Source: Melioribacteraceae bacterium (GTDB lineage Bacteria > Bacteroidota > Ignavibacteria > Ignavibacteriales > Melioribacteraceae). From it: 54,544 nucleotides of DNA. Made by a program: the position numbers and the translations under genes. A model generated the notes under the pieces. It searched no databases, had not been told where the DNA came from, and saw nothing but the letters and a program-made list of their open reading frames with translations. Shown here piece by piece: positions 1 to 54,544 of the stretch (position 1 is its first letter; every line of letters begins with the position of its first letter). The stretch is from positions 1 to 54,544 of the forward strand of contig JAKIUC010000030.1 of the NCBI GenBank assembly GCA_021647785.1, written 5' to 3'.

Positions 1-520
1 CACCCATACCAAACGGATAAGTTAGTGGACGAACTTTGATGGAAAGTTTTTTCTCTATTTCATCTAACAATTCAACCGGTTCTCTACCCTCTCTATCCAA
101 TTTATTTATTAAAACTATAACTGGAGTGTTCCTCATTCGGCAGACACTCATTAACTTTTCAGTCTGCTCCTCCACACCTTTAACACAGTCTATTACAAGA
201 ATTACGCTATCCACCGCAGTAAGTGTACGATAGGTATCTTCAGCAAAATCCTTATGACCAGGAGTATCTAACAAATTTATTTTATGCCCTTTATAATTGA
301 ATGAAAGTACTGACGATGCTACTGATATTCCACGTTGCTTCTCAATCTCAAGAAAATCTGATGTTGCAGATTTTCTAATTTTATTTGATTTTACCGCACC
401 AGCAATTTGTATTGCCCCACTAAATAATAATAGTTTTTCTGTTAGTGTTGTTTTGCCAGCATCTGGATGACTAATAATAGCAAACGTTTTTCTTTTCTCA
501 ATCTCTTTTATATTACTCAT
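1..520 (-). CDS. prfC: Peptide chain release factor 3, N-terminal part (cut by window edge)
   Basis: The first 173 codons are present and the rest lies beyond base 1. RF3 is a translational GTPase that removes RF1/RF2 from the ribosome after peptide release. Visible GTPase motifs are the P-loop SHPDAGKTT near residue 18, the switch region [10 protein letters not shown], the G3 motif [16 protein letters not shown] and the G4 motif NKLD. The string [20 protein letters not shown] is typical of RF3 rather than EF-G. The ATG at 520 is the natural start. A possible Bacteroidota-type -7 element (TATATTTG, 611-618, minus) lies upstream, without a convincing -33 box. The gene appears separate from the uronate operon, whose terminator lies between them. 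Confidence 0.93.
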
Positions 521-654
521 AAAATCTTAACTCACTAATAATTTTCTTTGAAGAAACTCAATCTCAGTCGAATCGGTTGGAGAGAATTTCACTTTATAAA
601 ATACGGAGTGCAAATATAAGGATTATTGTAGTTTCTGTTTTGGAATTTAATTTG

Positions 655-744
655 CATATATATATAGAAAAGCCCAACTTCTATATTGTATAACACCTTT
701 ATAGTAGAGAAATATTAATACTATAAAAAATAGAGGTTGGGCTT
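655..744 (-). terminator. Intrinsic terminator of the uronate operon
   Basis: A 14-bp inverted repeat (670-683 against 731-744, one mismatch) contains the core AAGCCCAAC. On the minus strand it follows the gnd stop by 24 bases and runs into a T/A-rich tail. The 47-base loop holds a second small palindrome (ATAGTA/TACTAT), so the structure is longer than a usual terminator. Confidence 0.6.
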
Positions 745-768
745 TATAGCTTACTTTACTATTTAGAA

Positions 769-2220
769 CTAAGCAACATAAGTTGATGAAGCAGTTGTAC
801 CACCTCTTCCAGTCCAGTTAGTGTGAAAGTATTCGCCACGTGGCTTGTCTGTTCTCTCGTAAGTATGAGCACCAAAATAATCACGCTGTGCTTGCAGCAA
901 ATTAGCCGGAAGTCTTTCACTTCTGTACCCATCAAAATAATTTAGAGCCGTTGATATTGCAGGTATCCAAATACCATTTGTAACTGCTGTTGCAACTACA
1001 CGTCTCCAAGCCTCTTGTGCTTCATCAATTTTATTTTTGAAATATGAATCGAGTAAGAGATTAGATAGCTCCGGATTGATATCAAACGCATCCTTAATTT
1101 TTCCAAGAAATACTGAACGGATTATACATCCGCCACGCCACATAAGGGCAATGCCACCATAGTTTAAATCCCATCCATACTCTCTCGCAGCTGATTTTAG
1201 TAACACATAACCCTGTGCATACGATACAATTTTTGATGCAAGTAGTGCTTTGCGTAAATCTTCAATAAATGCTTTTTTATCACCATCAAATTTTGGAGTT
1301 GGACCTGAAAGAATTTTTGAAGCATCAACACGTTCATCCTTCATTGCAGAAAGAGTGCGTGCATAAACAGCTTCACCAATAAGAGTAAGGGGCACACCGA
1401 GATCAAGTGAAGCAACTGCAGTCCATTTGCCAGTCCCTTTTTGCCCTGCAGTATCAAGTATTTTTTCAACTAACGGAGAACCATCTTCATCCTTATATGC
1501 TAAAATATCGCGAGTAATTTCAATCAAATAGCTATCAAGTTCACCCTTGTTCCAATCAGCAAATACTTCGTGCATCTCATCTGCATTCATACCAAGTAAG
1601 TCTTTCATAACTTGATATACTTCAGTAATTAACTGCATGTCTCCATATTCAATTCCATTGTGAACCATCTTTACAAAATGTCCGGCACCGTTATCCCCCA
1701 CCCATTCACAGCAAGGTGAACCATCCTCCACTTTTGCAGAGATAGATTGGAAAATTGGTTTTACTTCCTCCCATGCTTTAATAGAACCACCAGGCATAAT
1801 TGATGGTCCAAGTAAAGCACCTTCCTCTCCACCAGAGACACCCGTTCCAATAAATAATAGTCCTTTCTTTTCAAGATAATTTGTTCGGCGAATTGTATCA
1901 GGGAAATGTGAATTACCTCCATCAATTACAATATCACCTTCTTCGAGGTACGGAATTACTTGGTCAATAAATGCATCGACAGGTGCACCAGCTTTTACCA
2001 TAATCATAACTTTGCGAGGACGTTCCAACGCATTTATAAATTCCTCAACCGAATGCGTTCCAACAATGTTTTTACCGCTTCCTCTACAATTTACAAAGTC
2101 ATCCACCTTCGATGTTGTTCTGTTATAGACTGCAACTCTGTACCCTTTACTTTCCATATTAAGTACAAGGTTTTCTCCCATTACTGCAAGTCCTACTAAG
2201 CCAATATCAGCTTTACTCAT
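769..2220 (-). CDS. gnd: 6-phosphogluconate dehydrogenase, decarboxylating
   Basis: Oxidises 6-phosphogluconate to ribulose-5-phosphate and CO2 with NADP+ in the cytoplasm. The 483 residues match the full-length family. The Rossmann motif GLVGLAVMGENL is at residues 7-18, and N33-R34-T35 is the NADP-type pocket. DGGNSHFPDTIRR is at about 100-112, and Lys184 and Glu191 in KMVHNGIEYGD fit the catalytic pair. The C-terminus carries the substrate-binding tail. It starts with ATG behind a GGAGAAG ribosome site and is the last gene of the uronate operon, 23 bases after the LarA-like gene. That position suggests it is the exit reaction of this catabolic route and not only a housekeeping pentose-phosphate enzyme. 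Identity is very sure; the role in the operon is inferred. Confidence 0.96.
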   Translation of the reverse strand: MSKADIGLVGLAVMGENLVLNMESKGYRVAVYNRTTSKVDDFVNCRGSGKNIVGTHSVEEFINALERPRKVMIMVKAGAPVDAFIDQVIPYLEEGDIVIDGGNSHFPDTIRRTNYLEKKGLLFIGTGVSGGEEGALLGPSIMPGGSIKAWEEVKPIFQSISAKVEDGSPCCEWVGDNGAGHFVKMVHNGIEYGDMQLITEVYQVMKDLLGMNADEMHEVFADWNKGELDSYLIEITRDILAYKDEDGSPLVEKILDTAGQKGTGKWTAVASLDLGVPLTLIGEAVYARTLSAMKDERVDASKILSGPTPKFDGDKKAFIEDLRKALLASKIVSYAQGYVLLKSAAREYGWDLNYGGIALMWRGGCIIRSVFLGKIKDAFDINPELSNLLLDSYFKNKIDEAQEAWRRVVATAVTNGIWIPAISTALNYFDGYRSERLPANLLQAQRDYFGAHTYERTDKPRGEYFHTNWTGRGGTTASSTYVA

Positions 2221-2243
2221 TTCTACTTCTCCAATTTATAATA

Positions 2244-3515
2244 TTATTTAAATCTCTCTTTGTATGCCCATAAACCAAGTGCTGGATTAGAAATATAGAA
2301 TATCTCCTCTCCGTCAGGCATAGTATTAAACCCATCTTTCATTTTTTTTGGATTATATTTTTGAATCATTTCATCCAAATCTGCGTAACTAAAATTCACA
2401 CACTCTATTTCTTTTTTTGAAATATTACCAGGGCAGTATGTAATTTTAAATCTATTCTCTGACGAACCGTGTATTAGATGTGCAGCAGCACTTAGATTAT
2501 TTTGAAGTTCCTCGTTTTCATCAACAAACTTCAACACTTCAGGAGTTGTACGGTATCCATACTTTCTTATTAATCTATCAATCTCTTTATCTTCACCAAA
2601 CTCCTTTAGTCCTGGAGCAAGAACAATAAGCTCACCACCATCTTCAATAGCCATACGGGTTCTGTAGATTGATTTATTTCCTAGCCAAGTACTTTTAAAT
2701 TCTGATGGTTCAAGATATACAACAATCTTTTTTAATGGCTTATCAAGCATTTGGAAATTTACTTCGAGTGATAATTCAGCAGCACGTTCAAAACATTCGT
2801 AGTCATCGCCAATAAATAAACCGCACATAACAAGTTTACCTGATTCATCTTTCCTAATAACAGTCTGGATATAAAGTATCGGTAAATCTTTAGCAAAATT
2901 ATCAGAGGCATAATTTAGCACTTTACGAACGGGAGTATCAGCACGTCCCATCATCTTTTCCATTCCATAAGCTGCACCAAGAAAATGACTTTTGTTAATA
3001 CCCTCTTCTCCACCAGTTCCAATAAAAATATTTTTATTGTAATTTGCCATTCCAACTACTTCGTGAGGCACCACTTGTCCAATAGAGAGTATTAAATCGA
3101 AACCACCATCTACGAGAAGTTTATTAACCTGTGCCTTCCATTCGTAATCGACCTTTCCTTCTGATACCTCTTTAAGGAATTCTCGTGGAACAACACCAAG
3201 AGTTTTTAAATCTTCTTTCCAATTATGCACACGAAATATCTCCTTGGGAATTTTGCCAAACATTATTGATATTTCTTTATCGGTCATTGCAAAGTGAGTA
3301 CCTAATGCAGGTAGTATATCTGTAAGTTTATCTTTATAATACTCATACGAATACTGAGTTAACTCACCAGATTTTGAATGATAGCGTGTAAAATCGGGGG
3401 GTATAGCAAGTACCTTTTTTTTATCACCAAGTTTTGCGTAGGCTTCATAAAGTCCTTGCTTCATTTCTTCTGATGTAATAACAGTATCCTTAGAGCCTTT
3501 ACTAAAGTATAACAT
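2244..3515 (-). CDS. LarA-family nickel-dependent hydroxyacid epimerase; likely mannonate/gluconate 2-epimerase
   Basis: Member of the LarA (DUF2088) superfamily of nickel-pincer-nucleotide racemases and epimerases, 423 residues. Hallmarks are visible: a PDFTR motif (Asp41, Arg44), GTHFAMTDKE with His74, His97 in VHNW, His151 in VPHEVVG, Lys161 in NYNKN (position of the cofactor-bound lysine), His177 in NKSHF (nickel ligand) and Lys281 in the C-terminal lobe. The family is known to include D-gluconate 2-epimerases. Here it lies between a sugar kinase and gnd, with a probable fructuronate reductase upstream, so interconversion of D-mannonate and D-gluconate is the best inference. No larB, larC or larE cofactor genes are in the window. 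The substrate is not proven; another C2 epimerisation of an aldonate is possible. Confidence 0.8.
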   Translation of the reverse strand: MLYFSKGSKDTVITSEEMKQGLYEAYAKLGDKKKVLAIPPDFTRYHSKSGELTQYSYEYYKDKLTDILPALGTHFAMTDKEISIMFGKIPKEIFRVHNWKEDLKTLGVVPREFLKEVSEGKVDYEWKAQVNKLLVDGGFDLILSIGQVVPHEVVGMANYNKNIFIGTGGEEGINKSHFLGAAYGMEKMMGRADTPVRKVLNYASDNFAKDLPILYIQTVIRKDESGKLVMCGLFIGDDYECFERAAELSLEVNFQMLDKPLKKIVVYLEPSEFKSTWLGNKSIYRTRMAIEDGGELIVLAPGLKEFGEDKEIDRLIRKYGYRTTPEVLKFVDENEELQNNLSAAAHLIHGSSENRFKITYCPGNISKKEIECVNFSYADLDEMIQKYNPKKMKDGFNTMPDGEEIFYISNPALGLWAYKERFK

Positions 3516-3546
3516 TTTATTCCTATTATATTTTGTTGCCAGATTC

Positions 3547-3577
3547 CTTTAAGAGGGGGTTTAATCCCCCCTTAAAG
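3547..3577. repeat. G/C-rich intergenic palindrome
   Basis: A hairpin with arms CTTTAAGAGGGGG and CCCCCCTTAAAG (one bulged base, 6-base loop) sits in the 104-base gap between the kinase and epimerase genes, beside a smaller CCCTTTCGGG palindrome. It interrupts an operon and has no T-tract on the minus strand. It looks like a REP-type element or an mRNA processing or attenuation site rather than a terminator. Confidence 0.5.
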
Positions 3578-3619
3578 TTTTCCCTTTCGGGTTTAGGAGG
3601 TACTATGATAACATAGTAT

Positions 3620-4699
3620 TTATCTTTTAACTCGGGCATTTCCTTCCCAAATACTCCACACCATTTCTTCATCAGCAGGTTGTGCGTAATCCGTTAAAAA
3701 CGTTGTAGCCAACGCACCACTAGCCCAGCCAAATTGAATCCATTTTTCAGGAGTCCAATTTTTAAGAATTCCATAAAGCATTCCACCAACAAAGCCATCA
3801 CCACCACCAATTCTATCAAGTACATTTATTTCACGCGGTTTAACAACATGCCAGTTTTCATCTTCCAACATAATTCCGCCCCACAAGTGAGTGTTAGCAT
3901 TAACAACTTCACGTAGAGTTGTTGCAAAGACTGAGGCATTTGGAAATCTCTCTTTAACTCTTCCAATCATATCTTTGAAGTTTTCAATCTTTTCCTCAAT
4001 TTCAGCACCACCTGCTTCGGGACCTTTAATACCAAAACAAAGTTGAAAATCCTCTTCATTACCAACAAGGATATCTGATACAGATGCTATCTCTGTAAAT
4101 GCTTTTTTAAGTTCCTCCTCACGCCCAATCCAGAACGAGGCTCTGTAGTTTAGATCGAACGATATTTTTGTGCCATATTTTTTTGCAGTTCTCGCTAATT
4201 CAAGGCAGAATGTACTTGTCTCTGGAGACAACGCAGCAATTAATCCTGAAAGATGCATTATCTCTACTCCATCTTTAGCAAAGATACTCTCAATATCAAA
4301 ATCCTTAACATTAAGTGTTCTACCAACTTCACCTGCTCTATCATTGTGTACGCGGGGTCCGCGTGATCCAAAGCCACTATCAGCAATATTAAATTGATGT
4401 CGATATCCCCAAGGTCCATCTTGCTCAATATCTTTCCCTTCATAATCCATAAAGCGTGCATGTAGATTACTCTTTATTAATTTTGATATTGGGCTATCCT
4501 TTACAAAAGTTGTAAGCACCTTTACCGGCAACCCTAAATATGAAGAGATACTTGCCACATTAGTTTCAGCACTTGTTGTCTGTAGCTTAAATGTATTACT
4601 GCTATGAACAGGTTGCCCATTAACCGGAGTAATTCGCACACCCATACTTGTTGGAACTATTAGTGAATATTTACAATTCTTTTTCAATTCTATTGACAT
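3620..4699 (-). CDS. PfkB-family sugar (acid) kinase
   Basis: Ribokinase/PfkB-type kinase of 359 residues, slightly long for the family. The C-terminal signature DRIGGGDGFVGGMLYG (about residues 295-310) contains the catalytic Asp and anion hole. ISFDLNYRASFW near residue 180 and GNEED near 213 are typical of the 2-keto-3-deoxygluconate kinase branch. An insertion rich in Gly and Arg (GSRGPRVHNDRAGEVGR, near 112-128) is unusual. The default annotation is KDG kinase, but the operon lacks mannonate dehydratase and KDPG aldolase and ends in gnd. Phosphorylation of D-gluconate to 6-phosphogluconate would connect the neighbouring enzymes. The family is sure; the substrate is inferred. Confidence 0.85.
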   Translation of the reverse strand: MSIELKKNCKYSLIVPTSMGVRITPVNGQPVHSSNTFKLQTTSAETNVASISSYLGLPVKVLTTFVKDSPISKLIKSNLHARFMDYEGKDIEQDGPWGYRHQFNIADSGFGSRGPRVHNDRAGEVGRTLNVKDFDIESIFAKDGVEIMHLSGLIAALSPETSTFCLELARTAKKYGTKISFDLNYRASFWIGREEELKKAFTEIASVSDILVGNEEDFQLCFGIKGPEAGGAEIEEKIENFKDMIGRVKERFPNASVFATTLREVVNANTHLWGGIMLEDENWHVVKPREINVLDRIGGGDGFVGGMLYGILKNWTPEKWIQFGWASGALATTFLTDYAQPADEEMVWSIWEGNARVKR

Positions 4700-4757
4700 A
4701 TCTCATCACCATATTTATAAATTATTTTTACGATTTATTTTAAAACTAACGACTAAC

Positions 4758-5609
4758 TTATACTCCACTATACGCATTAAACCCGCCATCTATTGCGAGA
4801 ACAGTACCAGTAACAAATTTAGAAATATCAGAAAGTAAATAGAGAACCGCACCTTGTAAATCCTCTGGTTCACCAAACTTACCCATTGGAGTATTGTTAA
4901 TAATTTTTTCTCCTCTTGCTGTAAGCTCATCTGTGCTTTCATCTATCAATAAAAATCTATTCTGATTTGTTAAAAAGAAACCAGGTGCAATTGCGTTAAC
5001 TCGGATATTCACTTTAGCAAAATGAACAGCAAGCCATTCTGTAAAATTATTGATAGAAGATTTTGCAGCAGAATAAGCAGGAATTTTCGTTAATGGATGA
5101 TATGCATTCATTGATGATATATTAAGTATAGCACCCTCCTCTCTATCAACCATATCCTTAGCAAATACCATTGTTGGCAAAAGTGTTCCCTGAAAGTTAA
5201 GACTGAATACTTGCTCAAACCCACCTATATCAAGGTTAAAGAACGATCCTTCAAATTCATTTTTATTATCCGGTGTAATAAATTCATTCTTAGTTGTCGC
5301 TTTCGGAGAGTTTCCGCCAGCGCCATTAATTAGGATATCAATATTACCCAACTTTGAATTTATAATTTCTTTCGCTTTTAATAATGATTCTTTATCAAGA
5401 ACATTGGCGACAACTCCAATTGAAGTTGTACCACTCTCCTTTTCAATCATAGCCGCTGTTTTATCTGCACTCTCTTGAAACAGATCGAGGATTACAGTTT
5501 TAACTCCAACAGAGGCAAGACCTAATCCTATTGAGCTTCCTATTACGCCACCACCACCAGTGATAACACAGACCTTGTTTTCAAGGTCACTAAAAGATAT
5601 CTTTTTCAC
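4758..5609 (-). CDS. SDR-family oxidoreductase, probable D-mannonate oxidoreductase (fructuronate reductase)
   Basis: Classical short-chain dehydrogenase of 283 residues. The cofactor motif TGGGGVIGSSIG is at residues 17-28, NGAGG at 95-99, catalytic Ser165, and Tyr179/Lys183 in YSAAK. The segment RVNAIAPGFFLTNQNR is typical of SDRs found in hexuronate loci, where they replace the unrelated UxuB dehydrogenase. The predicted reaction is D-fructuronate + NAD(P)H to D-mannonate. It lies directly after the TRAP permease and before the kinase, in an operon that also supplies UxaC and UxaE. Family assignment is sure; substrate comes from context. Confidence 0.85.
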   Translation of the reverse strand: MKKISFSDLENKVCVITGGGGVIGSSIGLGLASVGVKTVILDLFQESADKTAAMIEKESGTTSIGVVANVLDKESLLKAKEIINSKLGNIDILINGAGGNSPKATTKNEFITPDNKNEFEGSFFNLDIGGFEQVFSLNFQGTLLPTMVFAKDMVDREEGAILNISSMNAYHPLTKIPAYSAAKSSINNFTEWLAVHFAKVNIRVNAIAPGFFLTNQNRFLLIDESTDELTARGEKIINNTPMGKFGEPEDLQGAVLYLLSDISKFVTGTVLAIDGGFNAYSGV

Positions 5610-5630
5610 AATTATTCCATAATTTATTTT

Positions 5631-6935
5631 TTAATTCATTAATCCAAAATATTCCGGTAGTATTAAACTTATGCCTGGTATATAAGTAATTAGTAGTAAT
5701 GCCACTATCATAGCTATAAATAGTGGGAGCAAGGGTTTTATAACTTTTTCAATAGATGTGTTTGCTACACTGCATCCAACAAATAACACGCTGCCAACTG
5801 GTGGGGTGCAGAGACCAATACTTAAATTTAGCACCATCATTATTCCAAAGTGAATTGGGTCCATTCCAAGAGCAGTTACAACTGGTAAAAATATTGGAGT
5901 GAAAATCAACACAGCAGGTGTCATATCCATAAATGTTCCAACAGCAAGCAATATTAAATTTATAAGTAAAAGAATTATTATTGGATTTTCAGTTATACCC
6001 ATCAAGCCAGTAGTAATACTTTGAGGAATATTCTGATACGCCATAACCCACGACATTGCAATAGATGCACCGATTAAAAGCATAACCACCGCTGTTGTAG
6101 CTGCACTACTTAATAATATATTTTTTATATCTTTTAGCTTAATCTCTCTATAAAAAACAACAGACAATAAAAAGGAATACAAAACAGCAATGGCAGAGGC
6201 TTCAGTGGCTGTAAAGTATCCGGCAACAATTCCTCCAATAACAATTACGATAAGGGTTAAACTTGGTATAGCATCAATAAGTTTTACGAAAGCAACTTTT
6301 AATGATATTTTATCACCTACAGGATATCCCCGTTTATATGAGTAAACACCAGCAACTCCCATTAGTGAAAGCCCCACAACAATGCCAGGTAAATATCCGG
6401 CAATAAATAAAGCTGCAATGGATACACCACCGCTTGCTAGTGAATATACAATAAGTATGTTACTCGGTGGAATTATCAAACCAGTAGTAGCCGATGTTAT
6501 ATTTACAGCTGCACTAAAGTTTTTATCATATCCTTCCGCTTCCATTTTCTCTCCCATAAAACCGCCAATAGCTGAAGCAGCAGCAACAGCAGAACCAGAG
6601 ATAGCCCCAAAAAACATAGCTGCCATAATATTAACAAATGCTAAACCACCTGGTAATCTTCCAACAAGAACTTTAGCAAAATCAATAAGTCGCCTTGCAA
6701 TTCCCCCACTGTTCATTAAGTTTCCGGCAAGAATAAAAAATGGAATAGCGAGAAGTGCAAAGCTATCAAGCCCAGTAGCCATCTGCTGCGCAACAGTTGT
6801 AAGTGATGGAAGCGTATCAATACTAAGCAGCATTGTAAGAATTGCAGAGATACCAATACTAAAGGAGATAGGAACACCAATCAATAATAGAAATAGAAAA
6901 CTAATTACGAGTACTAAAACATCCGCTAATTCCAT
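5631..6935 (-). CDS. dctM: TRAP transporter large permease (DctM type)
   Basis: Integral membrane protein of 434 residues with about 12 hydrophobic segments. It has the DctM hallmarks AIPFFILAGNLMNSGGIARRLI near residue 60, the small-residue stretch GAISGSAVAAASAIGG, and TPPVGSVLFVGCSVAN near the C-terminus. It forms the ion-coupled translocation unit that works with the small permease and periplasmic binding protein encoded just upstream (1-base gaps). The operon context predicts uptake of hexuronates such as galacturonate and glucuronate across the inner membrane. Confidence 0.94.
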   Translation of the reverse strand: MELADVLVLVISFLFLLLIGVPISFSIGISAILTMLLSIDTLPSLTTVAQQMATGLDSFALLAIPFFILAGNLMNSGGIARRLIDFAKVLVGRLPGGLAFVNIMAAMFFGAISGSAVAAASAIGGFMGEKMEAEGYDKNFSAAVNITSATTGLIIPPSNILIVYSLASGGVSIAALFIAGYLPGIVVGLSLMGVAGVYSYKRGYPVGDKISLKVAFVKLIDAIPSLTLIVIVIGGIVAGYFTATEASAIAVLYSFLLSVVFYREIKLKDIKNILLSSAATTAVVMLLIGASIAMSWVMAYQNIPQSITTGLMGITENPIIILLLINLILLAVGTFMDMTPAVLIFTPIFLPVVTALGMDPIHFGIMMVLNLSIGLCTPPVGSVLFVGCSVANTSIEKVIKPLLPLFIAMIVALLLITYIPGISLILPEYFGLMN

Positions 6936-6936
6936 A

Positions 6937-7416
6937 TTATCCTTTTTTTGATTTTAGTATTTCGTAAATGTTTTCTGTAGAATAAAATATTATTAGAATT
7001 CCACTTATTGGGAGAGCTAAATAGACATATCCCAACTGAATTTGAAGTGATGCAGATATTTGTTCAAGGTACAATGTTAGACCAACTAAGTTAGTTCCCC
7101 CAATAACCATAACGGTTAAGGCAAATAAAAGAACTGTAGTATGTATAAATATCTCTATGTAACCACGTGCTGGTTCTTTAACTTTGTTTGCAAAATAGTC
7201 TATTGCAAGGTGCATTTTTTTTCCTGTAACATAACCAGCTCCAATCATACCAAGCCATATAAGTGAATAGCGTGTAAGTTCTTCAGTCCACGAGCTTGGG
7301 TCGCCAATTATAAATCTTGAAAATACTTGCCACGAAACATTGAATACCATAAGTGTTAGCAGACCAATTAGAAGCCATTCAATAATTTTGTCAATTTTGC
7401 TTTTTATTATTTGCAT
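6937..7416 (-). CDS. dctQ: TRAP transporter small permease (DctQ type)
   Basis: Membrane protein of 159 residues with four predicted helices. The DctQ-typical segment is present near residues 35-75: a FSRFIIGDPSSWTEELTRY-like stretch, then IWLGMIGAGYVTGKKMHLAID. It pairs with the DctM gene one base downstream and the DctP gene one base upstream, so the three components are made together. Substrate specificity comes from the binding protein. Confidence 0.92.
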   Translation of the reverse strand: MQIIKSKIDKIIEWLLIGLLTLMVFNVSWQVFSRFIIGDPSSWTEELTRYSLIWLGMIGAGYVTGKKMHLAIDYFANKVKEPARGYIEIFIHTTVLLFALTVMVIGGTNLVGLTLYLEQISASLQIQLGYVYLALPISGILIIFYSTENIYEILKSKKG

Positions 7417-8403
7417 CTATTTACTCTTAATTTCTTGCAATAATTTATATATATCAGGATTAGTTTTTTTATACTCTTCGTAAAGTGAAACTACTTTTTC
7501 TTCAAATGGTTTTTTATCCGGATAGATTATTTCAACTCCACTTTCAGCAACTTTTTTCAAAGCATCTTCAGAGGCTTCTTTCCATATAATTCTTTGGTAT
7601 ATTACAGCAGCATCAACAGCAGCTTGGAACCATTCTTGTTCTTCTTCACTTAACGAGTTCCATATTTTAGTACTGATAATTAAAACATCAGGTACTGTTG
7701 TGTGTTCATCAAGTGAATAGTATTTGCATACTTCGTAATGCCTCGATAAATAAAATGATGGTGGATTATTTTCAGCACCATCCACAACGCCTTGTTGTAG
7801 TGCGGTGTATAGCTCACCCCAAGATATTGGAGTTGCAGAACCTCCGAGAGCATTAACCAACTTAACAGATGTTGCACTCTCTTGTGTTCTTATTTTTAAT
7901 CCAATTAAATCATCCGGACTATTGATTGGTCGTTCCTTTGTGTAAAAACTTCTGCTCCCTGCATCAAAATAGCATACACCCCTAATTAGTTTTTTCTCAC
8001 TACTTTTTAATATTCGCTTACCAATCTCACCATCAAGTATTGAAAACAAATGCTCAGCATCACGGAAAACATAAGGGAGGTTAAATATTGTGTATGATGG
8101 TGCAAACCCCTCTAAAACACTGGCTGATACCTTTGTCATACCAAGGCTTCCAATTTGAAGAAGCTCTACACACTCACGCTCTGTTCCCAATTGCTGGCTC
8201 GGATAGATATCAATACGCATTTTACCATTGGAATTTTTCACTAATTCTTTAGACATAAATTCCATTGCTATGTGTACAGGGTGGCTTGCATCAAGTCCAT
8301 GCCCTAACTTAATAACTTTAACATCCGATTTTTTTGAACAGCCAAAAAAGATAACTGTTAGAAGTATCAAAAATGTAAAAGCTATTTTATTAAGTTTCAT
8401 CAT
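7417..8403 (-). CDS. dctP: TRAP substrate-binding lipoprotein (DctP type), predicted hexuronate binder
   Basis: Extracytoplasmic solute-binding protein of 328 residues. A lipoprotein signal ends at Cys22 (IFFGCSKK), so it is tethered to the membrane. Features of the DctP fold are GLKIRTQES near residue 165, which holds the Arg that usually binds the substrate carboxylate, ISWGELYTALQQGVVDGAEN, and the long connecting helices. The conserved carboxylate-binding Arg fits an acidic sugar. The gene lies between uxaC and the permeases. Confidence 0.92.
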   Translation of the reverse strand: MMKLNKIAFTFLILLTVIFFGCSKKSDVKVIKLGHGLDASHPVHIAMEFMSKELVKNSNGKMRIDIYPSQQLGTERECVELLQIGSLGMTKVSASVLEGFAPSYTIFNLPYVFRDAEHLFSILDGEIGKRILKSSEKKLIRGVCYFDAGSRSFYTKERPINSPDDLIGLKIRTQESATSVKLVNALGGSATPISWGELYTALQQGVVDGAENNPPSFYLSRHYEVCKYYSLDEHTTVPDVLIISTKIWNSLSEEEQEWFQAAVDAAVIYQRIIWKEASEDALKKVAESGVEIIYPDKKPFEEKVVSLYEEYKKTNPDIYKLLQEIKSK

Positions 8404-8413
8404 TATCCTTTTG

Positions 8414-9814
8414 CTAAAGATTATATGCTTTTTTTACTAATCCATTTGTTAGCTCATAGCTCAATTTATGAGCATCATCAATATCTATAATGTGTTCACT
8501 AACTTGCTGAGCTAAGAAATTACAATCGACTCTGCGAGCAAGGTCGTGCCGGGCAGGAATGGAAAGGAACGCACGTGTATCATCGTTAAATCCTACAGTA
8601 TTGTAAAACCCTGCCGTCTCTGTTGTCATTTCTCTAAAGCGTCTCATCCCTTGAATGCTATCATTAAACCACCAAGCAGGTCCAAGCTTCATAGCAGGAT
8701 AATGCCCAGCCATTGGTGCTAATTCTCTTGCATAACTTGTTTCATCAAGTGTAAAAACTATTACTTTGAAATTTGTATGATTTCCATATTCATTCAATAA
8801 TTCCCGCATATTTTTTGTAAACTCATTTTGGATAGGGATATCGCCACCTTTATCTAATCCAAAACGACTAAATATTTTTTGATTATGGTTGCGCAGCACA
8901 CCTGCATGTATTTGCATTACAAGCCCGTCCTCACTACTCATACGTGCCATCTCCATTAGCATATTTCCAACAAATGCCTTTTCATCACTTTCATTTGCAG
9001 TTCCATTTAAAGCTCTATTAAATATTACATTAGCTTCGGTTGGTAAAAGTGTATGTGTGTATGGAGAAAGAACCCCTTGGTCAGTTGCAACAGCACCCAT
9101 CTCAATAAAATACTTCCGTCTATTTTCTATAGCATTTATAAATGTTTTGTAATCAGTAACAGTAATACCAGAAGCTCTACTTAGTTTTTCAATCTCTGAT
9201 TTCCAATTATCTGCAAGAATATTTACTACTCCATCTGGTCGGAAACTTGGAATTACTTTTCCACTCCACCCTGATTCTCTAATCTGCTTGTGGTACTCTA
9301 AACTATCGGAAGCCCCATCAGTTGTGGAAATAACTTCGATATTAAATTTATTAAATAAAGTTCGAGGAAGATATTCTGGTGATTGCAATTTCTCTAACAT
9401 CAAATCATAAATATCTTGAGCATTATCTCCATTTAGTTTTTCTGTAACTCCAAAAACTTTTTCAAATTCGTGAGCTAACCAAGCTCCTGTTGGTGTTCCG
9501 GAATATAGATAAAAATTATCCGCAAGTATTTGCCATATTTTGCGATAATCTTTTTCTACAGGAGTTCCATCCTGCGTTGGTATTCCAAGAGATTCGAGCG
9601 AATACCCTTGTGAATAAAGTATTCTAAAAATATAGTGATCTGGAATTATAAACAATTCTGTTGGATTTGGGAACGGTTTATTCTCAGCAAATATTCTTGG
9701 GTCAACATGTCCGTGTGGAGAAATTATTGGAAGATTTTTCACTTCCGAATATAACTCAGTTGCAATTTTTCTTACTTCTGGTTTAGCATCAAAATATCTA
9801 TTTTCGTTTATCAT
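8414..9814 (-). CDS. uxaC: Glucuronate/galacturonate isomerase
   Basis: First enzyme of hexuronate breakdown: D-glucuronate to D-fructuronate, and D-galacturonate to D-tagaturonate. The 466 residues are the usual length. Metal ligands His34 and His36 lie in SPHGHVDPR near the N-terminus, followed by NPTELFIIPDHYIFR. The conserved IQNEFTKNMRELL, GPAWWFND and ARHDLARRVDCN blocks are in the C-terminal half. It follows uxaE with an 11-base gap and precedes the TRAP genes. The assignment is firm. Confidence 0.95.
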   Translation of the reverse strand: MINENRYFDAKPEVRKIATELYSEVKNLPIISPHGHVDPRIFAENKPFPNPTELFIIPDHYIFRILYSQGYSLESLGIPTQDGTPVEKDYRKIWQILADNFYLYSGTPTGAWLAHEFEKVFGVTEKLNGDNAQDIYDLMLEKLQSPEYLPRTLFNKFNIEVISTTDGASDSLEYHKQIRESGWSGKVIPSFRPDGVVNILADNWKSEIEKLSRASGITVTDYKTFINAIENRRKYFIEMGAVATDQGVLSPYTHTLLPTEANVIFNRALNGTANESDEKAFVGNMLMEMARMSSEDGLVMQIHAGVLRNHNQKIFSRFGLDKGGDIPIQNEFTKNMRELLNEYGNHTNFKVIVFTLDETSYARELAPMAGHYPAMKLGPAWWFNDSIQGMRRFREMTTETAGFYNTVGFNDDTRAFLSIPARHDLARRVDCNFLAQQVSEHIIDIDDAHKLSYELTNGLVKKAYNL

Positions 9815-9825
9815 AATTTAGATAC

Positions 9826-11379
9826 CTATTTATTGAAAGGGTCGAGATGTCTTCGGAAATGTTTCACTAAATATTTGTAATGGAGTTCTTCGTTTTCTTC
9901 TAAACATTTGTAAATTCTGGTTCTAAAAATATATTCGTCATCATCATTTTTAATTGTTAGTACAAGCCCAAAAGTAACATGGAATACTTGCCGAGCATCA
10001 TCCTGATTTAACAAATCAGCTAATTCTTCTTTTGAATATTCTTCTGCGTTCTTCACTTTATTTAAATCTGCCGATACATGATATGTTTTCTTTTCAGTCT
10101 CATAATTTGCTCGTGCAAAATCGAGTATCTCCCTAAACAATTTCTCATCCGCAGTAGCAGTAACGCGTAGAGCTTCAAGATAACTTGTGCCAGCAGTTTT
10201 AACGTGAGTATAACCCTTATGCAGTGAACCAATTACTTCATAAACAGAAAATTTATCACTGCCAGAATGGAGACTAATTTTATAATTCCCGAAATGCTCT
10301 GCAATAGCAATGTGTTTTAAGTATTCAATTTTAAAAACTTCCAGATCCCCTTTATAATCAATGCCTTTCTCAAAATCTCCAATAAATCTTGGAGCAATAG
10401 ATACAAATTCTACTCCGAGTTGAGTTAGTTCATTAACCATAAAGAAATGTTCAAATGGCGTAGTAACCGATTCAGTTTCATCAACAGAAACCTCTATCTC
10501 TACATCAACTTCCGGATAAGTCTCTTTTAGATATGAATACATCATGCTTATATGCAATATTGATTTACCATACTTAACTAAGGCACGGAGTGAATCCTCC
10601 TTTGATGGCGAGAGTGTAAATGTATTATTCACAGAAATAATTTTTTCAGAATATTTTTCTAAGACTTCTAAAGTTGTGCTTGATGAATCCCATTCGAGGT
10701 TAGCAATATATTTTTCTAATTCTGAAATACTCATTGTATCCGCTTCGTTAACAACGTGATCGCCAGGATCAAATGTAAACATTGTGAACCCTGCATTTAC
10801 CATTGTATCAATATCATTCGTAGTTTTTAGGTGGTCAGCATCAGAACCAAACCCCGCAGTCCACCCTTCCTGCATCACTGCCCAAACTGCCGCATCCATT
10901 ACTTCCTCAGCTTTTCTTGTTGTTCTGCTAAGCTCCCTAATTGATTGCTGTGCTAATACTGGAGCAAAATCATCTTCTGCTTTAAGTGAGCGTAAATGTG
11001 CCGGGTTTGCTAATCCTATTCTATCACCAAAGCCGTATGAGTTTTTTAATCCAATAACTTTTGGTATTGTATAGGTAAATATTTTTTGAATTGCCTCTAC
11101 ATTACTGTGGTTCAGCGGATTTTTCTTTATAATTATTTCCTCATCTACTTCAAGAATATTACCTTCAAATTTTTCCAATAATGTAGTAGAATCTTTTTCA
11201 GATAAAATGAAAAGAAATTTCTCGTTCACTACAATACCTATGAAAAATAGATACTCGTTAAATTTGTGAAATGAGTTTTCGTAAACTAATACATCATCCT
11301 CTCCTAGGTTTATTAGAACCCTTTCATTTGTGAGGGATTTTGGTTTTTCACATATCTCGTTTAATATTTTAAATATCAT
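9826..11379 (-). CDS. uxaE: Tagaturonate epimerase (UxaE family)
   Basis: Protein of 517 residues matching the UxaE family first recognised in Thermotoga, which converts D-tagaturonate to D-fructuronate by C3 epimerisation. This lets galacturonate enter the glucuronate branch without tagaturonate reductase and altronate dehydratase, neither of which is in this operon. Visible conserved pieces are YGFGDRIGLANPAHL near 135, GFGSDADHLKT, TMFTFDPGDHV, EIEVSVDETESVTTPFEH and ISLHSGSDKFSVY, with the His/Asp/Glu residues expected for metal binding. It overlaps the lacI stop by four bases (ATGA), so the two are translationally coupled. Confidence 0.88.
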   Translation of the reverse strand: MIFKILNEICEKPKSLTNERVLINLGEDDVLVYENSFHKFNEYLFFIGIVVNEKFLFILSEKDSTTLLEKFEGNILEVDEEIIIKKNPLNHSNVEAIQKIFTYTIPKVIGLKNSYGFGDRIGLANPAHLRSLKAEDDFAPVLAQQSIRELSRTTRKAEEVMDAAVWAVMQEGWTAGFGSDADHLKTTNDIDTMVNAGFTMFTFDPGDHVVNEADTMSISELEKYIANLEWDSSSTTLEVLEKYSEKIISVNNTFTLSPSKEDSLRALVKYGKSILHISMMYSYLKETYPEVDVEIEVSVDETESVTTPFEHFFMVNELTQLGVEFVSIAPRFIGDFEKGIDYKGDLEVFKIEYLKHIAIAEHFGNYKISLHSGSDKFSVYEVIGSLHKGYTHVKTAGTSYLEALRVTATADEKLFREILDFARANYETEKKTYHVSADLNKVKNAEEYSKEELADLLNQDDARQVFHVTFGLVLTIKNDDDEYIFRTRIYKCLEENEELHYKYLVKHFRRHLDPFNK

Positions 11380-12407
11380 TTTGTATCCTTAATATTTTTT
11401 ATACATGTCTCTTTTAAAAGTAATTTAGTTTCTATTTCCAAATGCTCATCAGCAAATTTATCACCGGCATTAATTTGTTTTAAGAGCAAGTTAAATGCTG
11501 CTTCCGCAAACTCTGTGGTATTATGCGTTACACAACTTATTGAAGGATTTAAGTAATCATTCAATTTACTATCTCCGAAACAAATTATATCTAAATCTTT
11601 AGGTATGTTTACTCCAACTTCCTTTGCAGCCTCTTGGATACCAAGTGCAACCGGAAATGTAACCGCAAATAATATTTCTGGAAGTTTATTCTCTTGGTGC
11701 ATCTTCATAAAAGAATCATAGCCATCTTTTTTTCCAAAACCTGAAAACAAAACCCAATCAGAATTTAATTTTATTCCACTCTTCTTTAATGCTTGCTTGT
11801 AGCCTCGATATCTATCTCTGCCAATATTGCTATCTTTCCATCCGGCAATATGCCCTATTTTCGAATAGCCATTTTCAATTGCTTTTTGAACAGCTTTAAA
11901 TGCCCCATCCTTATTCGATAGCGTAACAGAACTAAACTCTTTCTCATCAATTGTTCTATCGAAAAACACTATTGGTATTCCCCTCTTTTTGATTATGTTA
12001 AAGAAATCTTTATTTTCAGAATGCTCTGCAATTGAAATAATTACTCCATCAACTCTCATTGAGAGCATAGTTTCAAGATGTTTTCTTTCCTTTTCCGAAT
12101 CTTCCTGTGATACCGCAAGAATTATATTGTAATCATTTTTAAACGCACAATTATAAATGGATTCAATTATATCGGCAAAGAAGGAGTTAGCAATTACAGG
12201 AACAATTACACCGATGGTTCGTGTTTTTTTTGAAGAGAGGTTTCTTGCAACAAAATTTGGGATGTAACCTAACTGAGAAGCAACACTCTTTATTTCTCTC
12301 CTTCTATTTTCAGATATGTCAGGATGATTACGGAGTGCTTTAGAAACAGTAACTTTAGAGACATTCAGTTTTATTGCAATGTCATTTAATGTTATAGATT
12401 TAGTCAT
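11376..12407 (-). CDS. LacI-family transcriptional regulator of the uronate operon
   Basis: 343 residues with an N-terminal LacI helix-turn-helix (residues 4-51, LNDIAIKLNVSKVTVSKALR and the hinge helix YIPNFVARNLSSKK), then a periplasmic-binding-like effector domain (TIGVIVPVIANSFFADIIES onward). As the first gene of the operon it probably represses its own transcription and that of the catabolic genes until an uronate or pathway intermediate binds. The effector cannot be read from sequence. A tandem repeat just upstream may be its operator. Confidence 0.93.
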   Translation of the reverse strand: MTKSITLNDIAIKLNVSKVTVSKALRNHPDISENRRREIKSVASQLGYIPNFVARNLSSKKTRTIGVIVPVIANSFFADIIESIYNCAFKNDYNIILAVSQEDSEKERKHLETMLSMRVDGVIISIAEHSENKDFFNIIKKRGIPIVFFDRTIDEKEFSSVTLSNKDGAFKAVQKAIENGYSKIGHIAGWKDSNIGRDRYRGYKQALKKSGIKLNSDWVLFSGFGKKDGYDSFMKMHQENKLPEILFAVTFPVALGIQEAAKEVGVNIPKDLDIICFGDSKLNDYLNPSISCVTHNTTEFAEAAFNLLLKQINAGDKFADEHLEIETKLLLKETCIKNIKDTK

Positions 12408-12422
12408 TTTATTAATCTTAAG

Positions 12423-12445
12423 TTATCGTTTACTTTATCGGTTAC
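12423..12445. promoter_or_regulatory. Candidate operator upstream of the uronate operon
   Basis: Two direct copies of TTATCGNTTAC (12423-12433 and 12435-12445) lie 12 bases apart, 16-38 bases before the lacI start. A weak -35-like TTGATT (12470-12475, minus) lies upstream, so the repeats would cover the transcription start region. The arrangement suits a repressor, but the half-sites are direct rather than the usual LacI palindrome. Confidence 0.3.
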
Positions 12446-12638
12446 TAATGTGCATAAATTTTTTACTAAAATCAAATACCTATTACTATTTTATACTTTT
12501 TTTTGCAGAGATAAAGTTTCTCCACTACATACATTTTTAAGTTCTCTCCAGGTAATATTAAGTTATCTAATACTTTTTTTATTTTTGCAATTCCTTCTTT
12601 TCTTTTAGATTTATTTTCAATATCACTCTCTTTTAAAA

Positions 12639-12857
12639 CTAAAGAAGTTTCGGTGCTGTAATTTGAAAATCATTAAAGACTGAAAAGAGTTTCCAACGGC
12701 TAAGTTCTCCCAATAGGATGCCATCGTCTTTTCTGTAAGCATCCTTATAGGTGAGACCATTTGTGTTGTGTATATAAATTTTTGCGTAATTCTATTTTCC
12801 ACAAAGTAGAAAAAGTGTTAATATAATAATTACATTAATATTTTTATTTAAATTCAT
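12639..12857 (-). pseudogene. Relic of a secreted lipoprotein gene
   Basis: In the 464-base gap between lacI and the symporter gene, the minus strand opens with ATG at 12857. It encodes a lipoprotein signal (about 20 residues ending FLLCGK), then an in-frame TAG. The same frame reads on for 50 codons (YAKIYIHNTNGLTYKDAYRK through RWKLFSVFNDFQI), ending at 12639. The last part resembles the C-terminal strand pattern of concanavalin-like sugar-binding lipoproteins such as the DUF1961 protein at 17889-18632. It is most simply a gene that lost its middle. Downstream (to about 12480) another frame stays open for about 60 codons but is not recognisable. Confidence 0.5.
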
Positions 12858-12871
12858 TTTAGTTTTTCTCC

Positions 12872-14662
12872 TTAACTAAATTTTAATTTTCCTAATAATT
12901 TGAATAAAATTGCAACGCCAACAAGTGATACTGCAGTTGCAATAATCGCTGGAATTATATTTCCATAAATCCAAAATCCGAAAGAGAACAATCCGCCATA
13001 GACAGTAAAGACGGCAATAAACATCATAAGTAGTTCTGTTGTGAAATTATTTTCAATTTTAGGATGCCCTTCCGATTCTATCTCTTCATTAATTGCTTTC
13101 CAACCATTTCCACCAGGACGAGTAAGAAGAACAAAATTTTTCAACACTTTGTGATCGGTTGGTTTTGTTAAATAAGTAACAAGCAGCCATGAGAATGTTG
13201 TAATAGTAATTCCTAATACCAACTGCCAATGCGATGTCTGCCACCACTCTGGTTGTGCACCGGCTTCAACTTCAGGGAAAATAAATTGGAAAGAAATTGC
13301 AACTACAAATGAAATAATCATTGCTGATATTTCTGTAAAAGCATTTATCCTCCACCAGAACCAACGTAGAATAAATATCAAACCAGTGCCAGCACCAATT
13401 TGCAGTAGAATATCGAACGCCTGTTTTGCGTTTTCTAACCAAAGCGAAACAACAGCCGCAAGAATCATCAATACAACTGTTAGCATACGACCCATACGTA
13501 CTAACTCTTTTTCTGATGCTTCTGGTTTTATAAAACGTTTGTAAAAGTCATTTACAACATAAGAAGACCCCCAGTTTAAGTGAGTTCCAATTGTTGACAT
13601 ATATGCAGCAACCAACGATGCAACAACCAACCCGAATAATCCGGAGGGAAGCAACGTCATCATTACAGGATAAGCAATATCATCTTTTAAGTATTGCTCA
13701 CTAATATTTGGAAACTGAGAATGAATATCTGATAATTGTGGAAATAGAATTATTGAACAAAGTGCAACAATAATCCAAGGCCAAGGACGTAGTGCATAAT
13801 GAGCAACATTAAAAAATAGTGTTGCACCAACAGCATTTCTTTCATCCTTTGCAGAGAGCATTCTTTGAGCAATATAACCGCCACCACCAGGCTCTGCTCC
13901 AGGGTACCAGACGTTCCACCACTGTATGGCTACGGGAATTACAAAGAGTGGAATTAGCACCTCTGTATTATTAAAATCTGGTAAAAAGTTTAATTTACCC
14001 TCTAGAGCCGGATGAGCAAATAATTCGGTTAACCCTCCAATTTGCGGCTGGTTTACAGCTACAACAGCAGCGGCAATTGAACCAAACATTGCAATTCCAA
14101 ATTGGAAAAAATCAGCCCATATTACACCCTTTAAACCACCCATTGTTGCATATAGTACAACAGCAAATGATGCAATTGTAATTGTTGTGTATTTATCAAT
14201 TCCAAACATTACTGAACCAATTTTTATTGCAGCCAGAGAAACGCTTCCCATAATCATTACGTTAAAAAACACTCCGAGATAAATGGCTCTAAAACCACGA
14301 AGAAACGAAGCCATTTTTCCGCTGTATCTTAATTCATAAAATTCAAGATCTGTCATAACTTCGGAACGCCGCCATAGTTTTGCATAGACAAACACTGTCA
14401 GCATTCCGGTAAAGAGAAATGCCCACCAAACCCAGTTTCCGGCAACTCCATTGTTACGTACAATATCAGTAACCAAATTTGGAGTATCTGCAGAAAATGT
14501 TGCAGCTACCATTGAAACCCCGAGCAGCCACCATGGCATATTTCGTCCGGAGAGAAAAAACTCGGATGAACTTTTTCCGGCAGTCTTGGAAGCCTTATAC
14601 CCAATGCCAAGCACGATTAAAAAGAAAACCACAATAATTGCAATATCAATTGGTTGAAACAT
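12872..14662 (-). CDS. Sodium:solute symporter (SSS family)
   Basis: Inner-membrane protein of 596 residues with about 14 hydrophobic segments. SSS hallmarks are IGYKASKTAGKSSSEFFLSGR near residues 21-41, MPWWLLGVSMVAATFSADTP (Na+-site region), YATMGGLKGVIWADFFQFG near 170 and a serine-rich AAYMSTIGTHLNWGSSYVVND near 365. The branch with GGGGYIAQRMLSAKDERNA is common in sugar or sialic-acid type transporters. As the last intact gene of the amino-sugar operon, it probably imports the sugar handled by the kinase and nucleotidyltransferase. Substrate unknown. Confidence 0.9.
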   Translation of the reverse strand: MFQPIDIAIIVVFFLIVLGIGYKASKTAGKSSSEFFLSGRNMPWWLLGVSMVAATFSADTPNLVTDIVRNNGVAGNWVWWAFLFTGMLTVFVYAKLWRRSEVMTDLEFYELRYSGKMASFLRGFRAIYLGVFFNVMIMGSVSLAAIKIGSVMFGIDKYTTITIASFAVVLYATMGGLKGVIWADFFQFGIAMFGSIAAAVVAVNQPQIGGLTELFAHPALEGKLNFLPDFNNTEVLIPLFVIPVAIQWWNVWYPGAEPGGGGYIAQRMLSAKDERNAVGATLFFNVAHYALRPWPWIIVALCSIILFPQLSDIHSQFPNISEQYLKDDIAYPVMMTLLPSGLFGLVVASLVAAYMSTIGTHLNWGSSYVVNDFYKRFIKPEASEKELVRMGRMLTVVLMILAAVVSLWLENAKQAFDILLQIGAGTGLIFILRWFWWRINAFTEISAMIISFVVAISFQFIFPEVEAGAQPEWWQTSHWQLVLGITITTFSWLLVTYLTKPTDHKVLKNFVLLTRPGGNGWKAINEEIESEGHPKIENNFTTELLMMFIAVFTVYGGLFSFGFWIYGNIIPAIIATAVSLVGVAILFKLLGKLKFS

Positions 14663-14707
14663 TCTTTTCTCCTTTAATTAATTTATATAAAACTTTGCTT
14701 TTGGATA

Positions 14708-15373
14708 CTACTCAAATAATAATTTCCCAAAATATTGAGGCAAGTGAAAATTAGGAGTTGGATTATTTATTTTATTCCAAGTTCCATAGTGTTCAAATTC
14801 AGTTTCATCACCACACTTATAAAAATTTCCAACAGCTTCTTTACCTTTAAAACGAATATCATATTTTTTTTCGATTATATTTATTGGAATTTTACAATAG
14901 AGTTTCCAACTATCTCCTCCGTGCAATCCATCAACTGGAGCATTTATAGATGACACTATTAGCAAATCTTCAAGTTCATTCTCTTTTAAATATGTTCTAT
15001 TCCCTGCTATTCCAAATCCAATCAGAGCAGTTCCAATTGCGTTAAATTCAAAATTAAAATATTCTTGATGTGTTTGCGGAAATAAGTTAATAAAAAACTC
15101 AACACAACTATCCTTGAATACCGGTTCACCAAAATTAGTAAATTTAGCTTTTACTTTATTTTCAAATACTTTAAAATTCAAATATATATTGTTTAAAGAA
15201 TAAAATAATTTCACTAAAACTTTTGGTTTATAATTATTATCAATCCATTGATAATTATGCATCTCAATTGATTGAATATCCTTCCATAATTTTGGGTCAG
15301 TTATATTGCTACAATCCTTTTCTGTTTTTTTTATTTTATAAAACTTTGTGGGGTTCAAATGTGGAGGTTCCAA
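14708..15373 (-). CDS. CBM9-like carbohydrate-binding domain protein without signal peptide
   Basis: 221 residues that look like one family-9-like carbohydrate-binding domain: early Trp-rich strands (NYQWIDNNYKPKVLVKLFYS), a central DSCVEFFINLFPQ block and the closing NPTPNFHLPQYFGKLLFE typical of this fold. Members are usually secreted, but no signal peptide or membrane segment is visible. The protein is either cytoplasmic or its start has been lost. It is 14 bases downstream of the kinase gene and 45 upstream of the symporter gene. Function is unknown; binding of the imported sugar is only a guess. Confidence 0.65.
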   Translation of the reverse strand: MEPPHLNPTKFYKIKKTEKDCSNITDPKLWKDIQSIEMHNYQWIDNNYKPKVLVKLFYSLNNIYLNFKVFENKVKAKFTNFGEPVFKDSCVEFFINLFPQTHQEYFNFEFNAIGTALIGFGIAGNRTYLKENELEDLLIVSSINAPVDGLHGGDSWKLYCKIPINIIEKKYDIRFKGKEAVGNFYKCGDETEFEHYGTWNKINNPTPNFHLPQYFGKLLFE

Positions 15374-15387
15374 TTTTAGTGAAAATT

Positions 15388-16491
15388 TTAATTGTTAAAA
15401 TAAGCATATTTCTTTACAATTTTTTCCATTGCTTCGGTTTGCTCTTCAATGCTTTCTAACAAAGCAATCTGTGTACGTGCTCTAACAAGATTATGCTCCG
15501 AATAATTTATATTGTAATAAACATCGTTCATTATATAGTCTGTTAAAAACCTAATTGCTTGTTCATAAACTATTACCTTTACTCCATAAATAAGATTAGT
15601 AATTTCCAACTCTGTAAGCACATCTGATAATTCTTCCAGATACCCTTTTACTAATGCTTCAAAAATGTTTATACGCATTGTTACTTTTGAAATATCCTTT
15701 TCATCCTCTTCAACCGGACTGGTGGATGTTCTTACCATATCTCCAAAATCGTATAAAACAGTACCGGGCATAACTGTATCAAGGTCAATCACACACTGCC
15801 CATTGTTGGTTTCTTTATTCAGCATAACATTATTTATTTTCGTATCGTTATGTGTAATTCTAATTGGTAGTTCATTTCCTTTTATCAAATCTGTAATTTT
15901 TTTTGATATATTTCTGTAGAGTTTTGCTTTCTCTAATTCTTCTTCTATTTTTTTTGCTCTACCAACTTCATCTTTTTCAAGAGCTTTATCAAATACAATT
16001 AAACGGCTATCAAGGTTATGGAAATTGGGGATTGTATCTTTGTACTGATTTAGTTCAGCATCAATTAATAATTTTTGAAAACGCCCAAATGCTTTTGCAG
16101 CTTGATATGCTTGTTCTTCTGTTCTCACAGATTCAACCGTATAAGTATTCTCTATAAAAAAAACAGCACACCAATAATCTTTGTTGTCGTCTATATAATG
16201 GAAGTTATTATTTTTACTTTTCACTAATTGTATTACATAATTTGAAATCTCTTTCACTCCTTCTGCTTTCAATTTCTCTGTTATATGGCTTATAACATTT
16301 ACTGTATTTTGAATTACTACTTCCGGATTTTTGAAAACATATTTATTTATTTTTCTTAGAATATACTTAACCTCAATACCAGCTTGGTTATAACTTACAA
16401 GAAAAGTATCATTTATGTGTCCATTACCAAAAGGCTTTGCCTCTATAAAATCGCCGCAGATTCTAAAGTTTGATATTATTTTTTCTATCAT
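15388..16491 (-). CDS. N-acetylhexosamine 1-kinase-like phosphotransferase (APH fold)
   Basis: Aminoglycoside-phosphotransferase-fold kinase of 367 residues. The N-terminal FGNGHINDTFLV (residues 21-32) is the ATP-binding loop of NahK-type kinases. The catalytic motif HNDTKINNVM has Asp216, and the metal-binding IDLDT is at 235-239. NahK enzymes phosphorylate GlcNAc or GalNAc at C1. The next gene downstream of its promoter side is a sugar-1-phosphate nucleotidyltransferase, 6 bases away, which would use that product. The pair suggests salvage of free N-acetylhexosamines to nucleotide sugars. Fold and pairing are strong; exact sugar is inferred. Confidence 0.8.
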   Translation of the reverse strand: MIEKIISNFRICGDFIEAKPFGNGHINDTFLVSYNQAGIEVKYILRKINKYVFKNPEVVIQNTVNVISHITEKLKAEGVKEISNYVIQLVKSKNNNFHYIDDNKDYWCAVFFIENTYTVESVRTEEQAYQAAKAFGRFQKLLIDAELNQYKDTIPNFHNLDSRLIVFDKALEKDEVGRAKKIEEELEKAKLYRNISKKITDLIKGNELPIRITHNDTKINNVMLNKETNNGQCVIDLDTVMPGTVLYDFGDMVRTSTSPVEEDEKDISKVTMRINIFEALVKGYLEELSDVLTELEITNLIYGVKVIVYEQAIRFLTDYIMNDVYYNINYSEHNLVRARTQIALLESIEEQTEAMEKIVKKYAYFNN

Positions 16492-16497
16492 ATTTTT

Positions 16498-17427
16498 CTA
16501 AGTCCACAATTTCTTTGGATAAATTCCTTTCTCTACCAAGTCAAGAATTCTTTTCCGTGCTATTGGTTTATCTTCCGAGTATGTTAAGCCAAACCAATTT
16601 GCATTTGTTTCTAAAACTTTCACTTTTGCTTTTCCCGCTTCAAAAGGGATCCCTTCGGAATCACTTTTTATTAGATTATCAATAACCGAAGGTAAATAAA
16701 ATTCTGCTTTAAGATTATCACTATTCTCTTCAATAAACTTTTTAAAATCTTTTTTAAAATGATTAAAGACCAACGGTGTAAATGCAAACATATTCATAGA
16801 TACTATTTCATCTCCGGTTAATGATTGCCACTCTCCATTCTCATTCTTGAATTTTATGTTTGAATCAACACTGTTAATTTCAGTACGCTCTACAATTGAG
16901 GACAAATATTTGCCATTATCAATTTCACAAACACCACGAGAAACTGCACCATACTCTGACAAAGTATTTTTCATTTTATAACCAATTAAAGCATACTCAT
17001 TTTCGTTCTTTATCGAATTCAAAAAATCTGCTGCAATTTTAAATGATTCCGCACCATAAAAATCATCAGCATTAATTACTGCAAATGGTTCATCAATAGC
17101 TGGTGATGCCGTTAACAGTGCGTGTCCGGTTCCCCAAGGTTTGGTTCTTTCTTTGGAATAAGTTATATCAATTGGTACTGCATCAATTTCCTGACATACA
17201 ATTTCTGTTTTTATTTCCGGTGGAAGAACATCCAAAATAACTTCTTGGAATTCCTTTTTGAAATTTTCTCGAATCACATATACAATTTTTCCAAAGCCAG
17301 CTTTAACAGCGTCATACACTGAATAATCAATAATTCTCTCACCAGATGTTCCAATTTTATCTATTTGTTTAAGACTGCCGTATCTGGAACCTAAGCCAGC
17401 AGCTAATATTAAAAGTGTTGGTCGCAT
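16498..17427 (-). CDS. Sugar-1-phosphate nucleotidyltransferase
   Basis: 309-residue NTP-transferase. The signature LILAAGLGSRYGSLKQ at residues 5-20 binds the nucleotide and contains the catalytic Arg and Lys. NADDFYG near residue 120 is the metal-binding Asp motif, and GYKMKNTLSEYGAVSRGV is typical of this subfamily, often found next to NahK-like kinases. It probably activates hexosamine-1-phosphate with UTP or another NTP. It sits between the kinase and a pseudogene in the same orientation. Confidence 0.85.
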   Translation of the reverse strand: MRPTLLILAAGLGSRYGSLKQIDKIGTSGERIIDYSVYDAVKAGFGKIVYVIRENFKKEFQEVILDVLPPEIKTEIVCQEIDAVPIDITYSKERTKPWGTGHALLTASPAIDEPFAVINADDFYGAESFKIAADFLNSIKNENEYALIGYKMKNTLSEYGAVSRGVCEIDNGKYLSSIVERTEINSVDSNIKFKNENGEWQSLTGDEIVSMNMFAFTPLVFNHFKKDFKKFIEENSDNLKAEFYLPSVIDNLIKSDSEGIPFEAGKAKVKVLETNANWFGLTYSEDKPIARKRILDLVEKGIYPKKLWT

Positions 17428-17452
17428 ACTTTTCCTTTAGTTATAATTATTG

Positions 17453-17887
17453 TTAAGATAACCATCTTTCCAAGTTCTCTGCAACAAAAGCATCATCATT
17501 TAATTCCGGATAAATAGAATAGATTCTATCTATCTCTTCAGATTGACCGGAGCTTAAAACTTCTTGTGTACCAATAGTGTTTATCTCTTCAAAAAATCCT
17601 TGACGGCGTAACACTTCGTGAATACCTGCAATTGAACCAACAGTATCAAACTTTATCTTGCGATAAGTTCGTTCATTATGTGAGAAAAAATTTTCTGCAA
17701 CAACTGGTTTAATTTTCTGCTGTACAGAATTTCTCTCAACATCAAGAACTACAGCATTTTGCCCAAGCACTTTATTATCATCAATGGTCATAGATATTTG
17801 CGAGGGTGAGAGAACCTCAACAGTATCAACTACTACTGAATATTTAATTTCATTCTCTACTGTTACTAATAATTCAATTGTATTAAG
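17453..17887 (-). pseudogene. Chimeric relic: GH97 N-terminal fragment fused to a DHDPS-family C-terminus
   Basis: An ATG at 17791 gives a 112-codon ORF, but the frame is open back to 17887, two bases from the end of the preceding gene. The upstream half (IELLVTVENEIKYSVVV, LSPSQISMTIDDNKVLG, RNSVQQKIKPVV) matches the start of the GH97 alpha-glucosidase N-terminal domain. The second half (GSIAGIHEVLRRQGFFEE, LSSGQSEEIDRIY, YPELNDDAFVAENLERWL) looks like the C-terminus of a dihydrodipicolinate-synthase-family aldolase. The two pieces are joined in frame without the GH97 catalytic part or the aldolase barrel. A deletion between neighbouring genes is the simplest origin. It is unlikely to be functional. 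Confidence 0.55.
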
Positions 17888-17888
17888 A

Positions 17889-18632
17889 TTATAATTTTGT
17901 AATTTTAAAATTATCCCACCATAGTTCTGTACTATATGTTCTGAATCCCATAATACCTTTTGAGTGAATAGGATTATTACTTGTTTCTGTATAGTCTATA
18001 TAAGTTTTTCCATCAACGGCAAAGGTGAGCCTATTGGATATTTTAGCTATTTCAATATGATAAACTCTCTTTTTTATGCAATGATATGCAAAGTTCTCCT
18101 GTAACAAATTAAACCCTGGACAATTGCGAAAGCGGAACCGTGCACTATCGGGATTCCCTCCTGCGAGATAAGTAAAAATGTAACCATTCAGATTTTTATA
18201 TGAACTGTAAGAACCGGTTTTCCTTAAGTGTGTGCTTGCGTATATGGGTTTACCTGTTGTATCTGAATAGAGAAAAAAGAAATTGATATTATTTTTATCT
18301 CCTTTTGATTCAATAATTTTCACATCAAATTCAACTTTCAAATCACCGGAAAATTCTTGGTTCAACCATATTGTACCAACTCCTCTTTCTCCATCAACCT
18401 CAGGGCTGGCATCCATCCATAAGCGACCATCTTTGATTCCTACCTTATTAGAACCTTCAACAAAAAAGTTTTCTGGTAAATTTGGATTATCAAAAGATTC
18501 AAAATAAATGGTGTTTGGTGAATCAGTGCATGCGTTTAGCAAAACTGTTAAAAGAATAATTATTAGGTGTAAAAAAGTTTTTTTATTTATTTTGGGATGT
18601 GGTGATTTCATGATGTGGTTTAATTTATCCAA
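17889..18632 (-). CDS. DUF1961-type (YesU-like) lipoprotein
   Basis: 247 residues with a lipoprotein signal ending at Cys35 (LLNAC). The rest is a concanavalin-like beta-sandwich similar to DUF1961/YesU proteins found in polysaccharide-utilisation loci. Recognisable blocks are NFFFLYSDTTGKPI, HLRKTGSYSSYKNLNGY, ARFRFRNCPGFNLL and the closing KGIMGFRTYSTELWWDNFKI. It probably binds or processes a glycan in the periplasm or at the surface; no activity is established. The start could also be the Met at codon 8. It sits between nagA and the chimeric relic, so its original partners seem to have been deleted. Confidence 0.7.
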   Translation of the reverse strand: MDKLNHIMKSPHPKINKKTFLHLIIILLTVLLNACTDSPNTIYFESFDNPNLPENFFVEGSNKVGIKDGRLWMDASPEVDGERGVGTIWLNQEFSGDLKVEFDVKIIESKGDKNNINFFFLYSDTTGKPIYASTHLRKTGSYSSYKNLNGYIFTYLAGGNPDSARFRFRNCPGFNLLQENFAYHCIKKRVYHIEIAKISNRLTFAVDGKTYIDYTETSNNPIHSKGIMGFRTYSTELWWDNFKITKL

Positions 18633-18654
18633 TTTAAACTAACTGCTTCTTCAT

Positions 18655-18681
18655 AAGAAAACGTGAAGCATTTGCTTCACG
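18655..18681 (-). terminator. Hairpin after nagA
   Basis: A perfect 8-bp stem CGTGAAGC/GCTTCACG with a 4-base loop lies 18 bases after the nagA stop. On the minus strand it is followed by TTTTCTT. It looks like an intrinsic terminator, perhaps partial, since the DUF1961 gene begins only 22 bases further on. Confidence 0.6.
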
Positions 18682-18698
18682 ATACAATTATTTAATTT

Positions 18699-19853
18699 TT
18701 AACTATCAACATTTTGATAAATAGTTTTTCCGGCAAGTATAGTTTTTTCAATTATTATTTTGTTCTCTTCCATTCTAAACAATACTAAATCTGCTCTTTT
18801 ACCAGGCTCAATTTCGCCACGGTCAGATAAGCCGTGTAATTGTGCAGGATTTTTTGAAGCCATATCAACTGCTTCTGCTAATGAACATCCGGTATAACTC
18901 ATCATGTTTTCAATTCCCGTGGATAGTGGCAAAGAAGCACCGGCAAATACATTCTGCTCCGGGAAAGTTAAAAGCCCTTCGGCTGTAAGAACAACTTCCT
19001 TTCCGAGCCAATTATATTTTCCTGGTGGCATACCCGCTAATTCTGTCATATCAGAAACAAGTATAATATTTTTATAGCCTTTAGTTTTGTAAAAGACATC
19101 CACAACTTCCTTAGGTAGATGAAACCCATCCACAATAATTGATGCAATTAACCGTTCATCACTAAGCTGCTGCCAAATTGGATTTTTAAATCTGTTGATA
19201 GAATTCGCACATCCATTACCAAGGTGAGTAGAAAGTTTTGCACCAAGGGTAGCAGCTTTTTTAATTTGTTCCGTTGTTCCGTTATGATGCCCTAATGAGA
19301 CTACAATATTTTCCTGCACACAATTTTTTATAAAACTTTCGGCTCCATCAACTTCAGGAGCTATTGTAACTAATAATATTTTATCATCAGCTGCATTTTT
19401 TAATTCAAGAAATTCATCCCAATTTGGTGAACGCACGTCTTCGAGACTATGTGCTCCCCTGTAACCATCAACCGGTGAAATGTATGGACCTTCTAAATGA
19501 AAACCAGGAATCGAAAGTCCAGTCTCTGGTTCATTCGAAGCAAGAGCTAAAACTTTAAAATTATCAACTAATGTCTTTTGAGGGTTAGTTATCAAAGTTG
19601 GGAAGTAGGTTGTAACTCCTGTTTTCCAAAGTGCCCTTGTAGCTTCGTTTACTTCATTAACTGTAAGACCGGGAGAGTTAAAACTTTTATTGATATATCC
19701 ATTGACTTGTATATCAATAAAACCAGGAGCTATAAATAAATCTGACTCTTCAAGAGTTTCATTTTTTTTTAGTGAATCAATTATTCCATCTTTTATACTA
19801 ATTGAAATGGGTATGCTATCTTTATACGACAAGCCGGTAATTATTTCATTCAT
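18699..19853 (-). CDS. nagA: N-acetylglucosamine-6-phosphate deacetylase
   Basis: Amidohydrolase of 384 residues that deacetylates GlcNAc-6-P to GlcN-6-P in the cytoplasm. PGFIDIQVNGY (43-53) is the N-terminal family motif. Glu121 in HLEGPYIS, His189 in SLGHHNGT and His210 in STHLGNG fit the metal ligands. NSINRFKNP contacts the sugar phosphate, and catalytic Asp268 is in LVSDMTELAG. The C-terminal GEIEPGKRADLVLF strand completes the fold. It follows the LacI relic by 30 bases, so the old repressor probably controlled it. Confidence 0.93.
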   Translation of the reverse strand: MNEIITGLSYKDSIPISISIKDGIIDSLKKNETLEESDLFIAPGFIDIQVNGYINKSFNSPGLTVNEVNEATRALWKTGVTTYFPTLITNPQKTLVDNFKVLALASNEPETGLSIPGFHLEGPYISPVDGYRGAHSLEDVRSPNWDEFLELKNAADDKILLVTIAPEVDGAESFIKNCVQENIVVSLGHHNGTTEQIKKAATLGAKLSTHLGNGCANSINRFKNPIWQQLSDERLIASIIVDGFHLPKEVVDVFYKTKGYKNIILVSDMTELAGMPPGKYNWLGKEVVLTAEGLLTFPEQNVFAGASLPLSTGIENMMSYTGCSLAEAVDMASKNPAQLHGLSDRGEIEPGKRADLVLFRMEENKIIIEKTILAGKTIYQNVDS

Positions 19854-19883
19854 TTCTTTGTGGTGTTTCCTTTTATTTTATTT

Positions 19884-20203
19884 TTACAAATTTACCAATT
19901 TAATTACCAATAAAGCATATCCATCTTTATTAGATTCTTCTTCAATACCACTAATTACATTTGCAAAAAAAAGTTTTTAATTTCAGGAACTATTACTCCA
20001 ATTACTTGAGTATTATTTGTTTTAAGATTACGTGCAAACAAATTTGGCTGATAATTAAATTCTTCTGCCATTACTTTCACACGATCCTTAGTTTGCGGAT
20101 TAACATCAGGATAATCTCGCAAAGCTCTTGATACAGTACTATGATGAATTTTTAGTACTACCGCAATATCTTTTATTGTTATTTTCTTCTTCCCTGAATA
20201 CAT
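19884..20203 (-). pseudogene. LacI-family regulator, frameshifted and truncated
   Basis: The first 76 codons are a normal LacI DNA-binding domain and hinge (ITIKDIAVVLKIHHSTVSRALR, YQPNLFARNLK, VIGVIVPEIKNFF). At a run of eight T (minus strand, about 19965-19972) the frame shifts and stops after LQM. Inserting one T restores the family sequence FFANVISGIEEESNKDGYALLV, which then ends at a TAA at 19884. That leaves only about one third of a LacI protein. The gene therefore carries a homopolymer frameshift and a 3' deletion. The frameshift alone could be a sequencing error, but the truncation could not. Confidence 0.8.
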
Positions 20204-20291
20204 ATACTACATCCAATTATGGTAAAAACATTGGGATAAATTTTGCTTCTAAATAGATTCGTTTATGCTGAATTCTTCAAGAATACATTCT

Positions 20292-20303
20292 GCACACGTT
20301 TGC
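20292..20303. promoter_or_regulatory. LacI-family operator
   Basis: GCACACGTTTGC is a 12-base near-palindrome with the central ACGT typical of LacI/PurR-type operators (10 of 12 positions symmetric). It lies 13 bases downstream of a -10 box and about 90 bases before the LacI relic, the normal place for autorepression. Confidence 0.5.
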
Positions 20304-20316
20304 GAACATATGTATA

Positions 20317-20345
20317 ACAATAATATAAGCAGGATTTTAAGTCAA
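20317..20345 (-). promoter_or_regulatory. Promoter of the LacI-relic/nagA operon
   Basis: TTGACT (20340-20345) and TATTGT (20317-20322) are separated by 17 bases on the minus strand, a sigma-70-like arrangement. The operator-like palindrome at 20292-20303 would cover the start point. The promoter would drive nagA and possibly the genes down to the symporter. Confidence 0.45.
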
Positions 20346-20467
20346 GTAAAAAATAGTATAATGAAGTTTCTCTGGTTTTTTTGCTTTAATAACTTAGGGG
20401 GATTTGAGGAAACCCTTAGAAGGATGCTTTCAGAACAACTATTACTGCAAAATTAAAATATCACATT

Positions 20468-20569
20468 CTAATTTTTCCACATACAGGGCTTTTTGCCGAA
20501 TATTGAACAAGGAATTTTGATGTTGAAATTTTCAAGTTCTGAAATTGTAATTTGTGAAGCAATATTCAT
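20468..20569 (-). other. Unassigned 33-codon ORF in the gap before nagA operon
   Basis: In the 395-base gap 20204-20598 the minus strand has a short ATG ORF containing SELENFNIKIPCSIFGKKP. It is not recognised and may be a fragment left by deletion, like its neighbours. The 3' part of the gap ends with a T-rich stretch after the epimerase gene. A plus-strand ORF at 20265-20456 overlaps the promoter and operator and is not believed. Confidence 0.2.
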
Positions 20570-20598
20570 CATTCAATTTATTTCAATAAAAAAAATAT

Positions 20599-21744
20599 TT
20601 AGTAAGCCCTCACCTTAGTTAAACCTATTCCAGGAGCATCGGTTAGCGTAACTTTTCCATCAACAATTAGTGTTCCTTCAAATGGGTCGTTTCCTATTAG
20701 TAAGTTGCCATCTAAATCTGCCCATTCAGCTTCCGGAGCAAGTTGCGACATTGCAGATATTGAACAAGATGTTGCTGTCATGCATCCAAGCATTACTTGC
20801 ATATCAAGTGATTTTGCAAGATTAAGCATTTTATGTGCTTCACGCAATCCTGTACATTTCATCAATTTAATATTTATTCCGGAATAGACTCCGTGTGCTT
20901 TTATTACATCAGGAATTCTCTGCAGCGCTTCATCTGCAAATGTTGGAAGCGGAGAGTTTTCAGTTAACCACGCCATATCGTCTATTTGAGTTTTAGGCAT
21001 TGGCTGTTCAACTAACTTTACTCCTTTTTCGTCTAACCAATTTATCATATCAAGTGCAAAGTGTTTATCCGTCCATCCTTGATTTACATCAACAACAATA
21101 GGTTTATCAGTTACAGAGCGGATTGTTTCAATCATTTGCTTGTCAGTATCTCGTCCAAGTTTAGCTTTTAAAATATGGTATGGAGCAGCTTCTAAAACTT
21201 TTTCTTTTACAACTTTTGGAGTATCAATGCCAATTGTAAAAGAAGTCTTTGGAGTTTTCGTTTTATCAAATCCCCAAACTTTGTACCATGGTTGCCCAAT
21301 AATTTTTCCAACTAAATCGTGAAGTGCAATATCAACGGCTGCTTTTGCTGCGGTATTTTTATCTTCAATGCTATCAACATAATCAAGAATTTCTTCCATT
21401 TTAAATGGATCATTAAATTGAGACAAATCTACTTTTGATAAAAACTTAGCAGCTGTATCGTGCGATTCACCAAGATACGGCGGCATTGATGCTTCGCCAT
21501 ATCCAATAATTCCATCGTACTCAATTTGTGTAAGCATCACAGGGGTTGTTGAACGAGAGCTTGTTGCAATTGTAAAAACGTGTTTTAACTCTAAAGTATA
21601 AGGTTTAAATGTTAATTTCATCTTTTTATTATCACCTATTATATTAATATTTTTAGCAAAACTATTTGTAAGAATTCCTGGAGTAAGAACTGCCCCACCT
21701 AATAACCCAGAGGTTTTAATAAAATTTCGTCTATTTTGCTTCAT
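20599..21744 (-). CDS. Tat-exported dipeptide epimerase (enolase superfamily)
   Basis: 381-residue member of the muconate-lactonising/enolase group resembling L-Ala-D/L-Glu epimerase. Catalytic Lys193/Lys195 are in ILKAKLGRD, metal ligands are Asp219, Glu246 and Asp271, and Lys293 is in NIKLMKCTG on the other face. DLDGNLLIGNDPFEG is the typical C-terminal loop. The N-terminus has a twin-arginine signal (NRRNFIKTSG, then a hydrophobic stretch), so the folded enzyme is probably exported, whereas the usual enzyme is cytoplasmic. Translation is coupled to the peptidase gene by an ATGA overlap behind GGAGAA. It probably handles murein-derived L-Ala-D-Glu. Confidence 0.85.
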   Translation of the reverse strand: MKQNRRNFIKTSGLLGGAVLTPGILTNSFAKNINIIGDNKKMKLTFKPYTLELKHVFTIATSSRSTTPVMLTQIEYDGIIGYGEASMPPYLGESHDTAAKFLSKVDLSQFNDPFKMEEILDYVDSIEDKNTAAKAAVDIALHDLVGKIIGQPWYKVWGFDKTKTPKTSFTIGIDTPKVVKEKVLEAAPYHILKAKLGRDTDKQMIETIRSVTDKPIVVDVNQGWTDKHFALDMINWLDEKGVKLVEQPMPKTQIDDMAWLTENSPLPTFADEALQRIPDVIKAHGVYSGINIKLMKCTGLREAHKMLNLAKSLDMQVMLGCMTATSCSISAMSQLAPEAEWADLDGNLLIGNDPFEGTLIVDGKVTLTDAPGIGLTKVRAY

Positions 21745-22937
21745 TTCAATTCTCCATTATAGAATTCATTATTCTCAATTAACTCAATTCCATTTTCTCC
21801 AATGGAAGTTATAATTCTTTTTGCTCTGATAAAACCTTTCAACCTACTTTTACTAAAATTATCTGCATTTTTATCAAAACTATTATATCTCACTCTGCCA
21901 GCCTCGTGAATAAATTCAAGGTTATCAATGTAAATTCCAACATGAGTTATTCGCTCCCTCTTTCCATCTTTTACTTTTTTGCCAAAGAAGAGTAAGTCCC
22001 CTTTCTCAAGATTTTCGAACCCATTTTCTGTATCAACCAAAATTCCATCTTTCACTTGCTGCGAAGCATCTCTATCTAACATAACACCATTTAAGAAAAA
22101 GACAGTCTTAGTAAACCCGCTACAATCCATACCTTTTGCAGAAGTACCACCCCACAAATATGGATTACCCATAAATATTTTTGCAGTTTCAATAATATTT
22201 TCTTTTGTTGGCAAAGCATTTTTAAGCCACTCATTATAATTTTGAGACTCACTTTTTAATACAAACGCTTCCCTTCCATCTGGATATTTGACCTTTGCGA
22301 ATTCACCTTCTTCACTAAGTTTTTCCAATATGTTTCCAATAACTAAATCCGAAATTCTTTCCGAATTTTCATTAGTTTCAGAATAGGAAAATCCATATTC
22401 ATTAGTATAAATTATTTTATCTGAATTATACCAAGCTCTATATTGCTCTTTTTCAATTGTTTTAATTCCATCTGAATCCACCCACGAAATATACTTATCC
22501 GGAGTTTGAATTAAATAGAACCCATCCTTCTTTTTAAAAACTTTTACAGGTGTTCCTAAAATTGCTTGTGTTACTAATTCTGCAGAGTGTCTCGGATTAC
22601 CTCGTAAATTAGCGACAGAATTGTTGATAATTCCAAATACTTTACCTTTCCTTTTTTCGGACGGAAGTGTTACAATAGAATCTTGAATATCAATTTTAGC
22701 AGATTCAATTCGTTTAATTAACTCCATTTTTATATAAGGCTCAGTTGTCAATCCAACTAATTTCAAAGCTGATTCACTTTTTTTAATGCTCACATCAAAC
22801 AGAGCTACTCTCTTATCCGGAATATATTCAGATTTTATTTCATCAATAATTGTTTGGAGTTTCTTCATCTCAACATCCTGTGCAGTTATTTGGATAGATA
22901 TAAAAATAACGATTAATGTTAAAATTATTCTATTCAT
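21741..22937 (-). CDS. Secreted NlpC/P60 (C40) peptidase with SH3-like domains
   Basis: 398 residues with an N-terminal signal peptide (about 1-20). A bacterial SH3-like domain lies around 100-155, a second one around 165-230, and a C-terminal NlpC/P60 domain around 245-375. Catalytic Cys272 is in GMDCSGF, with His332 in ITHVGIY and His344. The architecture matches gamma-D-glutamyl-L-diamino-acid endopeptidases (YkfC-like), which release L-Ala-D-Glu from murein peptides. The epimerase encoded next would convert this product. Cell-wall turnover or scavenging in the periplasm is the likely role. Confidence 0.88.
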   Translation of the reverse strand: MNRIILTLIVIFISIQITAQDVEMKKLQTIIDEIKSEYIPDKRVALFDVSIKKSESALKLVGLTTEPYIKMELIKRIESAKIDIQDSIVTLPSEKRKGKVFGIINNSVANLRGNPRHSAELVTQAILGTPVKVFKKKDGFYLIQTPDKYISWVDSDGIKTIEKEQYRAWYNSDKIIYTNEYGFSYSETNENSERISDLVIGNILEKLSEEGEFAKVKYPDGREAFVLKSESQNYNEWLKNALPTKENIIETAKIFMGNPYLWGGTSAKGMDCSGFTKTVFFLNGVMLDRDASQQVKDGILVDTENGFENLEKGDLLFFGKKVKDGKRERITHVGIYIDNLEFIHEAGRVRYNSFDKNADNFSKSRLKGFIRAKRIITSIGENGIELIENNEFYNGELK

Positions 22938-23056
22938 TTGTATTCCAATTTGTGAATGATTGTATTAGTTAAAATAAGGATTTAATAAGTCTATTCAAAA
23001 GGTTATTGTAACATTACCAATAACCCTTGCAAGTATTTGGATTCTTTAAAACGAAA

Positions 23057-23078
23057 AGAGCCAGTAAAAACTGGCTCT
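23057..23078 (-). terminator. Terminator after small ORF, copy 1
   Basis: A perfect 9-bp hairpin AGAGCCAGT/ACTGGCTCT with a 4-base loop is followed on the minus strand by TTTCGTTTT. It ends the transcript of the split surface-protein gene and its small ORF. The equivalent position of the other copy holds a different but related hairpin sharing GCCAGT. Confidence 0.75.
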
Positions 23079-23100
23079 AAAAGTAAATCTATATTCTAAT

Positions 23101-23190
23101 TTAGAATAAATAAGTATCGCAAGCAACTAACGCTAACCCTATAACCCCAAATAAGAGTAACACTAATATTGAATTAAATATTTTTGACAT
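23101..23190 (-). CDS. 29-residue lipoprotein-like small protein, copy 1
   Basis: ATG at 23190 behind a strong ribosome site (AGGAGA, about 8 bases). The product is MSKIFN, a hydrophobic stretch (LVLLLFGVIGLAL), a lipobox-like LVAC and a six-residue tail CDTYLF. A near-identical copy lies at 27178-27267, with substitutions in the N-terminal and last residues but an unbroken frame, which supports real translation. The size and design recall entericidin-like mini-lipoproteins, but no function is known. It lies 65 bases downstream of the surface-protein gene, before the terminator. Confidence 0.6.
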   Translation of the reverse strand: MSKIFNSILVLLLFGVIGLALVACDTYLF

Positions 23191-23255
23191 TTTCTCTTTC
23201 TCCTAAAATTTTTGTTAATTAATTTTTTTTTTCATAAATCAAAACACAAAGATTT

Positions 23256-24275
23256 TTATTTAAGCAATATCATCTTTTTGGTTAAAATGTTATTGCCTGC
23301 TACTACTCTATATATATAGGTTCCTGTTGATACTTTTGAACCAGAATTATCAACTCCATTCCATGTTATACTGTGAACGCCTGCTTCAACTTCTTTATTT
23401 ACTAAAGTTGCAACCTCTTGTCCTAACATGTTATAAACACGTAACGAAACAAACTCCCCTTCAGGTAATGAGTATTCTATTACTGTACTCGGATTAAATG
23501 GATTTGGATAATTTTGAGATACCGCAAATTTCTCTGGTATAATAACTTCTTCTTTTATATCTGTTACTTTTGGACCTACAAATGATCCAATGGCTGAATA
23601 GATGGATAGATTTCCATTACTATCTTTTGAGCGAACTCTCCAAAAATATTTTTCTCCATCTGTTACATCTGAAAGACTAACTGAAGTTGTTGCTATATCT
23701 TCAATATCTACAGCATCTGTAAAATCGCCTGTCATTGAGTATTGTAATTCATAAGTTAATCCATCCGATTGTACTGGCAAGAACCATGATAATTCTGGAG
23801 TATCTGTATCTATTACTGCATTAGAGACTGGACTTCCTACCAATGGAACTACTATTGGTGCTGCCGATGATGCCCAAGTTGAAAATTGTGCGGGTCCTGC
23901 CCAAGCACTTGTTAAAACTCCATCTGTGGCTCTTATATGCCAATAATAAGTTGTACCTGTACTTAAACCACTCAGAGTTTGAGTTGTTGCTCCCGGTGTT
24001 GACATTGTTATTGTTGTCGGCAATGTCATATCTGGATATAATGACCACTCTGCTTCATAAGTTATTCCTGCAGGTGTTCCAAAATATGCCCAGGATAAAT
24101 CTACTGAGGTGCCGGGAATAGTTATACCACCCGTTGGATACATTTGCACTGGAACTTGTACAGCTGCTGCTGTAGCAGAGGTATAAAAATCTCCTCTATC
24201 TGACCATGCTGATGGATTTAACCCTGCATTATCTGTCGATTGGACCCACCAATAATAAGTGGTATTTGCTACCAC
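23256..24275 (-). pseudogene. C-terminal part of split T9SS surface protein
   Basis: 339 codons in frame with the upstream ORF at 24294-26942 but separated from it by a TGA at 24294-24296. It contains fibronectin-III-like repeats with TTYYWWVRSTD/TYYWHIRATD motifs. The C-terminal T9SS type A sorting domain (FAVSQNYPNPFNPSTVIEY to NILTKKMILLK) matches the final part of the intact paralogue at 27332-29656. The apparent ATG start is a chance Met-Val; there is no ribosome site. Without readthrough this part is not made, and the upper fragment would lack its export signal. Confidence 0.8.
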
Positions 24276-24293
24276 GCCTGTTACGGTAGTATA

Positions 24294-26942
24294 TCAATTT
24301 GTTAAACCTGTTTGAGGTGTACCTGTATTTCCTGCTCGCGTTGTATTTGTTCCCCATTCCAAATTATATTTCAAATCTGTGGCTATTGTGGTTACATACC
24401 AATGTAATGATACATCTGGGAAATATACTGTTTCACTATTTGCCGGATAGGTTAATACTGGTTTCACTGGGCTGCCAGTAGATGAGGTTGTAGAAAATGT
24501 ATAGATTGGTGACCAAGAGGAATAATTTACTCCATCTGTAGATCGTACCCACCAATAATATGTTGTACTACTTACTAACCCTGATAACTGATAAAAGTAA
24601 TTTGTTCCAACAGTACCAAAAGCTACATGCTGTTGATCTCCTGTCATAACTGGAACTGGAGTTGCACTACTCGGTGTAGTATTATCTGTTCCATAAACTA
24701 CTTCAAATTGTAAACCTGTTACTTGGGTTACAATATACCAATAGAGATAAGGATTGTTTGTGTACTGATCTTCCCCTAAGGTAGGATATGTACCTACCGG
24801 AGTAACTGGACCGCCATTTGTGGACGAGGTTAAAAATGAAGCCATAGATGACCAGTCTGAGCGGTTTGTTCCATCTGTTGAGCGTACCCACCATTCATAA
24901 TTTGTATTTGATATTAATGCTGAACCACCTGGAATTGTATAATTTATGGATGTACCAACTGTACCGCCTGGTACTAATGTACCCCCTACACTTCCTGATG
25001 TACCCACTGCTGATTGATCTACAGGTGCTACAACTGTGCCAGATACTCCATACCATACTTCAAAAAACTGACTTGCAGAAACTACCCCTGTAAACCAATA
25101 AAATGTAGGAGTATTTGTATAAACTGTTCCGCTTAATGGAAATGTTTGTGTTGGTACTACTACAGCTGGAGTTGTTGTAAATGTAAATGTTGCTGACCAG
25201 GGACTATAAATTGTTGGAACAACATCTGTCCTTTTGGATCTAACTTTCCAATAATACTTTGTATTTAATAGCAATGATGTTGCAGTTGTACCTAAATCAA
25301 ATGAAGTAGAAGCACCACTTGTAGCAATACTTATATTTGTATAAATAACCGTTGAGAACCATTGATCTGTTGATATTATTAATTCATAGAACTGATCATC
25401 TTCAAAAATAAATGTTAGATCAAGATGCTGTGTCCACGTAAAGGTTGGTGTCGGTAAAACTAAAGTAGCCTGATCTATCGGAGCAGTTAAAGTAGGGATG
25501 CCCAACTTGGGTTGGTGTATTGTAAAAACTGCATCACTTTGATCTATTGATGAACCAGCAGAATTTGAAATTCTAACTAATGCATTTGTAGTTGGTGTAG
25601 CAGGAATTGGATTCCACGTATAACTATTTCCTGATGCAGTAGTAGTAAGTGTTGTCCATCCACTACCATGATAGTACTCAATTGTACTATTAATTACAGT
25701 ACCAATAGTTGACCATGTAATATTCTCTGAAGCTCCAACTAACCAGAATTCCCCACCGTTAGGAGCAGTAACTGCATTAATACCAGCAATTGTAAATGTA
25801 GCATCACTTTGATCTGTTGATGCACCTGCAGTATTTGTTACACGAACCAATGCAATAGTTGTTGGTGTATTATTTACAGGGTTCCATGTATAACTATTTC
25901 CTGATGCTGTTGTAGTCAATGTTGTCCATCCACTACCATTAAAATATTCGATTGTACTATTTGCTACAGTACCAAAAGTTGACCAAGTAATATTTTGCGA
26001 ACTACCCTCTTCCCAGTTTTCACCACCATTTGGAGATGTAACTGCATTGATACCTGCAATTGTAAAAGTAGCATCACTCTGATCTGTTGATGCACCTGCA
26101 GTATTTGTTACACGTACTAATGCAGCTGTAGTTGGTGTATTGTTTACAGGATTCCATGTATAACTATTTCCTGATGCTGTTGTAGTCAATGTTGTCCATC
26201 CACTTCCATTAAAATATTCAATTGTACTATTTACAACAGTACCAACTGTTGTCCAAGTAATAGTTTGTGAACTTCCTTCTTCCCAATTTTCACCACCGTT
26301 CGGAGATGTAACTGCATTGATACCTGAAATTGTAAAAGAAGCATCACTTTGATCAGTTGATGCACCTGCACTATTTGTTACACGTACTAATGCAGATGTA
26401 GTTGGTGTATTGTTTACAGGATTCCACGTATAACTATTACCACTTCCAGTAGTAGTAAGTGTTGTCCACCCACTTCCATCAAAATATTCAATTGTACTAT
26501 TTGTAACAGTACCAATAGTTGACCAAGTAATAGTTTGTGAACTTCCACCTTCCCAATTTTCACCACCGTTTGGAGATGTAACTGCATTGATTCCGGCAAT
26601 TGTAAAAACAGCATCACTTTGATCAATAAATCCAGCCCCGCCTGTATCTTGAACTCTCACTAAAGCATTAATAGAAAGTGTATTTGGAATAAGCCAGGCT
26701 TCCGTTCCATCATTTATTGTGTTTAGCACTATTAAATTCCAGGTACCTCCATTATCAGTTGAATAGTGAATATCTACGTTGCCCGAATATCCACCAGTAT
26801 TCCAAGTAATGTTTTGCCCAACGGTTCCTTCTTCCCAATTTTCAGTTCCGTTAGGTGCAGTAACCTGTGCATTTACATTAGAAATTACAAATAACGTAAA
26901 TAAAACCACAATATACTTCAAAAAAGTAGTTTTACGTTTCAT
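24294..26942 (-). CDS. Repeat-rich surface protein, N-terminal part (interrupted by TGA)
   Basis: 882 codons with a signal peptide (residues 1-25). Five Ig-like repeats of 90 residues follow (about 27-476; consensus GINAVTSPNGGENWEEG, TIEYFNGSGWTTLTT, ALVRVTNTAGASTDQSDATF), then fibronectin-III-like domains shared with the paralogue. It ends at TGA in GLTN-stop, where the paralogue reads GLTSLFTTV. Without that stop the protein would have 1228 residues and a T9SS sorting domain, so it would be a secreted cell-surface adhesin-like protein. A good promoter (27021-27049) precedes it. TGA ends other genes here, so it is a true stop. Confidence 0.8.
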   Translation of the reverse strand: MKRKTTFLKYIVVLFTLFVISNVNAQVTAPNGTENWEEGTVGQNITWNTGGYSGNVDIHYSTDNGGTWNLIVLNTINDGTEAWLIPNTLSINALVRVQDTGGAGFIDQSDAVFTIAGINAVTSPNGGENWEGGSSQTITWSTIGTVTNSTIEYFDGSGWTTLTTTGSGNSYTWNPVNNTPTTSALVRVTNSAGASTDQSDASFTISGINAVTSPNGGENWEEGSSQTITWTTVGTVVNSTIEYFNGSGWTTLTTTASGNSYTWNPVNNTPTTAALVRVTNTAGASTDQSDATFTIAGINAVTSPNGGENWEEGSSQNITWSTFGTVANSTIEYFNGSGWTTLTTTASGNSYTWNPVNNTPTTIALVRVTNTAGASTDQSDATFTIAGINAVTAPNGGEFWLVGASENITWSTIGTVINSTIEYYHGSGWTTLTTTASGNSYTWNPIPATPTTNALVRISNSAGSSIDQSDAVFTIHQPKLGIPTLTAPIDQATLVLPTPTFTWTQHLDLTFIFEDDQFYELIISTDQWFSTVIYTNISIATSGASTSFDLGTTATSLLLNTKYYWKVRSKRTDVVPTIYSPWSATFTFTTTPAVVVPTQTFPLSGTVYTNTPTFYWFTGVVSASQFFEVWYGVSGTVVAPVDQSAVGTSGSVGGTLVPGGTVGTSINYTIPGGSALISNTNYEWWVRSTDGTNRSDWSSMASFLTSSTNGGPVTPVGTYPTLGEDQYTNNPYLYWYIVTQVTGLQFEVVYGTDNTTPSSATPVPVMTGDQQHVAFGTVGTNYFYQLSGLVSSTTYYWWVRSTDGVNYSSWSPIYTFSTTSSTGSPVKPVLTYPANSETVYFPDVSLHWYVTTIATDLKYNLEWGTNTTRAGNTGTPQTGLTN
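25515..26594 (-). repeat. Four tandem 270-bp repeats inside the surface-protein gene
   Basis: Four units of exactly 270 bases (90 codons) begin with codons for GINAVTSPNGG or GINAVTAPNGG. For example, the same 11-base string recurs at 25771, 26041, 26311 and 26581. A fifth, diverged unit lies upstream at about 26595-26864. The inner units are the most alike, as expected from unequal recombination. Confidence 0.85.
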
Positions 26943-27020
26943 AAAAAACCTCTTAAATAATAAATAATTTATCCTTGGCTGGGAATACTAAGCTGAACTA
27001 TCTTAAAAAATTTCTTTTAC

Positions 27021-27049
27021 AATATAAAGGATAATAAATAGGATGTCAA
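27021..27049 (-). promoter_or_regulatory. Promoter of repeat-rich surface protein
   Basis: TTGACA (27044-27049) and TATATT (27021-27026) are separated by exactly 17 bases on the minus strand, a near-perfect sigma-70 promoter. The leader of about 70 bases contains CCCAGCCAA (26975-26983), which recurs at the same distance in the paralogous gene. Confidence 0.7.
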
Positions 27050-27121
27050 GTATTTTTGTTTTTCAAAACTTAAATACAAGTCGCATATAATTTGTTTATT
27101 CCCTTTTTTAACTTTTAAAAT

Positions 27122-27150
27122 AGCAAAGCCAGTTGATTACTGGCTTTGCT
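27122..27150 (-). terminator. Terminator after small ORF, copy 2
   Basis: A perfect 12-bp hairpin AGCAAAGCCAGT/ACTGGCTTTGCT with a 5-base loop is followed on the minus strand by ATTTTAAAA. It lies 28 bases after the stop of the second small ORF. Confidence 0.75.
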
Positions 27151-27177
27151 AAACTTATATTTGTATTTATTTTTAAC

Positions 27178-27267
27178 TCAAAGAAAATAGGTATCGCAAG
27201 CAACTAACGCTAACCCTATAACCCCGAATAAGAGTAACACAAATATTGCAGATAATATTTTTGACAT
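27178..27267 (-). CDS. 29-residue lipoprotein-like small protein, copy 2
   Basis: ATG at 27267 with upstream AGGAGAGA. The peptide has MSKILSAIF, the same hydrophobic core and lipobox (GVIGLALVAC) as copy 1, and the tail CDTYFL. The stop codon differs (TGA here, TAA in copy 1) but the length is identical. It lies downstream of the intact T9SS paralogue in the same arrangement as copy 1, so the duplicated unit was surface-protein gene plus small ORF. Function unknown. Confidence 0.6.
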   Translation of the reverse strand: MSKILSAIFVLLLFGVIGLALVACDTYFL

Positions 27268-27331
27268 TTTTTCTCTCTCCTAAAATTTTTGTTAATTAAT
27301 TTCTTTTTTCATAAATCAAAACACAAAGATT

Positions 27332-29656
27332 TTATTTGAGTAATATCATCTTTTTTGTTAAAATATTATTGCCTGCTACTACTCTATATATATATGTTCC
27401 TGTTGATACTTTTGAACCAGAATTATCAACTCCATTCCATGTTACATTGTGAACGCCTGCTTCAACTTCTTTATTTACTAAAGTTGCAACCTCTTGTCCT
27501 AACATGTTATAAACACGTAACGAAACAAACTCCCCTTCAGGTAATGAGTATTCTATTACTGTACTCGGATTAAATGGATTTGGATAATTTTGAGATACCG
27601 CAAATTTCTCTGGTATAATAACTTCTTCTTTTATATCTGTTACTTTTGGACCTACAAATGATCCAATGGCTGAATAGATGGATAGATTTCCATTACTATC
27701 TTTTGAGCGAACTCTCCAAAAATATTTTTCTCCATCTGTTACATCTGAAAGACTAACTGAAGTTGTTGCTATATCTTCAATATCTACAGCATCTGTAAAA
27801 TCGCCTGTCATTGAGTATTGTAATTCATAAGTTAATCCATCCGATTGTACTGGCAAGAACCATGATAATTCTGGAGTATCTGTATCTATTACTGCATTAG
27901 AGACTGGACTTCCTACCAATGGAACTACTATTGGTGCTGCCGATGATGCCCAAGTTGAAAATTGTGCGGGTCCTGCCCAAGCACTTGTTAAAACTCCATC
28001 TGTGGCTCTTATATGCCAATAATAAGTTGTACCTGTACTTAAACCACTCAGAGTTTGAGTTGTTGCTCCCGGTGTTGACATTGTTATTGTTGTCGGCAAT
28101 GTCATATCTGGATATAATGACCACTCTGCTTCATAAGTTATTCCTGCAGGTGTTCCAAAATATGCCCAGGATAAATCTACTGAGGTGCCGGGAATAGTTA
28201 TACCACCCGTTGGATACATTTGCACTGGAACTTGTACAGCTGCTGCTGTAGCAGAGGTATAAAAATCTCCTCTATCTGACCATGCTGATGGATTTAACCC
28301 TGCATTATCTGTCGATTGGACCCACCAATAATACATTGTATTTGCTGTTAAGCCAGTTACTGTCGTAAATAAACTCGTTAAACCTGTTTGAGGTGTACCT
28401 GTATTTCCTGCTCGCGTTGTATTTGTTCCCCATTCCAAATTATATTTCAAATCTGTTGCTATTGTGGTTACATACCAATGTAATGATACATCTGGGAAAT
28501 ATACTGTTTCACTATTTGCCGGATAGGTTAATACTGGTTTCACTGGGCTGCCAGTAGATGAGGTCGTAGAAAATGTATAGATTGGTGACCAAGAGGAATA
28601 ATTTACTCCATCTGTAGATCGTACCCACCAATAATATGTTGTACTACTTACTAACCCTGATAACTGATAAAAATAATTGGTGCCAACTGTGCCAAAAGCT
28701 ACATGTTGTTGATCTCCTGTCATAACTGGAACTGGAGTTGCACTACTCGGTGTAGTATTATCTGTTCCATAAACTACTTCAAATTGTAAACCTGTTACTT
28801 GGGTTACAATATACCAATAGAGATAAGGATTGTTTGTGTACTGATCTTCCCCTAAGGTAGGATATGTACCTACCGGAGTAACTGGACCGCCATTTGTGGA
28901 CGAGGTTAAAAACGAAGCCATAGATGACCAGTCTGAGCGGTTTGTTCCATCTGTTGAGCGTACCCACCATTGATAATTTGTGTTAGAGGTTAATGCTGGT
29001 GAAACTGTATAATACGTATTTGTTCCAACTGTGCCTCCAGGTACTAATGTTCCACCTGCACTTCCAGAAGTTCCAACTGCTGATTGATCTACTGGTGCTA
29101 CAACTGTACCAGCAATTCCGTACCATACTTCAAAAAACTGGCTTGCTGAAACTACTCCAGTAAACCAATAAAATGTAGGAGTATTTGTATAAACTGTTCC
29201 GCTTAATGGGAATGTTTGTGTTGGTACTACTACGGCTGGTGTGGTTGTAAAGGTAAAGGTGGATGACCAGGGACTTTCTACCGCTCCCCCTGTTGTTCTC
29301 TTAGCTTTAACTCTCCAATAGTACTTAGTATTTACTGTTAAGCTCGGTAATATAGTACTCATATCAAAAGAAGAAGTAGCACCACCTGTAGCAATTGCAA
29401 GTTGTGTATGTACAATATTTGCGAACCATTGGTCACTCGCAATTACTAAATCATAAGTCTCATCAGCATCAAAAGTGCCTGGTACATTAATATTCTGTGC
29501 CCACGTAAATGTAGGATTTAAAGAGACTAATGTAGCTCCATCTATTGGTGCAGTTAATGTAGGTATTCCTACAGCAGCATTCACATTAGACGAAATGATA
29601 AACGTAAGGAATAATAGAAGATAAGTACTTTTAAAAAAAGTAATTTTGTGTTTCAT
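27332..29656 (-). CDS. T9SS-sorted fibronectin-III-repeat surface protein
   Basis: 774 residues with a signal peptide (about 1-27). About six fibronectin-III-like domains follow (each with a YYWWVRSTDG/YYWRVKAKR-type strand), then a T9SS type A sorting domain from about residue 690 (YPNPFNPSTVIEYSLPEGE, LRVYNMLGQEVATLVN, GTYIYRVVAGN). It would be exported by Sec, moved through the type IX system and attached at the cell surface. From about residue 130 onward it is nearly identical to the split paralogue upstream; the N-terminal domain differs. Adhesion or polymer binding is plausible but unproven. Confidence 0.88.
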   Translation of the reverse strand: MKHKITFFKSTYLLLFLTFIISSNVNAAVGIPTLTAPIDGATLVSLNPTFTWAQNINVPGTFDADETYDLVIASDQWFANIVHTQLAIATGGATSSFDMSTILPSLTVNTKYYWRVKAKRTTGGAVESPWSSTFTFTTTPAVVVPTQTFPLSGTVYTNTPTFYWFTGVVSASQFFEVWYGIAGTVVAPVDQSAVGTSGSAGGTLVPGGTVGTNTYYTVSPALTSNTNYQWWVRSTDGTNRSDWSSMASFLTSSTNGGPVTPVGTYPTLGEDQYTNNPYLYWYIVTQVTGLQFEVVYGTDNTTPSSATPVPVMTGDQQHVAFGTVGTNYFYQLSGLVSSTTYYWWVRSTDGVNYSSWSPIYTFSTTSSTGSPVKPVLTYPANSETVYFPDVSLHWYVTTIATDLKYNLEWGTNTTRAGNTGTPQTGLTSLFTTVTGLTANTMYYWWVQSTDNAGLNPSAWSDRGDFYTSATAAAVQVPVQMYPTGGITIPGTSVDLSWAYFGTPAGITYEAEWSLYPDMTLPTTITMSTPGATTQTLSGLSTGTTYYWHIRATDGVLTSAWAGPAQFSTWASSAAPIVVPLVGSPVSNAVIDTDTPELSWFLPVQSDGLTYELQYSMTGDFTDAVDIEDIATTSVSLSDVTDGEKYFWRVRSKDSNGNLSIYSAIGSFVGPKVTDIKEEVIIPEKFAVSQNYPNPFNPSTVIEYSLPEGEFVSLRVYNMLGQEVATLVNKEVEAGVHNVTWNGVDNSGSKVSTGTYIYRVVAGNNILTKKMILLK

Positions 29657-29740
29657 AACACACCTCTTATATAATTATAATATTTGATTTTGGCTGGGCA
29701 TTAAACCACTTTTTCTACTACTAAATGATTTAACAAGTAT

Positions 29741-29769
29741 AAGATATGTGATTATACCTATGTTGTCAA
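29741..29769 (-). promoter_or_regulatory. Promoter of T9SS surface protein
   Basis: TTGACA (29764-29769) and TATCTT (29741-29746) are spaced by 17 bases on the minus strand, matching the promoter geometry of the paralogue. The leader again carries CCCAGCCAA (29690-29698) 34 bases before the ATG. Confidence 0.6.
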
Positions 29770-29854
29770 GATATTTTATAAATAAAGAAAATTTTATTTT
29801 TGTGTTTATTTATCAAATAATCTATATTTGGACTTCTATTTTTTACAAATATAT

Positions 29855-29928
29855 GCACCCATAGCTCAATTGGATAGAGCGTCTGACTACGGATCAGGAG
29901 GTTGAGGGTTCGAATCCTTCTGGGTGTA
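29855..29928 (+). tRNA. tRNA-Arg (ACG)
   Basis: A full cloverleaf of 74 bases. The acceptor GCACCCA pairs with TGGGTGT, the D-arm is GCTC/GAGC, the anticodon stem is TCTGA/TCAGG with loop CTACGGA (anticodon ACG), and the T-loop is TTCGAAT on stem GAGGG/CCTTC. No CCA end is encoded. It stands alone on the plus strand, 8 bases from the end of the convergent rhodanese gene. Confidence 0.95.
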
Positions 29929-29936
29929 CAAAGAAA

Positions 29937-31055
29937 CTATTCCCCAACTTCAAAATGATAATCCCTTATTTCTTCCTCCTCAAAACCGTATGGAGTTAAA
30001 TAAGTTGAACTGATAGAAGTAACGGTATCTATTACCTCTCCAGTTTTGTAGTCATATATATAGTAGGTATATTTATCGTAAAATCTTTTAACCATCATAC
30101 TAATAGCACCATATTTTATTGTAATGGCTTGATATCCAAGTAGCTGAAGATAGGCTGTAAAATATGCACTCCGTTGTCCATTTGGGCTATAAAGGACTAC
30201 ATTTTTATTTGTTGGCAGCGTTAATAAAAAACTGTTTGAAATAAAATCCCATCGAGTATCATATTCAGTTACACTTATTGGACCATATATAATTCTTGGG
30301 CTTTTCTCTGTTGGTGTAGGTAAACCTAAAATTGAATCTGGTATGGAATATATTACAAAACTGTTTATGTATCCTCCTATTTTGGGAGAGAAAAGAGCGT
30401 CAAATTCTTCTGCTGAAGTAAAGATATTTTGCGGCAAGTTATTTAATAATTGTTGAACTCTATCTTCCATCTTTTCTTCTATTGTTTCAGGATAGTTCTT
30501 ATAAAAGACAACTGGAGGAGAATAATAAATTGAACGTTTAATGGATTTCTGGTTCCGTACTAACCTCACCGCATCACTTTGTGCATTTCTCAATTCGTTA
30601 GAAAATATGTGATTCCAATAAGTCATCCCTCGATCTAGAGTATAAACATTTGTAAAACCAGTTAAGTACAACAGACAAGATGCATAGCTCGCTAACTGAC
30701 CTGTTGAACTTATAATAACAATTTTCTGATACGCAAAAGTATTAAGCTCTTTCAAGTAATCTATCAAGTCTTTCATTTTAATATTAATAGCACCAGAGAT
30801 ATGTCCTAATTTGTAATCAAATTCATCTCGTATATCCAAAACAAGATAATTACTAATATTTTGATTCAATTCATCAACTGTTACAAGGGATGGTCTATCA
30901 CTCCTGTTAAAGAAATTACTTCTCGTTTCTGTATAAGTTATCAAATCTGCGGAATTGCTAAATCTTACTTCTACTGAATCAACTATATCTTCAAAACAAC
31001 TGAAAAGAAATAGGGCTAATAAAATGAGTGATATTTTAAGTATGGTATATTTCAT
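29937..31055 (-). CDS. Tandem rhodanese-fold lipoprotein, catalytic Cys absent (copy A)
   Basis: 372 residues with a lipoprotein signal ending at Cys20 (FLFSCFED). A first rhodanese domain (about 55-150) contains LVLDIRDEFDYKLGHISGAINI, and its active-site loop reads IISSTGQLAS, with Ser where Cys is needed. It closes with RGMTYWNHIF. A second, degenerate rhodanese-like domain near 285-335 has the loop LYSPNGQRSA, also without Cys. Sulfur transfer is therefore unlikely; a binding or structural role at the membrane is more probable. It is the last gene of the TonB-receptor operon and paralogous to the gene 24 bases upstream. Confidence 0.75.
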   Translation of the reverse strand: MKYTILKISLILLALFLFSCFEDIVDSVEVRFSNSADLITYTETRSNFFNRSDRPSLVTVDELNQNISNYLVLDIRDEFDYKLGHISGAINIKMKDLIDYLKELNTFAYQKIVIISSTGQLASYASCLLYLTGFTNVYTLDRGMTYWNHIFSNELRNAQSDAVRLVRNQKSIKRSIYYSPPVVFYKNYPETIEEKMEDRVQQLLNNLPQNIFTSAEEFDALFSPKIGGYINSFVIYSIPDSILGLPTPTEKSPRIIYGPISVTEYDTRWDFISNSFLLTLPTNKNVVLYSPNGQRSAYFTAYLQLLGYQAITIKYGAISMMVKRFYDKYTYYIYDYKTGEVIDTVTSISSTYLTPYGFEEEEIRDYHFEVGE

Positions 31056-31079
31056 TTTGTTCTATAAGAAATTTATTTA

Positions 31080-32171
31080 TTAATCCCCGACTACCACATA
31101 AGGGTAATCTCTCATGTCCTGTTCAATATCTGTACAAAATAATGTATCATATCCAACTACTGCCAGAGGATTACCATATTTAGAAGTATCATATATTTCT
31201 CTAATATTAAAACACATCATAGTAATTTTTCCATATTTTACAGTTTTTGCTGAATATCCAAGCATTTTAAGATATGCTGTAATAAATGCACTCTGTTGCC
31301 CATTATCACTATAAAGAACTATATCCAAGTTTGGTGGTAAGGTTAGAAGAGCACTATTAGAAGTAAAATCAATAGGAGTATCATAGAAATATGACCTTAT
31401 TGGTCCATCAATCCATCTTTCTTCATTTCCTCTCAGGGTAGGTAATAACCTTTCTGGTTGAGCAAAAACAACAAAAGTACCTATGTACCTTCTTTGTCTC
31501 CTAGAATAAAGAGCATCTAATTTTTTTGCTGAAATAAAAATATTCTCTCGAGGTTCATTTAGTAATACTTGAATACGTTCTTCAATTTTTGCCTCAATTG
31601 TTTTAGGATTACTTTCATAATAAAGATCTGGTGGATTTGTTTTTTCAGAAGGTTGACTCGCTCTATTCCGCCTTGTATATAGTATATTATTACCAATTAC
31701 ATCTCTTAATTCATCAGAAAATACTTGATTCCAATAAGTCATTCCACCATTGAGTGTATAAGTCTTTTCATAACCACCAATAATTAATAGGCTTGAAGTA
31801 TAACTTGCTAATTGACCTGTATTACTGATAATAATAATTTTTTGAAACTGAGATAGATTATTTTCTTTTAAATAACTTAAAACATCTTTCATCTCAACAT
31901 TATTTGCACCTATTACATGTCCTGCTCTAAAATCAAATTCATCCCGAATATCTATAATATGATAATCACCTAAGCTTTGATTAAGTTCATCAACAGTTAC
32001 AAGTTGAGGTATATCTTCGCCTTCAAAAAATGTAGTTCTCGTTTCTGTATAAGTTATTAAATCTGCGGAATTACTAAATCTTACTTCTACTGAATCTACT
32101 ACATCTTCAAAACAACTTGAAAGAGATAGAGCAAATAAAATGAACAATAGTTTTCTCATTATTCTTTCCAT
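31080..32171 (-). CDS. Tandem rhodanese-fold lipoprotein, catalytic Cys absent (copy B)
   Basis: 363 residues. The Met at codon 5 (MRKLLFILFALSLSSC) is the better start, giving a standard lipoprotein signal. The first rhodanese domain has IIDIRDEFDFRAGHVIGANNV, with the loop IISNTGQLAS and the closing GGMTYWNQVF. The second domain has the loop LYSDNGQQSA. Neither loop has Cys. It shares the post-lipobox block FEDVVDSVEVRFSNSADLI with copy A, so the pair arose by tandem duplication. It lies 2 bases after the DUF4249 gene, in the same operon as the TonB-dependent receptor. Confidence 0.75.
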   Translation of the reverse strand: MERIMRKLLFILFALSLSSCFEDVVDSVEVRFSNSADLITYTETRTTFFEGEDIPQLVTVDELNQSLGDYHIIDIRDEFDFRAGHVIGANNVEMKDVLSYLKENNLSQFQKIIIISNTGQLASYTSSLLIIGGYEKTYTLNGGMTYWNQVFSDELRDVIGNNILYTRRNRASQPSEKTNPPDLYYESNPKTIEAKIEERIQVLLNEPRENIFISAKKLDALYSRRQRRYIGTFVVFAQPERLLPTLRGNEERWIDGPIRSYFYDTPIDFTSNSALLTLPPNLDIVLYSDNGQQSAFITAYLKMLGYSAKTVKYGKITMMCFNIREIYDTSKYGNPLAVVGYDTLFCTDIEQDMRDYPYVVVGD

Positions 32172-32173
32172 AA

Positions 32174-33007
32174 CTAATAACCTTCTATATCCATCGAAAC
32201 TAAAGTTGAAAAACCAATAAATAATCCTATTGTATTTTCTCCAGTAATGTTCCAGTTTATTGAACCTCCACCCTGCGAAAATATATCATCAATTGGCTTA
32301 TTATTATCCTTTGTTTCAAAATATTTTTTGTACGATTTATCCCAAGCATAAACTTCCACACCAAGTCTGTATTGATTTGATGGAGTTTGGTACTCTTGAG
32401 GAATAACACCAGTTCTAATAATTATTGAACCTGAATTTTCATCAAATGGTCCTTCAACTGAAAAGAACTCGCTTTCACGTAGTGCTATTTGAGGGTTTCC
32501 TACTTGATAGTTTTCTATTAAAACATAAACACAACTATAAACTACATCTTCTTGAGGTATAATTTCGCACTCAATATGCCCCTCAATTAAACGAGCCTTT
32601 ACTAATTCTGGAACTGAAGGTGCTATTGTGTATCCATTAATTCGTGTTTCATCTATTAAAGCAAAGAGTTCATACTTTGCTCCTGAGATAATAGTTAAAT
32701 CATATTTCGGTTTATAAATTCCATCCTTAATATATTCAAGCGGATACATCCTTAAGTCTTCAGTTTTAATATATGCAGTTACATCTTTTATCTCCGCTTT
32801 CTCTATATCAAACTTAGTATTTAATGGGAGACTTTTAGTAAACGTGATTTCCGGATTTTCATCACCACCAGAAATTTGACCACTTACAATATAAAGTTTC
32901 TCATATTCTAATTCCTGTTCAATATTATTAATATTTTCACAACTTGATAAAAATATCACAAGAATAAATAGCAATATTACTCTATCTTTTTTCATAATTA
33001 CATTCAT
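32174..33007 (-). CDS. DUF4249-family lipoprotein
   Basis: 277 residues with a lipoprotein signal (FLSSC, Cys at about residue 23). The block EKLYIVSGQISGGDENPEITFTKS with the following beta-rich domain, and ISGAKYELFALI further on, is typical of DUF4249. These proteins are regularly encoded next to TonB-dependent receptors in Bacteroidota and probably act as the surface lipoprotein partner of the receptor. The first ATG is at 33007, but Met5 (MKKDRVILLF) is an equally likely start. Ligand unknown. Confidence 0.8.
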   Translation of the reverse strand: MNVIMKKDRVILLFILVIFLSSCENINNIEQELEYEKLYIVSGQISGGDENPEITFTKSLPLNTKFDIEKAEIKDVTAYIKTEDLRMYPLEYIKDGIYKPKYDLTIISGAKYELFALIDETRINGYTIAPSVPELVKARLIEGHIECEIIPQEDVVYSCVYVLIENYQVGNPQIALRESEFFSVEGPFDENSGSIIIRTGVIPQEYQTPSNQYRLGVEVYAWDKSYKKYFETKDNNKPIDDIFSQGGGSINWNITGENTIGLFIGFSTLVSMDIEGY

Positions 33008-33018
33008 AATTACATCTC

Positions 33019-35370
33019 TTAAAATTTAAATGATATACCAAATGTTGGAATAAATGGCATTAAAGTTATCTGTTTAATTTTGGCAACTTCATCTTCTTCA
33101 TCATAAGCAACATAATGAGCAAACGGATTTTGTTGATTATACAAATTATACAATGTTAAATAAGCCTCTGCCGGAAGGTCAAGCATTTCAAATTTGTAAT
33201 TGAAACTTAAATCCATCTTATGATATGCAGGAAGTTTGTATTCATTTCGTCTGGTGTAGTTAAACTGTGTTCTTTCGTCACGGTCTCCTATTACTCCAAG
33301 GGGTGTAAATGAATATTGAGCAGTTGGCATTGTATAACCTTGTCCTGTAGCATAAGCCCAAGTAAGCCCCATAGTAAATACTTCACTAAATTTATAAGCA
33401 AGCACTACCGAAACATCATGCCTTCTATCGTACCTCGGATAAAAAATATTTCCAGCATTTAAATTATCAAATTGTCTGCGAGTCCATGATAAAGTATATC
33501 CAATCCACCCTGTTAAATTGCCGGCTCTTTTATTTATAAATAATTCAATTCCGTAGGCTTCTCCCTTTCCAACAGTAAAAAGTTCCTCAATCGATTCGCT
33601 TCTGTCATAACTTAATATCTCCTTAAACTCATAAAGGTTATCCATATTTCTATAATAAGCCTCCACAGATAAAAGATATTCCTTTTCAGAAAAATAGGCA
33701 TCAAACCCGGTTACAAACTGCTCCGAACGGCTTGGCAAAGTATTTTTTGTTGATGGGAACCACAAGTCCGTAGGTAATGTAATGTCGTTTCTAATTATTA
33801 AATGTAAAAATTGATTTGTAACAGCATAAGCTCCTTTAAAAAATAAATTACTTGTAATTGCAAGCGAAGCAGATAAACGAGGTTCAAAAAGTAACGAGTT
33901 TGATTCTTTAACATAGAATAATCTTACACCAAAATTTGTATTTAATATTGGTGATATTGCCCATTCATCCTGAATAAAAAATGAAGCTTCTGTTAGAAGT
34001 AAATCCTCAGAATAATCTGGAGAGACCTCTAATACTGGGTCATAAAAATCTCTATTAATAAGATTATAAAAATGAAGTGCTAATTCGAAACCAGTTTTAA
34101 GTGTGTGCGAATCATCCCATTTATATTCGAGATTAGTTTTAGCAATAAGATCTTTCAAATCAGATGATGAGAAATAATCATTTGCCAGCGAATCATTTTT
34201 TATATCATCAAGTGTAGTCTTTGTTCTAAAATTGATATAACTTAAGTTTGTATTTATCAGTAGCGAACTCGTAGTTATGTTTAACCAATTCAAGTTAAAA
34301 GAAGTATTGCTCCATTTAATATCGTAATTAAAATCTTCCGAACTTGTTGGGCTATAAATATAATCACTATTAAAATTACCACTAACGGAAATAATCTCAT
34401 TATCAGATATGTTATAATTTATCTTTCCATTTAAATCAAAAAAATTGTACCTCGGTGTTGAGCCATCATTATTAAAATTTTGTTGATAAAGATCATAATA
34501 CATAACCCTCGAAGAAATCATATATGTTGCCTTCTCAGATATTGGTCCTTCAAGTGTGCCGTGAGAAATTATAGTTCCTACTCCAACAGTTCCCTTTTCT
34601 TTCTCCTTAGTACCGCCACGCAATTTAATATCTAAAATGCTTGATAATCTTCCGCCATACTCAGCTGGGTAAGCTCCTTTTATCAATCTTATATCATGTA
34701 CAGCATTAGAGTTAAAAGAGCTTGCAATATTCCCGAGGTGAGCAGGACTATAAACTACCATTCCATCAACTAAAGTTAAATTTTGGTCAGGTGAACCTCC
34801 TCTTACGTAGAGACCAGTTGACATATCACTTGCAACTTTTACTCCTGGCAGCATTTGGAGAGTTTTAAAAATATCAACTTCACCAGAAAAAGATGGAAGC
34901 ATTTGCAGCAATTCAGGAGAGATGTCAATTGTGCTTAAACCTACATCATCCATTTTTTTATCTCGTACAATTATCTCCTGCAGTTCAACATCTTCCTGTT
35001 CCATTTTTACATTTAGACTTAATGAACCAGATAGTACCGTAATATTTACTTCCTCAATTTTACTTTTAAAACCAATGCTTCTAAAAATTATAAAGTAGTT
35101 CCCTTTTGAAACATTAGGGATTACATAAAAACCATATCTGTTGGATGATGTTCCTTTGAAGGGAGGGTTATCAATATCTATACTATCTTTATAAACCAGG
35201 ATGTTCGCTCCAATCATCTGATCACCTGTGGTAGCATCTGTGATTAATCCTGAAATTGTAACATTCTTACCCTGAGCAGATAGAAGAGAAAAGGATACTA
35301 AAAATACGAAAGTAAAAAGAGTTTTAACTATTTGTTTTTGTGTGTTACTATTCAAAATAAAACCCACCAT
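33019..35370 (-). CDS. TonB-dependent receptor with carboxypeptidase-like regulatory domain
   Basis: 783 residues. A signal peptide lies at about 1-33. A CarboxypepD-regulatory-like domain spans about 36-120 (VTISGLITDATTGDQMIGANI, NRYGFYVIPNVSKGNYFIIF). The plug domain is around 150-260 (GEVDIFKTLQMLPGVK, GLYVRGGSPDQNLTLVDGM). The rest is a 22-strand-type outer-membrane barrel ending in an aromatic residue (ISFKF). It imports an unknown ligand using the TonB-ExbBD energy module. It is first in an operon with a DUF4249 lipoprotein and two rhodanese-like lipoproteins, suggesting a four-part outer-membrane complex. Confidence 0.92.
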   Translation of the reverse strand: MVGFILNSNTQKQIVKTLFTFVFLVSFSLLSAQGKNVTISGLITDATTGDQMIGANILVYKDSIDIDNPPFKGTSSNRYGFYVIPNVSKGNYFIIFRSIGFKSKIEEVNITVLSGSLSLNVKMEQEDVELQEIIVRDKKMDDVGLSTIDISPELLQMLPSFSGEVDIFKTLQMLPGVKVASDMSTGLYVRGGSPDQNLTLVDGMVVYSPAHLGNIASSFNSNAVHDIRLIKGAYPAEYGGRLSSILDIKLRGGTKEKEKGTVGVGTIISHGTLEGPISEKATYMISSRVMYYDLYQQNFNNDGSTPRYNFFDLNGKINYNISDNEIISVSGNFNSDYIYSPTSSEDFNYDIKWSNTSFNLNWLNITTSSLLINTNLSYINFRTKTTLDDIKNDSLANDYFSSSDLKDLIAKTNLEYKWDDSHTLKTGFELALHFYNLINRDFYDPVLEVSPDYSEDLLLTEASFFIQDEWAISPILNTNFGVRLFYVKESNSLLFEPRLSASLAITSNLFFKGAYAVTNQFLHLIIRNDITLPTDLWFPSTKNTLPSRSEQFVTGFDAYFSEKEYLLSVEAYYRNMDNLYEFKEILSYDRSESIEELFTVGKGEAYGIELFINKRAGNLTGWIGYTLSWTRRQFDNLNAGNIFYPRYDRRHDVSVVLAYKFSEVFTMGLTWAYATGQGYTMPTAQYSFTPLGVIGDRDERTQFNYTRRNEYKLPAYHKMDLSFNYKFEMLDLPAEAYLTLYNLYNQQNPFAHYVAYDEEDEVAKIKQITLMPFIPTFGISFKF

Positions 35371-35430
35371 AAATAAGTGAGCTAAAACTACATAATTATC
35401 CTTGTTTTAGCAATTTTTTTTATTCACAAA

Positions 35431-36213
35431 TTAACTGGTTTCACCTCTATTCATTTTAAGTGTTTCAAAAAGCCCTAATAAAACTAAATTTTGGTCAACA
35501 ATATCAAATAATCCTGAATTTGTAAAAAGAGATGAGAAGCCTCCAGTTCCTATAATAACGGGTTTAACACCTTGGAATGCTTCAATAGTGATATTATTCG
35601 TAATCTCTTTTATCATCCCTATCTGACCATGATATAATCCGATTTGGATACTTTCTGTTGTCGTCTTCCCATAAGATAAGTCAATAGATTTAATTTCGAC
35701 CCTCGGTAATTTTGCAGTCTGATTTTCCAAACCTTCCATCGATATTCTGATACCCGGGATTATAACTCCTCCAAGATATTCACACGATTTTGAGATTACA
35801 CAAAAAGTTGTCGCCGTACCAAAATCAACAATGATAATATTTTGATGCGGATGCAATTTGGTTGCTGCTACTGCATTTGCAATTCTATCGCTGCCAACCT
35901 CGTGCGGATTTTTATATTTAATTTTAAATCCGGTTTTAACTCCAGCTTCCAAAAGAAAAGGAGTGAGATTAAAATATTTTCTGATACCACTTACAAGAGA
36001 ATGATTTCTATCAGGAACAACACTACATATTGCAACATCCTCAATAAGCATAGGGTCAAAATCATTTTCTCGTAGAACTGATTTTAAGAACAATCCAATT
36101 TCATCTGATGAAAATGATTGCTTTGTTGTTTTTCTAAATTGCAGAATAAGTTCATCTTTGTTAAACAATCCGCCTAAAATTTGAGTGTTGCCAACATCAA
36201 GGGTTAATATCAT
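35431..36213 (-). CDS. coaX: Type III pantothenate kinase
   Basis: Phosphorylates pantothenate, the first step to CoA. The ASKHA-fold motifs are LDVGNTQILGGLF at the N-terminus, GSDRIANAVAA near residue 100 and IVDFGTATTFCVI (phosphate loop), then GGVIIPGI. An ATG at 36225 also exists, but GGAGG lies 5 bases before the ATG at 36213, which overlaps the coaBC stop as ATGA. That start (260 residues) is preferred. It is the last gene of the pantothenate operon. Confidence 0.94.
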   Translation of the reverse strand: MILTLDVGNTQILGGLFNKDELILQFRKTTKQSFSSDEIGLFLKSVLRENDFDPMLIEDVAICSVVPDRNHSLVSGIRKYFNLTPFLLEAGVKTGFKIKYKNPHEVGSDRIANAVAATKLHPHQNIIIVDFGTATTFCVISKSCEYLGGVIIPGIRISMEGLENQTAKLPRVEIKSIDLSYGKTTTESIQIGLYHGQIGMIKEITNNITIEAFQGVKPVIIGTGGFSSLFTNSGLFDIVDQNLVLLGLFETLKMNRGETS

Positions 36214-37430
36214 TTTGTCCTCCATTTATTAAATATTTTTTCAGCAAGAGCATCTGCTGTTTCGATGGTTTCATTCTCCCAATCTTCATTTACAATTTCA
36301 AACAATTGCTGTACTTCATTATTTCTATCAGATAGTGCATTGAAAACTATTAAATCAGCATTGGAATTATCAAACAACTTTTTTATTTCCTCACCCTTTC
36401 GTTTATCATTTTTATTATCTAATAACTTAAAAGCTATTAGTTTAATATTACTATTAATAGACCATGTTTTTATATTATTAACTAATTTAATATTCTTTGA
36501 AAGAATTACTTTGAGTAAATCAGAAGAAGAATCCAATTTCTTTTGAAGCGGTAGTTTTCTCTTAACACCAGCATCCTCAATGCTTGTAGGCGAGTAATCA
36601 CTTACAGCAGCAGCATGAATAACCAAATCATATTTTTTTGAAGTAAGCTCAGACTTCAAAAGTATCTTCAAACTTTGAAAAGAATTATATTGCAAAATAT
36701 TCAAATCTAATTCGGGTTCAACTGCTGATTCAGAAAGAAGCAGTGTAACATCGGCACCATTGATGTAAAAATACTCAGCAATTTTAACTGCTGTTCTTCC
36801 GGATGACATATTTGATATATTTCTCATTCCATCAATATTTTCAATTGTACCCCCACCTGTAATTAGAACTATCTGTTTGCTGCTTCCAACTCTATGAAGA
36901 TGATTGCAGATATGACCAAATATTTTATTGGGTTCTAATAATTTGCCTTCACCAAAATCACCGCAGGCGAGATGCCCTTTATCAGTAGGGAGTATATGAA
37001 TTCCCCATTGCGAAAGTTTTTTCAAAGATTCTTGAGTTGCTGGATGTTTGTACATAGCTGTATTCATTGCCGGAGCTATGAGATATGGTTTTTTAAAGTC
37101 GTGTGCTAAGAATAGTGAAGTTGCTAAGTTGTCTGCAATTCCATTTGCAAACTTGCTGATAGTGTTTGCACTTGCAGGAATGGCTATTGTTAAATCAGCC
37201 CATTTGGTTAATTCAATATGGCTCATCATCTTGCCATGTTCAAATACATCTGTATATATTGGCTTATGTGTTAATCCTTCAAGCGTTGCGATGCCTATAA
37301 ATTCCAAAGCAGATTTAGTTGCCACAACTTCTACTTCAATTCCGGCTTGCATTAATTTTGAAATTAAATAAGCAGATTTATAAGCTGCAATTGATCCGGT
37401 TATAATAACTAATACTTTATATTTCAACAT
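36210..37430 (-). CDS. coaBC: Bifunctional phosphopantothenoylcysteine decarboxylase/phosphopantothenate-cysteine ligase
   Basis: About 406 residues. The N-terminal flavoprotein domain (ITGSIAAYKSAYLISKL, AMNTAMYKHPATQESL, HLACGDFGEGKL) decarboxylates the cysteine adduct. The C-terminal CoaB domain (ITGGGTIENIDGMRNISNMSSGR, DLVIHAAAVSDYSP) joins cysteine to 4'-phosphopantothenate using CTP. The start is taken at the ATG at 37430, two codons inside a possible TTG start. The gene overlaps the panC 3' end by 14 bases and coaX by 4 bases. Confidence 0.94.
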   Translation of the reverse strand: MLKYKVLVIITGSIAAYKSAYLISKLMQAGIEVEVVATKSALEFIGIATLEGLTHKPIYTDVFEHGKMMSHIELTKWADLTIAIPASANTISKFANGIADNLATSLFLAHDFKKPYLIAPAMNTAMYKHPATQESLKKLSQWGIHILPTDKGHLACGDFGEGKLLEPNKIFGHICNHLHRVGSSKQIVLITGGGTIENIDGMRNISNMSSGRTAVKIAEYFYINGADVTLLLSESAVEPELDLNILQYNSFQSLKILLKSELTSKKYDLVIHAAAVSDYSPTSIEDAGVKRKLPLQKKLDSSSDLLKVILSKNIKLVNNIKTWSINSNIKLIAFKLLDNKNDKRKGEEIKKLFDNSNADLIVFNALSDRNNEVQQLFEIVNEDWENETIETADALAEKIFNKWRTK

Positions 37431-38172
37431 TATCAATCAACCTTATATTACTTAAGAAAACTGCTCCATACCTAATACCATCAAGTGTTTCAACGTAATC
37501 TGTTCTGAATCCAGATTTATTTAATTCATCTATAATTTCAGAATCAGATTTTTTTGATTTAAGCAGAACCGGAAACAAATCGGCATTTTTTTTATCATCA
37601 CTACTTAATCTTCTATTGCGGGAACTCATTGCCAGTCCGTTACTCTCTCTAACGGTTGGCGATGCAACAATCTTTATATCCATAAAAAATGCGTCAACCA
37701 TTCCACGTATTAGCAATAGCTGCTGTCTATCTTTTTCACCAAAATATGCTCGTACAGGTTTGATTATGTTCAGTAATTTCATTACAACTGTAAGCATACC
37801 AGAAAAATGCCCTTTACGAGATTTGCCGCAGAGTTTTTTGCTAAAAGATGTTTCCTCAATTTTATAAGTAAAATCATCAGGGTACATCTCGCCATAACTT
37901 GGAGTAAAGAGATAATCGACATTCAATTTTTCTAAAATCACTATATCATCTTTTAGTGATGATGGATAATTAGTGAGATCGTTTTTGTTATCGAACTGAG
38001 TTGGATTCAGAAAAACACTTACAACAACAATGTCATTTTCTTTCTTTGCTCTCTCTATTAGACTGATATGCCCTTGATGTAGTGCTCCCATAGTGGGAAC
38101 AAAGCCTACAGAGAGATCTGCAAACTGCCTCAATTCAATTTTAAGTTCTACTATTTGTGAAATATTTTTCAA
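37417..38172 (-). CDS. panC: Pantothenate synthetase
   Basis: Condenses pantoate with beta-alanine using ATP. 251 residues, slightly shorter than common versions (about 280) but with all motifs: FVPTMGALHQGHISLI (HIGH-type nucleotide motif), VSVFLNPTQFDNKNDL, KKLCGKSRKGHFSGMLTVV, YFGEKDRQQL and AMSSRNRRL. The start is TTG, overlapping the panB stop as TTGA, with GGAGAG 7 bases upstream deciding it. Translation is coupled to panB. Confidence 0.94.
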   Translation of the reverse strand: MKNISQIVELKIELRQFADLSVGFVPTMGALHQGHISLIERAKKENDIVVVSVFLNPTQFDNKNDLTNYPSSLKDDIVILEKLNVDYLFTPSYGEMYPDDFTYKIEETSFSKKLCGKSRKGHFSGMLTVVMKLLNIIKPVRAYFGEKDRQQLLLIRGMVDAFFMDIKIVASPTVRESNGLAMSSRNRRLSSDDKKNADLFPVLLKSKKSDSEIIDELNKSGFRTDYVETLDGIRYGAVFLSNIRLIDNVEI

Positions 38173-38960
38173 TTATAACTCTCCTTTTCTGATGGGAAAA
38201 CATTTGCTTTAACTTCTTCGTTGTAATTATTTAGAGCAGACTTTATACTGCTGTATCCAGTAAAATACTTTTTTAAAAACTTTGGATTGAAATTTTTATT
38301 AAGTCCTAACATATCATGCAAAACTAAAATTTGACCTGAAGTATATTTACCAGCACCAATTCCTATAGTTGGAATTGTTAGAGATTCTGTAATAGTTTTT
38401 GATATTTCAGAAGGAAGCATTTCCAGTACTAATGCAAAAATTCCGGAGTCTTCCAATCTCTTAGCTTCATCAATAATTTTTTCGGCATCACTTTGCGATT
38501 CACCTTGCAGAGTAAAGCCGCCAAATTTATGAACCGACTGCGGGGTTAAGCCAATATGCCCCATTACAGGAATTCCGCTCGAAACCAAATAATTGATATC
38601 ATCCAACACACCATTTGCCCCTTCAATTTTTATAGCTTCTGCACCGGCTTTAAATATTGCATCAACAGAATCTATAAGTTTCTCTCTCCCTTTCTTGTGA
38701 GCGAGAAAGGGTAAATCAGAAATAAGGAATTTATTCTTCAAACCTCTTTTAACTGCTGAGGTATGTGTTGCCATCATATCAACAGTTGCATTAATTGTTG
38801 TATCAAAACCATGCATCACCATTGCTGCACTGTCTCCAACCAAAACTGCATCAATATCACTTTCATCAATAATTTGTGCAGACCAGTAGTCATAACAAGT
38901 AACCATCGAAATATTCTTGCCTTCGCTTTTTAGCTTTTTAAATCCGTTAATGTTTTTCAT
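38169..38960 (-). CDS. panB: Ketopantoate hydroxymethyltransferase
   Basis: Adds a hydroxymethyl group to 2-oxoisovalerate, the first committed step of pantothenate synthesis. 263 residues. The conserved pieces are MVTCYDYWSAQIIDESDID, VLVGDSAAMVMHGFDTT (metal-binding Asp), AIKIEGANGV, GIPVMGHIGLTPQSVHKFGGF and TIGIGAGKYTSGQILVLHDMLGL. It is the first gene of panB-panC-coaBC-coaX. A TTGACA (39020-39025, minus) occurs upstream, but no well-spaced -10 box was found. Confidence 0.95.
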   Translation of the reverse strand: MKNINGFKKLKSEGKNISMVTCYDYWSAQIIDESDIDAVLVGDSAAMVMHGFDTTINATVDMMATHTSAVKRGLKNKFLISDLPFLAHKKGREKLIDSVDAIFKAGAEAIKIEGANGVLDDINYLVSSGIPVMGHIGLTPQSVHKFGGFTLQGESQSDAEKIIDEAKRLEDSGIFALVLEMLPSEISKTITESLTIPTIGIGAGKYTSGQILVLHDMLGLNKNFNPKFLKKYFTGYSSIKSALNNYNEEVKANVFPSEKESYN

Positions 38961-39859
38961 CTCTTTCTCATCAGATTTTTAGAATCAAGATATCAGACAC
39001 AAGATTTTTTCTAGTGTCTTGTCAATATTGTAATATCGCACAAAACCTTCTTCATAGGACTCCTAAGGAGAAGGTGGAGTGTAATAAATCCACGTTATTC
39101 ATTTTTTTATTTCACCCCACTTTTTTAAAAACTTCTCTAAGTGAGTCCTTCGGACAAGTCTTCTTTTTAATCCCGCAGAGCGGGACAAGAGTTAATTCTC
39201 CGCCCCCGTATGGCGAAATAAAAATTCCGATTGATTCTCCGTCCGCTTGCGGCGGGGTAGTTCATTAATTTTTAAGTACATTGTGCCCCCACAAAAAAGG
39301 GGCAAGCTGTGCCTCCCAAAGGTCTGTGAGACTCTTACAGAGGATACTTACAGTAGATGGCACTTATCTCTTCTACTATTCTTTTATATTTACCATAATT
39401 TCGTGCCTACCTGTTCCGCTCCTTTTACGGAATGGTGCTAAAAGAAATATTAGCTCTATCTTGTTCGGCGAAGCTCGCTTTTTGAGCGAAGAACGAAAGG
39501 AGCGACATTATGGTAACAACCCATAAAAGTAATTAAAAGAAAGTCCCAAAGGGACGACACTAAACAAACTTAATTCAATTTTGGAACGTAGAATAAAAAC
39601 ACAAACCAAATTGTCTGTGAGACTATTACGTCATTAAATATTATTTTATAATTTTTTGTGCATTACGGTACTTGTCCTTAGATCAAGTCCTTCACAAATT
39701 GTAATTTAGAATGTTACAATGTAGCTGTCTTTCAATCAGCTCAATAATTTTGCAGTTCAAAATTAACAATAATATTTAGTAAAGTAAAAGTTTTTAACTC
39801 AAATCATTTAGTCTTTTTTATGGCATTGCCAAAACCTATTCTTCTCACTATCTTTTGTT
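38961..39859. repeat. Non-coding 0.9-kb region with a cluster of short GC-rich palindromes
   Basis: No credible gene is visible between divergent panB and the beta-propeller gene. The region holds many small palindromes: GTCCTTCGGAC (39145-39155), TCCCGCAGAGCGGGA (39171-39185), one around CCGCTTGCGG (39243), TGCCCC/GGGGCA (about 39284-39304), TTCCG/CGGAA (39415-39432) and GTCCCAAAGGGAC (39543-39555). The words GTCTGTGAGACTNTTAC (39322 and 39613) occur twice. TACCTGTTCCGC (39408) recurs at 49174. This looks like accumulated REP-type elements. Short ORFs here have atypical composition and are not believed. Confidence 0.6.
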
Positions 39860-40714
39860 ATGAACTTTATGAAAATATCCATACTTCTATTGCTGCTTCT
39901 TAATTTTAATTTTGCCCAGTCAATTATATTTAGAGGGGAAATTGGTGAGTTTGAATCTGCCTCTGCTTTTACATTAACTCCGGGTGAAGTATTTTTTGTT
40001 ACAGATTTATCAAAGAATGAAATTGTAAAACTTGACACATTAGGAAATATCATTGAATCTATTGGTGGCTATGGCTGGAGCAGTTCAACATTTGATGAAC
40101 CAGTTGATATTTTTGCTACTGATTTGCGAGTTTATGTTACTGATAAAAACAATAATAGAATTCAAGTATTTGATAAAGACATAAATTATCTATTTCTTAT
40201 CCAAACTGACGAACAGACGGACGACATAAATAATTTTCAATATCCAACAAGTTGTGCTACTTCAATTCAAGGAGATATTTATATTTTAGATTCAGATAAT
40301 ACTCGCATTATGAAATTCAATTCAGAGGGTAATTTCTTATTAGAATTTGGCAATTATGATTCTGGCGATTATATGCTTTCATCGCCCACACAGTTGGCTC
40401 TCTCGCAAGATTCTAAAATATTTGTGTTAGATGAAAACAAACTAATTGTATATGACCAATATGGAATGGGATTATTAAAACTTAACTCTAAAATAGAACC
40501 AGAAAATATTAATATTACTTTTAATAATCTTATTGTAAACACAACCGATTCTCTATTCTATTTAAACTTGCAAAACCCAAATAGTAGGTTCGTAAATATT
40601 ACTCCAAATAATCTTGATGAAGATATAGAAATTATTGAGGGCATTATATATAACCGAAATCTATATATACTTACTGAGACACAGATTCTTCACTATACAA
40701 TTATTTTAGAGTAG
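39860..40714 (+). CDS. Secreted beta-propeller (NHL/6-blade type) protein
   Basis: 284 residues with a signal peptide (LLLLLNFNFAQ, cleavage near residue 20; Met4 is an alternative start). NHL-like blades recur: FFVTDLSKNEIVKLDTLGNII, VYVTDKNNNRIQVFDKDINYL, IYILDSDNTRIMKFNSEGNFL and FVLDENKLIVYDQYG. This predicts a periplasmic or surface propeller used for protein or ligand binding. No catalytic motif is visible. It starts a small plus-strand operon with two membrane-protein genes. Confidence 0.75.
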   Translation: MNFMKISILLLLLLNFNFAQSIIFRGEIGEFESASAFTLTPGEVFFVTDLSKNEIVKLDTLGNIIESIGGYGWSSSTFDEPVDIFATDLRVYVTDKNNNRIQVFDKDINYLFLIQTDEQTDDINNFQYPTSCATSIQGDIYILDSDNTRIMKFNSEGNFLLEFGNYDSGDYMLSSPTQLALSQDSKIFVLDENKLIVYDQYGMGLLKLNSKIEPENINITFNNLIVNTTDSLFYLNLQNPNSRFVNITPNNLDEDIEIIEGIIYNRNLYILTETQILHYTIILE

Positions 40715-40719
40715 AAAGA

Positions 40720-41178
40720 TTGCAACAACGAATTAGAGTTATCTTATTTTTATTAATTATAATTTGGGTCTTCGGAATATTTATTGAATTTTTTATTCCG
40801 CTGCAAAACAATCTCGCATACCTCTTCCCATTTTTTGAAGGAATTTATTCAACTGTTTGTCATCAACAATTAGAAAAACTAATTAACATAAATGGGTATC
40901 AAACATTAGTTTGTTCGCGCTGTGCCGGAATATATTTGGGAGGGTTACTCTCATCATTCATTTTACTTTTTGCTTTTAAAATTAATTTCAAAAATGGCAA
41001 GCTCATCCTTGCTGCATCAATTCCAATGTTAGTTGATGTACTCCTTTATTCAAGCGGGTTTTATGATTATACTAAAAGTATTGCTTTTGTAACTGGTCTG
41101 TTTTTTGGTTTTATTGGAATTGCTTATATTTACAACGGTTTACAAATATTACTTGTGAGAAATGGAAAATCTGAATAA
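40720..41178 (+). CDS. DUF2085 membrane protein
   Basis: 152 residues with four predicted membrane helices. The DUF2085 signature is clear: CHQQLEKL near residue 49 and CSRCAGIYLGGL near residue 66, giving Cys/His residues that could bind a metal. Translation must begin at TTG 40720, 6 bases after the previous stop; no ATG is available before the first helix. Function of the family is unknown. Confidence 0.75.
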   Translation: MQQRIRVILFLLIIIWVFGIFIEFFIPLQNNLAYLFPFFEGIYSTVCHQQLEKLININGYQTLVCSRCAGIYLGGLLSSFILLFAFKINFKNGKLILAASIPMLVDVLLYSSGFYDYTKSIAFVTGLFFGFIGIAYIYNGLQILLVRNGKSE

Positions 41179-41677
41179 AAAATATATTTCACCTTTGGTG
41201 GTTGGTTTAGGTGCTGGTGTTCTTACCATAGTACCAGTTATTAAAAGTCTTGGATGTTGTTTGCTAATTCCCGTAGCTGCATTTATTGCACTGATGCTTG
41301 AACAGAAAGCGAATAATGATTTTTCAAAACTCGCAATAAAAAAAGGAGTAATATTCGGGCTTATTACTGGATTAACTGCAGCAATTTTTGGAACTACTTT
41401 CGATTTTATAATTACCCTTATTACACACACAAATGATTTAGTTGTATCTTTTCCACAAATGGTAGAAACAATTAATAGCTTCCCAATAAAGGAAGCAACA
41501 AGAGATGAAGTAATTTCTTTACTAAGTGATGTTGTAGAGAGCATTAAGAGCTATGGGTTCTCACCCCTTTATACACTTTCATTTTTATTTAATAATCTCT
41601 TTACAAATTCTATATTTGGAATGTTAGGCGGAATTATTGGTGTGCAAATTCTTAATACACGAAATGCTAAAAAGTAA
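41162..41677 (+). CDS. Hypothetical four-helix membrane protein
   Basis: 171 residues, overlapping the DUF2085 gene by 17 bases. It has a glycine-rich first helix (LVVGLGAGVLTIVPVIKSLGCCLLIPVAAFIAL), helices near 60-80 and 125-165, and an amphipathic loop with VETINSFPIKEATRDEV. It resembles DUF4199-like Bacteroidota membrane proteins only in general layout. The tight overlap suggests co-translation with the DUF2085 protein. Function unknown. Confidence 0.65.
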   Translation: MENLNKKYISPLVVGLGAGVLTIVPVIKSLGCCLLIPVAAFIALMLEQKANNDFSKLAIKKGVIFGLITGLTAAIFGTTFDFIITLITHTNDLVVSFPQMVETINSFPIKEATRDEVISLLSDVVESIKSYGFSPLYTLSFLFNNLFTNSIFGMLGGIIGVQILNTRNAKK

Positions 41678-41800
41678 AAATCGTATGAAAATTGTTTTTG
41701 TTCTTTCCTCAATAAAATAATTAATTTACTTCATTTTTTAATTGTTGCTGAAGTGATTCACAACCAATTTTATTACTCGGATGTCAAGTACCATTCCCTA

Positions 41801-41870
41801 CCACTACATGAAGTTTCTACTTTTCTGGAATAATATTTTGTCGAGGAGTAGTCCACTACAGTCTTGTAAT
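41801..41870. repeat. 70-bp intergenic repeat, copy 1
   Basis: It shares with the copy at 43525-43596 a 35-base block of identity (from TTTCTACTTTTCTGG to TTTTGTCGAGGAGT) and flanking words CCACTAC and CTTGTAAT at matching distances. It lies between the end of the plus-strand operon and the convergent outer-membrane protein gene. Confidence 0.7.
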
Positions 41871-41871
41871 A

Positions 41872-42567
41872 TTAATTAAAAATATAATTAACACCAAATA
41901 CACCATGCAAATAATTTTCCTTTTTACTATTATTTGTAAAGCTATATCCAATCATTGTTCTGATATTAAATTGATTAAATAATTGATACTCACTTCCAAT
42001 ACTAAAGAGTAATGCTCCATCATCCGAAGAATTATAAGGTGAATATTTTTCAAAATATGCTTCACCAATTAATTGAAAACTATTAAAAATTCTCTTCTTT
42101 GTTGATAAGCTAAAGAAGTAATTGTGTACAAATAAATTAAAAGGAGGAGATTCAATTCGAAAATCACCACCAAGTTTTGTATCAAAATATGTGTCGAATA
42201 TTTTTGCTCTGTAGGAAGCAAACAATCCTATTCTTGACCAATAAAAGTGAATATATGAACCTATCGTTAAATCTTTAGTCAAATTATAACTGCTTGAGAA
42301 GAATACAAAATAGTCACCAAAATCATCTACTGGTCTTATGTTAAAATTAATAGCAATTTTGTTGTTGAACGAATAGAGCCAATCAAAATATAAAGACCCA
42401 TAATCTGATGTATTTAGACCTAATTCAATGATAGCTTTTTGAGGATTAATGACTTCAAATGCACCAGTATTAAAACTGCGGATAGTTTCATTCTGTGCAT
42501 ATATTTGGAAATAAAGCACAAATAAAAATATTACGAGAGAAAACTTTTTCATCATCTTACCCTTCAA
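41872..42567 (-). CDS. Hypothetical outer-membrane beta-barrel protein
   Basis: 231 residues; the start is more likely at Met5 or Met6 (MMKKFSLVIFLFVLYFQIYAQ), giving a signal peptide. The rest alternates hydrophobic and polar residues with many Phe/Tyr (YFVFFSSSYNLTKDLTIGSY, LFASYRAKIFDTYFDTKLGG) and ends VFGVNYIFN, as expected of a barrel of about 10-12 strands. No family is recognised. It stands alone, and both its flanking regions contain short repeats. Confidence 0.6.
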   Translation of the reverse strand: MKGKMMKKFSLVIFLFVLYFQIYAQNETIRSFNTGAFEVINPQKAIIELGLNTSDYGSLYFDWLYSFNNKIAINFNIRPVDDFGDYFVFFSSSYNLTKDLTIGSYIHFYWSRIGLFASYRAKIFDTYFDTKLGGDFRIESPPFNLFVHNYFFSLSTKKRIFNSFQLIGEAYFEKYSPYNSSDDGALLFSIGSEYQLFNQFNIRTMIGYSFTNNSKKENYLHGVFGVNYIFN

Positions 42568-42704
42568 TTTGTAAATTGTTTATTCTTACTATTCTAAAGT
42601 GTTATTGTAATTTCACAAACGCATTTTTAACAAAGCAACTGACGACCCACAACTAAGCTACTACCGTAGTTAATAAATAGAAATACTTTGACCAAACATA
42701 TTAG

Positions 42705-42935
42705 TTAAATTATCTCCAAATGAGCTTCAATAGTATCGGCAGATAAATCAGCACCGCAATCCCATTCTATGAAATATTTACCATTAAAAATATTTTTAAA
42801 AGCACCTTCATCTTTTAACTTTGAAAAAACTTCATATTCTAAATATGGTGTAACATCAAAAATGCCTTGTGTGCCATCTTCAGTGACTATGCGAAGTCTA
42901 TATTTTTTTTCTGGTTCAACTTTTGCAATTCTCAT
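42705..42935 (-). CDS. DUF2442 protein
   Basis: 76 residues. VEPEKKYRLRIVTEDGTQGIFDVTP, FSKLKDEGAFKNIF and YFIEWDCGADLSADTIEAHL are the typical DUF2442 blocks. It overlaps the DUF4160 gene by four bases (ATGA). The two families are often paired and have been discussed as toxin-antitoxin-like modules. Which partner acts, and on what, is unknown. Confidence 0.85.
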   Translation of the reverse strand: MRIAKVEPEKKYRLRIVTEDGTQGIFDVTPYLEYEVFSKLKDEGAFKNIFNGKYFIEWDCGADLSADTIEAHLEII

Positions 42936-43204
42936 TGGTCTAATCCTCTTATTTTAAATAAGTTTTTACCATTAACAGCAAGTTCCCAATCTGCAAGCAA
43001 ACTATCATGGTGAATTTCAATCCAAGCAACAACTAGTTTCTCTTTTTTCTTCGGTATTGAACCTGCAAGTAACTTACCATCGGGAATAGAATACACAGCC
43101 ATTTCACCTTGATATTCTGCGTGGATATGTGGTAAATGGTGTCTTTCTATATCTCTAAAAAACATCCTTATAAGGATACCATAAAACATAGATATTACAG
43201 GCAT
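42932..43204 (-). CDS. DUF4160 protein
   Basis: 90 residues opening with MPVISMFYGILIRMFF and the family hallmark HHLPHIHAEYQGEMAVYSI, then WIEIHHDSLLADWELAVNGKNLFKI. The His-rich motif (RHHLPHIH, about 21-28) could bind metal or nucleic acid. It is coupled to the DUF2442 gene downstream. The pair stands alone and behaves like a small mobile accessory cassette. Confidence 0.85.
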   Translation of the reverse strand: MPVISMFYGILIRMFFRDIERHHLPHIHAEYQGEMAVYSIPDGKLLAGSIPKKKEKLVVAWIEIHHDSLLADWELAVNGKNLFKIRGLDQ

Positions 43205-43524
43205 ATCCCAATTCCTTTTCTATTCAACACTTTCAATGTACTAAAATAAAGAAAATATTTCTAAATAATTTATTAACCACCCTAAAATATTATTAGTACT
43301 GAGATCATAAACTTATATCTATATTATGTAATAGCATATAACTATTTATTCTATCGATTCTATCTACATAAACAGACTTGGGTATATTGAGAATTTTAAT
43401 ACTACACACCCTCATAGATAAAAGCAGATAATTATATATTTAATTATTTTGAAAATAAACACTTTTTCTTCTAAAGACAAATAAACAAAAATTCAATTAG
43501 TAAGTGCGACAAAATTATTCCTCG
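43205..43524. other. Non-coding AT-rich gap
   Basis: The 415 bases between the DUF4160 gene and the XRE gene are very AT-rich. Apart from the second 70-bp repeat at the end (43525-43596) nothing is recognisable; a promoter for the DUF4160/DUF2442 pair presumably lies here. Confidence 0.5.
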
Positions 43525-43596
43525 CCACTACTTAAAGTTTCTACTTTTCTGGAATAATATTTTGTCGAGGAGTGGTCCTCGATAGCGCCTTGTAAT
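43525..43596. repeat. 72-bp intergenic repeat, copy 2, with inverted-repeat arms
   Basis: Homologous to 41801-41870. Here a left arm is kept as well: CGACAAAATTATTCC (43507-43521) is an imperfect inverted repeat of GGAATAATATTTTGTCG (43551-43567), so about 90 bases can fold into a hairpin. It resembles a small palindromic mobile element. Confidence 0.7.
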
Positions 43597-43619
43597 GGGG
43601 TTGGAAGATTATTAAATAT

Positions 43620-44177
43620 TTATGCCACAATTAAATCCTTTTTTCTAAGCTTTAATTTGGATTTACCTAACTCACGTAATGACATTTTTATATGCTGTTC
43701 TATTTCCGGTTTTATAAATGTAGGAATTAAATCTTTAAGTTCAATCGCCAACAATCTATGAATAATAACCAAATCATCTCTCGAAAATGGACGGACACCA
43801 TTTATTAATTCTGACATATAATTTTTTCGATGTCCTAAAATCTTTCCCAATTCTTGTTGCTTCAACCCATAAGATTTTAGTTTGTTTTTAATAAGGGATT
43901 TACGTTTTTGAATAAATGATTCTTCTGCAAAAATCAATTCTTCTGCCTTATCACTTTCTTCAATTTGTTCTTCTCTTATTTTCTCTAAATCCGACCAATT
44001 TTTATCTTCAAACGAACTAATTAATTTTCTCAAATGGTCTCTTTTTTCTTTCAAAGAAGAATCTTCTTTTACCATCCAACGCAATTTGCCATATAGTGAG
44101 ATAGCTCTTTCAAGTTCTAATTCGCTTTTGATTTCGGTTATTTTAAGTATGTTGTCCATATCCAAGTTTCCCATCAT
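43620..44177 (-). CDS. XRE-family regulator/antitoxin-like protein
   Basis: 185 residues. The N-terminal 110 residues are charged and helical (ITEIKSELELERAISLYGKL, as in HigA-2-type antitoxins). The C-terminal half has an XRE helix-turn-helix: LKSYGLKQQELGKILGHRKNYMSELINGVRPFS, about residues 103-135. No toxin gene is present in the expected position. The 71 bases upstream hold only a short open stretch (TIETWLREKG) that might be the tail of a lost partner. It may be an orphan antitoxin or stand-alone regulator. Met7 is an alternative start. Confidence 0.75.
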   Translation of the reverse strand: MMGNLDMDNILKITEIKSELELERAISLYGKLRWMVKEDSSLKEKRDHLRKLISSFEDKNWSDLEKIREEQIEESDKAEELIFAEESFIQKRKSLIKNKLKSYGLKQQELGKILGHRKNYMSELINGVRPFSRDDLVIIHRLLAIELKDLIPTFIKPEIEQHIKMSLRELGKSKLKLRKKDLIVA

Positions 44178-44248
44178 TTTTATTTTATTTGACCTTTTTC
44201 TCTAAGCCAAGTTTCAATTGTTTTTTTATTGTTCTTAAATTTGATAAT

Positions 44249-44884
44249 TTATTGCAAACGAAACGGAAAAGTAATAACAGCAGATTGAGGTTTCAACTCT
44301 TGTCCTGATGGTAACGCCTCAAATCTCCACTGCCTTAATGAATTTATTGCAGCAGCTTCCAATCTTGTATCAGCTTTCCTTATCGGAAATATTCTACCAA
44401 CAGAACCATCCGGCATTATTGTAAATTTTAATTTTACATCAATCTCTTTCGAAACTCCTGATGGATATGCAGGAATTGAATAACTGTAAATCTTCCTTTT
44501 CCCTTTACCGCCAAAATCTAATTCAAACCCAAACTTCCCTTCTCCCTCTCCACTAACTTCTCGCCCTTTACTGCTCTCTTTTTTCTTAACAACTTCTTTC
44601 ACCACTTTCTTCTTTTTGGGTGGTGAAGTTACTTCATTTGTTTCATCACTATTTTTAACTTTTGGAACCTCCACTTTCTCTTTCTTCTTTACTTCACGTT
44701 TCGGTTCTTTTTTTGTAATTGCTCCTGATGAACTGGTTTCGCCAATTGTACCAAAGCCTATTGTAACATATTCAGTATTATCATATTCTGGCGAAAATGA
44801 GAAAGCCATTAATACTATAAGAATTAATAGATGTACTATAACTGAAATAGCTGCGGATTGATATTCTGAGTTCTTCCAAAACAT
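44249..44884 (-). CDS. tonB: TonB-family energy transducer
   Basis: 211 residues: short cytoplasmic N-terminus, one membrane helix (about 13-32, IVHLLILIVLMAFSF), a Lys/Glu-rich periplasmic spacer (60-115) and a C-terminal TonB domain (about 135-211: IPAYPSGVSKEIDVKLKFTI, AAAINSLRQWRFEALPSG). It passes proton-motive energy from ExbBD to outer-membrane receptors. The gene overlaps exbD by one base (TAATG) and ends the operon. Confidence 0.9.
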   Translation of the reverse strand: MFWKNSEYQSAAISVIVHLLILIVLMAFSFSPEYDNTEYVTIGFGTIGETSSSGAITKKEPKREVKKKEKVEVPKVKNSDETNEVTSPPKKKKVVKEVVKKKESSKGREVSGEGEGKFGFELDFGGKGKRKIYSYSIPAYPSGVSKEIDVKLKFTIMPDGSVGRIFPIRKADTRLEAAAINSLRQWRFEALPSGQELKPQSAVITFPFRLQ

Positions 44885-45288
44885 TATAGCGATTCTTTTT
44901 CTGTTTCAATTGTAAATTTACTTATTCCAACACCTTTAGCTGCATCAATAACTTTAATTACTAAATCTATTTTTGCCGATTTATCTGCTCTGATAATTAG
45001 ATTTTCATCCGTAATGCTTTTTCTTATTTCTTCTAACTTTATTGGAAGTGCATCTACGGCAATCTCTTCTTTCCCAACAAATATTTTGCTCTCCTCTGTT
45101 ATTGAAACAATAATCCGTGCAGGTATTGTTTGCTCATTATTTTTTGCACTTGGTAACTGAACTTTAACTCCAGTTTGAATTACAAATTGTGATGTAAGCA
45201 AAAAGAAAATAAGGAGCAGCATCACAATATCAGTAAGCGACGAGAAGTGAAAAACAGAGAGTGGTTTATTTTGCATCTCAAATTTCAT
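44884..45288 (-). CDS. exbD: ExbD/TolR biopolymer transport protein
   Basis: 134 residues with one N-terminal membrane helix containing the functional Asp (SLTDIVMLLLIFFLLTSQFV, near residue 18) and a periplasmic domain with VKVQLPSAKN and LIIRADKSAKIDLVIKVIDAAK. It works with ExbB and TonB encoded on either side, 7 bases from exbB. Confidence 0.93.
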   Translation of the reverse strand: MKFEMQNKPLSVFHFSSLTDIVMLLLIFFLLTSQFVIQTGVKVQLPSAKNNEQTIPARIIVSITEESKIFVGKEEIAVDALPIKLEEIRKSITDENLIIRADKSAKIDLVIKVIDAAKGVGISKFTIETEKESL

Positions 45289-45295
45289 TTAAACC

Positions 45296-45937
45296 TCAAC
45301 CATTTTCTTTAGAGTTATCAGACGTACGAAGTTCTTCAACAATATCCACTACATCGTTGGATACTATTTCCATATCTAGTACAAATTTATTAATTGCACC
45401 AACTAAATAATTGTAAAAAGTATATGCTATAATTCCTACTATCAATCCAAACGCTGTTGTTAAAAGGGCTTCCCATATTCCGCCAGCTAAATCGCTTGGA
45501 TTTGCTGCACCCTGAAGATCTTCAATTCGCATAAAAGCGGTAATCATTCCGGTAACTGTACCTAAGAAGCCAAGCAATGGAGCAACACCTGCAATAGTTG
45601 CTAAAACTGATAATCCCTTTTCCAATTTATGAATCTCTTGCTTGCCAGCAGATTCAATTGCCTCCTTTACTCTTTCGTGACCAAAGCTAAATTTCTTTAA
45701 TCCTTTTTTAACAATATTTGCTGTAGGAGTTCTTGCCTCCATACAAACATTTAAAGCACCATTAATATCATTCCTTTTTAGCAGCCCTCTAATTTTAACT
45801 AAGAATGCCGGAACATTAGAACGTGACTTTCTTATAACTCTATATCTATCAATAATAATTGCTATTGTAATAATGGATGTTATAAAAATAAGGAGCATAA
45901 CCCATCCACCTTGTATAACGACTGACAACAAACTCAT
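45296..45937 (-). CDS. exbB: ExbB/TolQ/MotA-type proton channel protein
   Basis: 213 residues with three membrane helices: the N-terminal GGWVMLLIFITSIITIAIIIDR, then VLATIAGVAPLLGFLGTVTGMITAF and GGIWEALLTTAFGLIVGIIAYTFYNYL. These last two carry the conserved Gly, Pro and Thr of the channel. It forms the pentameric stator with ExbD. AAGGA lies before the ATG, 10 bases after the HU/SPOR gene. Confidence 0.93.
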   Translation of the reverse strand: MSLLSVVIQGGWVMLLIFITSIITIAIIIDRYRVIRKSRSNVPAFLVKIRGLLKRNDINGALNVCMEARTPTANIVKKGLKKFSFGHERVKEAIESAGKQEIHKLEKGLSVLATIAGVAPLLGFLGTVTGMITAFMRIEDLQGAANPSDLAGGIWEALLTTAFGLIVGIIAYTFYNYLVGAINKFVLDMEIVSNDVVDIVEELRTSDNSKENG

Positions 45938-45947
45938 AATTATCCTT

Positions 45948-47558
45948 TTAGATTTTATTTTTCTTTAAAAATTCTTCTGCTTCTTTTTGAGTGTTAAAAT
46001 ATCCAATCCGTACTCTGTTCCAAGTACCATTTTTTGATGCTATATATACCTTATAAATAAATGCATCAAATCCACGTTTTTTTAATTTGCTAACTTCACG
46101 CTCCGCAATGGTGGTGCTTCGCCATGATGAGGATTGAACCGTATAACGCTCTCCATCAAAATAGATTCTCTTAGTAATATTTTTATCATTTTCAATTTCT
46201 CTATAAAGTCCAGTTGATGTAGTACTAATTTTGGGTTTAATCACATTGGTTGCACTTGCTTTTTCCTTAGAGTCTTGCACCTTCTCCTCAGTACCCTTAC
46301 TATCTTTTCTAACTTTTTCAATTTCAGCTAATTTCTCAACTGTGGTTGGTTCATGTACAATTTGGGTTGCTTCATTTATTGTAGAATCACTTGTAGCTAC
46401 TGAATCAACAAAATCCGAATGACCTCTGATATCATCAGGAGTAGTAATCTCAAAACTACTTGATTCATTATTACTAACAGTATCACCAGAAGTTGGTATA
46501 AAAATATAGAGAACTACGAGTGCAGCAATAAAACTTATAGTAGCAATGTAGAGAATCGGATTTTTATACCACTCGTCAGATCCCGATTTCTTGGTTTTAT
46601 TTAATTTATCTTCTTCATGAGAGTCGGCAGCGGATAAAGAACTGTTTGCCAATTCTTCATTACTCTCCTCAACTGTTTCAGGTTCTGCATCAATTATTTC
46701 CTGAGCTTCATCTTTTGTTTCATCTTTAATATAATTATCAAGCTCATCAAACGGATTTGTATCATCCTCATTCAATTCACTATTTTCTGCCTCAAACTCA
46801 CTCCCTATTTCAGCTTCAATTTCGGTTTCATCATCATCTTTTTCTATTTCTGCTTCTGAAGCATTTACATCCTCTTCAGTAATCGCAGCTTCAATACTAC
46901 TCGAAGCTACATTATAATCATCATCTTCCTCAACGGGTTCATCATCTAAATCATCATTCATAAATTCTTTATTTATTTCTGCTTCTGTAAAATCAGCGGC
47001 ACTACTTTCAGCTATAATATCATCTGTAATTACTTCTTCGTTATCAATCTTCTCATCTTCAATAGTTGGGATAATATTTGATTGAGTAGCATCAAGCAAT
47101 TTATATCCTTCAATCACTTCCCCACTTTCAATAAATTCATTAATATTATTTATTAATTTTTCATCATCGTTTAAACTATCTTCTTTCGGAACTTCAATAT
47201 CTGGTTCAGAAATAATAGTAGGTTTATCAATACTAACATCAAAAACCGATTCACTAAATTCGTTTGGAGATTTGGGATGTTCATCTATTTCAAAGGAGAT
47301 AATTTTCTCCTCACTCACTTCACCTTCTGGCAGAAATAACAAAATTTCCTTTTCGCTGATGCTCCCTTCCATTTTTCGTTCCATCCGGGAGAGGGGTTCT
47401 TTCTTTATTTGAAAATGCCCTATTCCATTTAACTTAAGTGCTTGGTCCCCTTCTATCAATAAGGATATTTGCCTAATAAATTGGTTAAATACAGAATCAT
47501 CAGAATGACCAAGTATTTCCAAAACTATATTTTTTAATTCTTCTTTATTCATTTTCAT
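45948..47558 (-). CDS. HU-like/SPOR membrane protein
   Basis: About 536 residues from the ATG at 47558; an in-frame TTG at 47585 is less likely. The N-terminal about 85 residues resemble the HU/IHF-like domain of Bacteroidota SPOR proteins (LKNIVLEILGHSDDSVFNQF, LKLNGIGHFQIKKEPLSR). A very acidic, disordered region of about 240 residues follows, then one membrane helix (about 333-354). A second linker leads to a C-terminal SPOR domain (about 471-536: YTVQSSSWRSTTIAEREVSKL, VRIGYFNTQKEAEEFLKK), which binds denuded septal peptidoglycan. It therefore links a cytoplasmic domain to the cell wall. It overlaps or abuts the barrel gene and precedes exbB. Confidence 0.8.
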   Translation of the reverse strand: MKMNKEELKNIVLEILGHSDDSVFNQFIRQISLLIEGDQALKLNGIGHFQIKKEPLSRMERKMEGSISEKEILLFLPEGEVSEEKIISFEIDEHPKSPNEFSESVFDVSIDKPTIISEPDIEVPKEDSLNDDEKLINNINEFIESGEVIEGYKLLDATQSNIIPTIEDEKIDNEEVITDDIIAESSAADFTEAEINKEFMNDDLDDEPVEEDDDYNVASSSIEAAITEEDVNASEAEIEKDDDETEIEAEIGSEFEAENSELNEDDTNPFDELDNYIKDETKDEAQEIIDAEPETVEESNEELANSSLSAADSHEEDKLNKTKKSGSDEWYKNPILYIATISFIAALVVLYIFIPTSGDTVSNNESSSFEITTPDDIRGHSDFVDSVATSDSTINEATQIVHEPTTVEKLAEIEKVRKDSKGTEEKVQDSKEKASATNVIKPKISTTSTGLYREIENDKNITKRIYFDGERYTVQSSSWRSTTIAEREVSKLKKRGFDAFIYKVYIASKNGTWNRVRIGYFNTQKEAEEFLKKNKI

Positions 47559-47578
47559 CTCAAATAATTTAAGAATGT

Positions 47579-49168
47579 TTACCAACGGTACTCAATACCA
47601 ACAATAATATCAAGAGGTTTTTCTTGATACCCTTTTAACAGATACTCTTTTCTATTCAAAATATTTTGTAAATTACATGTTAGTGCAAGGGTTTCAAAAA
47701 TATTATACTTTAATAATAGACTAAGATTAACATAATTTGGTAGTCTATTTCTGTTTAATAAATCTGTATAAATTTTGCTTGAATAACTAACTTTAATTTT
47801 TGAATATAATCCAAAATTTAAAAAATAGCCATAAGATAAGCTACCATTTAATAATGGTTTATAAGGAATTTTATATCCCTCTTTATCTTTAACGTCCTGG
47901 AATTCAAAATCTGCAAATAGTTCGCCATAACTTTTTGTATTAACCAAAATATTAAAAAAGGCACCCGTTTCTTTTACATCATTAATTGGAACAAGGGTAA
48001 ACCTATTATCCTTTGCTAAATCCTCGTAATAATGATAGTTGTCATACTTAGATGAATAAAACCCAGCATTAATTTCAAATATATCAGAGAAATCATACTT
48101 GATGGAAAGATTCAACTTGGAGTAGTTTTTTTGAAATATATTTTTTCTATTAGTCTCAAAATATCTGTTCTCGTATAAAATATCTTGTATCGTAAATAGC
48201 TTAGAGTTGCCTTTGTATGAAAGAAAGAGAGCAACTCCCTCCTCAACAAAAATAGATAAAACTGCTGTTGGAGAAAAAATATTGTTTGTATCCTGCTGTG
48301 AGTAATGTACTCCAATTTTAAGATTAAAAATATCAGAATTATTAAAGTGAAGGTAAGCATCACCACTAAAGTAATTATATTTCGAGTATTCTAATTCTCC
48401 AACATTTACTTGCTGTATTTTGTAAAATCCATTTGCACCAACAGAAACAACACTTAGACTATATTCTAAAAATCCGTTAACTTTACTTAAGTTCTCTTTC
48501 ACATTCTCCATTTTCATATTTAAATAATTCCCTGAAAATGTTGCCCCATAAAGAAAATCTTTATTCAGTCTATTTAGAAAATCAATATTTCCATAATATT
48601 TTTCATTCTCTCTCTCAAAAGTTGGAATATCTGAACCATAAAAATTGTATTGGTCTCTTACAAACCCTCCCCTTAGATTTATTGTCATTCCTGGAAATAT
48701 ATTCAATTTATGATTTAAATAATATGATAAACTAACCTCTGCACCTGAAGTATTGTAGCCGGCATAAGGGAGAAAATCACGAATATCACTTCCAAAAATA
48801 TGGGTATTAAACAGAAAGTTGTTTTTGTTAAAACTAAAATCTAATCTTCCAATTGGTAAAGTTTGCAAGCCAGCACCAAGTTGTAAAAGTCCATTATAAC
48901 TCTCCACATTGGAGTATAATTCCATTTGTTTTTTTATAGGATTTGTGTTATCTATAAGTGCAAATTCTTCATTGTCATATTTTGGAGTTAAAAATTCCTT
49001 GCCAATAACAGGTACAAATTCCGATTTGTTTTTATTTAAGGTTGGAAGAGAAACTGACTGAACCCCAGTAATAACGAAGGCAGGTAACTCAATACTCTGA
49101 TTTTTATTTTCAGATTGAGCTAATAAACTAAAACTTAAAGCAATTAATATGACTAATATCTTTTTCAT
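47579..49168 (-). CDS. TonB-receptor-like outer-membrane beta-barrel protein without plug
   Basis: About 529 residues from the ATG at 49168 (MKKILVILIALSFSLLAQS). An upstream in-frame ATG at 49234 would translate a palindromic repeat and is rejected. After the signal peptide comes a short IELPAFVITGVQSVSLP segment resembling the start of a TonB-receptor plug. The protein then goes directly into barrel strands rich in Tyr/Phe (FLFNTHIFGSDIRDFLPYAGY) and ends LDIIVGIEYRW, with LLLKYNIFETLALTCNLQNILNRKEYL typical of TonB-receptor C-termini. The plug domain is absent, so transport is doubtful. It is cotranscribed with TonB-ExbBD genes and a giant TPR gene. Confidence 0.7.
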   Translation of the reverse strand: MKKILVILIALSFSLLAQSENKNQSIELPAFVITGVQSVSLPTLNKNKSEFVPVIGKEFLTPKYDNEEFALIDNTNPIKKQMELYSNVESYNGLLQLGAGLQTLPIGRLDFSFNKNNFLFNTHIFGSDIRDFLPYAGYNTSGAEVSLSYYLNHKLNIFPGMTINLRGGFVRDQYNFYGSDIPTFERENEKYYGNIDFLNRLNKDFLYGATFSGNYLNMKMENVKENLSKVNGFLEYSLSVVSVGANGFYKIQQVNVGELEYSKYNYFSGDAYLHFNNSDIFNLKIGVHYSQQDTNNIFSPTAVLSIFVEEGVALFLSYKGNSKLFTIQDILYENRYFETNRKNIFQKNYSKLNLSIKYDFSDIFEINAGFYSSKYDNYHYYEDLAKDNRFTLVPINDVKETGAFFNILVNTKSYGELFADFEFQDVKDKEGYKIPYKPLLNGSLSYGYFLNFGLYSKIKVSYSSKIYTDLLNRNRLPNYVNLSLLLKYNIFETLALTCNLQNILNRKEYLLKGYQEKPLDIIVGIEYRW

Positions 49169-49379
49169 CTGTTTACCTGTTCCGCATCTCTTAGCGGAAT
49201 AATTTTTCATCCTAACCTTGAAGGTTTGAATCATGTTCGTAATCTTAATCTTTTATTAAACATCGAACTTCTGTAAGAATGCCTGGAGCAAAAGAATATC
49301 GATTCACGAAATGTTTTTCCTTCATGATTCTATATTCAGCATTCAGTATTCGATATTTATTTTATACACTTTACTAATA

Positions 49380-52355
49380 TCAAACTTTTTTCAACTTTCT
49401 TCTTGCCTCTTTACCATATTCATTTCTCGGATGTTTCTTAATTACAGCTTTATACATTTTACGAGCATTTGCTTTATCATTTAACTTATGATAACTATCA
49501 CCCAACTTTAATAGCGATTTTGTAAACCATTCGTCGTAAGTAGCAAACACAGTTCTCACTCGTACTAAAGCAGATATTGCTCCGTCATATTTTTTTTGTT
49601 CATACCGTGCAACACCAAGGTAGTACTGGGCTTTGGCTCCAATATCATCATTTCTATTCTCGGCAACTTCACTAAATAATTGTTCCGAGTTTGAAGCTCT
49701 CTTATTCTCAATTTCTAAAATTCCAATCTCAATTTTTGCTTTATCAGAGAAAAGAGTTTTATCGTAGTATGTAATTATTTCATTAAAAGATTTATATGCA
49801 TCATCTTTTTTATCAGCATTAATATTAGCAGCACCTTGAAGAAATAATATTTCCTCAGCTTTGGGTGATGCTGCAATTTTAGGCAATACAGATTTATATA
49901 ACTCAATCTCCTTCAAATAATTTTTATTACCTGAATATATTTTCCCAAGTTCAACAATTGCCTCAATTCCATAATCTGAAATTATATGCTTATCAATAAT
50001 TTCCTTAAAATAATCCGCAGCTTCAGTTGGCTTCTTTAATTGGAGGGAACTCTTACCCATCCAATAGAGTGCTTCCGGTACTAATTCACTATTCGGATAA
50101 AAGTTAATCATTTCAGAATAACCAATCATAGCCTTGCCATAATTGCCATAGCTAAAATAGATTTCCCCTTTTTTCATCAAAATTCTATCACTGTTTTCTA
50201 TGTGCGGGTACTTTACAATATATCCATTTATTAGCGACACCGCATCATCAGGTCTATCTAATGCTAAATAACTATACTGAATTCCATTCATCGCATCGTA
50301 AACAAATTGAGTTTTAGGAAAGTTATCAATTATTTTTAAGTAATAGACTATTGATGAATCATACTCCTCCGAATTGTAATAGGAATCCCCAATTGAGTAG
50401 TAGGCTATTGGCACAATAGAAGATTTTGGATACTCCGTAATTAAATTTTTATAATTATTAATTGCTAAATCATAATTATTTTTTTGAAAATGAATCCAGC
50501 CAATTAAGTATTGCGAATCATCACAATATTTAGAATTTGGGAACCTCTTTAATAATAGCTTAAATTTATTTATTGCCGAATTACTTTTACCAGATTTAAA
50601 CAATGATTGCCCATATTGAAATAGCACAAAATCATTTCCACTTCTATCAGGGTATTTAGAAAAATATTTTTCATACTCTGCACTTGCTAAATCAAAATTT
50701 TTCATTCCAAAGTAACTATCGGCAAGTCTTAGTTGTGCATCAATAAAATTTCCATAATTTTTATACTTTGTGATATACTCCTTAAAATAGTAAGCAGAAT
50801 TTCCATAATCCTTTAAATTGAAATATGAATATGCCATTCCATAGAGTGCAGATTTTCCAATGTAATCATCACCTAAATCAACTCGATAAAAATGCTGCTG
50901 TGCTTTTCGAAAATTACCCATTGCAAAATATGTTTCAGCAAGATAATAATGTGTCTTCCGTTTTTCAAAATCTCTGGCACGTACCGATAAATCAATTAAG
51001 TTCATTGATGCATCATCATACTTTTTTAAATAATATTGTGCAGCACCTAAACCCAATATAGCACGGTTAGAAACATCTTGTGGAAGCATTGGAATTTTAA
51101 CTGCTTTATCAAAATACAATTCTGCCTCTCTATAATTTTGATACTCCAGATTTATTTCACCAAGCAAAATTAAAGCCCTACTCTTATAATTTTTATTGTT
51201 TGAGTATGAAGATATAATTAAATTTGTTGAAGCCTCTTTAAACTCTTTCCTATTATATTGAATAATTCCAAGTGATAGCCTCACAGCATCAGTATAAGAA
51301 TTTGATTCTAAATCTGTTAGAAATGTTTCGTAAATTTTTTCAGCAAATGCAGTTTCACCAAGATATCGCTTGCTTTCCCCACTCCAATAAAGAGATTTAA
51401 TTGAAATACTATCCTGCTCCCCTTTAAGAGTGAGTTCTAAAAATTGCTCGTAAGCTTTTCCATAATTTTGCTGTTGGAAGTTTACCCAAGCAACACCAAA
51501 TTTTAATTCCCGTTCAATGTTACCAGATGTGTTTCTTTTTAGAACATCTCTAAAAGCATTTTCAGCTTTTTCATATTCTCCCAATCTAAAGTACGAATTT
51601 GCTAATAAGTACCCTGCATCAATCTGTTCTTTTTCGGGCAATTCCAAAATCAGCGGGTCGGTTAATTCCAATACTGCTCTTTCATATTCCTTCAATTTAA
51701 AATAACTTCCACCAATTCTTAACTGTGCACTCGGGAGTAACTCACTTTCCGGATGGTATGCAAGGAGTTCATCATAATAAGTTACTGCATTGCTATACTT
51801 TTCCTGCAATTCATAGATATAGGCAAGGGAATATATTGTATAATCTATTTTATCCCCATATCTATCTCGCGAAACAGCTTCTAATAAAAACTCCTCAGCT
51901 TCAATATATTTATTTTCATTAGCGTACGATTGCCCAATCCAATAATAAGCCAAACCAATTTTTTCATATTTCGGATATTCACTAATTAGTATTAAAAGTT
52001 TCTCCCTAACTTTTTGATAATCTTCTAATTCAAAATATGTAGTACCCAATTTAAATAGTGCCTCAACTCTAAAATTTGAAAAATTATATTTACTTACAAA
52101 ATATTCAAATTCGTGAATGGTACCATTAAGAAGCCCTAATTTTAGCAAACAATCAGCAGCATAATATTTTGACGAAACTACAAGATTTTCATCTATGTCG
52201 TGTTTCATAGATATATCTAAAAACCTCTCACGAGCTTCAGCAAAGTGACTTGCATTATACAACTCCATTGCCTCAGAAAAGTTTACATTACTTTGTGCGG
52301 ATATAACATTGGCAAAAATTAAGATGAAGATAATTTTTTGGATAATTGTTTTCAT
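49380..52355 (-). CDS. Giant tetratricopeptide-repeat envelope protein
   Basis: 991 residues with a signal peptide (about 1-20, ending VISAQ). The entire mature part is TPR/Sel-like helical repeats, roughly 25 units of about 34-37 residues (for example ALFKLGTTYFELEDYQKVREKL, AQLRLADSYFGMKNFDLASAEY, ALYWMGKSSLQLKKPTEAADYF), reminiscent of BamD/YbgF-type periplasmic scaffolds. It is the first gene of the operon leading to the barrel, HU/SPOR and TonB-ExbBD genes. A role as a periplasmic assembly scaffold for an envelope complex is inferred. Confidence 0.85.
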   Translation of the reverse strand: MKTIIQKIIFILIFANVISAQSNVNFSEAMELYNASHFAEARERFLDISMKHDIDENLVVSSKYYAADCLLKLGLLNGTIHEFEYFVSKYNFSNFRVEALFKLGTTYFELEDYQKVREKLLILISEYPKYEKIGLAYYWIGQSYANENKYIEAEEFLLEAVSRDRYGDKIDYTIYSLAYIYELQEKYSNAVTYYDELLAYHPESELLPSAQLRIGGSYFKLKEYERAVLELTDPLILELPEKEQIDAGYLLANSYFRLGEYEKAENAFRDVLKRNTSGNIERELKFGVAWVNFQQQNYGKAYEQFLELTLKGEQDSISIKSLYWSGESKRYLGETAFAEKIYETFLTDLESNSYTDAVRLSLGIIQYNRKEFKEASTNLIISSYSNNKNYKSRALILLGEINLEYQNYREAELYFDKAVKIPMLPQDVSNRAILGLGAAQYYLKKYDDASMNLIDLSVRARDFEKRKTHYYLAETYFAMGNFRKAQQHFYRVDLGDDYIGKSALYGMAYSYFNLKDYGNSAYYFKEYITKYKNYGNFIDAQLRLADSYFGMKNFDLASAEYEKYFSKYPDRSGNDFVLFQYGQSLFKSGKSNSAINKFKLLLKRFPNSKYCDDSQYLIGWIHFQKNNYDLAINNYKNLITEYPKSSIVPIAYYSIGDSYYNSEEYDSSIVYYLKIIDNFPKTQFVYDAMNGIQYSYLALDRPDDAVSLINGYIVKYPHIENSDRILMKKGEIYFSYGNYGKAMIGYSEMINFYPNSELVPEALYWMGKSSLQLKKPTEAADYFKEIIDKHIISDYGIEAIVELGKIYSGNKNYLKEIELYKSVLPKIAASPKAEEILFLQGAANINADKKDDAYKSFNEIITYYDKTLFSDKAKIEIGILEIENKRASNSEQLFSEVAENRNDDIGAKAQYYLGVARYEQKKYDGAISALVRVRTVFATYDEWFTKSLLKLGDSYHKLNDKANARKMYKAVIKKHPRNEYGKEARRKLKKV

Positions 52356-52830
52356 TTAGTAATCTATCGAAAAACATTTTAATGAATATTGAAAAAAGCC
52401 ACATTTGTAACTATAACAAAGCAATTTGAGATGATACAACTCTCACTAATAAATCTTTCAAAAATAGTTAAAATTAGAATAAATTTTAGAAATTTATTTA
52501 GCTTCTACAATAAATATGAGCATAATAGTATTGCACCTAAATCCTTGTTTTTTTTGTGAAGATTTTTTATGCAAAACTTGCAAATCTTAAAAAAACGTGA
52601 AATGTCAAAAGTCAAACAAGGAAAAAGAAATAATATCTACATTTTCACATTTCACGTTTGACTTTTCACTTACGATTTATCGCAATAGGTCTCAGCTGTT
52701 CGTTCTTCGGAATGTATGAGTCCGATACACAAAAACTTTAGATAAATTTGAACTTTTTTATGAAATATTAATCCATTTATATATATATATTTAAGAATCA
52801 CAATTCAATAAAAACAATTGAGGAAATAAT
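52356..52830. other. 475-bp non-coding gap with interleaved inverted repeats
   Basis: Between divergent genes. At 52595-52666 two inverted repeats are interleaved: A = ACGTGAAATGT (52595-52605), B = AAAAGTCAAAC (52607-52617), A' (52647-52657) and B' (52656-52666), in the order A-B-A'-B'. An AT-rich tract precedes the plus-strand gene, with GAGGAAA as its ribosome site. No further gene is seen. Confidence 0.5.
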
Positions 52831-53409
52831 ATGAAGCAAAAATTGATACTAACCCTGATGGTAATATCTTTCTTAACAATTTCATTAGTTGGTCAATCAA
52901 TTAAAATAGGTGTTGGTGGTGGCTATACTGCACTTGGTGGCGATAATAGTTTTACCGCAGAAGATGTTTTGAACTTAAACTCAGGTATGCACTATGGTGG
53001 TAAACTAATTGTGGGTTTGCCGCTACTTCCTATTCAGTTTACTGCAAACGTTTTTCAAAATTCTTTATCAAGTGATGTTACACTCGTTGGTGAAAAATTT
53101 ACTACTGAAACAAGTTTTCTTTCTATTGGGCTTGGTGCAGAGTTTACTTTAATTCCAGGACCAGTTCAACCTTATCTTGCGGCAGAGCTACTATTCACTT
53201 CTTTTGGTGATGCAACAATTAATGACATTACATTTAGTGAAAGCGAAAGCAAAACCGGAGTTGGATTTGGGGCTGGTCTATATTTTAAGTTACTCCCAAT
53301 TATTGATTTAGACCTTTCAGCACATTATAATATGAATACTTTGCTTAGTGATGGTGATGCTTTGAACTCAACTCATATTAGATTAAATGTTTTATTTTCT
53401 ATTTTGTAG
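52831..53409 (+). CDS. Small outer-membrane beta-barrel protein
   Basis: 192 residues with a signal peptide (about 1-22, LTISLVGQ). Eight or so amphipathic strands follow, with Gly-rich turns (IKIGVGGGYTALGGDNSF, FLSIGLGAEFTLIPGPVQPYLAAELLF, GVGFGAGLYFKLLPIIDLDLSAHYN). It resembles OmpA-barrel/OmpW-like proteins common in Bacteroidota. No specific function is visible. It is monocistronic with its own terminator. Confidence 0.75.
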   Translation: MKQKLILTLMVISFLTISLVGQSIKIGVGGGYTALGGDNSFTAEDVLNLNSGMHYGGKLIVGLPLLPIQFTANVFQNSLSSDVTLVGEKFTTETSFLSIGLGAEFTLIPGPVQPYLAAELLFTSFGDATINDITFSESESKTGVGFGAGLYFKLLPIIDLDLSAHYNMNTLLSDGDALNSTHIRLNVLFSIL

Positions 53410-53427
53410 GTAGAATTTAGCATCAAT

Positions 53428-53467
53428 AAAAAAGCCATAGATAATTAAAACTATCTATGGCTTTTTT
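53428..53467. terminator. Bidirectional terminator between convergent genes
   Basis: A 10-bp perfect stem GCCATAGATA/TATCTATGGC is flanked by A6 on the left and T9 on the right with an 8-base loop. It can therefore stop transcription from both the plus-strand barrel gene and the minus-strand TPR gene. Confidence 0.92.
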
Positions 53468-53486
53468 TTTGTATTTACTAAATATT

Positions 53487-54245
53487 TTATTTCAATTGTT
53501 TTAACTCATACTCGCTAGAAGCTTTGTAGGTCTTATCTTTTACAGCAATCTTAAAATTTTCTCTTGCTTTCTCTTTATCATCAAGCCCTTTAAAAGCTAA
53601 CCCTTTGTAATAGTAGCCAGCACCTTTCGATATTTTCTTTCTGTTGTTAATTGCATTATCTGCAGCAGAAAGAGCATCCTGATATTTACCTAAATCAATA
53701 TTAATTTCAGCCAATGCTAAATATGCAGAATCGTACTTGTAATTTTTAACAGCTTCATTTAAATATTTAATTGCTTGTTTATGTTTTCCGTCACGTTTTG
53801 CACTCTGACCTAACTGAGTATAAGCAAGACCAATAAATTTTTTGATTTTCGCTTTACTTTTTTCATTATCAGTTTTTTCAAGAAATTTATTGAAATTATC
53901 AATTGCTAATTGATATTTCTTAAGCGAGTAATAAGTTGTACCTAAACCACTATATGCTGCACTAAAATCAGGGTTTAATTCAACACATTTTAAAAGAGCT
54001 TGTTCAGCTTCATCAAACTTTCGTATCTTTTTTAATGCAACACTTTTTTGATAAAACATATTTGGATGTGCTTGAATTGCAATAGCAGAATCATATTTTT
54101 CAATTGCCCCAATAAATTGTCCCGATTTAATTAACTTATTCCCTGCATTGTAAAGTGGAGCTGCTTCTTGACTCATTTCCTGACCAAAAAGAATTGACCC
54201 GAAAAATAATAGTAGAGAAAGAATTGAGATGCTTAACTTGTTCAT
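53487..54245 (-). CDS. Secreted tetratricopeptide-repeat protein
   Basis: 252 residues with a signal peptide (about 1-21, LFFGSILFGQ). About six TPR units follow (AAPLYNAGNKLIKSGQFIGAIEKYDSAI, AAYSGLGTTYYSLKKYQLAIDNFNKF, AYLALAEINIDLGKYQDALSAADNAI and others). It is a periplasmic protein-interaction scaffold of unknown partner. It stands alone between the bidirectional terminator and tRNA-Leu. Confidence 0.85.
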   Translation of the reverse strand: MNKLSISILSLLLFFGSILFGQEMSQEAAPLYNAGNKLIKSGQFIGAIEKYDSAIAIQAHPNMFYQKSVALKKIRKFDEAEQALLKCVELNPDFSAAYSGLGTTYYSLKKYQLAIDNFNKFLEKTDNEKSKAKIKKFIGLAYTQLGQSAKRDGKHKQAIKYLNEAVKNYKYDSAYLALAEINIDLGKYQDALSAADNAINNRKKISKGAGYYYKGLAFKGLDDKEKARENFKIAVKDKTYKASSEYELKQLK

Positions 54246-54281
54246 ACTTGTTTCCTAATTGTTACTTATAAAAAAATATCG

Positions 54282-54365
54282 TGCGGAAGGCGGGACTTGA
54301 ACCCGCAAGCCCAGAAGAGCACTACCCCCTCAAGATAGCGTGTCTACCAATTTCACCACTTCCGC
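54282..54365 (-). tRNA. tRNA-Leu (GAG)
   Basis: 84 bases on the minus strand. The acceptor GCGGAAG pairs with CTTCCGC, the anticodon stem is CTATC/GGTAG with loop TTGAGGG (anticodon GAG), a long variable arm is present as in class II tRNAs, and the T-arm is GCGGG-TTCAAGT-CCCGC. No CCA end is encoded. Confidence 0.95.
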
Positions 54366-54436
54366 AAAAACTCGAACTCTAAAGATACATGAGCATATTT
54401 AAAAAATCAATTATTAATTAGGGTATCCTCAGAAAG

Positions 54437-54544
54437 TCAGATGTAGAAATTTTTGATTTCAGCAAACTTCACAATGTTCGCGACGAACAGCGTTAAACCA
54501 ATCCAAGTTTCTGAAGTATTTTTTAGTTTAGCTTTAATTTGATT
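54437..54544 (-). mobile_element. C-terminal end of a transposase (cut by window edge)
   Basis: The last 35 codons of a minus-strand ORF run off the window. The text ETWIGLTLFVANIVKFAEIKN fits the C-terminus of IS5/IS1182-type DDE transposases. A possible IS end (GGGTATCCTCAGAAAGTC) begins near 54421, just after the stop codon. Only the end is visible, so the family is uncertain. Confidence 0.5.

Follow-up and report, generated by a model that had tools for sequence, protein, structure and literature searches.

On the minus strand of a 54,544-nt contig from a Melioribacteraceae bacterium (the whole stretch analysed, hereafter the window), we found six genes that may encode a Ton-powered trans-envelope machine pulling on an outer-membrane barrel that has no plug. 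This is our best reading of the locus, and we hold it tentatively, at a little under even confidence. The strongest clue to mechanism is a TonB-box-like N-terminus on the barrel, which was overlooked in an earlier note on this DNA; sequence comparisons leave coupling between barrel and TonB well supported. The open reading frames for the TPR, barrel, HU/SPOR, ExbB, ExbD and TonB proteins all lie on the same strand within 44249-52355, together as the earlier note had described them, and the MotA_ExbB, ExbD and TonB_C domains of the Ton system trio occur at this one locus (Pfam). Four of the five gene junctions overlap or are no more than 26 bp apart, and the TPR-barrel gap is 145 bp, or 211 bp with a later barrel start. 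This tight packing suggests that the six genes form one operon; promoter and terminator pattern scans at the locus gave no excess over shuffled sequence. Judged from alignments, both the barrel and the HU/SPOR protein probably start later than listed, at ATG 49168 and ATG 47552, respectively.

Table 1. Features of the six-gene locus, in window coordinates.
Feature	Position	Strand	Basis
TPR protein, 991 aa	49380..52355	-	Pfam TPR families
Plug-less outer-membrane barrel, 551 aa as listed	47579..49234	-	Model and fold comparison; no Pfam match
TonB-box-like motif IELPAFVITG, barrel residues 48-57	49064..49093	-	Conservation, pattern
22-strand barrel domain, residues 113-550	47585..48898	-	AlphaFold2; VIA-align to FhuA
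HU-like / acidic linker / TM / SPOR protein, 545 aa	45948..47585	-	SPOR Pfam match and family alignment
HU-like N-terminal domain, predicted cytoplasmic	47274..47552	-	Model, Foldseek, relatives
Single predicted TM segment, residues 344-362	46500..46556	-	Hydropathy 2.59
SPOR domain, residues 478-542, predicted periplasmic	45960..46154	-	Pfam 3.5e-11
ExbB/TolQ-type motor subunit, 213 aa	45296..45937	-	Pfam MotA_ExbB 5.6e-35
ExbD/TolR-type motor subunit, 134 aa	44884..45288	-	Pfam ExbD 4.6e-26
TonB, separate subfamily, 211 aa	44249..44884	-	Pfam TonB_C 2.1e-06
TonB C-terminal domain, residues 139-210	44255..44470	-	TIGR01352; profile search

The AlphaFold2 model of the barrel (mean pLDDT 84.3) has 22 strands over residues 113-550, and the residues before 113 are mostly of low confidence and show no fold. 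VIA-align superposed the model on FhuA 8a60_A over 420 residues (Z 23.3, rmsd 2.7), the aligned part of FhuA being residues 158-714, i.e. past its plug. Foldseek, VIA-align and a sequence profile all matched the barrel to those of TonB-dependent transporters (TBDTs). The protein had no Pfam match at E 0.1, the plug domain PF07715 included. Because all 41 Plug matches in the genome (E 0.001) are in other frames, each 607 aa or longer, we saw no stand-alone plug in the genome. The description of the barrel as plug-less in the earlier note thus withstood reanalysis for a conventional plug by Pfam, genome-wide Plug matches, model and alignment.

We then turn to the segment after the barrel's signal peptide, where the motif IELPAFVITG is found. 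It is the best-conserved 10-residue window of the barrel, with a mean majority residue of 91% versus 41% in the barrel domain, and the pre-plug segments of the genome's own receptors show the same pattern. Among 105 genome stretches encoding [IV]ELP[DEA]FVIT, 97 encode the barrel of this locus. The box was kept in 55 of the 58 barrels examined, one box (L128) being called by eye, and the dedicated TonB was present in all 55 of those genomes, near the locus in 53 and elsewhere in the genome in 2. The three box-less barrels come from three families, and a convincing dedicated TonB copy was found in none of their genomes (Fisher 3.2e-5 for the co-occurrence, with kinship among genomes ignored). 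A further genome, G291, which is of the same genus as G109 and was not included in the 58, was both box-less and TonB-less. By its pattern, its place and its co-loss with TonB, the motif can be regarded as a putative TonB box. The pattern had no match in the phylum-level set of 20 loci, where only looser motifs were seen by eye. A second match to the barrel N-terminus in its own genome (contig 27, 64% over residues 6-44) coincides in part with the signal peptide of an ORF that looks unrelated and was dismissed as chance.

Several genomes depart from the common arrangement. TonB and box were lost while TPR and barrel remained full length in G032, G109, G291 and G209, so that the motor is evidently dispensable in some cases; the SPOR protein was also retained in G032, G109 and G291. 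At its locus, G070 carried SPOR-ExbB-TonB but neither TPR nor barrel, and a search of its whole genome gave no barrel match. The barrel match in G251 was weak (4.4e-5) and this genome had no dedicated TonB. G002 (same genus, 94% complete) lacked the barrel and the locus-type TonB and had a very weak TPR match, reflecting either an assembly gap or a loss, and was left out of the counts.

The locus TonB was the lowest scorer among the genome's 7 TonB_C matches. The dedicated TonB profile matched strongly in most relatives, and the profile of the C-terminal domain matched E. coli TonB structures (E 7.9e-10); by sequence, then, it is a separate, divergent subfamily. That it is dedicated to this locus, as had been proposed, is well supported by this divergence and by its loss together with the barrel's box. 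The ExbB subunit scored 109.8 bits with the tolQ model and 73.0 with exbB, both under cut-off, and its best chain by sequence was TolQ, with an ExbB chain a close second. The tolQ (109.8 of 221 bits) and tolR (55.0 of 127.3) scores exceeded those of the exbB/exbD models and fell below cut-off. ExbD Asp20, in the membrane helix, and ExbB Thr127/Thr161 showed at least 95% conservation across 33 sequences, and TonB Ser14 and His18 were kept in 43 and 42 of 52 sequences, respectively; we take all of these to be motor residues.

In relatives, the genes were not scattered within the order, which agrees with what the earlier note would predict: the TPR gene was immediately 5' of the barrel in 37/37 order relatives, 18/20 class loci and 14/20 phylum loci, and ExbB-ExbD-TonB lay downstream of the barrel in 32/37 order relatives and 4/20 class loci (six-frame search). 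The TPR-barrel pair is the stablest part of the locus. ExbB/ExbD were gone from the locus in 5/37 order relatives and, by a six-frame check, in 16/20 class relatives, so that the proposed dedication of ExbBD is only partly right; TonB was retained at the locus in 36/37 and 16/20, respectively. The barrel was mostly single copy, was present in 55/58 genomes of the order, and had its linkage with SPOR, not with genes for a substrate. TPR-barrel pairs were also present elsewhere in the phylum. In several class relatives, a UDP-glucose dehydrogenase-like gene was read by eye 3' of tonB (4 read). A small upstream TPR protein (53487-54245) was considered as a seventh gene and left out of the set because a divergent gene stands between in the window; genes of its length are common neighbours of the locus in relatives.

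The HU/SPOR protein had been described as HU-like with a SPOR domain. The SPOR domain was confirmed by Pfam, but the window protein had no HU match in Pfam or NCBIfam, and the HU assignment comes from relatives and a weak Foldseek result. The model of the N-terminal domain is helix-helix-strand; its top Foldseek matches were HU/IHF proteins, the best at a weak E of 0.015, and VIA-align against HU chains gave Z ~3.4, level with unrelated folds. We keep HU identity as likely because operon-equivalent relatives have HU Pfam matches. The operon-equivalent protein of L150 matched PF18174, PF18175 and SPOR, so that HU-CCDC81 composition was found in L150, under cut-off in L146 and unmatched in the window copy. 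The single TM segment was found in 36/38 HU/SPOR proteins, the exceptions being L035 (broken by Ns) and L047 (split). By eye, the SPOR protein had no HU domain in some relatives from the class (L122, L124). The TPR protein, with a signal-peptide-like N-terminus and no evident lipobox by eye, is a predicted periplasmic scaffold. It contained 11 tol_pal_ybgF (TIGR02795) stretches, whose scores are inflated by repeats, and reached 78.2 of 383 bits with the CpoB model. The PorW/SprE model NF052312 gave 115 of 250 bits, under cut-off, and assignment of the protein to T9SS PorW/SprE or to YfiO/BamD was rejected as generic TPR similarity only.

In our preferred reading, the proton gradient would move the dedicated TonB via ExbB/ExbD, and the TonB C-terminal domain would bind the ELPxFVITG box on the barrel's flexible periplasmic N-terminus, as the motif and its co-loss with TonB suggest. 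With no plug in the barrel, there is no pore for the pull to unplug; it would act on the barrel, hence on the outer membrane, and on the product of the adjacent TPR gene, presumably a cap or crosslinker beneath the barrels. The HU-SPOR membrane protein may recruit this machine to septal peptidoglycan and link it to the cytoplasm or nucleoid. The net result would be that energy from the motor couples the outer membrane to the wall and the inner membrane in growth or division, a Tol-Pal-like job.

Export offers another account of the same parts, which we consider possible but unlikely: the barrel would be the conduit of an energised export or secretion channel, with TPR as periplasmic gate and cargo receptor and TonB driving gating or cargo movement. 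The stability of the TPR-barrel pair from order to phylum and the missing plug are consistent with it, and the UDP-glucose dehydrogenase-like gene of class relatives would fit a polysaccharide link. AlgK-AlgE, BcsC and PelB are exopolysaccharide exporters made of a TPR protein and a barrel; the locus shares their TPR scaffold and outer-membrane barrel but differs in having no nearby synthase seen, 22 strands, a TonB-box-like motif and TonB. Exopolysaccharide export barrels have 16-18 strands, against the 22-strand TBDT type found here. The order-level neighbourhoods L036, L041, L046, L048, L060, L062, L068 and L073 showed neither a synthase nor an obvious cargo gene, and export does not readily explain the SPOR and HU domains. 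In favour of export, protein secretion in Myxococcus requires a TBDT (PMC6434023).

That the motor serves the SPOR protein or another partner, the barrel being a mere neighbour and the co-loss of box and TonB a sign of general locus decay, is improbable in our judgement. Retention of SPOR-ExbB-TonB without barrel in G070 and of the barrel in TonB-less lineages speaks for it; however, the box is the barrel's best-conserved part and is absent only where TonB is absent, barrel, TPR and SPOR are still full length in box-less G032 and G109, and it is TonB, more than ExbBD, that stays with the barrel. A nutrient importer, with the TPR protein or an unlinked protein replacing the plug, seems improbable too. 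Importers do have a barrel of the TBDT type, a motif like the TonB box and a TonB motor. Against an importer stand the copy number, prevalence and SPOR linkage described above; the genome, moreover, has other TonB_C genes and, with its 41 Plug matches, is already supplied for import. TBDTs such as FhuA and BtuB share with the locus the 22-strand barrel, the TonB-box-like N-terminus and the adjoining ExbBD-TonB motor; the locus barrel differs in having no plug, a TonB subfamily of its own, and a mostly single-copy gene beside TPR and SPOR genes.

The pulling machine of our preferred reading leads to the question of Tol-Pal, for which the locus is perhaps a stand-in. TolB_N was found in 0/15 genomes by a search that does detect the domain in E. 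coli, Caulobacter vibrioides and Bacteroides ihuae; since the last of these carries it, a TolB-like domain is not absent phylum-wide. None of the six locus proteins has an OmpA domain, as Pal would (Pfam). The genome's four OmpA domains lie elsewhere, one in a 387-aa frame, one in a 579-aa frame and two in a flagellar-motor cluster, and since each of the 15 genomes tested encodes OmpA-domain proteins, the outer membrane may have another tether. The locus shares with Tol-Pal (TolQRA-TolB-Pal-CpoB) a TolQ/TolR-leaning motor, a (predicted) periplasmic TPR protein and a possible septal link, here SPOR; it differs in having no TolB or Pal, a TonB-type C-terminal domain on the transducer, and an integral barrel instead of a lipoprotein as outer-membrane partner. 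The HU-CCDC81-SPOR proteins of Bacteroidetes, reportedly predicted to act in chromosome partition, share the HU-like N-terminus, TM segment and SPOR with the locus protein, whereas the window copy scores no HU family and is tied to a TonB-barrel operon. A 2025 study, whose statements are on Bacteroidetes, reports that tol-pal loci could not be identified in them, that further outer-membrane-stabilising systems are yet to be revealed there, and that PorE is a proposed tether of outer membrane to peptidoglycan (PMC12204202). PorE has been proposed to fill this gap in the phylum and, like the locus, includes TPR; unlike it, PorE is a single CpoB-TolB-Pal-like fusion lipoprotein, with no barrel and no dedicated motor named.

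The outer-membrane constriction or septal remodelling suggested in the earlier note may take place here, judging from the SPOR domain, the TolQ/TolR-leaning motor and the lack of TolB in the 15 genomes tested. It is conceivable, though doubtful, that Ignavibacteria and much of Bacteroidota have in this operon their missing Tol-Pal counterpart, in which TonB pulls the plug-less barrel by its N-terminal box and, with the TPR scaffold and HU-SPOR, moves the outer membrane inwards at the septum. A search of open-licence PMC literature (titles and abstract starts) returned no account of the operon or of a natural plug-less TonB-box barrel, and no precedent for a mechanical-anchor mode of Ton action. 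In the standard account, TonB dislodges a plug. If our reading is true, TonB here acts outside that account, on a barrel with no plug to remove, and a TBDT barrel would have been converted to a mechanical anchor. The operon is a conserved, mostly single-copy candidate for outer-membrane stabilisation in Bacteroidetes, and its box offers a ten-residue handle for mutation.

We built an AlphaFold2 model of the operon's barrel from 38 aligned sequences (mean pLDDT 84.3). Twenty-two strands were predicted between residues 113 and 550, and the stretch from the signal peptide to the first strand was mostly unfolded and of low confidence. TonB-dependent transporters (TBDTs) filled all top 50 rows of a Foldseek search with this model, and FhuA aligned with it over 420 residues (VIA-align, Z 23.3, rmsd 2.7), beginning at FhuA residue 158, past the FhuA plug. 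The barrel sequence profile also matched TBDT structures (best 8.5e-08); one NCBIfam TBDT model matched the barrel weakly (0.004), and the Pfam search matched no family. The window genome harbored 41 matches to the Plug domain PF07715 (E 0.001), every one in an open frame of at least 607 aa, and therefore none is a stand-alone plug. Together these data support a predicted barrel that lacks a plug.

Domain searches confirmed TPR, SPOR, MotA_ExbB, ExbD and TonB_C in the window set. Because scans for promoters and terminators returned no more sites than shuffled sequences, operon status was judged from gene packing and conservation, by which the six genes would form an operon.

Features of the window and of relatives' loci (L numbers; G numbers are genomes)
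Locus	Coordinates	Feature
Window	44249-52355	Six ORFs, one strand (minus): TPR protein 991 aa, barrel 551 aa, HU-like/SPOR 545 aa; motor ORFs ExbB 213 aa, ExbD 134 aa, TonB 211 aa
Window	42932-44177	After tonB: DUF4160 and helix-turn-helix proteins, toxin-antitoxin-like arrangement
Window	29937-33007	Two adjoining ORFs (372, 363 aa) with very similar N-termini, plus 277-aa ORF; adjoin the receptor below
Window	33019-35370	Receptor with Plug match
L062 (G032)	5353-7737	Alpha-amylase gene where ExbB-ExbD-TonB would be
L252 (G070)	9509-11666	SPOR-ExbB-TonB left; start of TonB-type protein resembles ExbD membrane helix (by eye)
L246 (G045)	4429-10203	Same order, no barrel match; separate TPR(1049)-ExbB(298)-ExbD(140)-421-aa set
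L041	2560-5241	ECF sigma factor and anti-sigma-like protein just upstream
L126	13587-14942	Gene of ~448 aa after tonB
L127	12397-13743	Gene of ~448 aa after tonB
L129	4927-6267	Gene of ~448 aa after tonB
L132	13565-14911	Gene of ~448 aa after tonB

Barrel residues 48-57, shortly past the signal peptide, read IELPAFVITG. This is the best-conserved ten-residue window of the protein: its mean majority residue is 91%, whereas the barrel domain reaches 41% and the linker 43%. In the window genome, receptors that do have a plug carry segments such as LDEVVVTS, LEEVVVSA and GEDVVVTA immediately ahead of it (12 of the 41 Plug loci were inspected, and 7 fitted the search pattern), and in the L084 receptor this segment likewise comes after the signal peptide. 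Among 84,980 species, one genome each, 105 stretches encoded [IV]ELP[DEA]FVIT, and 97 of the 105 were relatives of the barrel. Its position, its pattern and its loss together with TonB suggest that IELPAFVITG is a TonB box.

The operon TonB scored lowest (29.7 bits) of seven TonB_C matches in the window genome. Its family matched E. coli TonB structures (7.9e-10) and has a conserved C-terminus of a distinctive type; these data support a separate subfamily. In the membrane helix the family keeps Ser14 in 43 and His18 in 42 of 52 sequences. Of the four MotA_ExbB matches found in that genome, the operon accounts for one and contig 40 for another, in an ExbB-ExbD-ExbD set; the remaining two lie among flagellar genes.

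We examined 58 barrel loci (the window, 37 order relatives and 20 class relatives) for the box. The pattern was found in 54, and counting L128 (FELPEFIIEG) by eye brought the total to 55, of which 53 had TonB nearby; the other two genomes, G389 and G313, encoded a dedicated-type TonB elsewhere (2.7e-60 and 6.9e-50). The box was absent from L062 (G032), L135 (G209) and L140 (G109), losses that fall in three families. No dedicated-type TonB was found in G032 or G209, and G109 gave a single 31.7-bit partial match, taken as an ordinary TonB. A congener of G109, G291, also lacked the box and the dedicated TonB. Fisher's test, kinship ignored, gave 3.2e-5 for the 58 loci, and the data support joint loss of box and dedicated TonB. 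Among 80 genomes, 75 matched the barrel, and 70 of these had the dedicated TonB (at least 50 bits); of the five that did not match, one had it (Fisher 3.8e-4). This comparison is not independent of the TonB profile, to which some of these genomes contributed rows. Five genomes have the barrel without this TonB (G032, G109, G291, G209 and G251), and G070 has SPOR, ExbB and TonB at its locus with neither TPR nor barrel; these six count against the barrel-TonB reading. Judged from sequence, the G070 TonB-type protein is possibly an ExbD-TonB fusion.

A barrel match was present in 55 of 58 order genomes, window genome included (missing in G002, G045 and G054), and, in a sample of 395 genomes from across the phylum, in 286. 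We fetched loci from 37 of the 54 other order genomes with a match. TPR lay directly upstream of the barrel on the same strand in all 37, and ExbB, ExbD and TonB followed within five genes in 32; L048, L060, L068 and L073 kept TonB with ExbB/ExbD not found, six-frame search included, and L062 lacked all three. A search identified the next gene past the barrel as SPOR in 30 of the 37 loci; in the remaining seven it was judged by eye. Among 20 class relatives, TPR was directly upstream in 18, all three motor genes followed the barrel in 4, and 12 more had TonB near the locus without ExbB/ExbD. Corresponding counts among 20 phylum relatives were 14 for TPR, 14 for ExbB and ExbD at the locus, and 9 for a recognised TonB. 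TPR and barrel thus look like the stable core, closely accompanied by TonB in this class, whereas ExbB/ExbD seem more readily exchanged.

The SPOR domain was clear in the window's HU-like/SPOR protein. Of 38 such proteins, 36 have a single transmembrane segment that separates SPOR from the acidic linker; the two exceptions are one broken and one split gene. The operon-equivalent L150 protein matched HU-CCDC81 domains (1.4e-20, 1.3e-12) as well as SPOR, and those of L069 and L052 matched PF00216 above cut-off; these relatives support a predicted HU domain in the family, with a weak fold match as the sole backing in the window copy.

L036, L046 and L068 resemble L041 upstream, and these sigma/anti-sigma genes (four relatives read) are a possible link to envelope stress; the window contig stops short of the sigma factor's position. 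L036, L041 and L046 also encode there a TPR protein of 252/253 aa together with a small secreted protein, and L041 a divergent LTXXQ/Metal_resist protein (Pfam, L041 alone). In the position past tonB that the DUF4160 and helix-turn-helix genes take in the window, L036 and L041 have convergent genes, with DUF4199, DUF2085 and NHL-repeat proteins (Pfam, L041). Several class relatives have the ~448-aa gene after tonB, and by eye the four proteins read look like UDP-glucose dehydrogenases. The G045 set resembles TPR-tolQ-tolR-transducer loci described in PMC12204202.

An energised export channel is the chief competing explanation, and the stable TPR-barrel pair would fit it too. TolB_N was matched in none of 15 tested genomes; the control genome Bacteroides ihuae has a match, and therefore TolB_N is not missing from the entire phylum. 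The operon motor, compared with TolQ/TolR, leans that way with scores below cut-off. No OmpA-domain protein is among the operon's six, though such domains occurred in all 15 genomes. A 2025 study reports that tol-pal loci could not be identified in Bacteroidetes, which would bear on Ignavibacteria if its set included them; PorE is proposed there as a tether, with further systems expected (PMC12204202). On these grounds we favor a Ton-type machine whose task would resemble that of Tol-Pal. In such a machine TonB would bind the barrel's box, the barrel would partner with the TPR protein, and the complex would be targeted to the septum, with constriction as the outcome.
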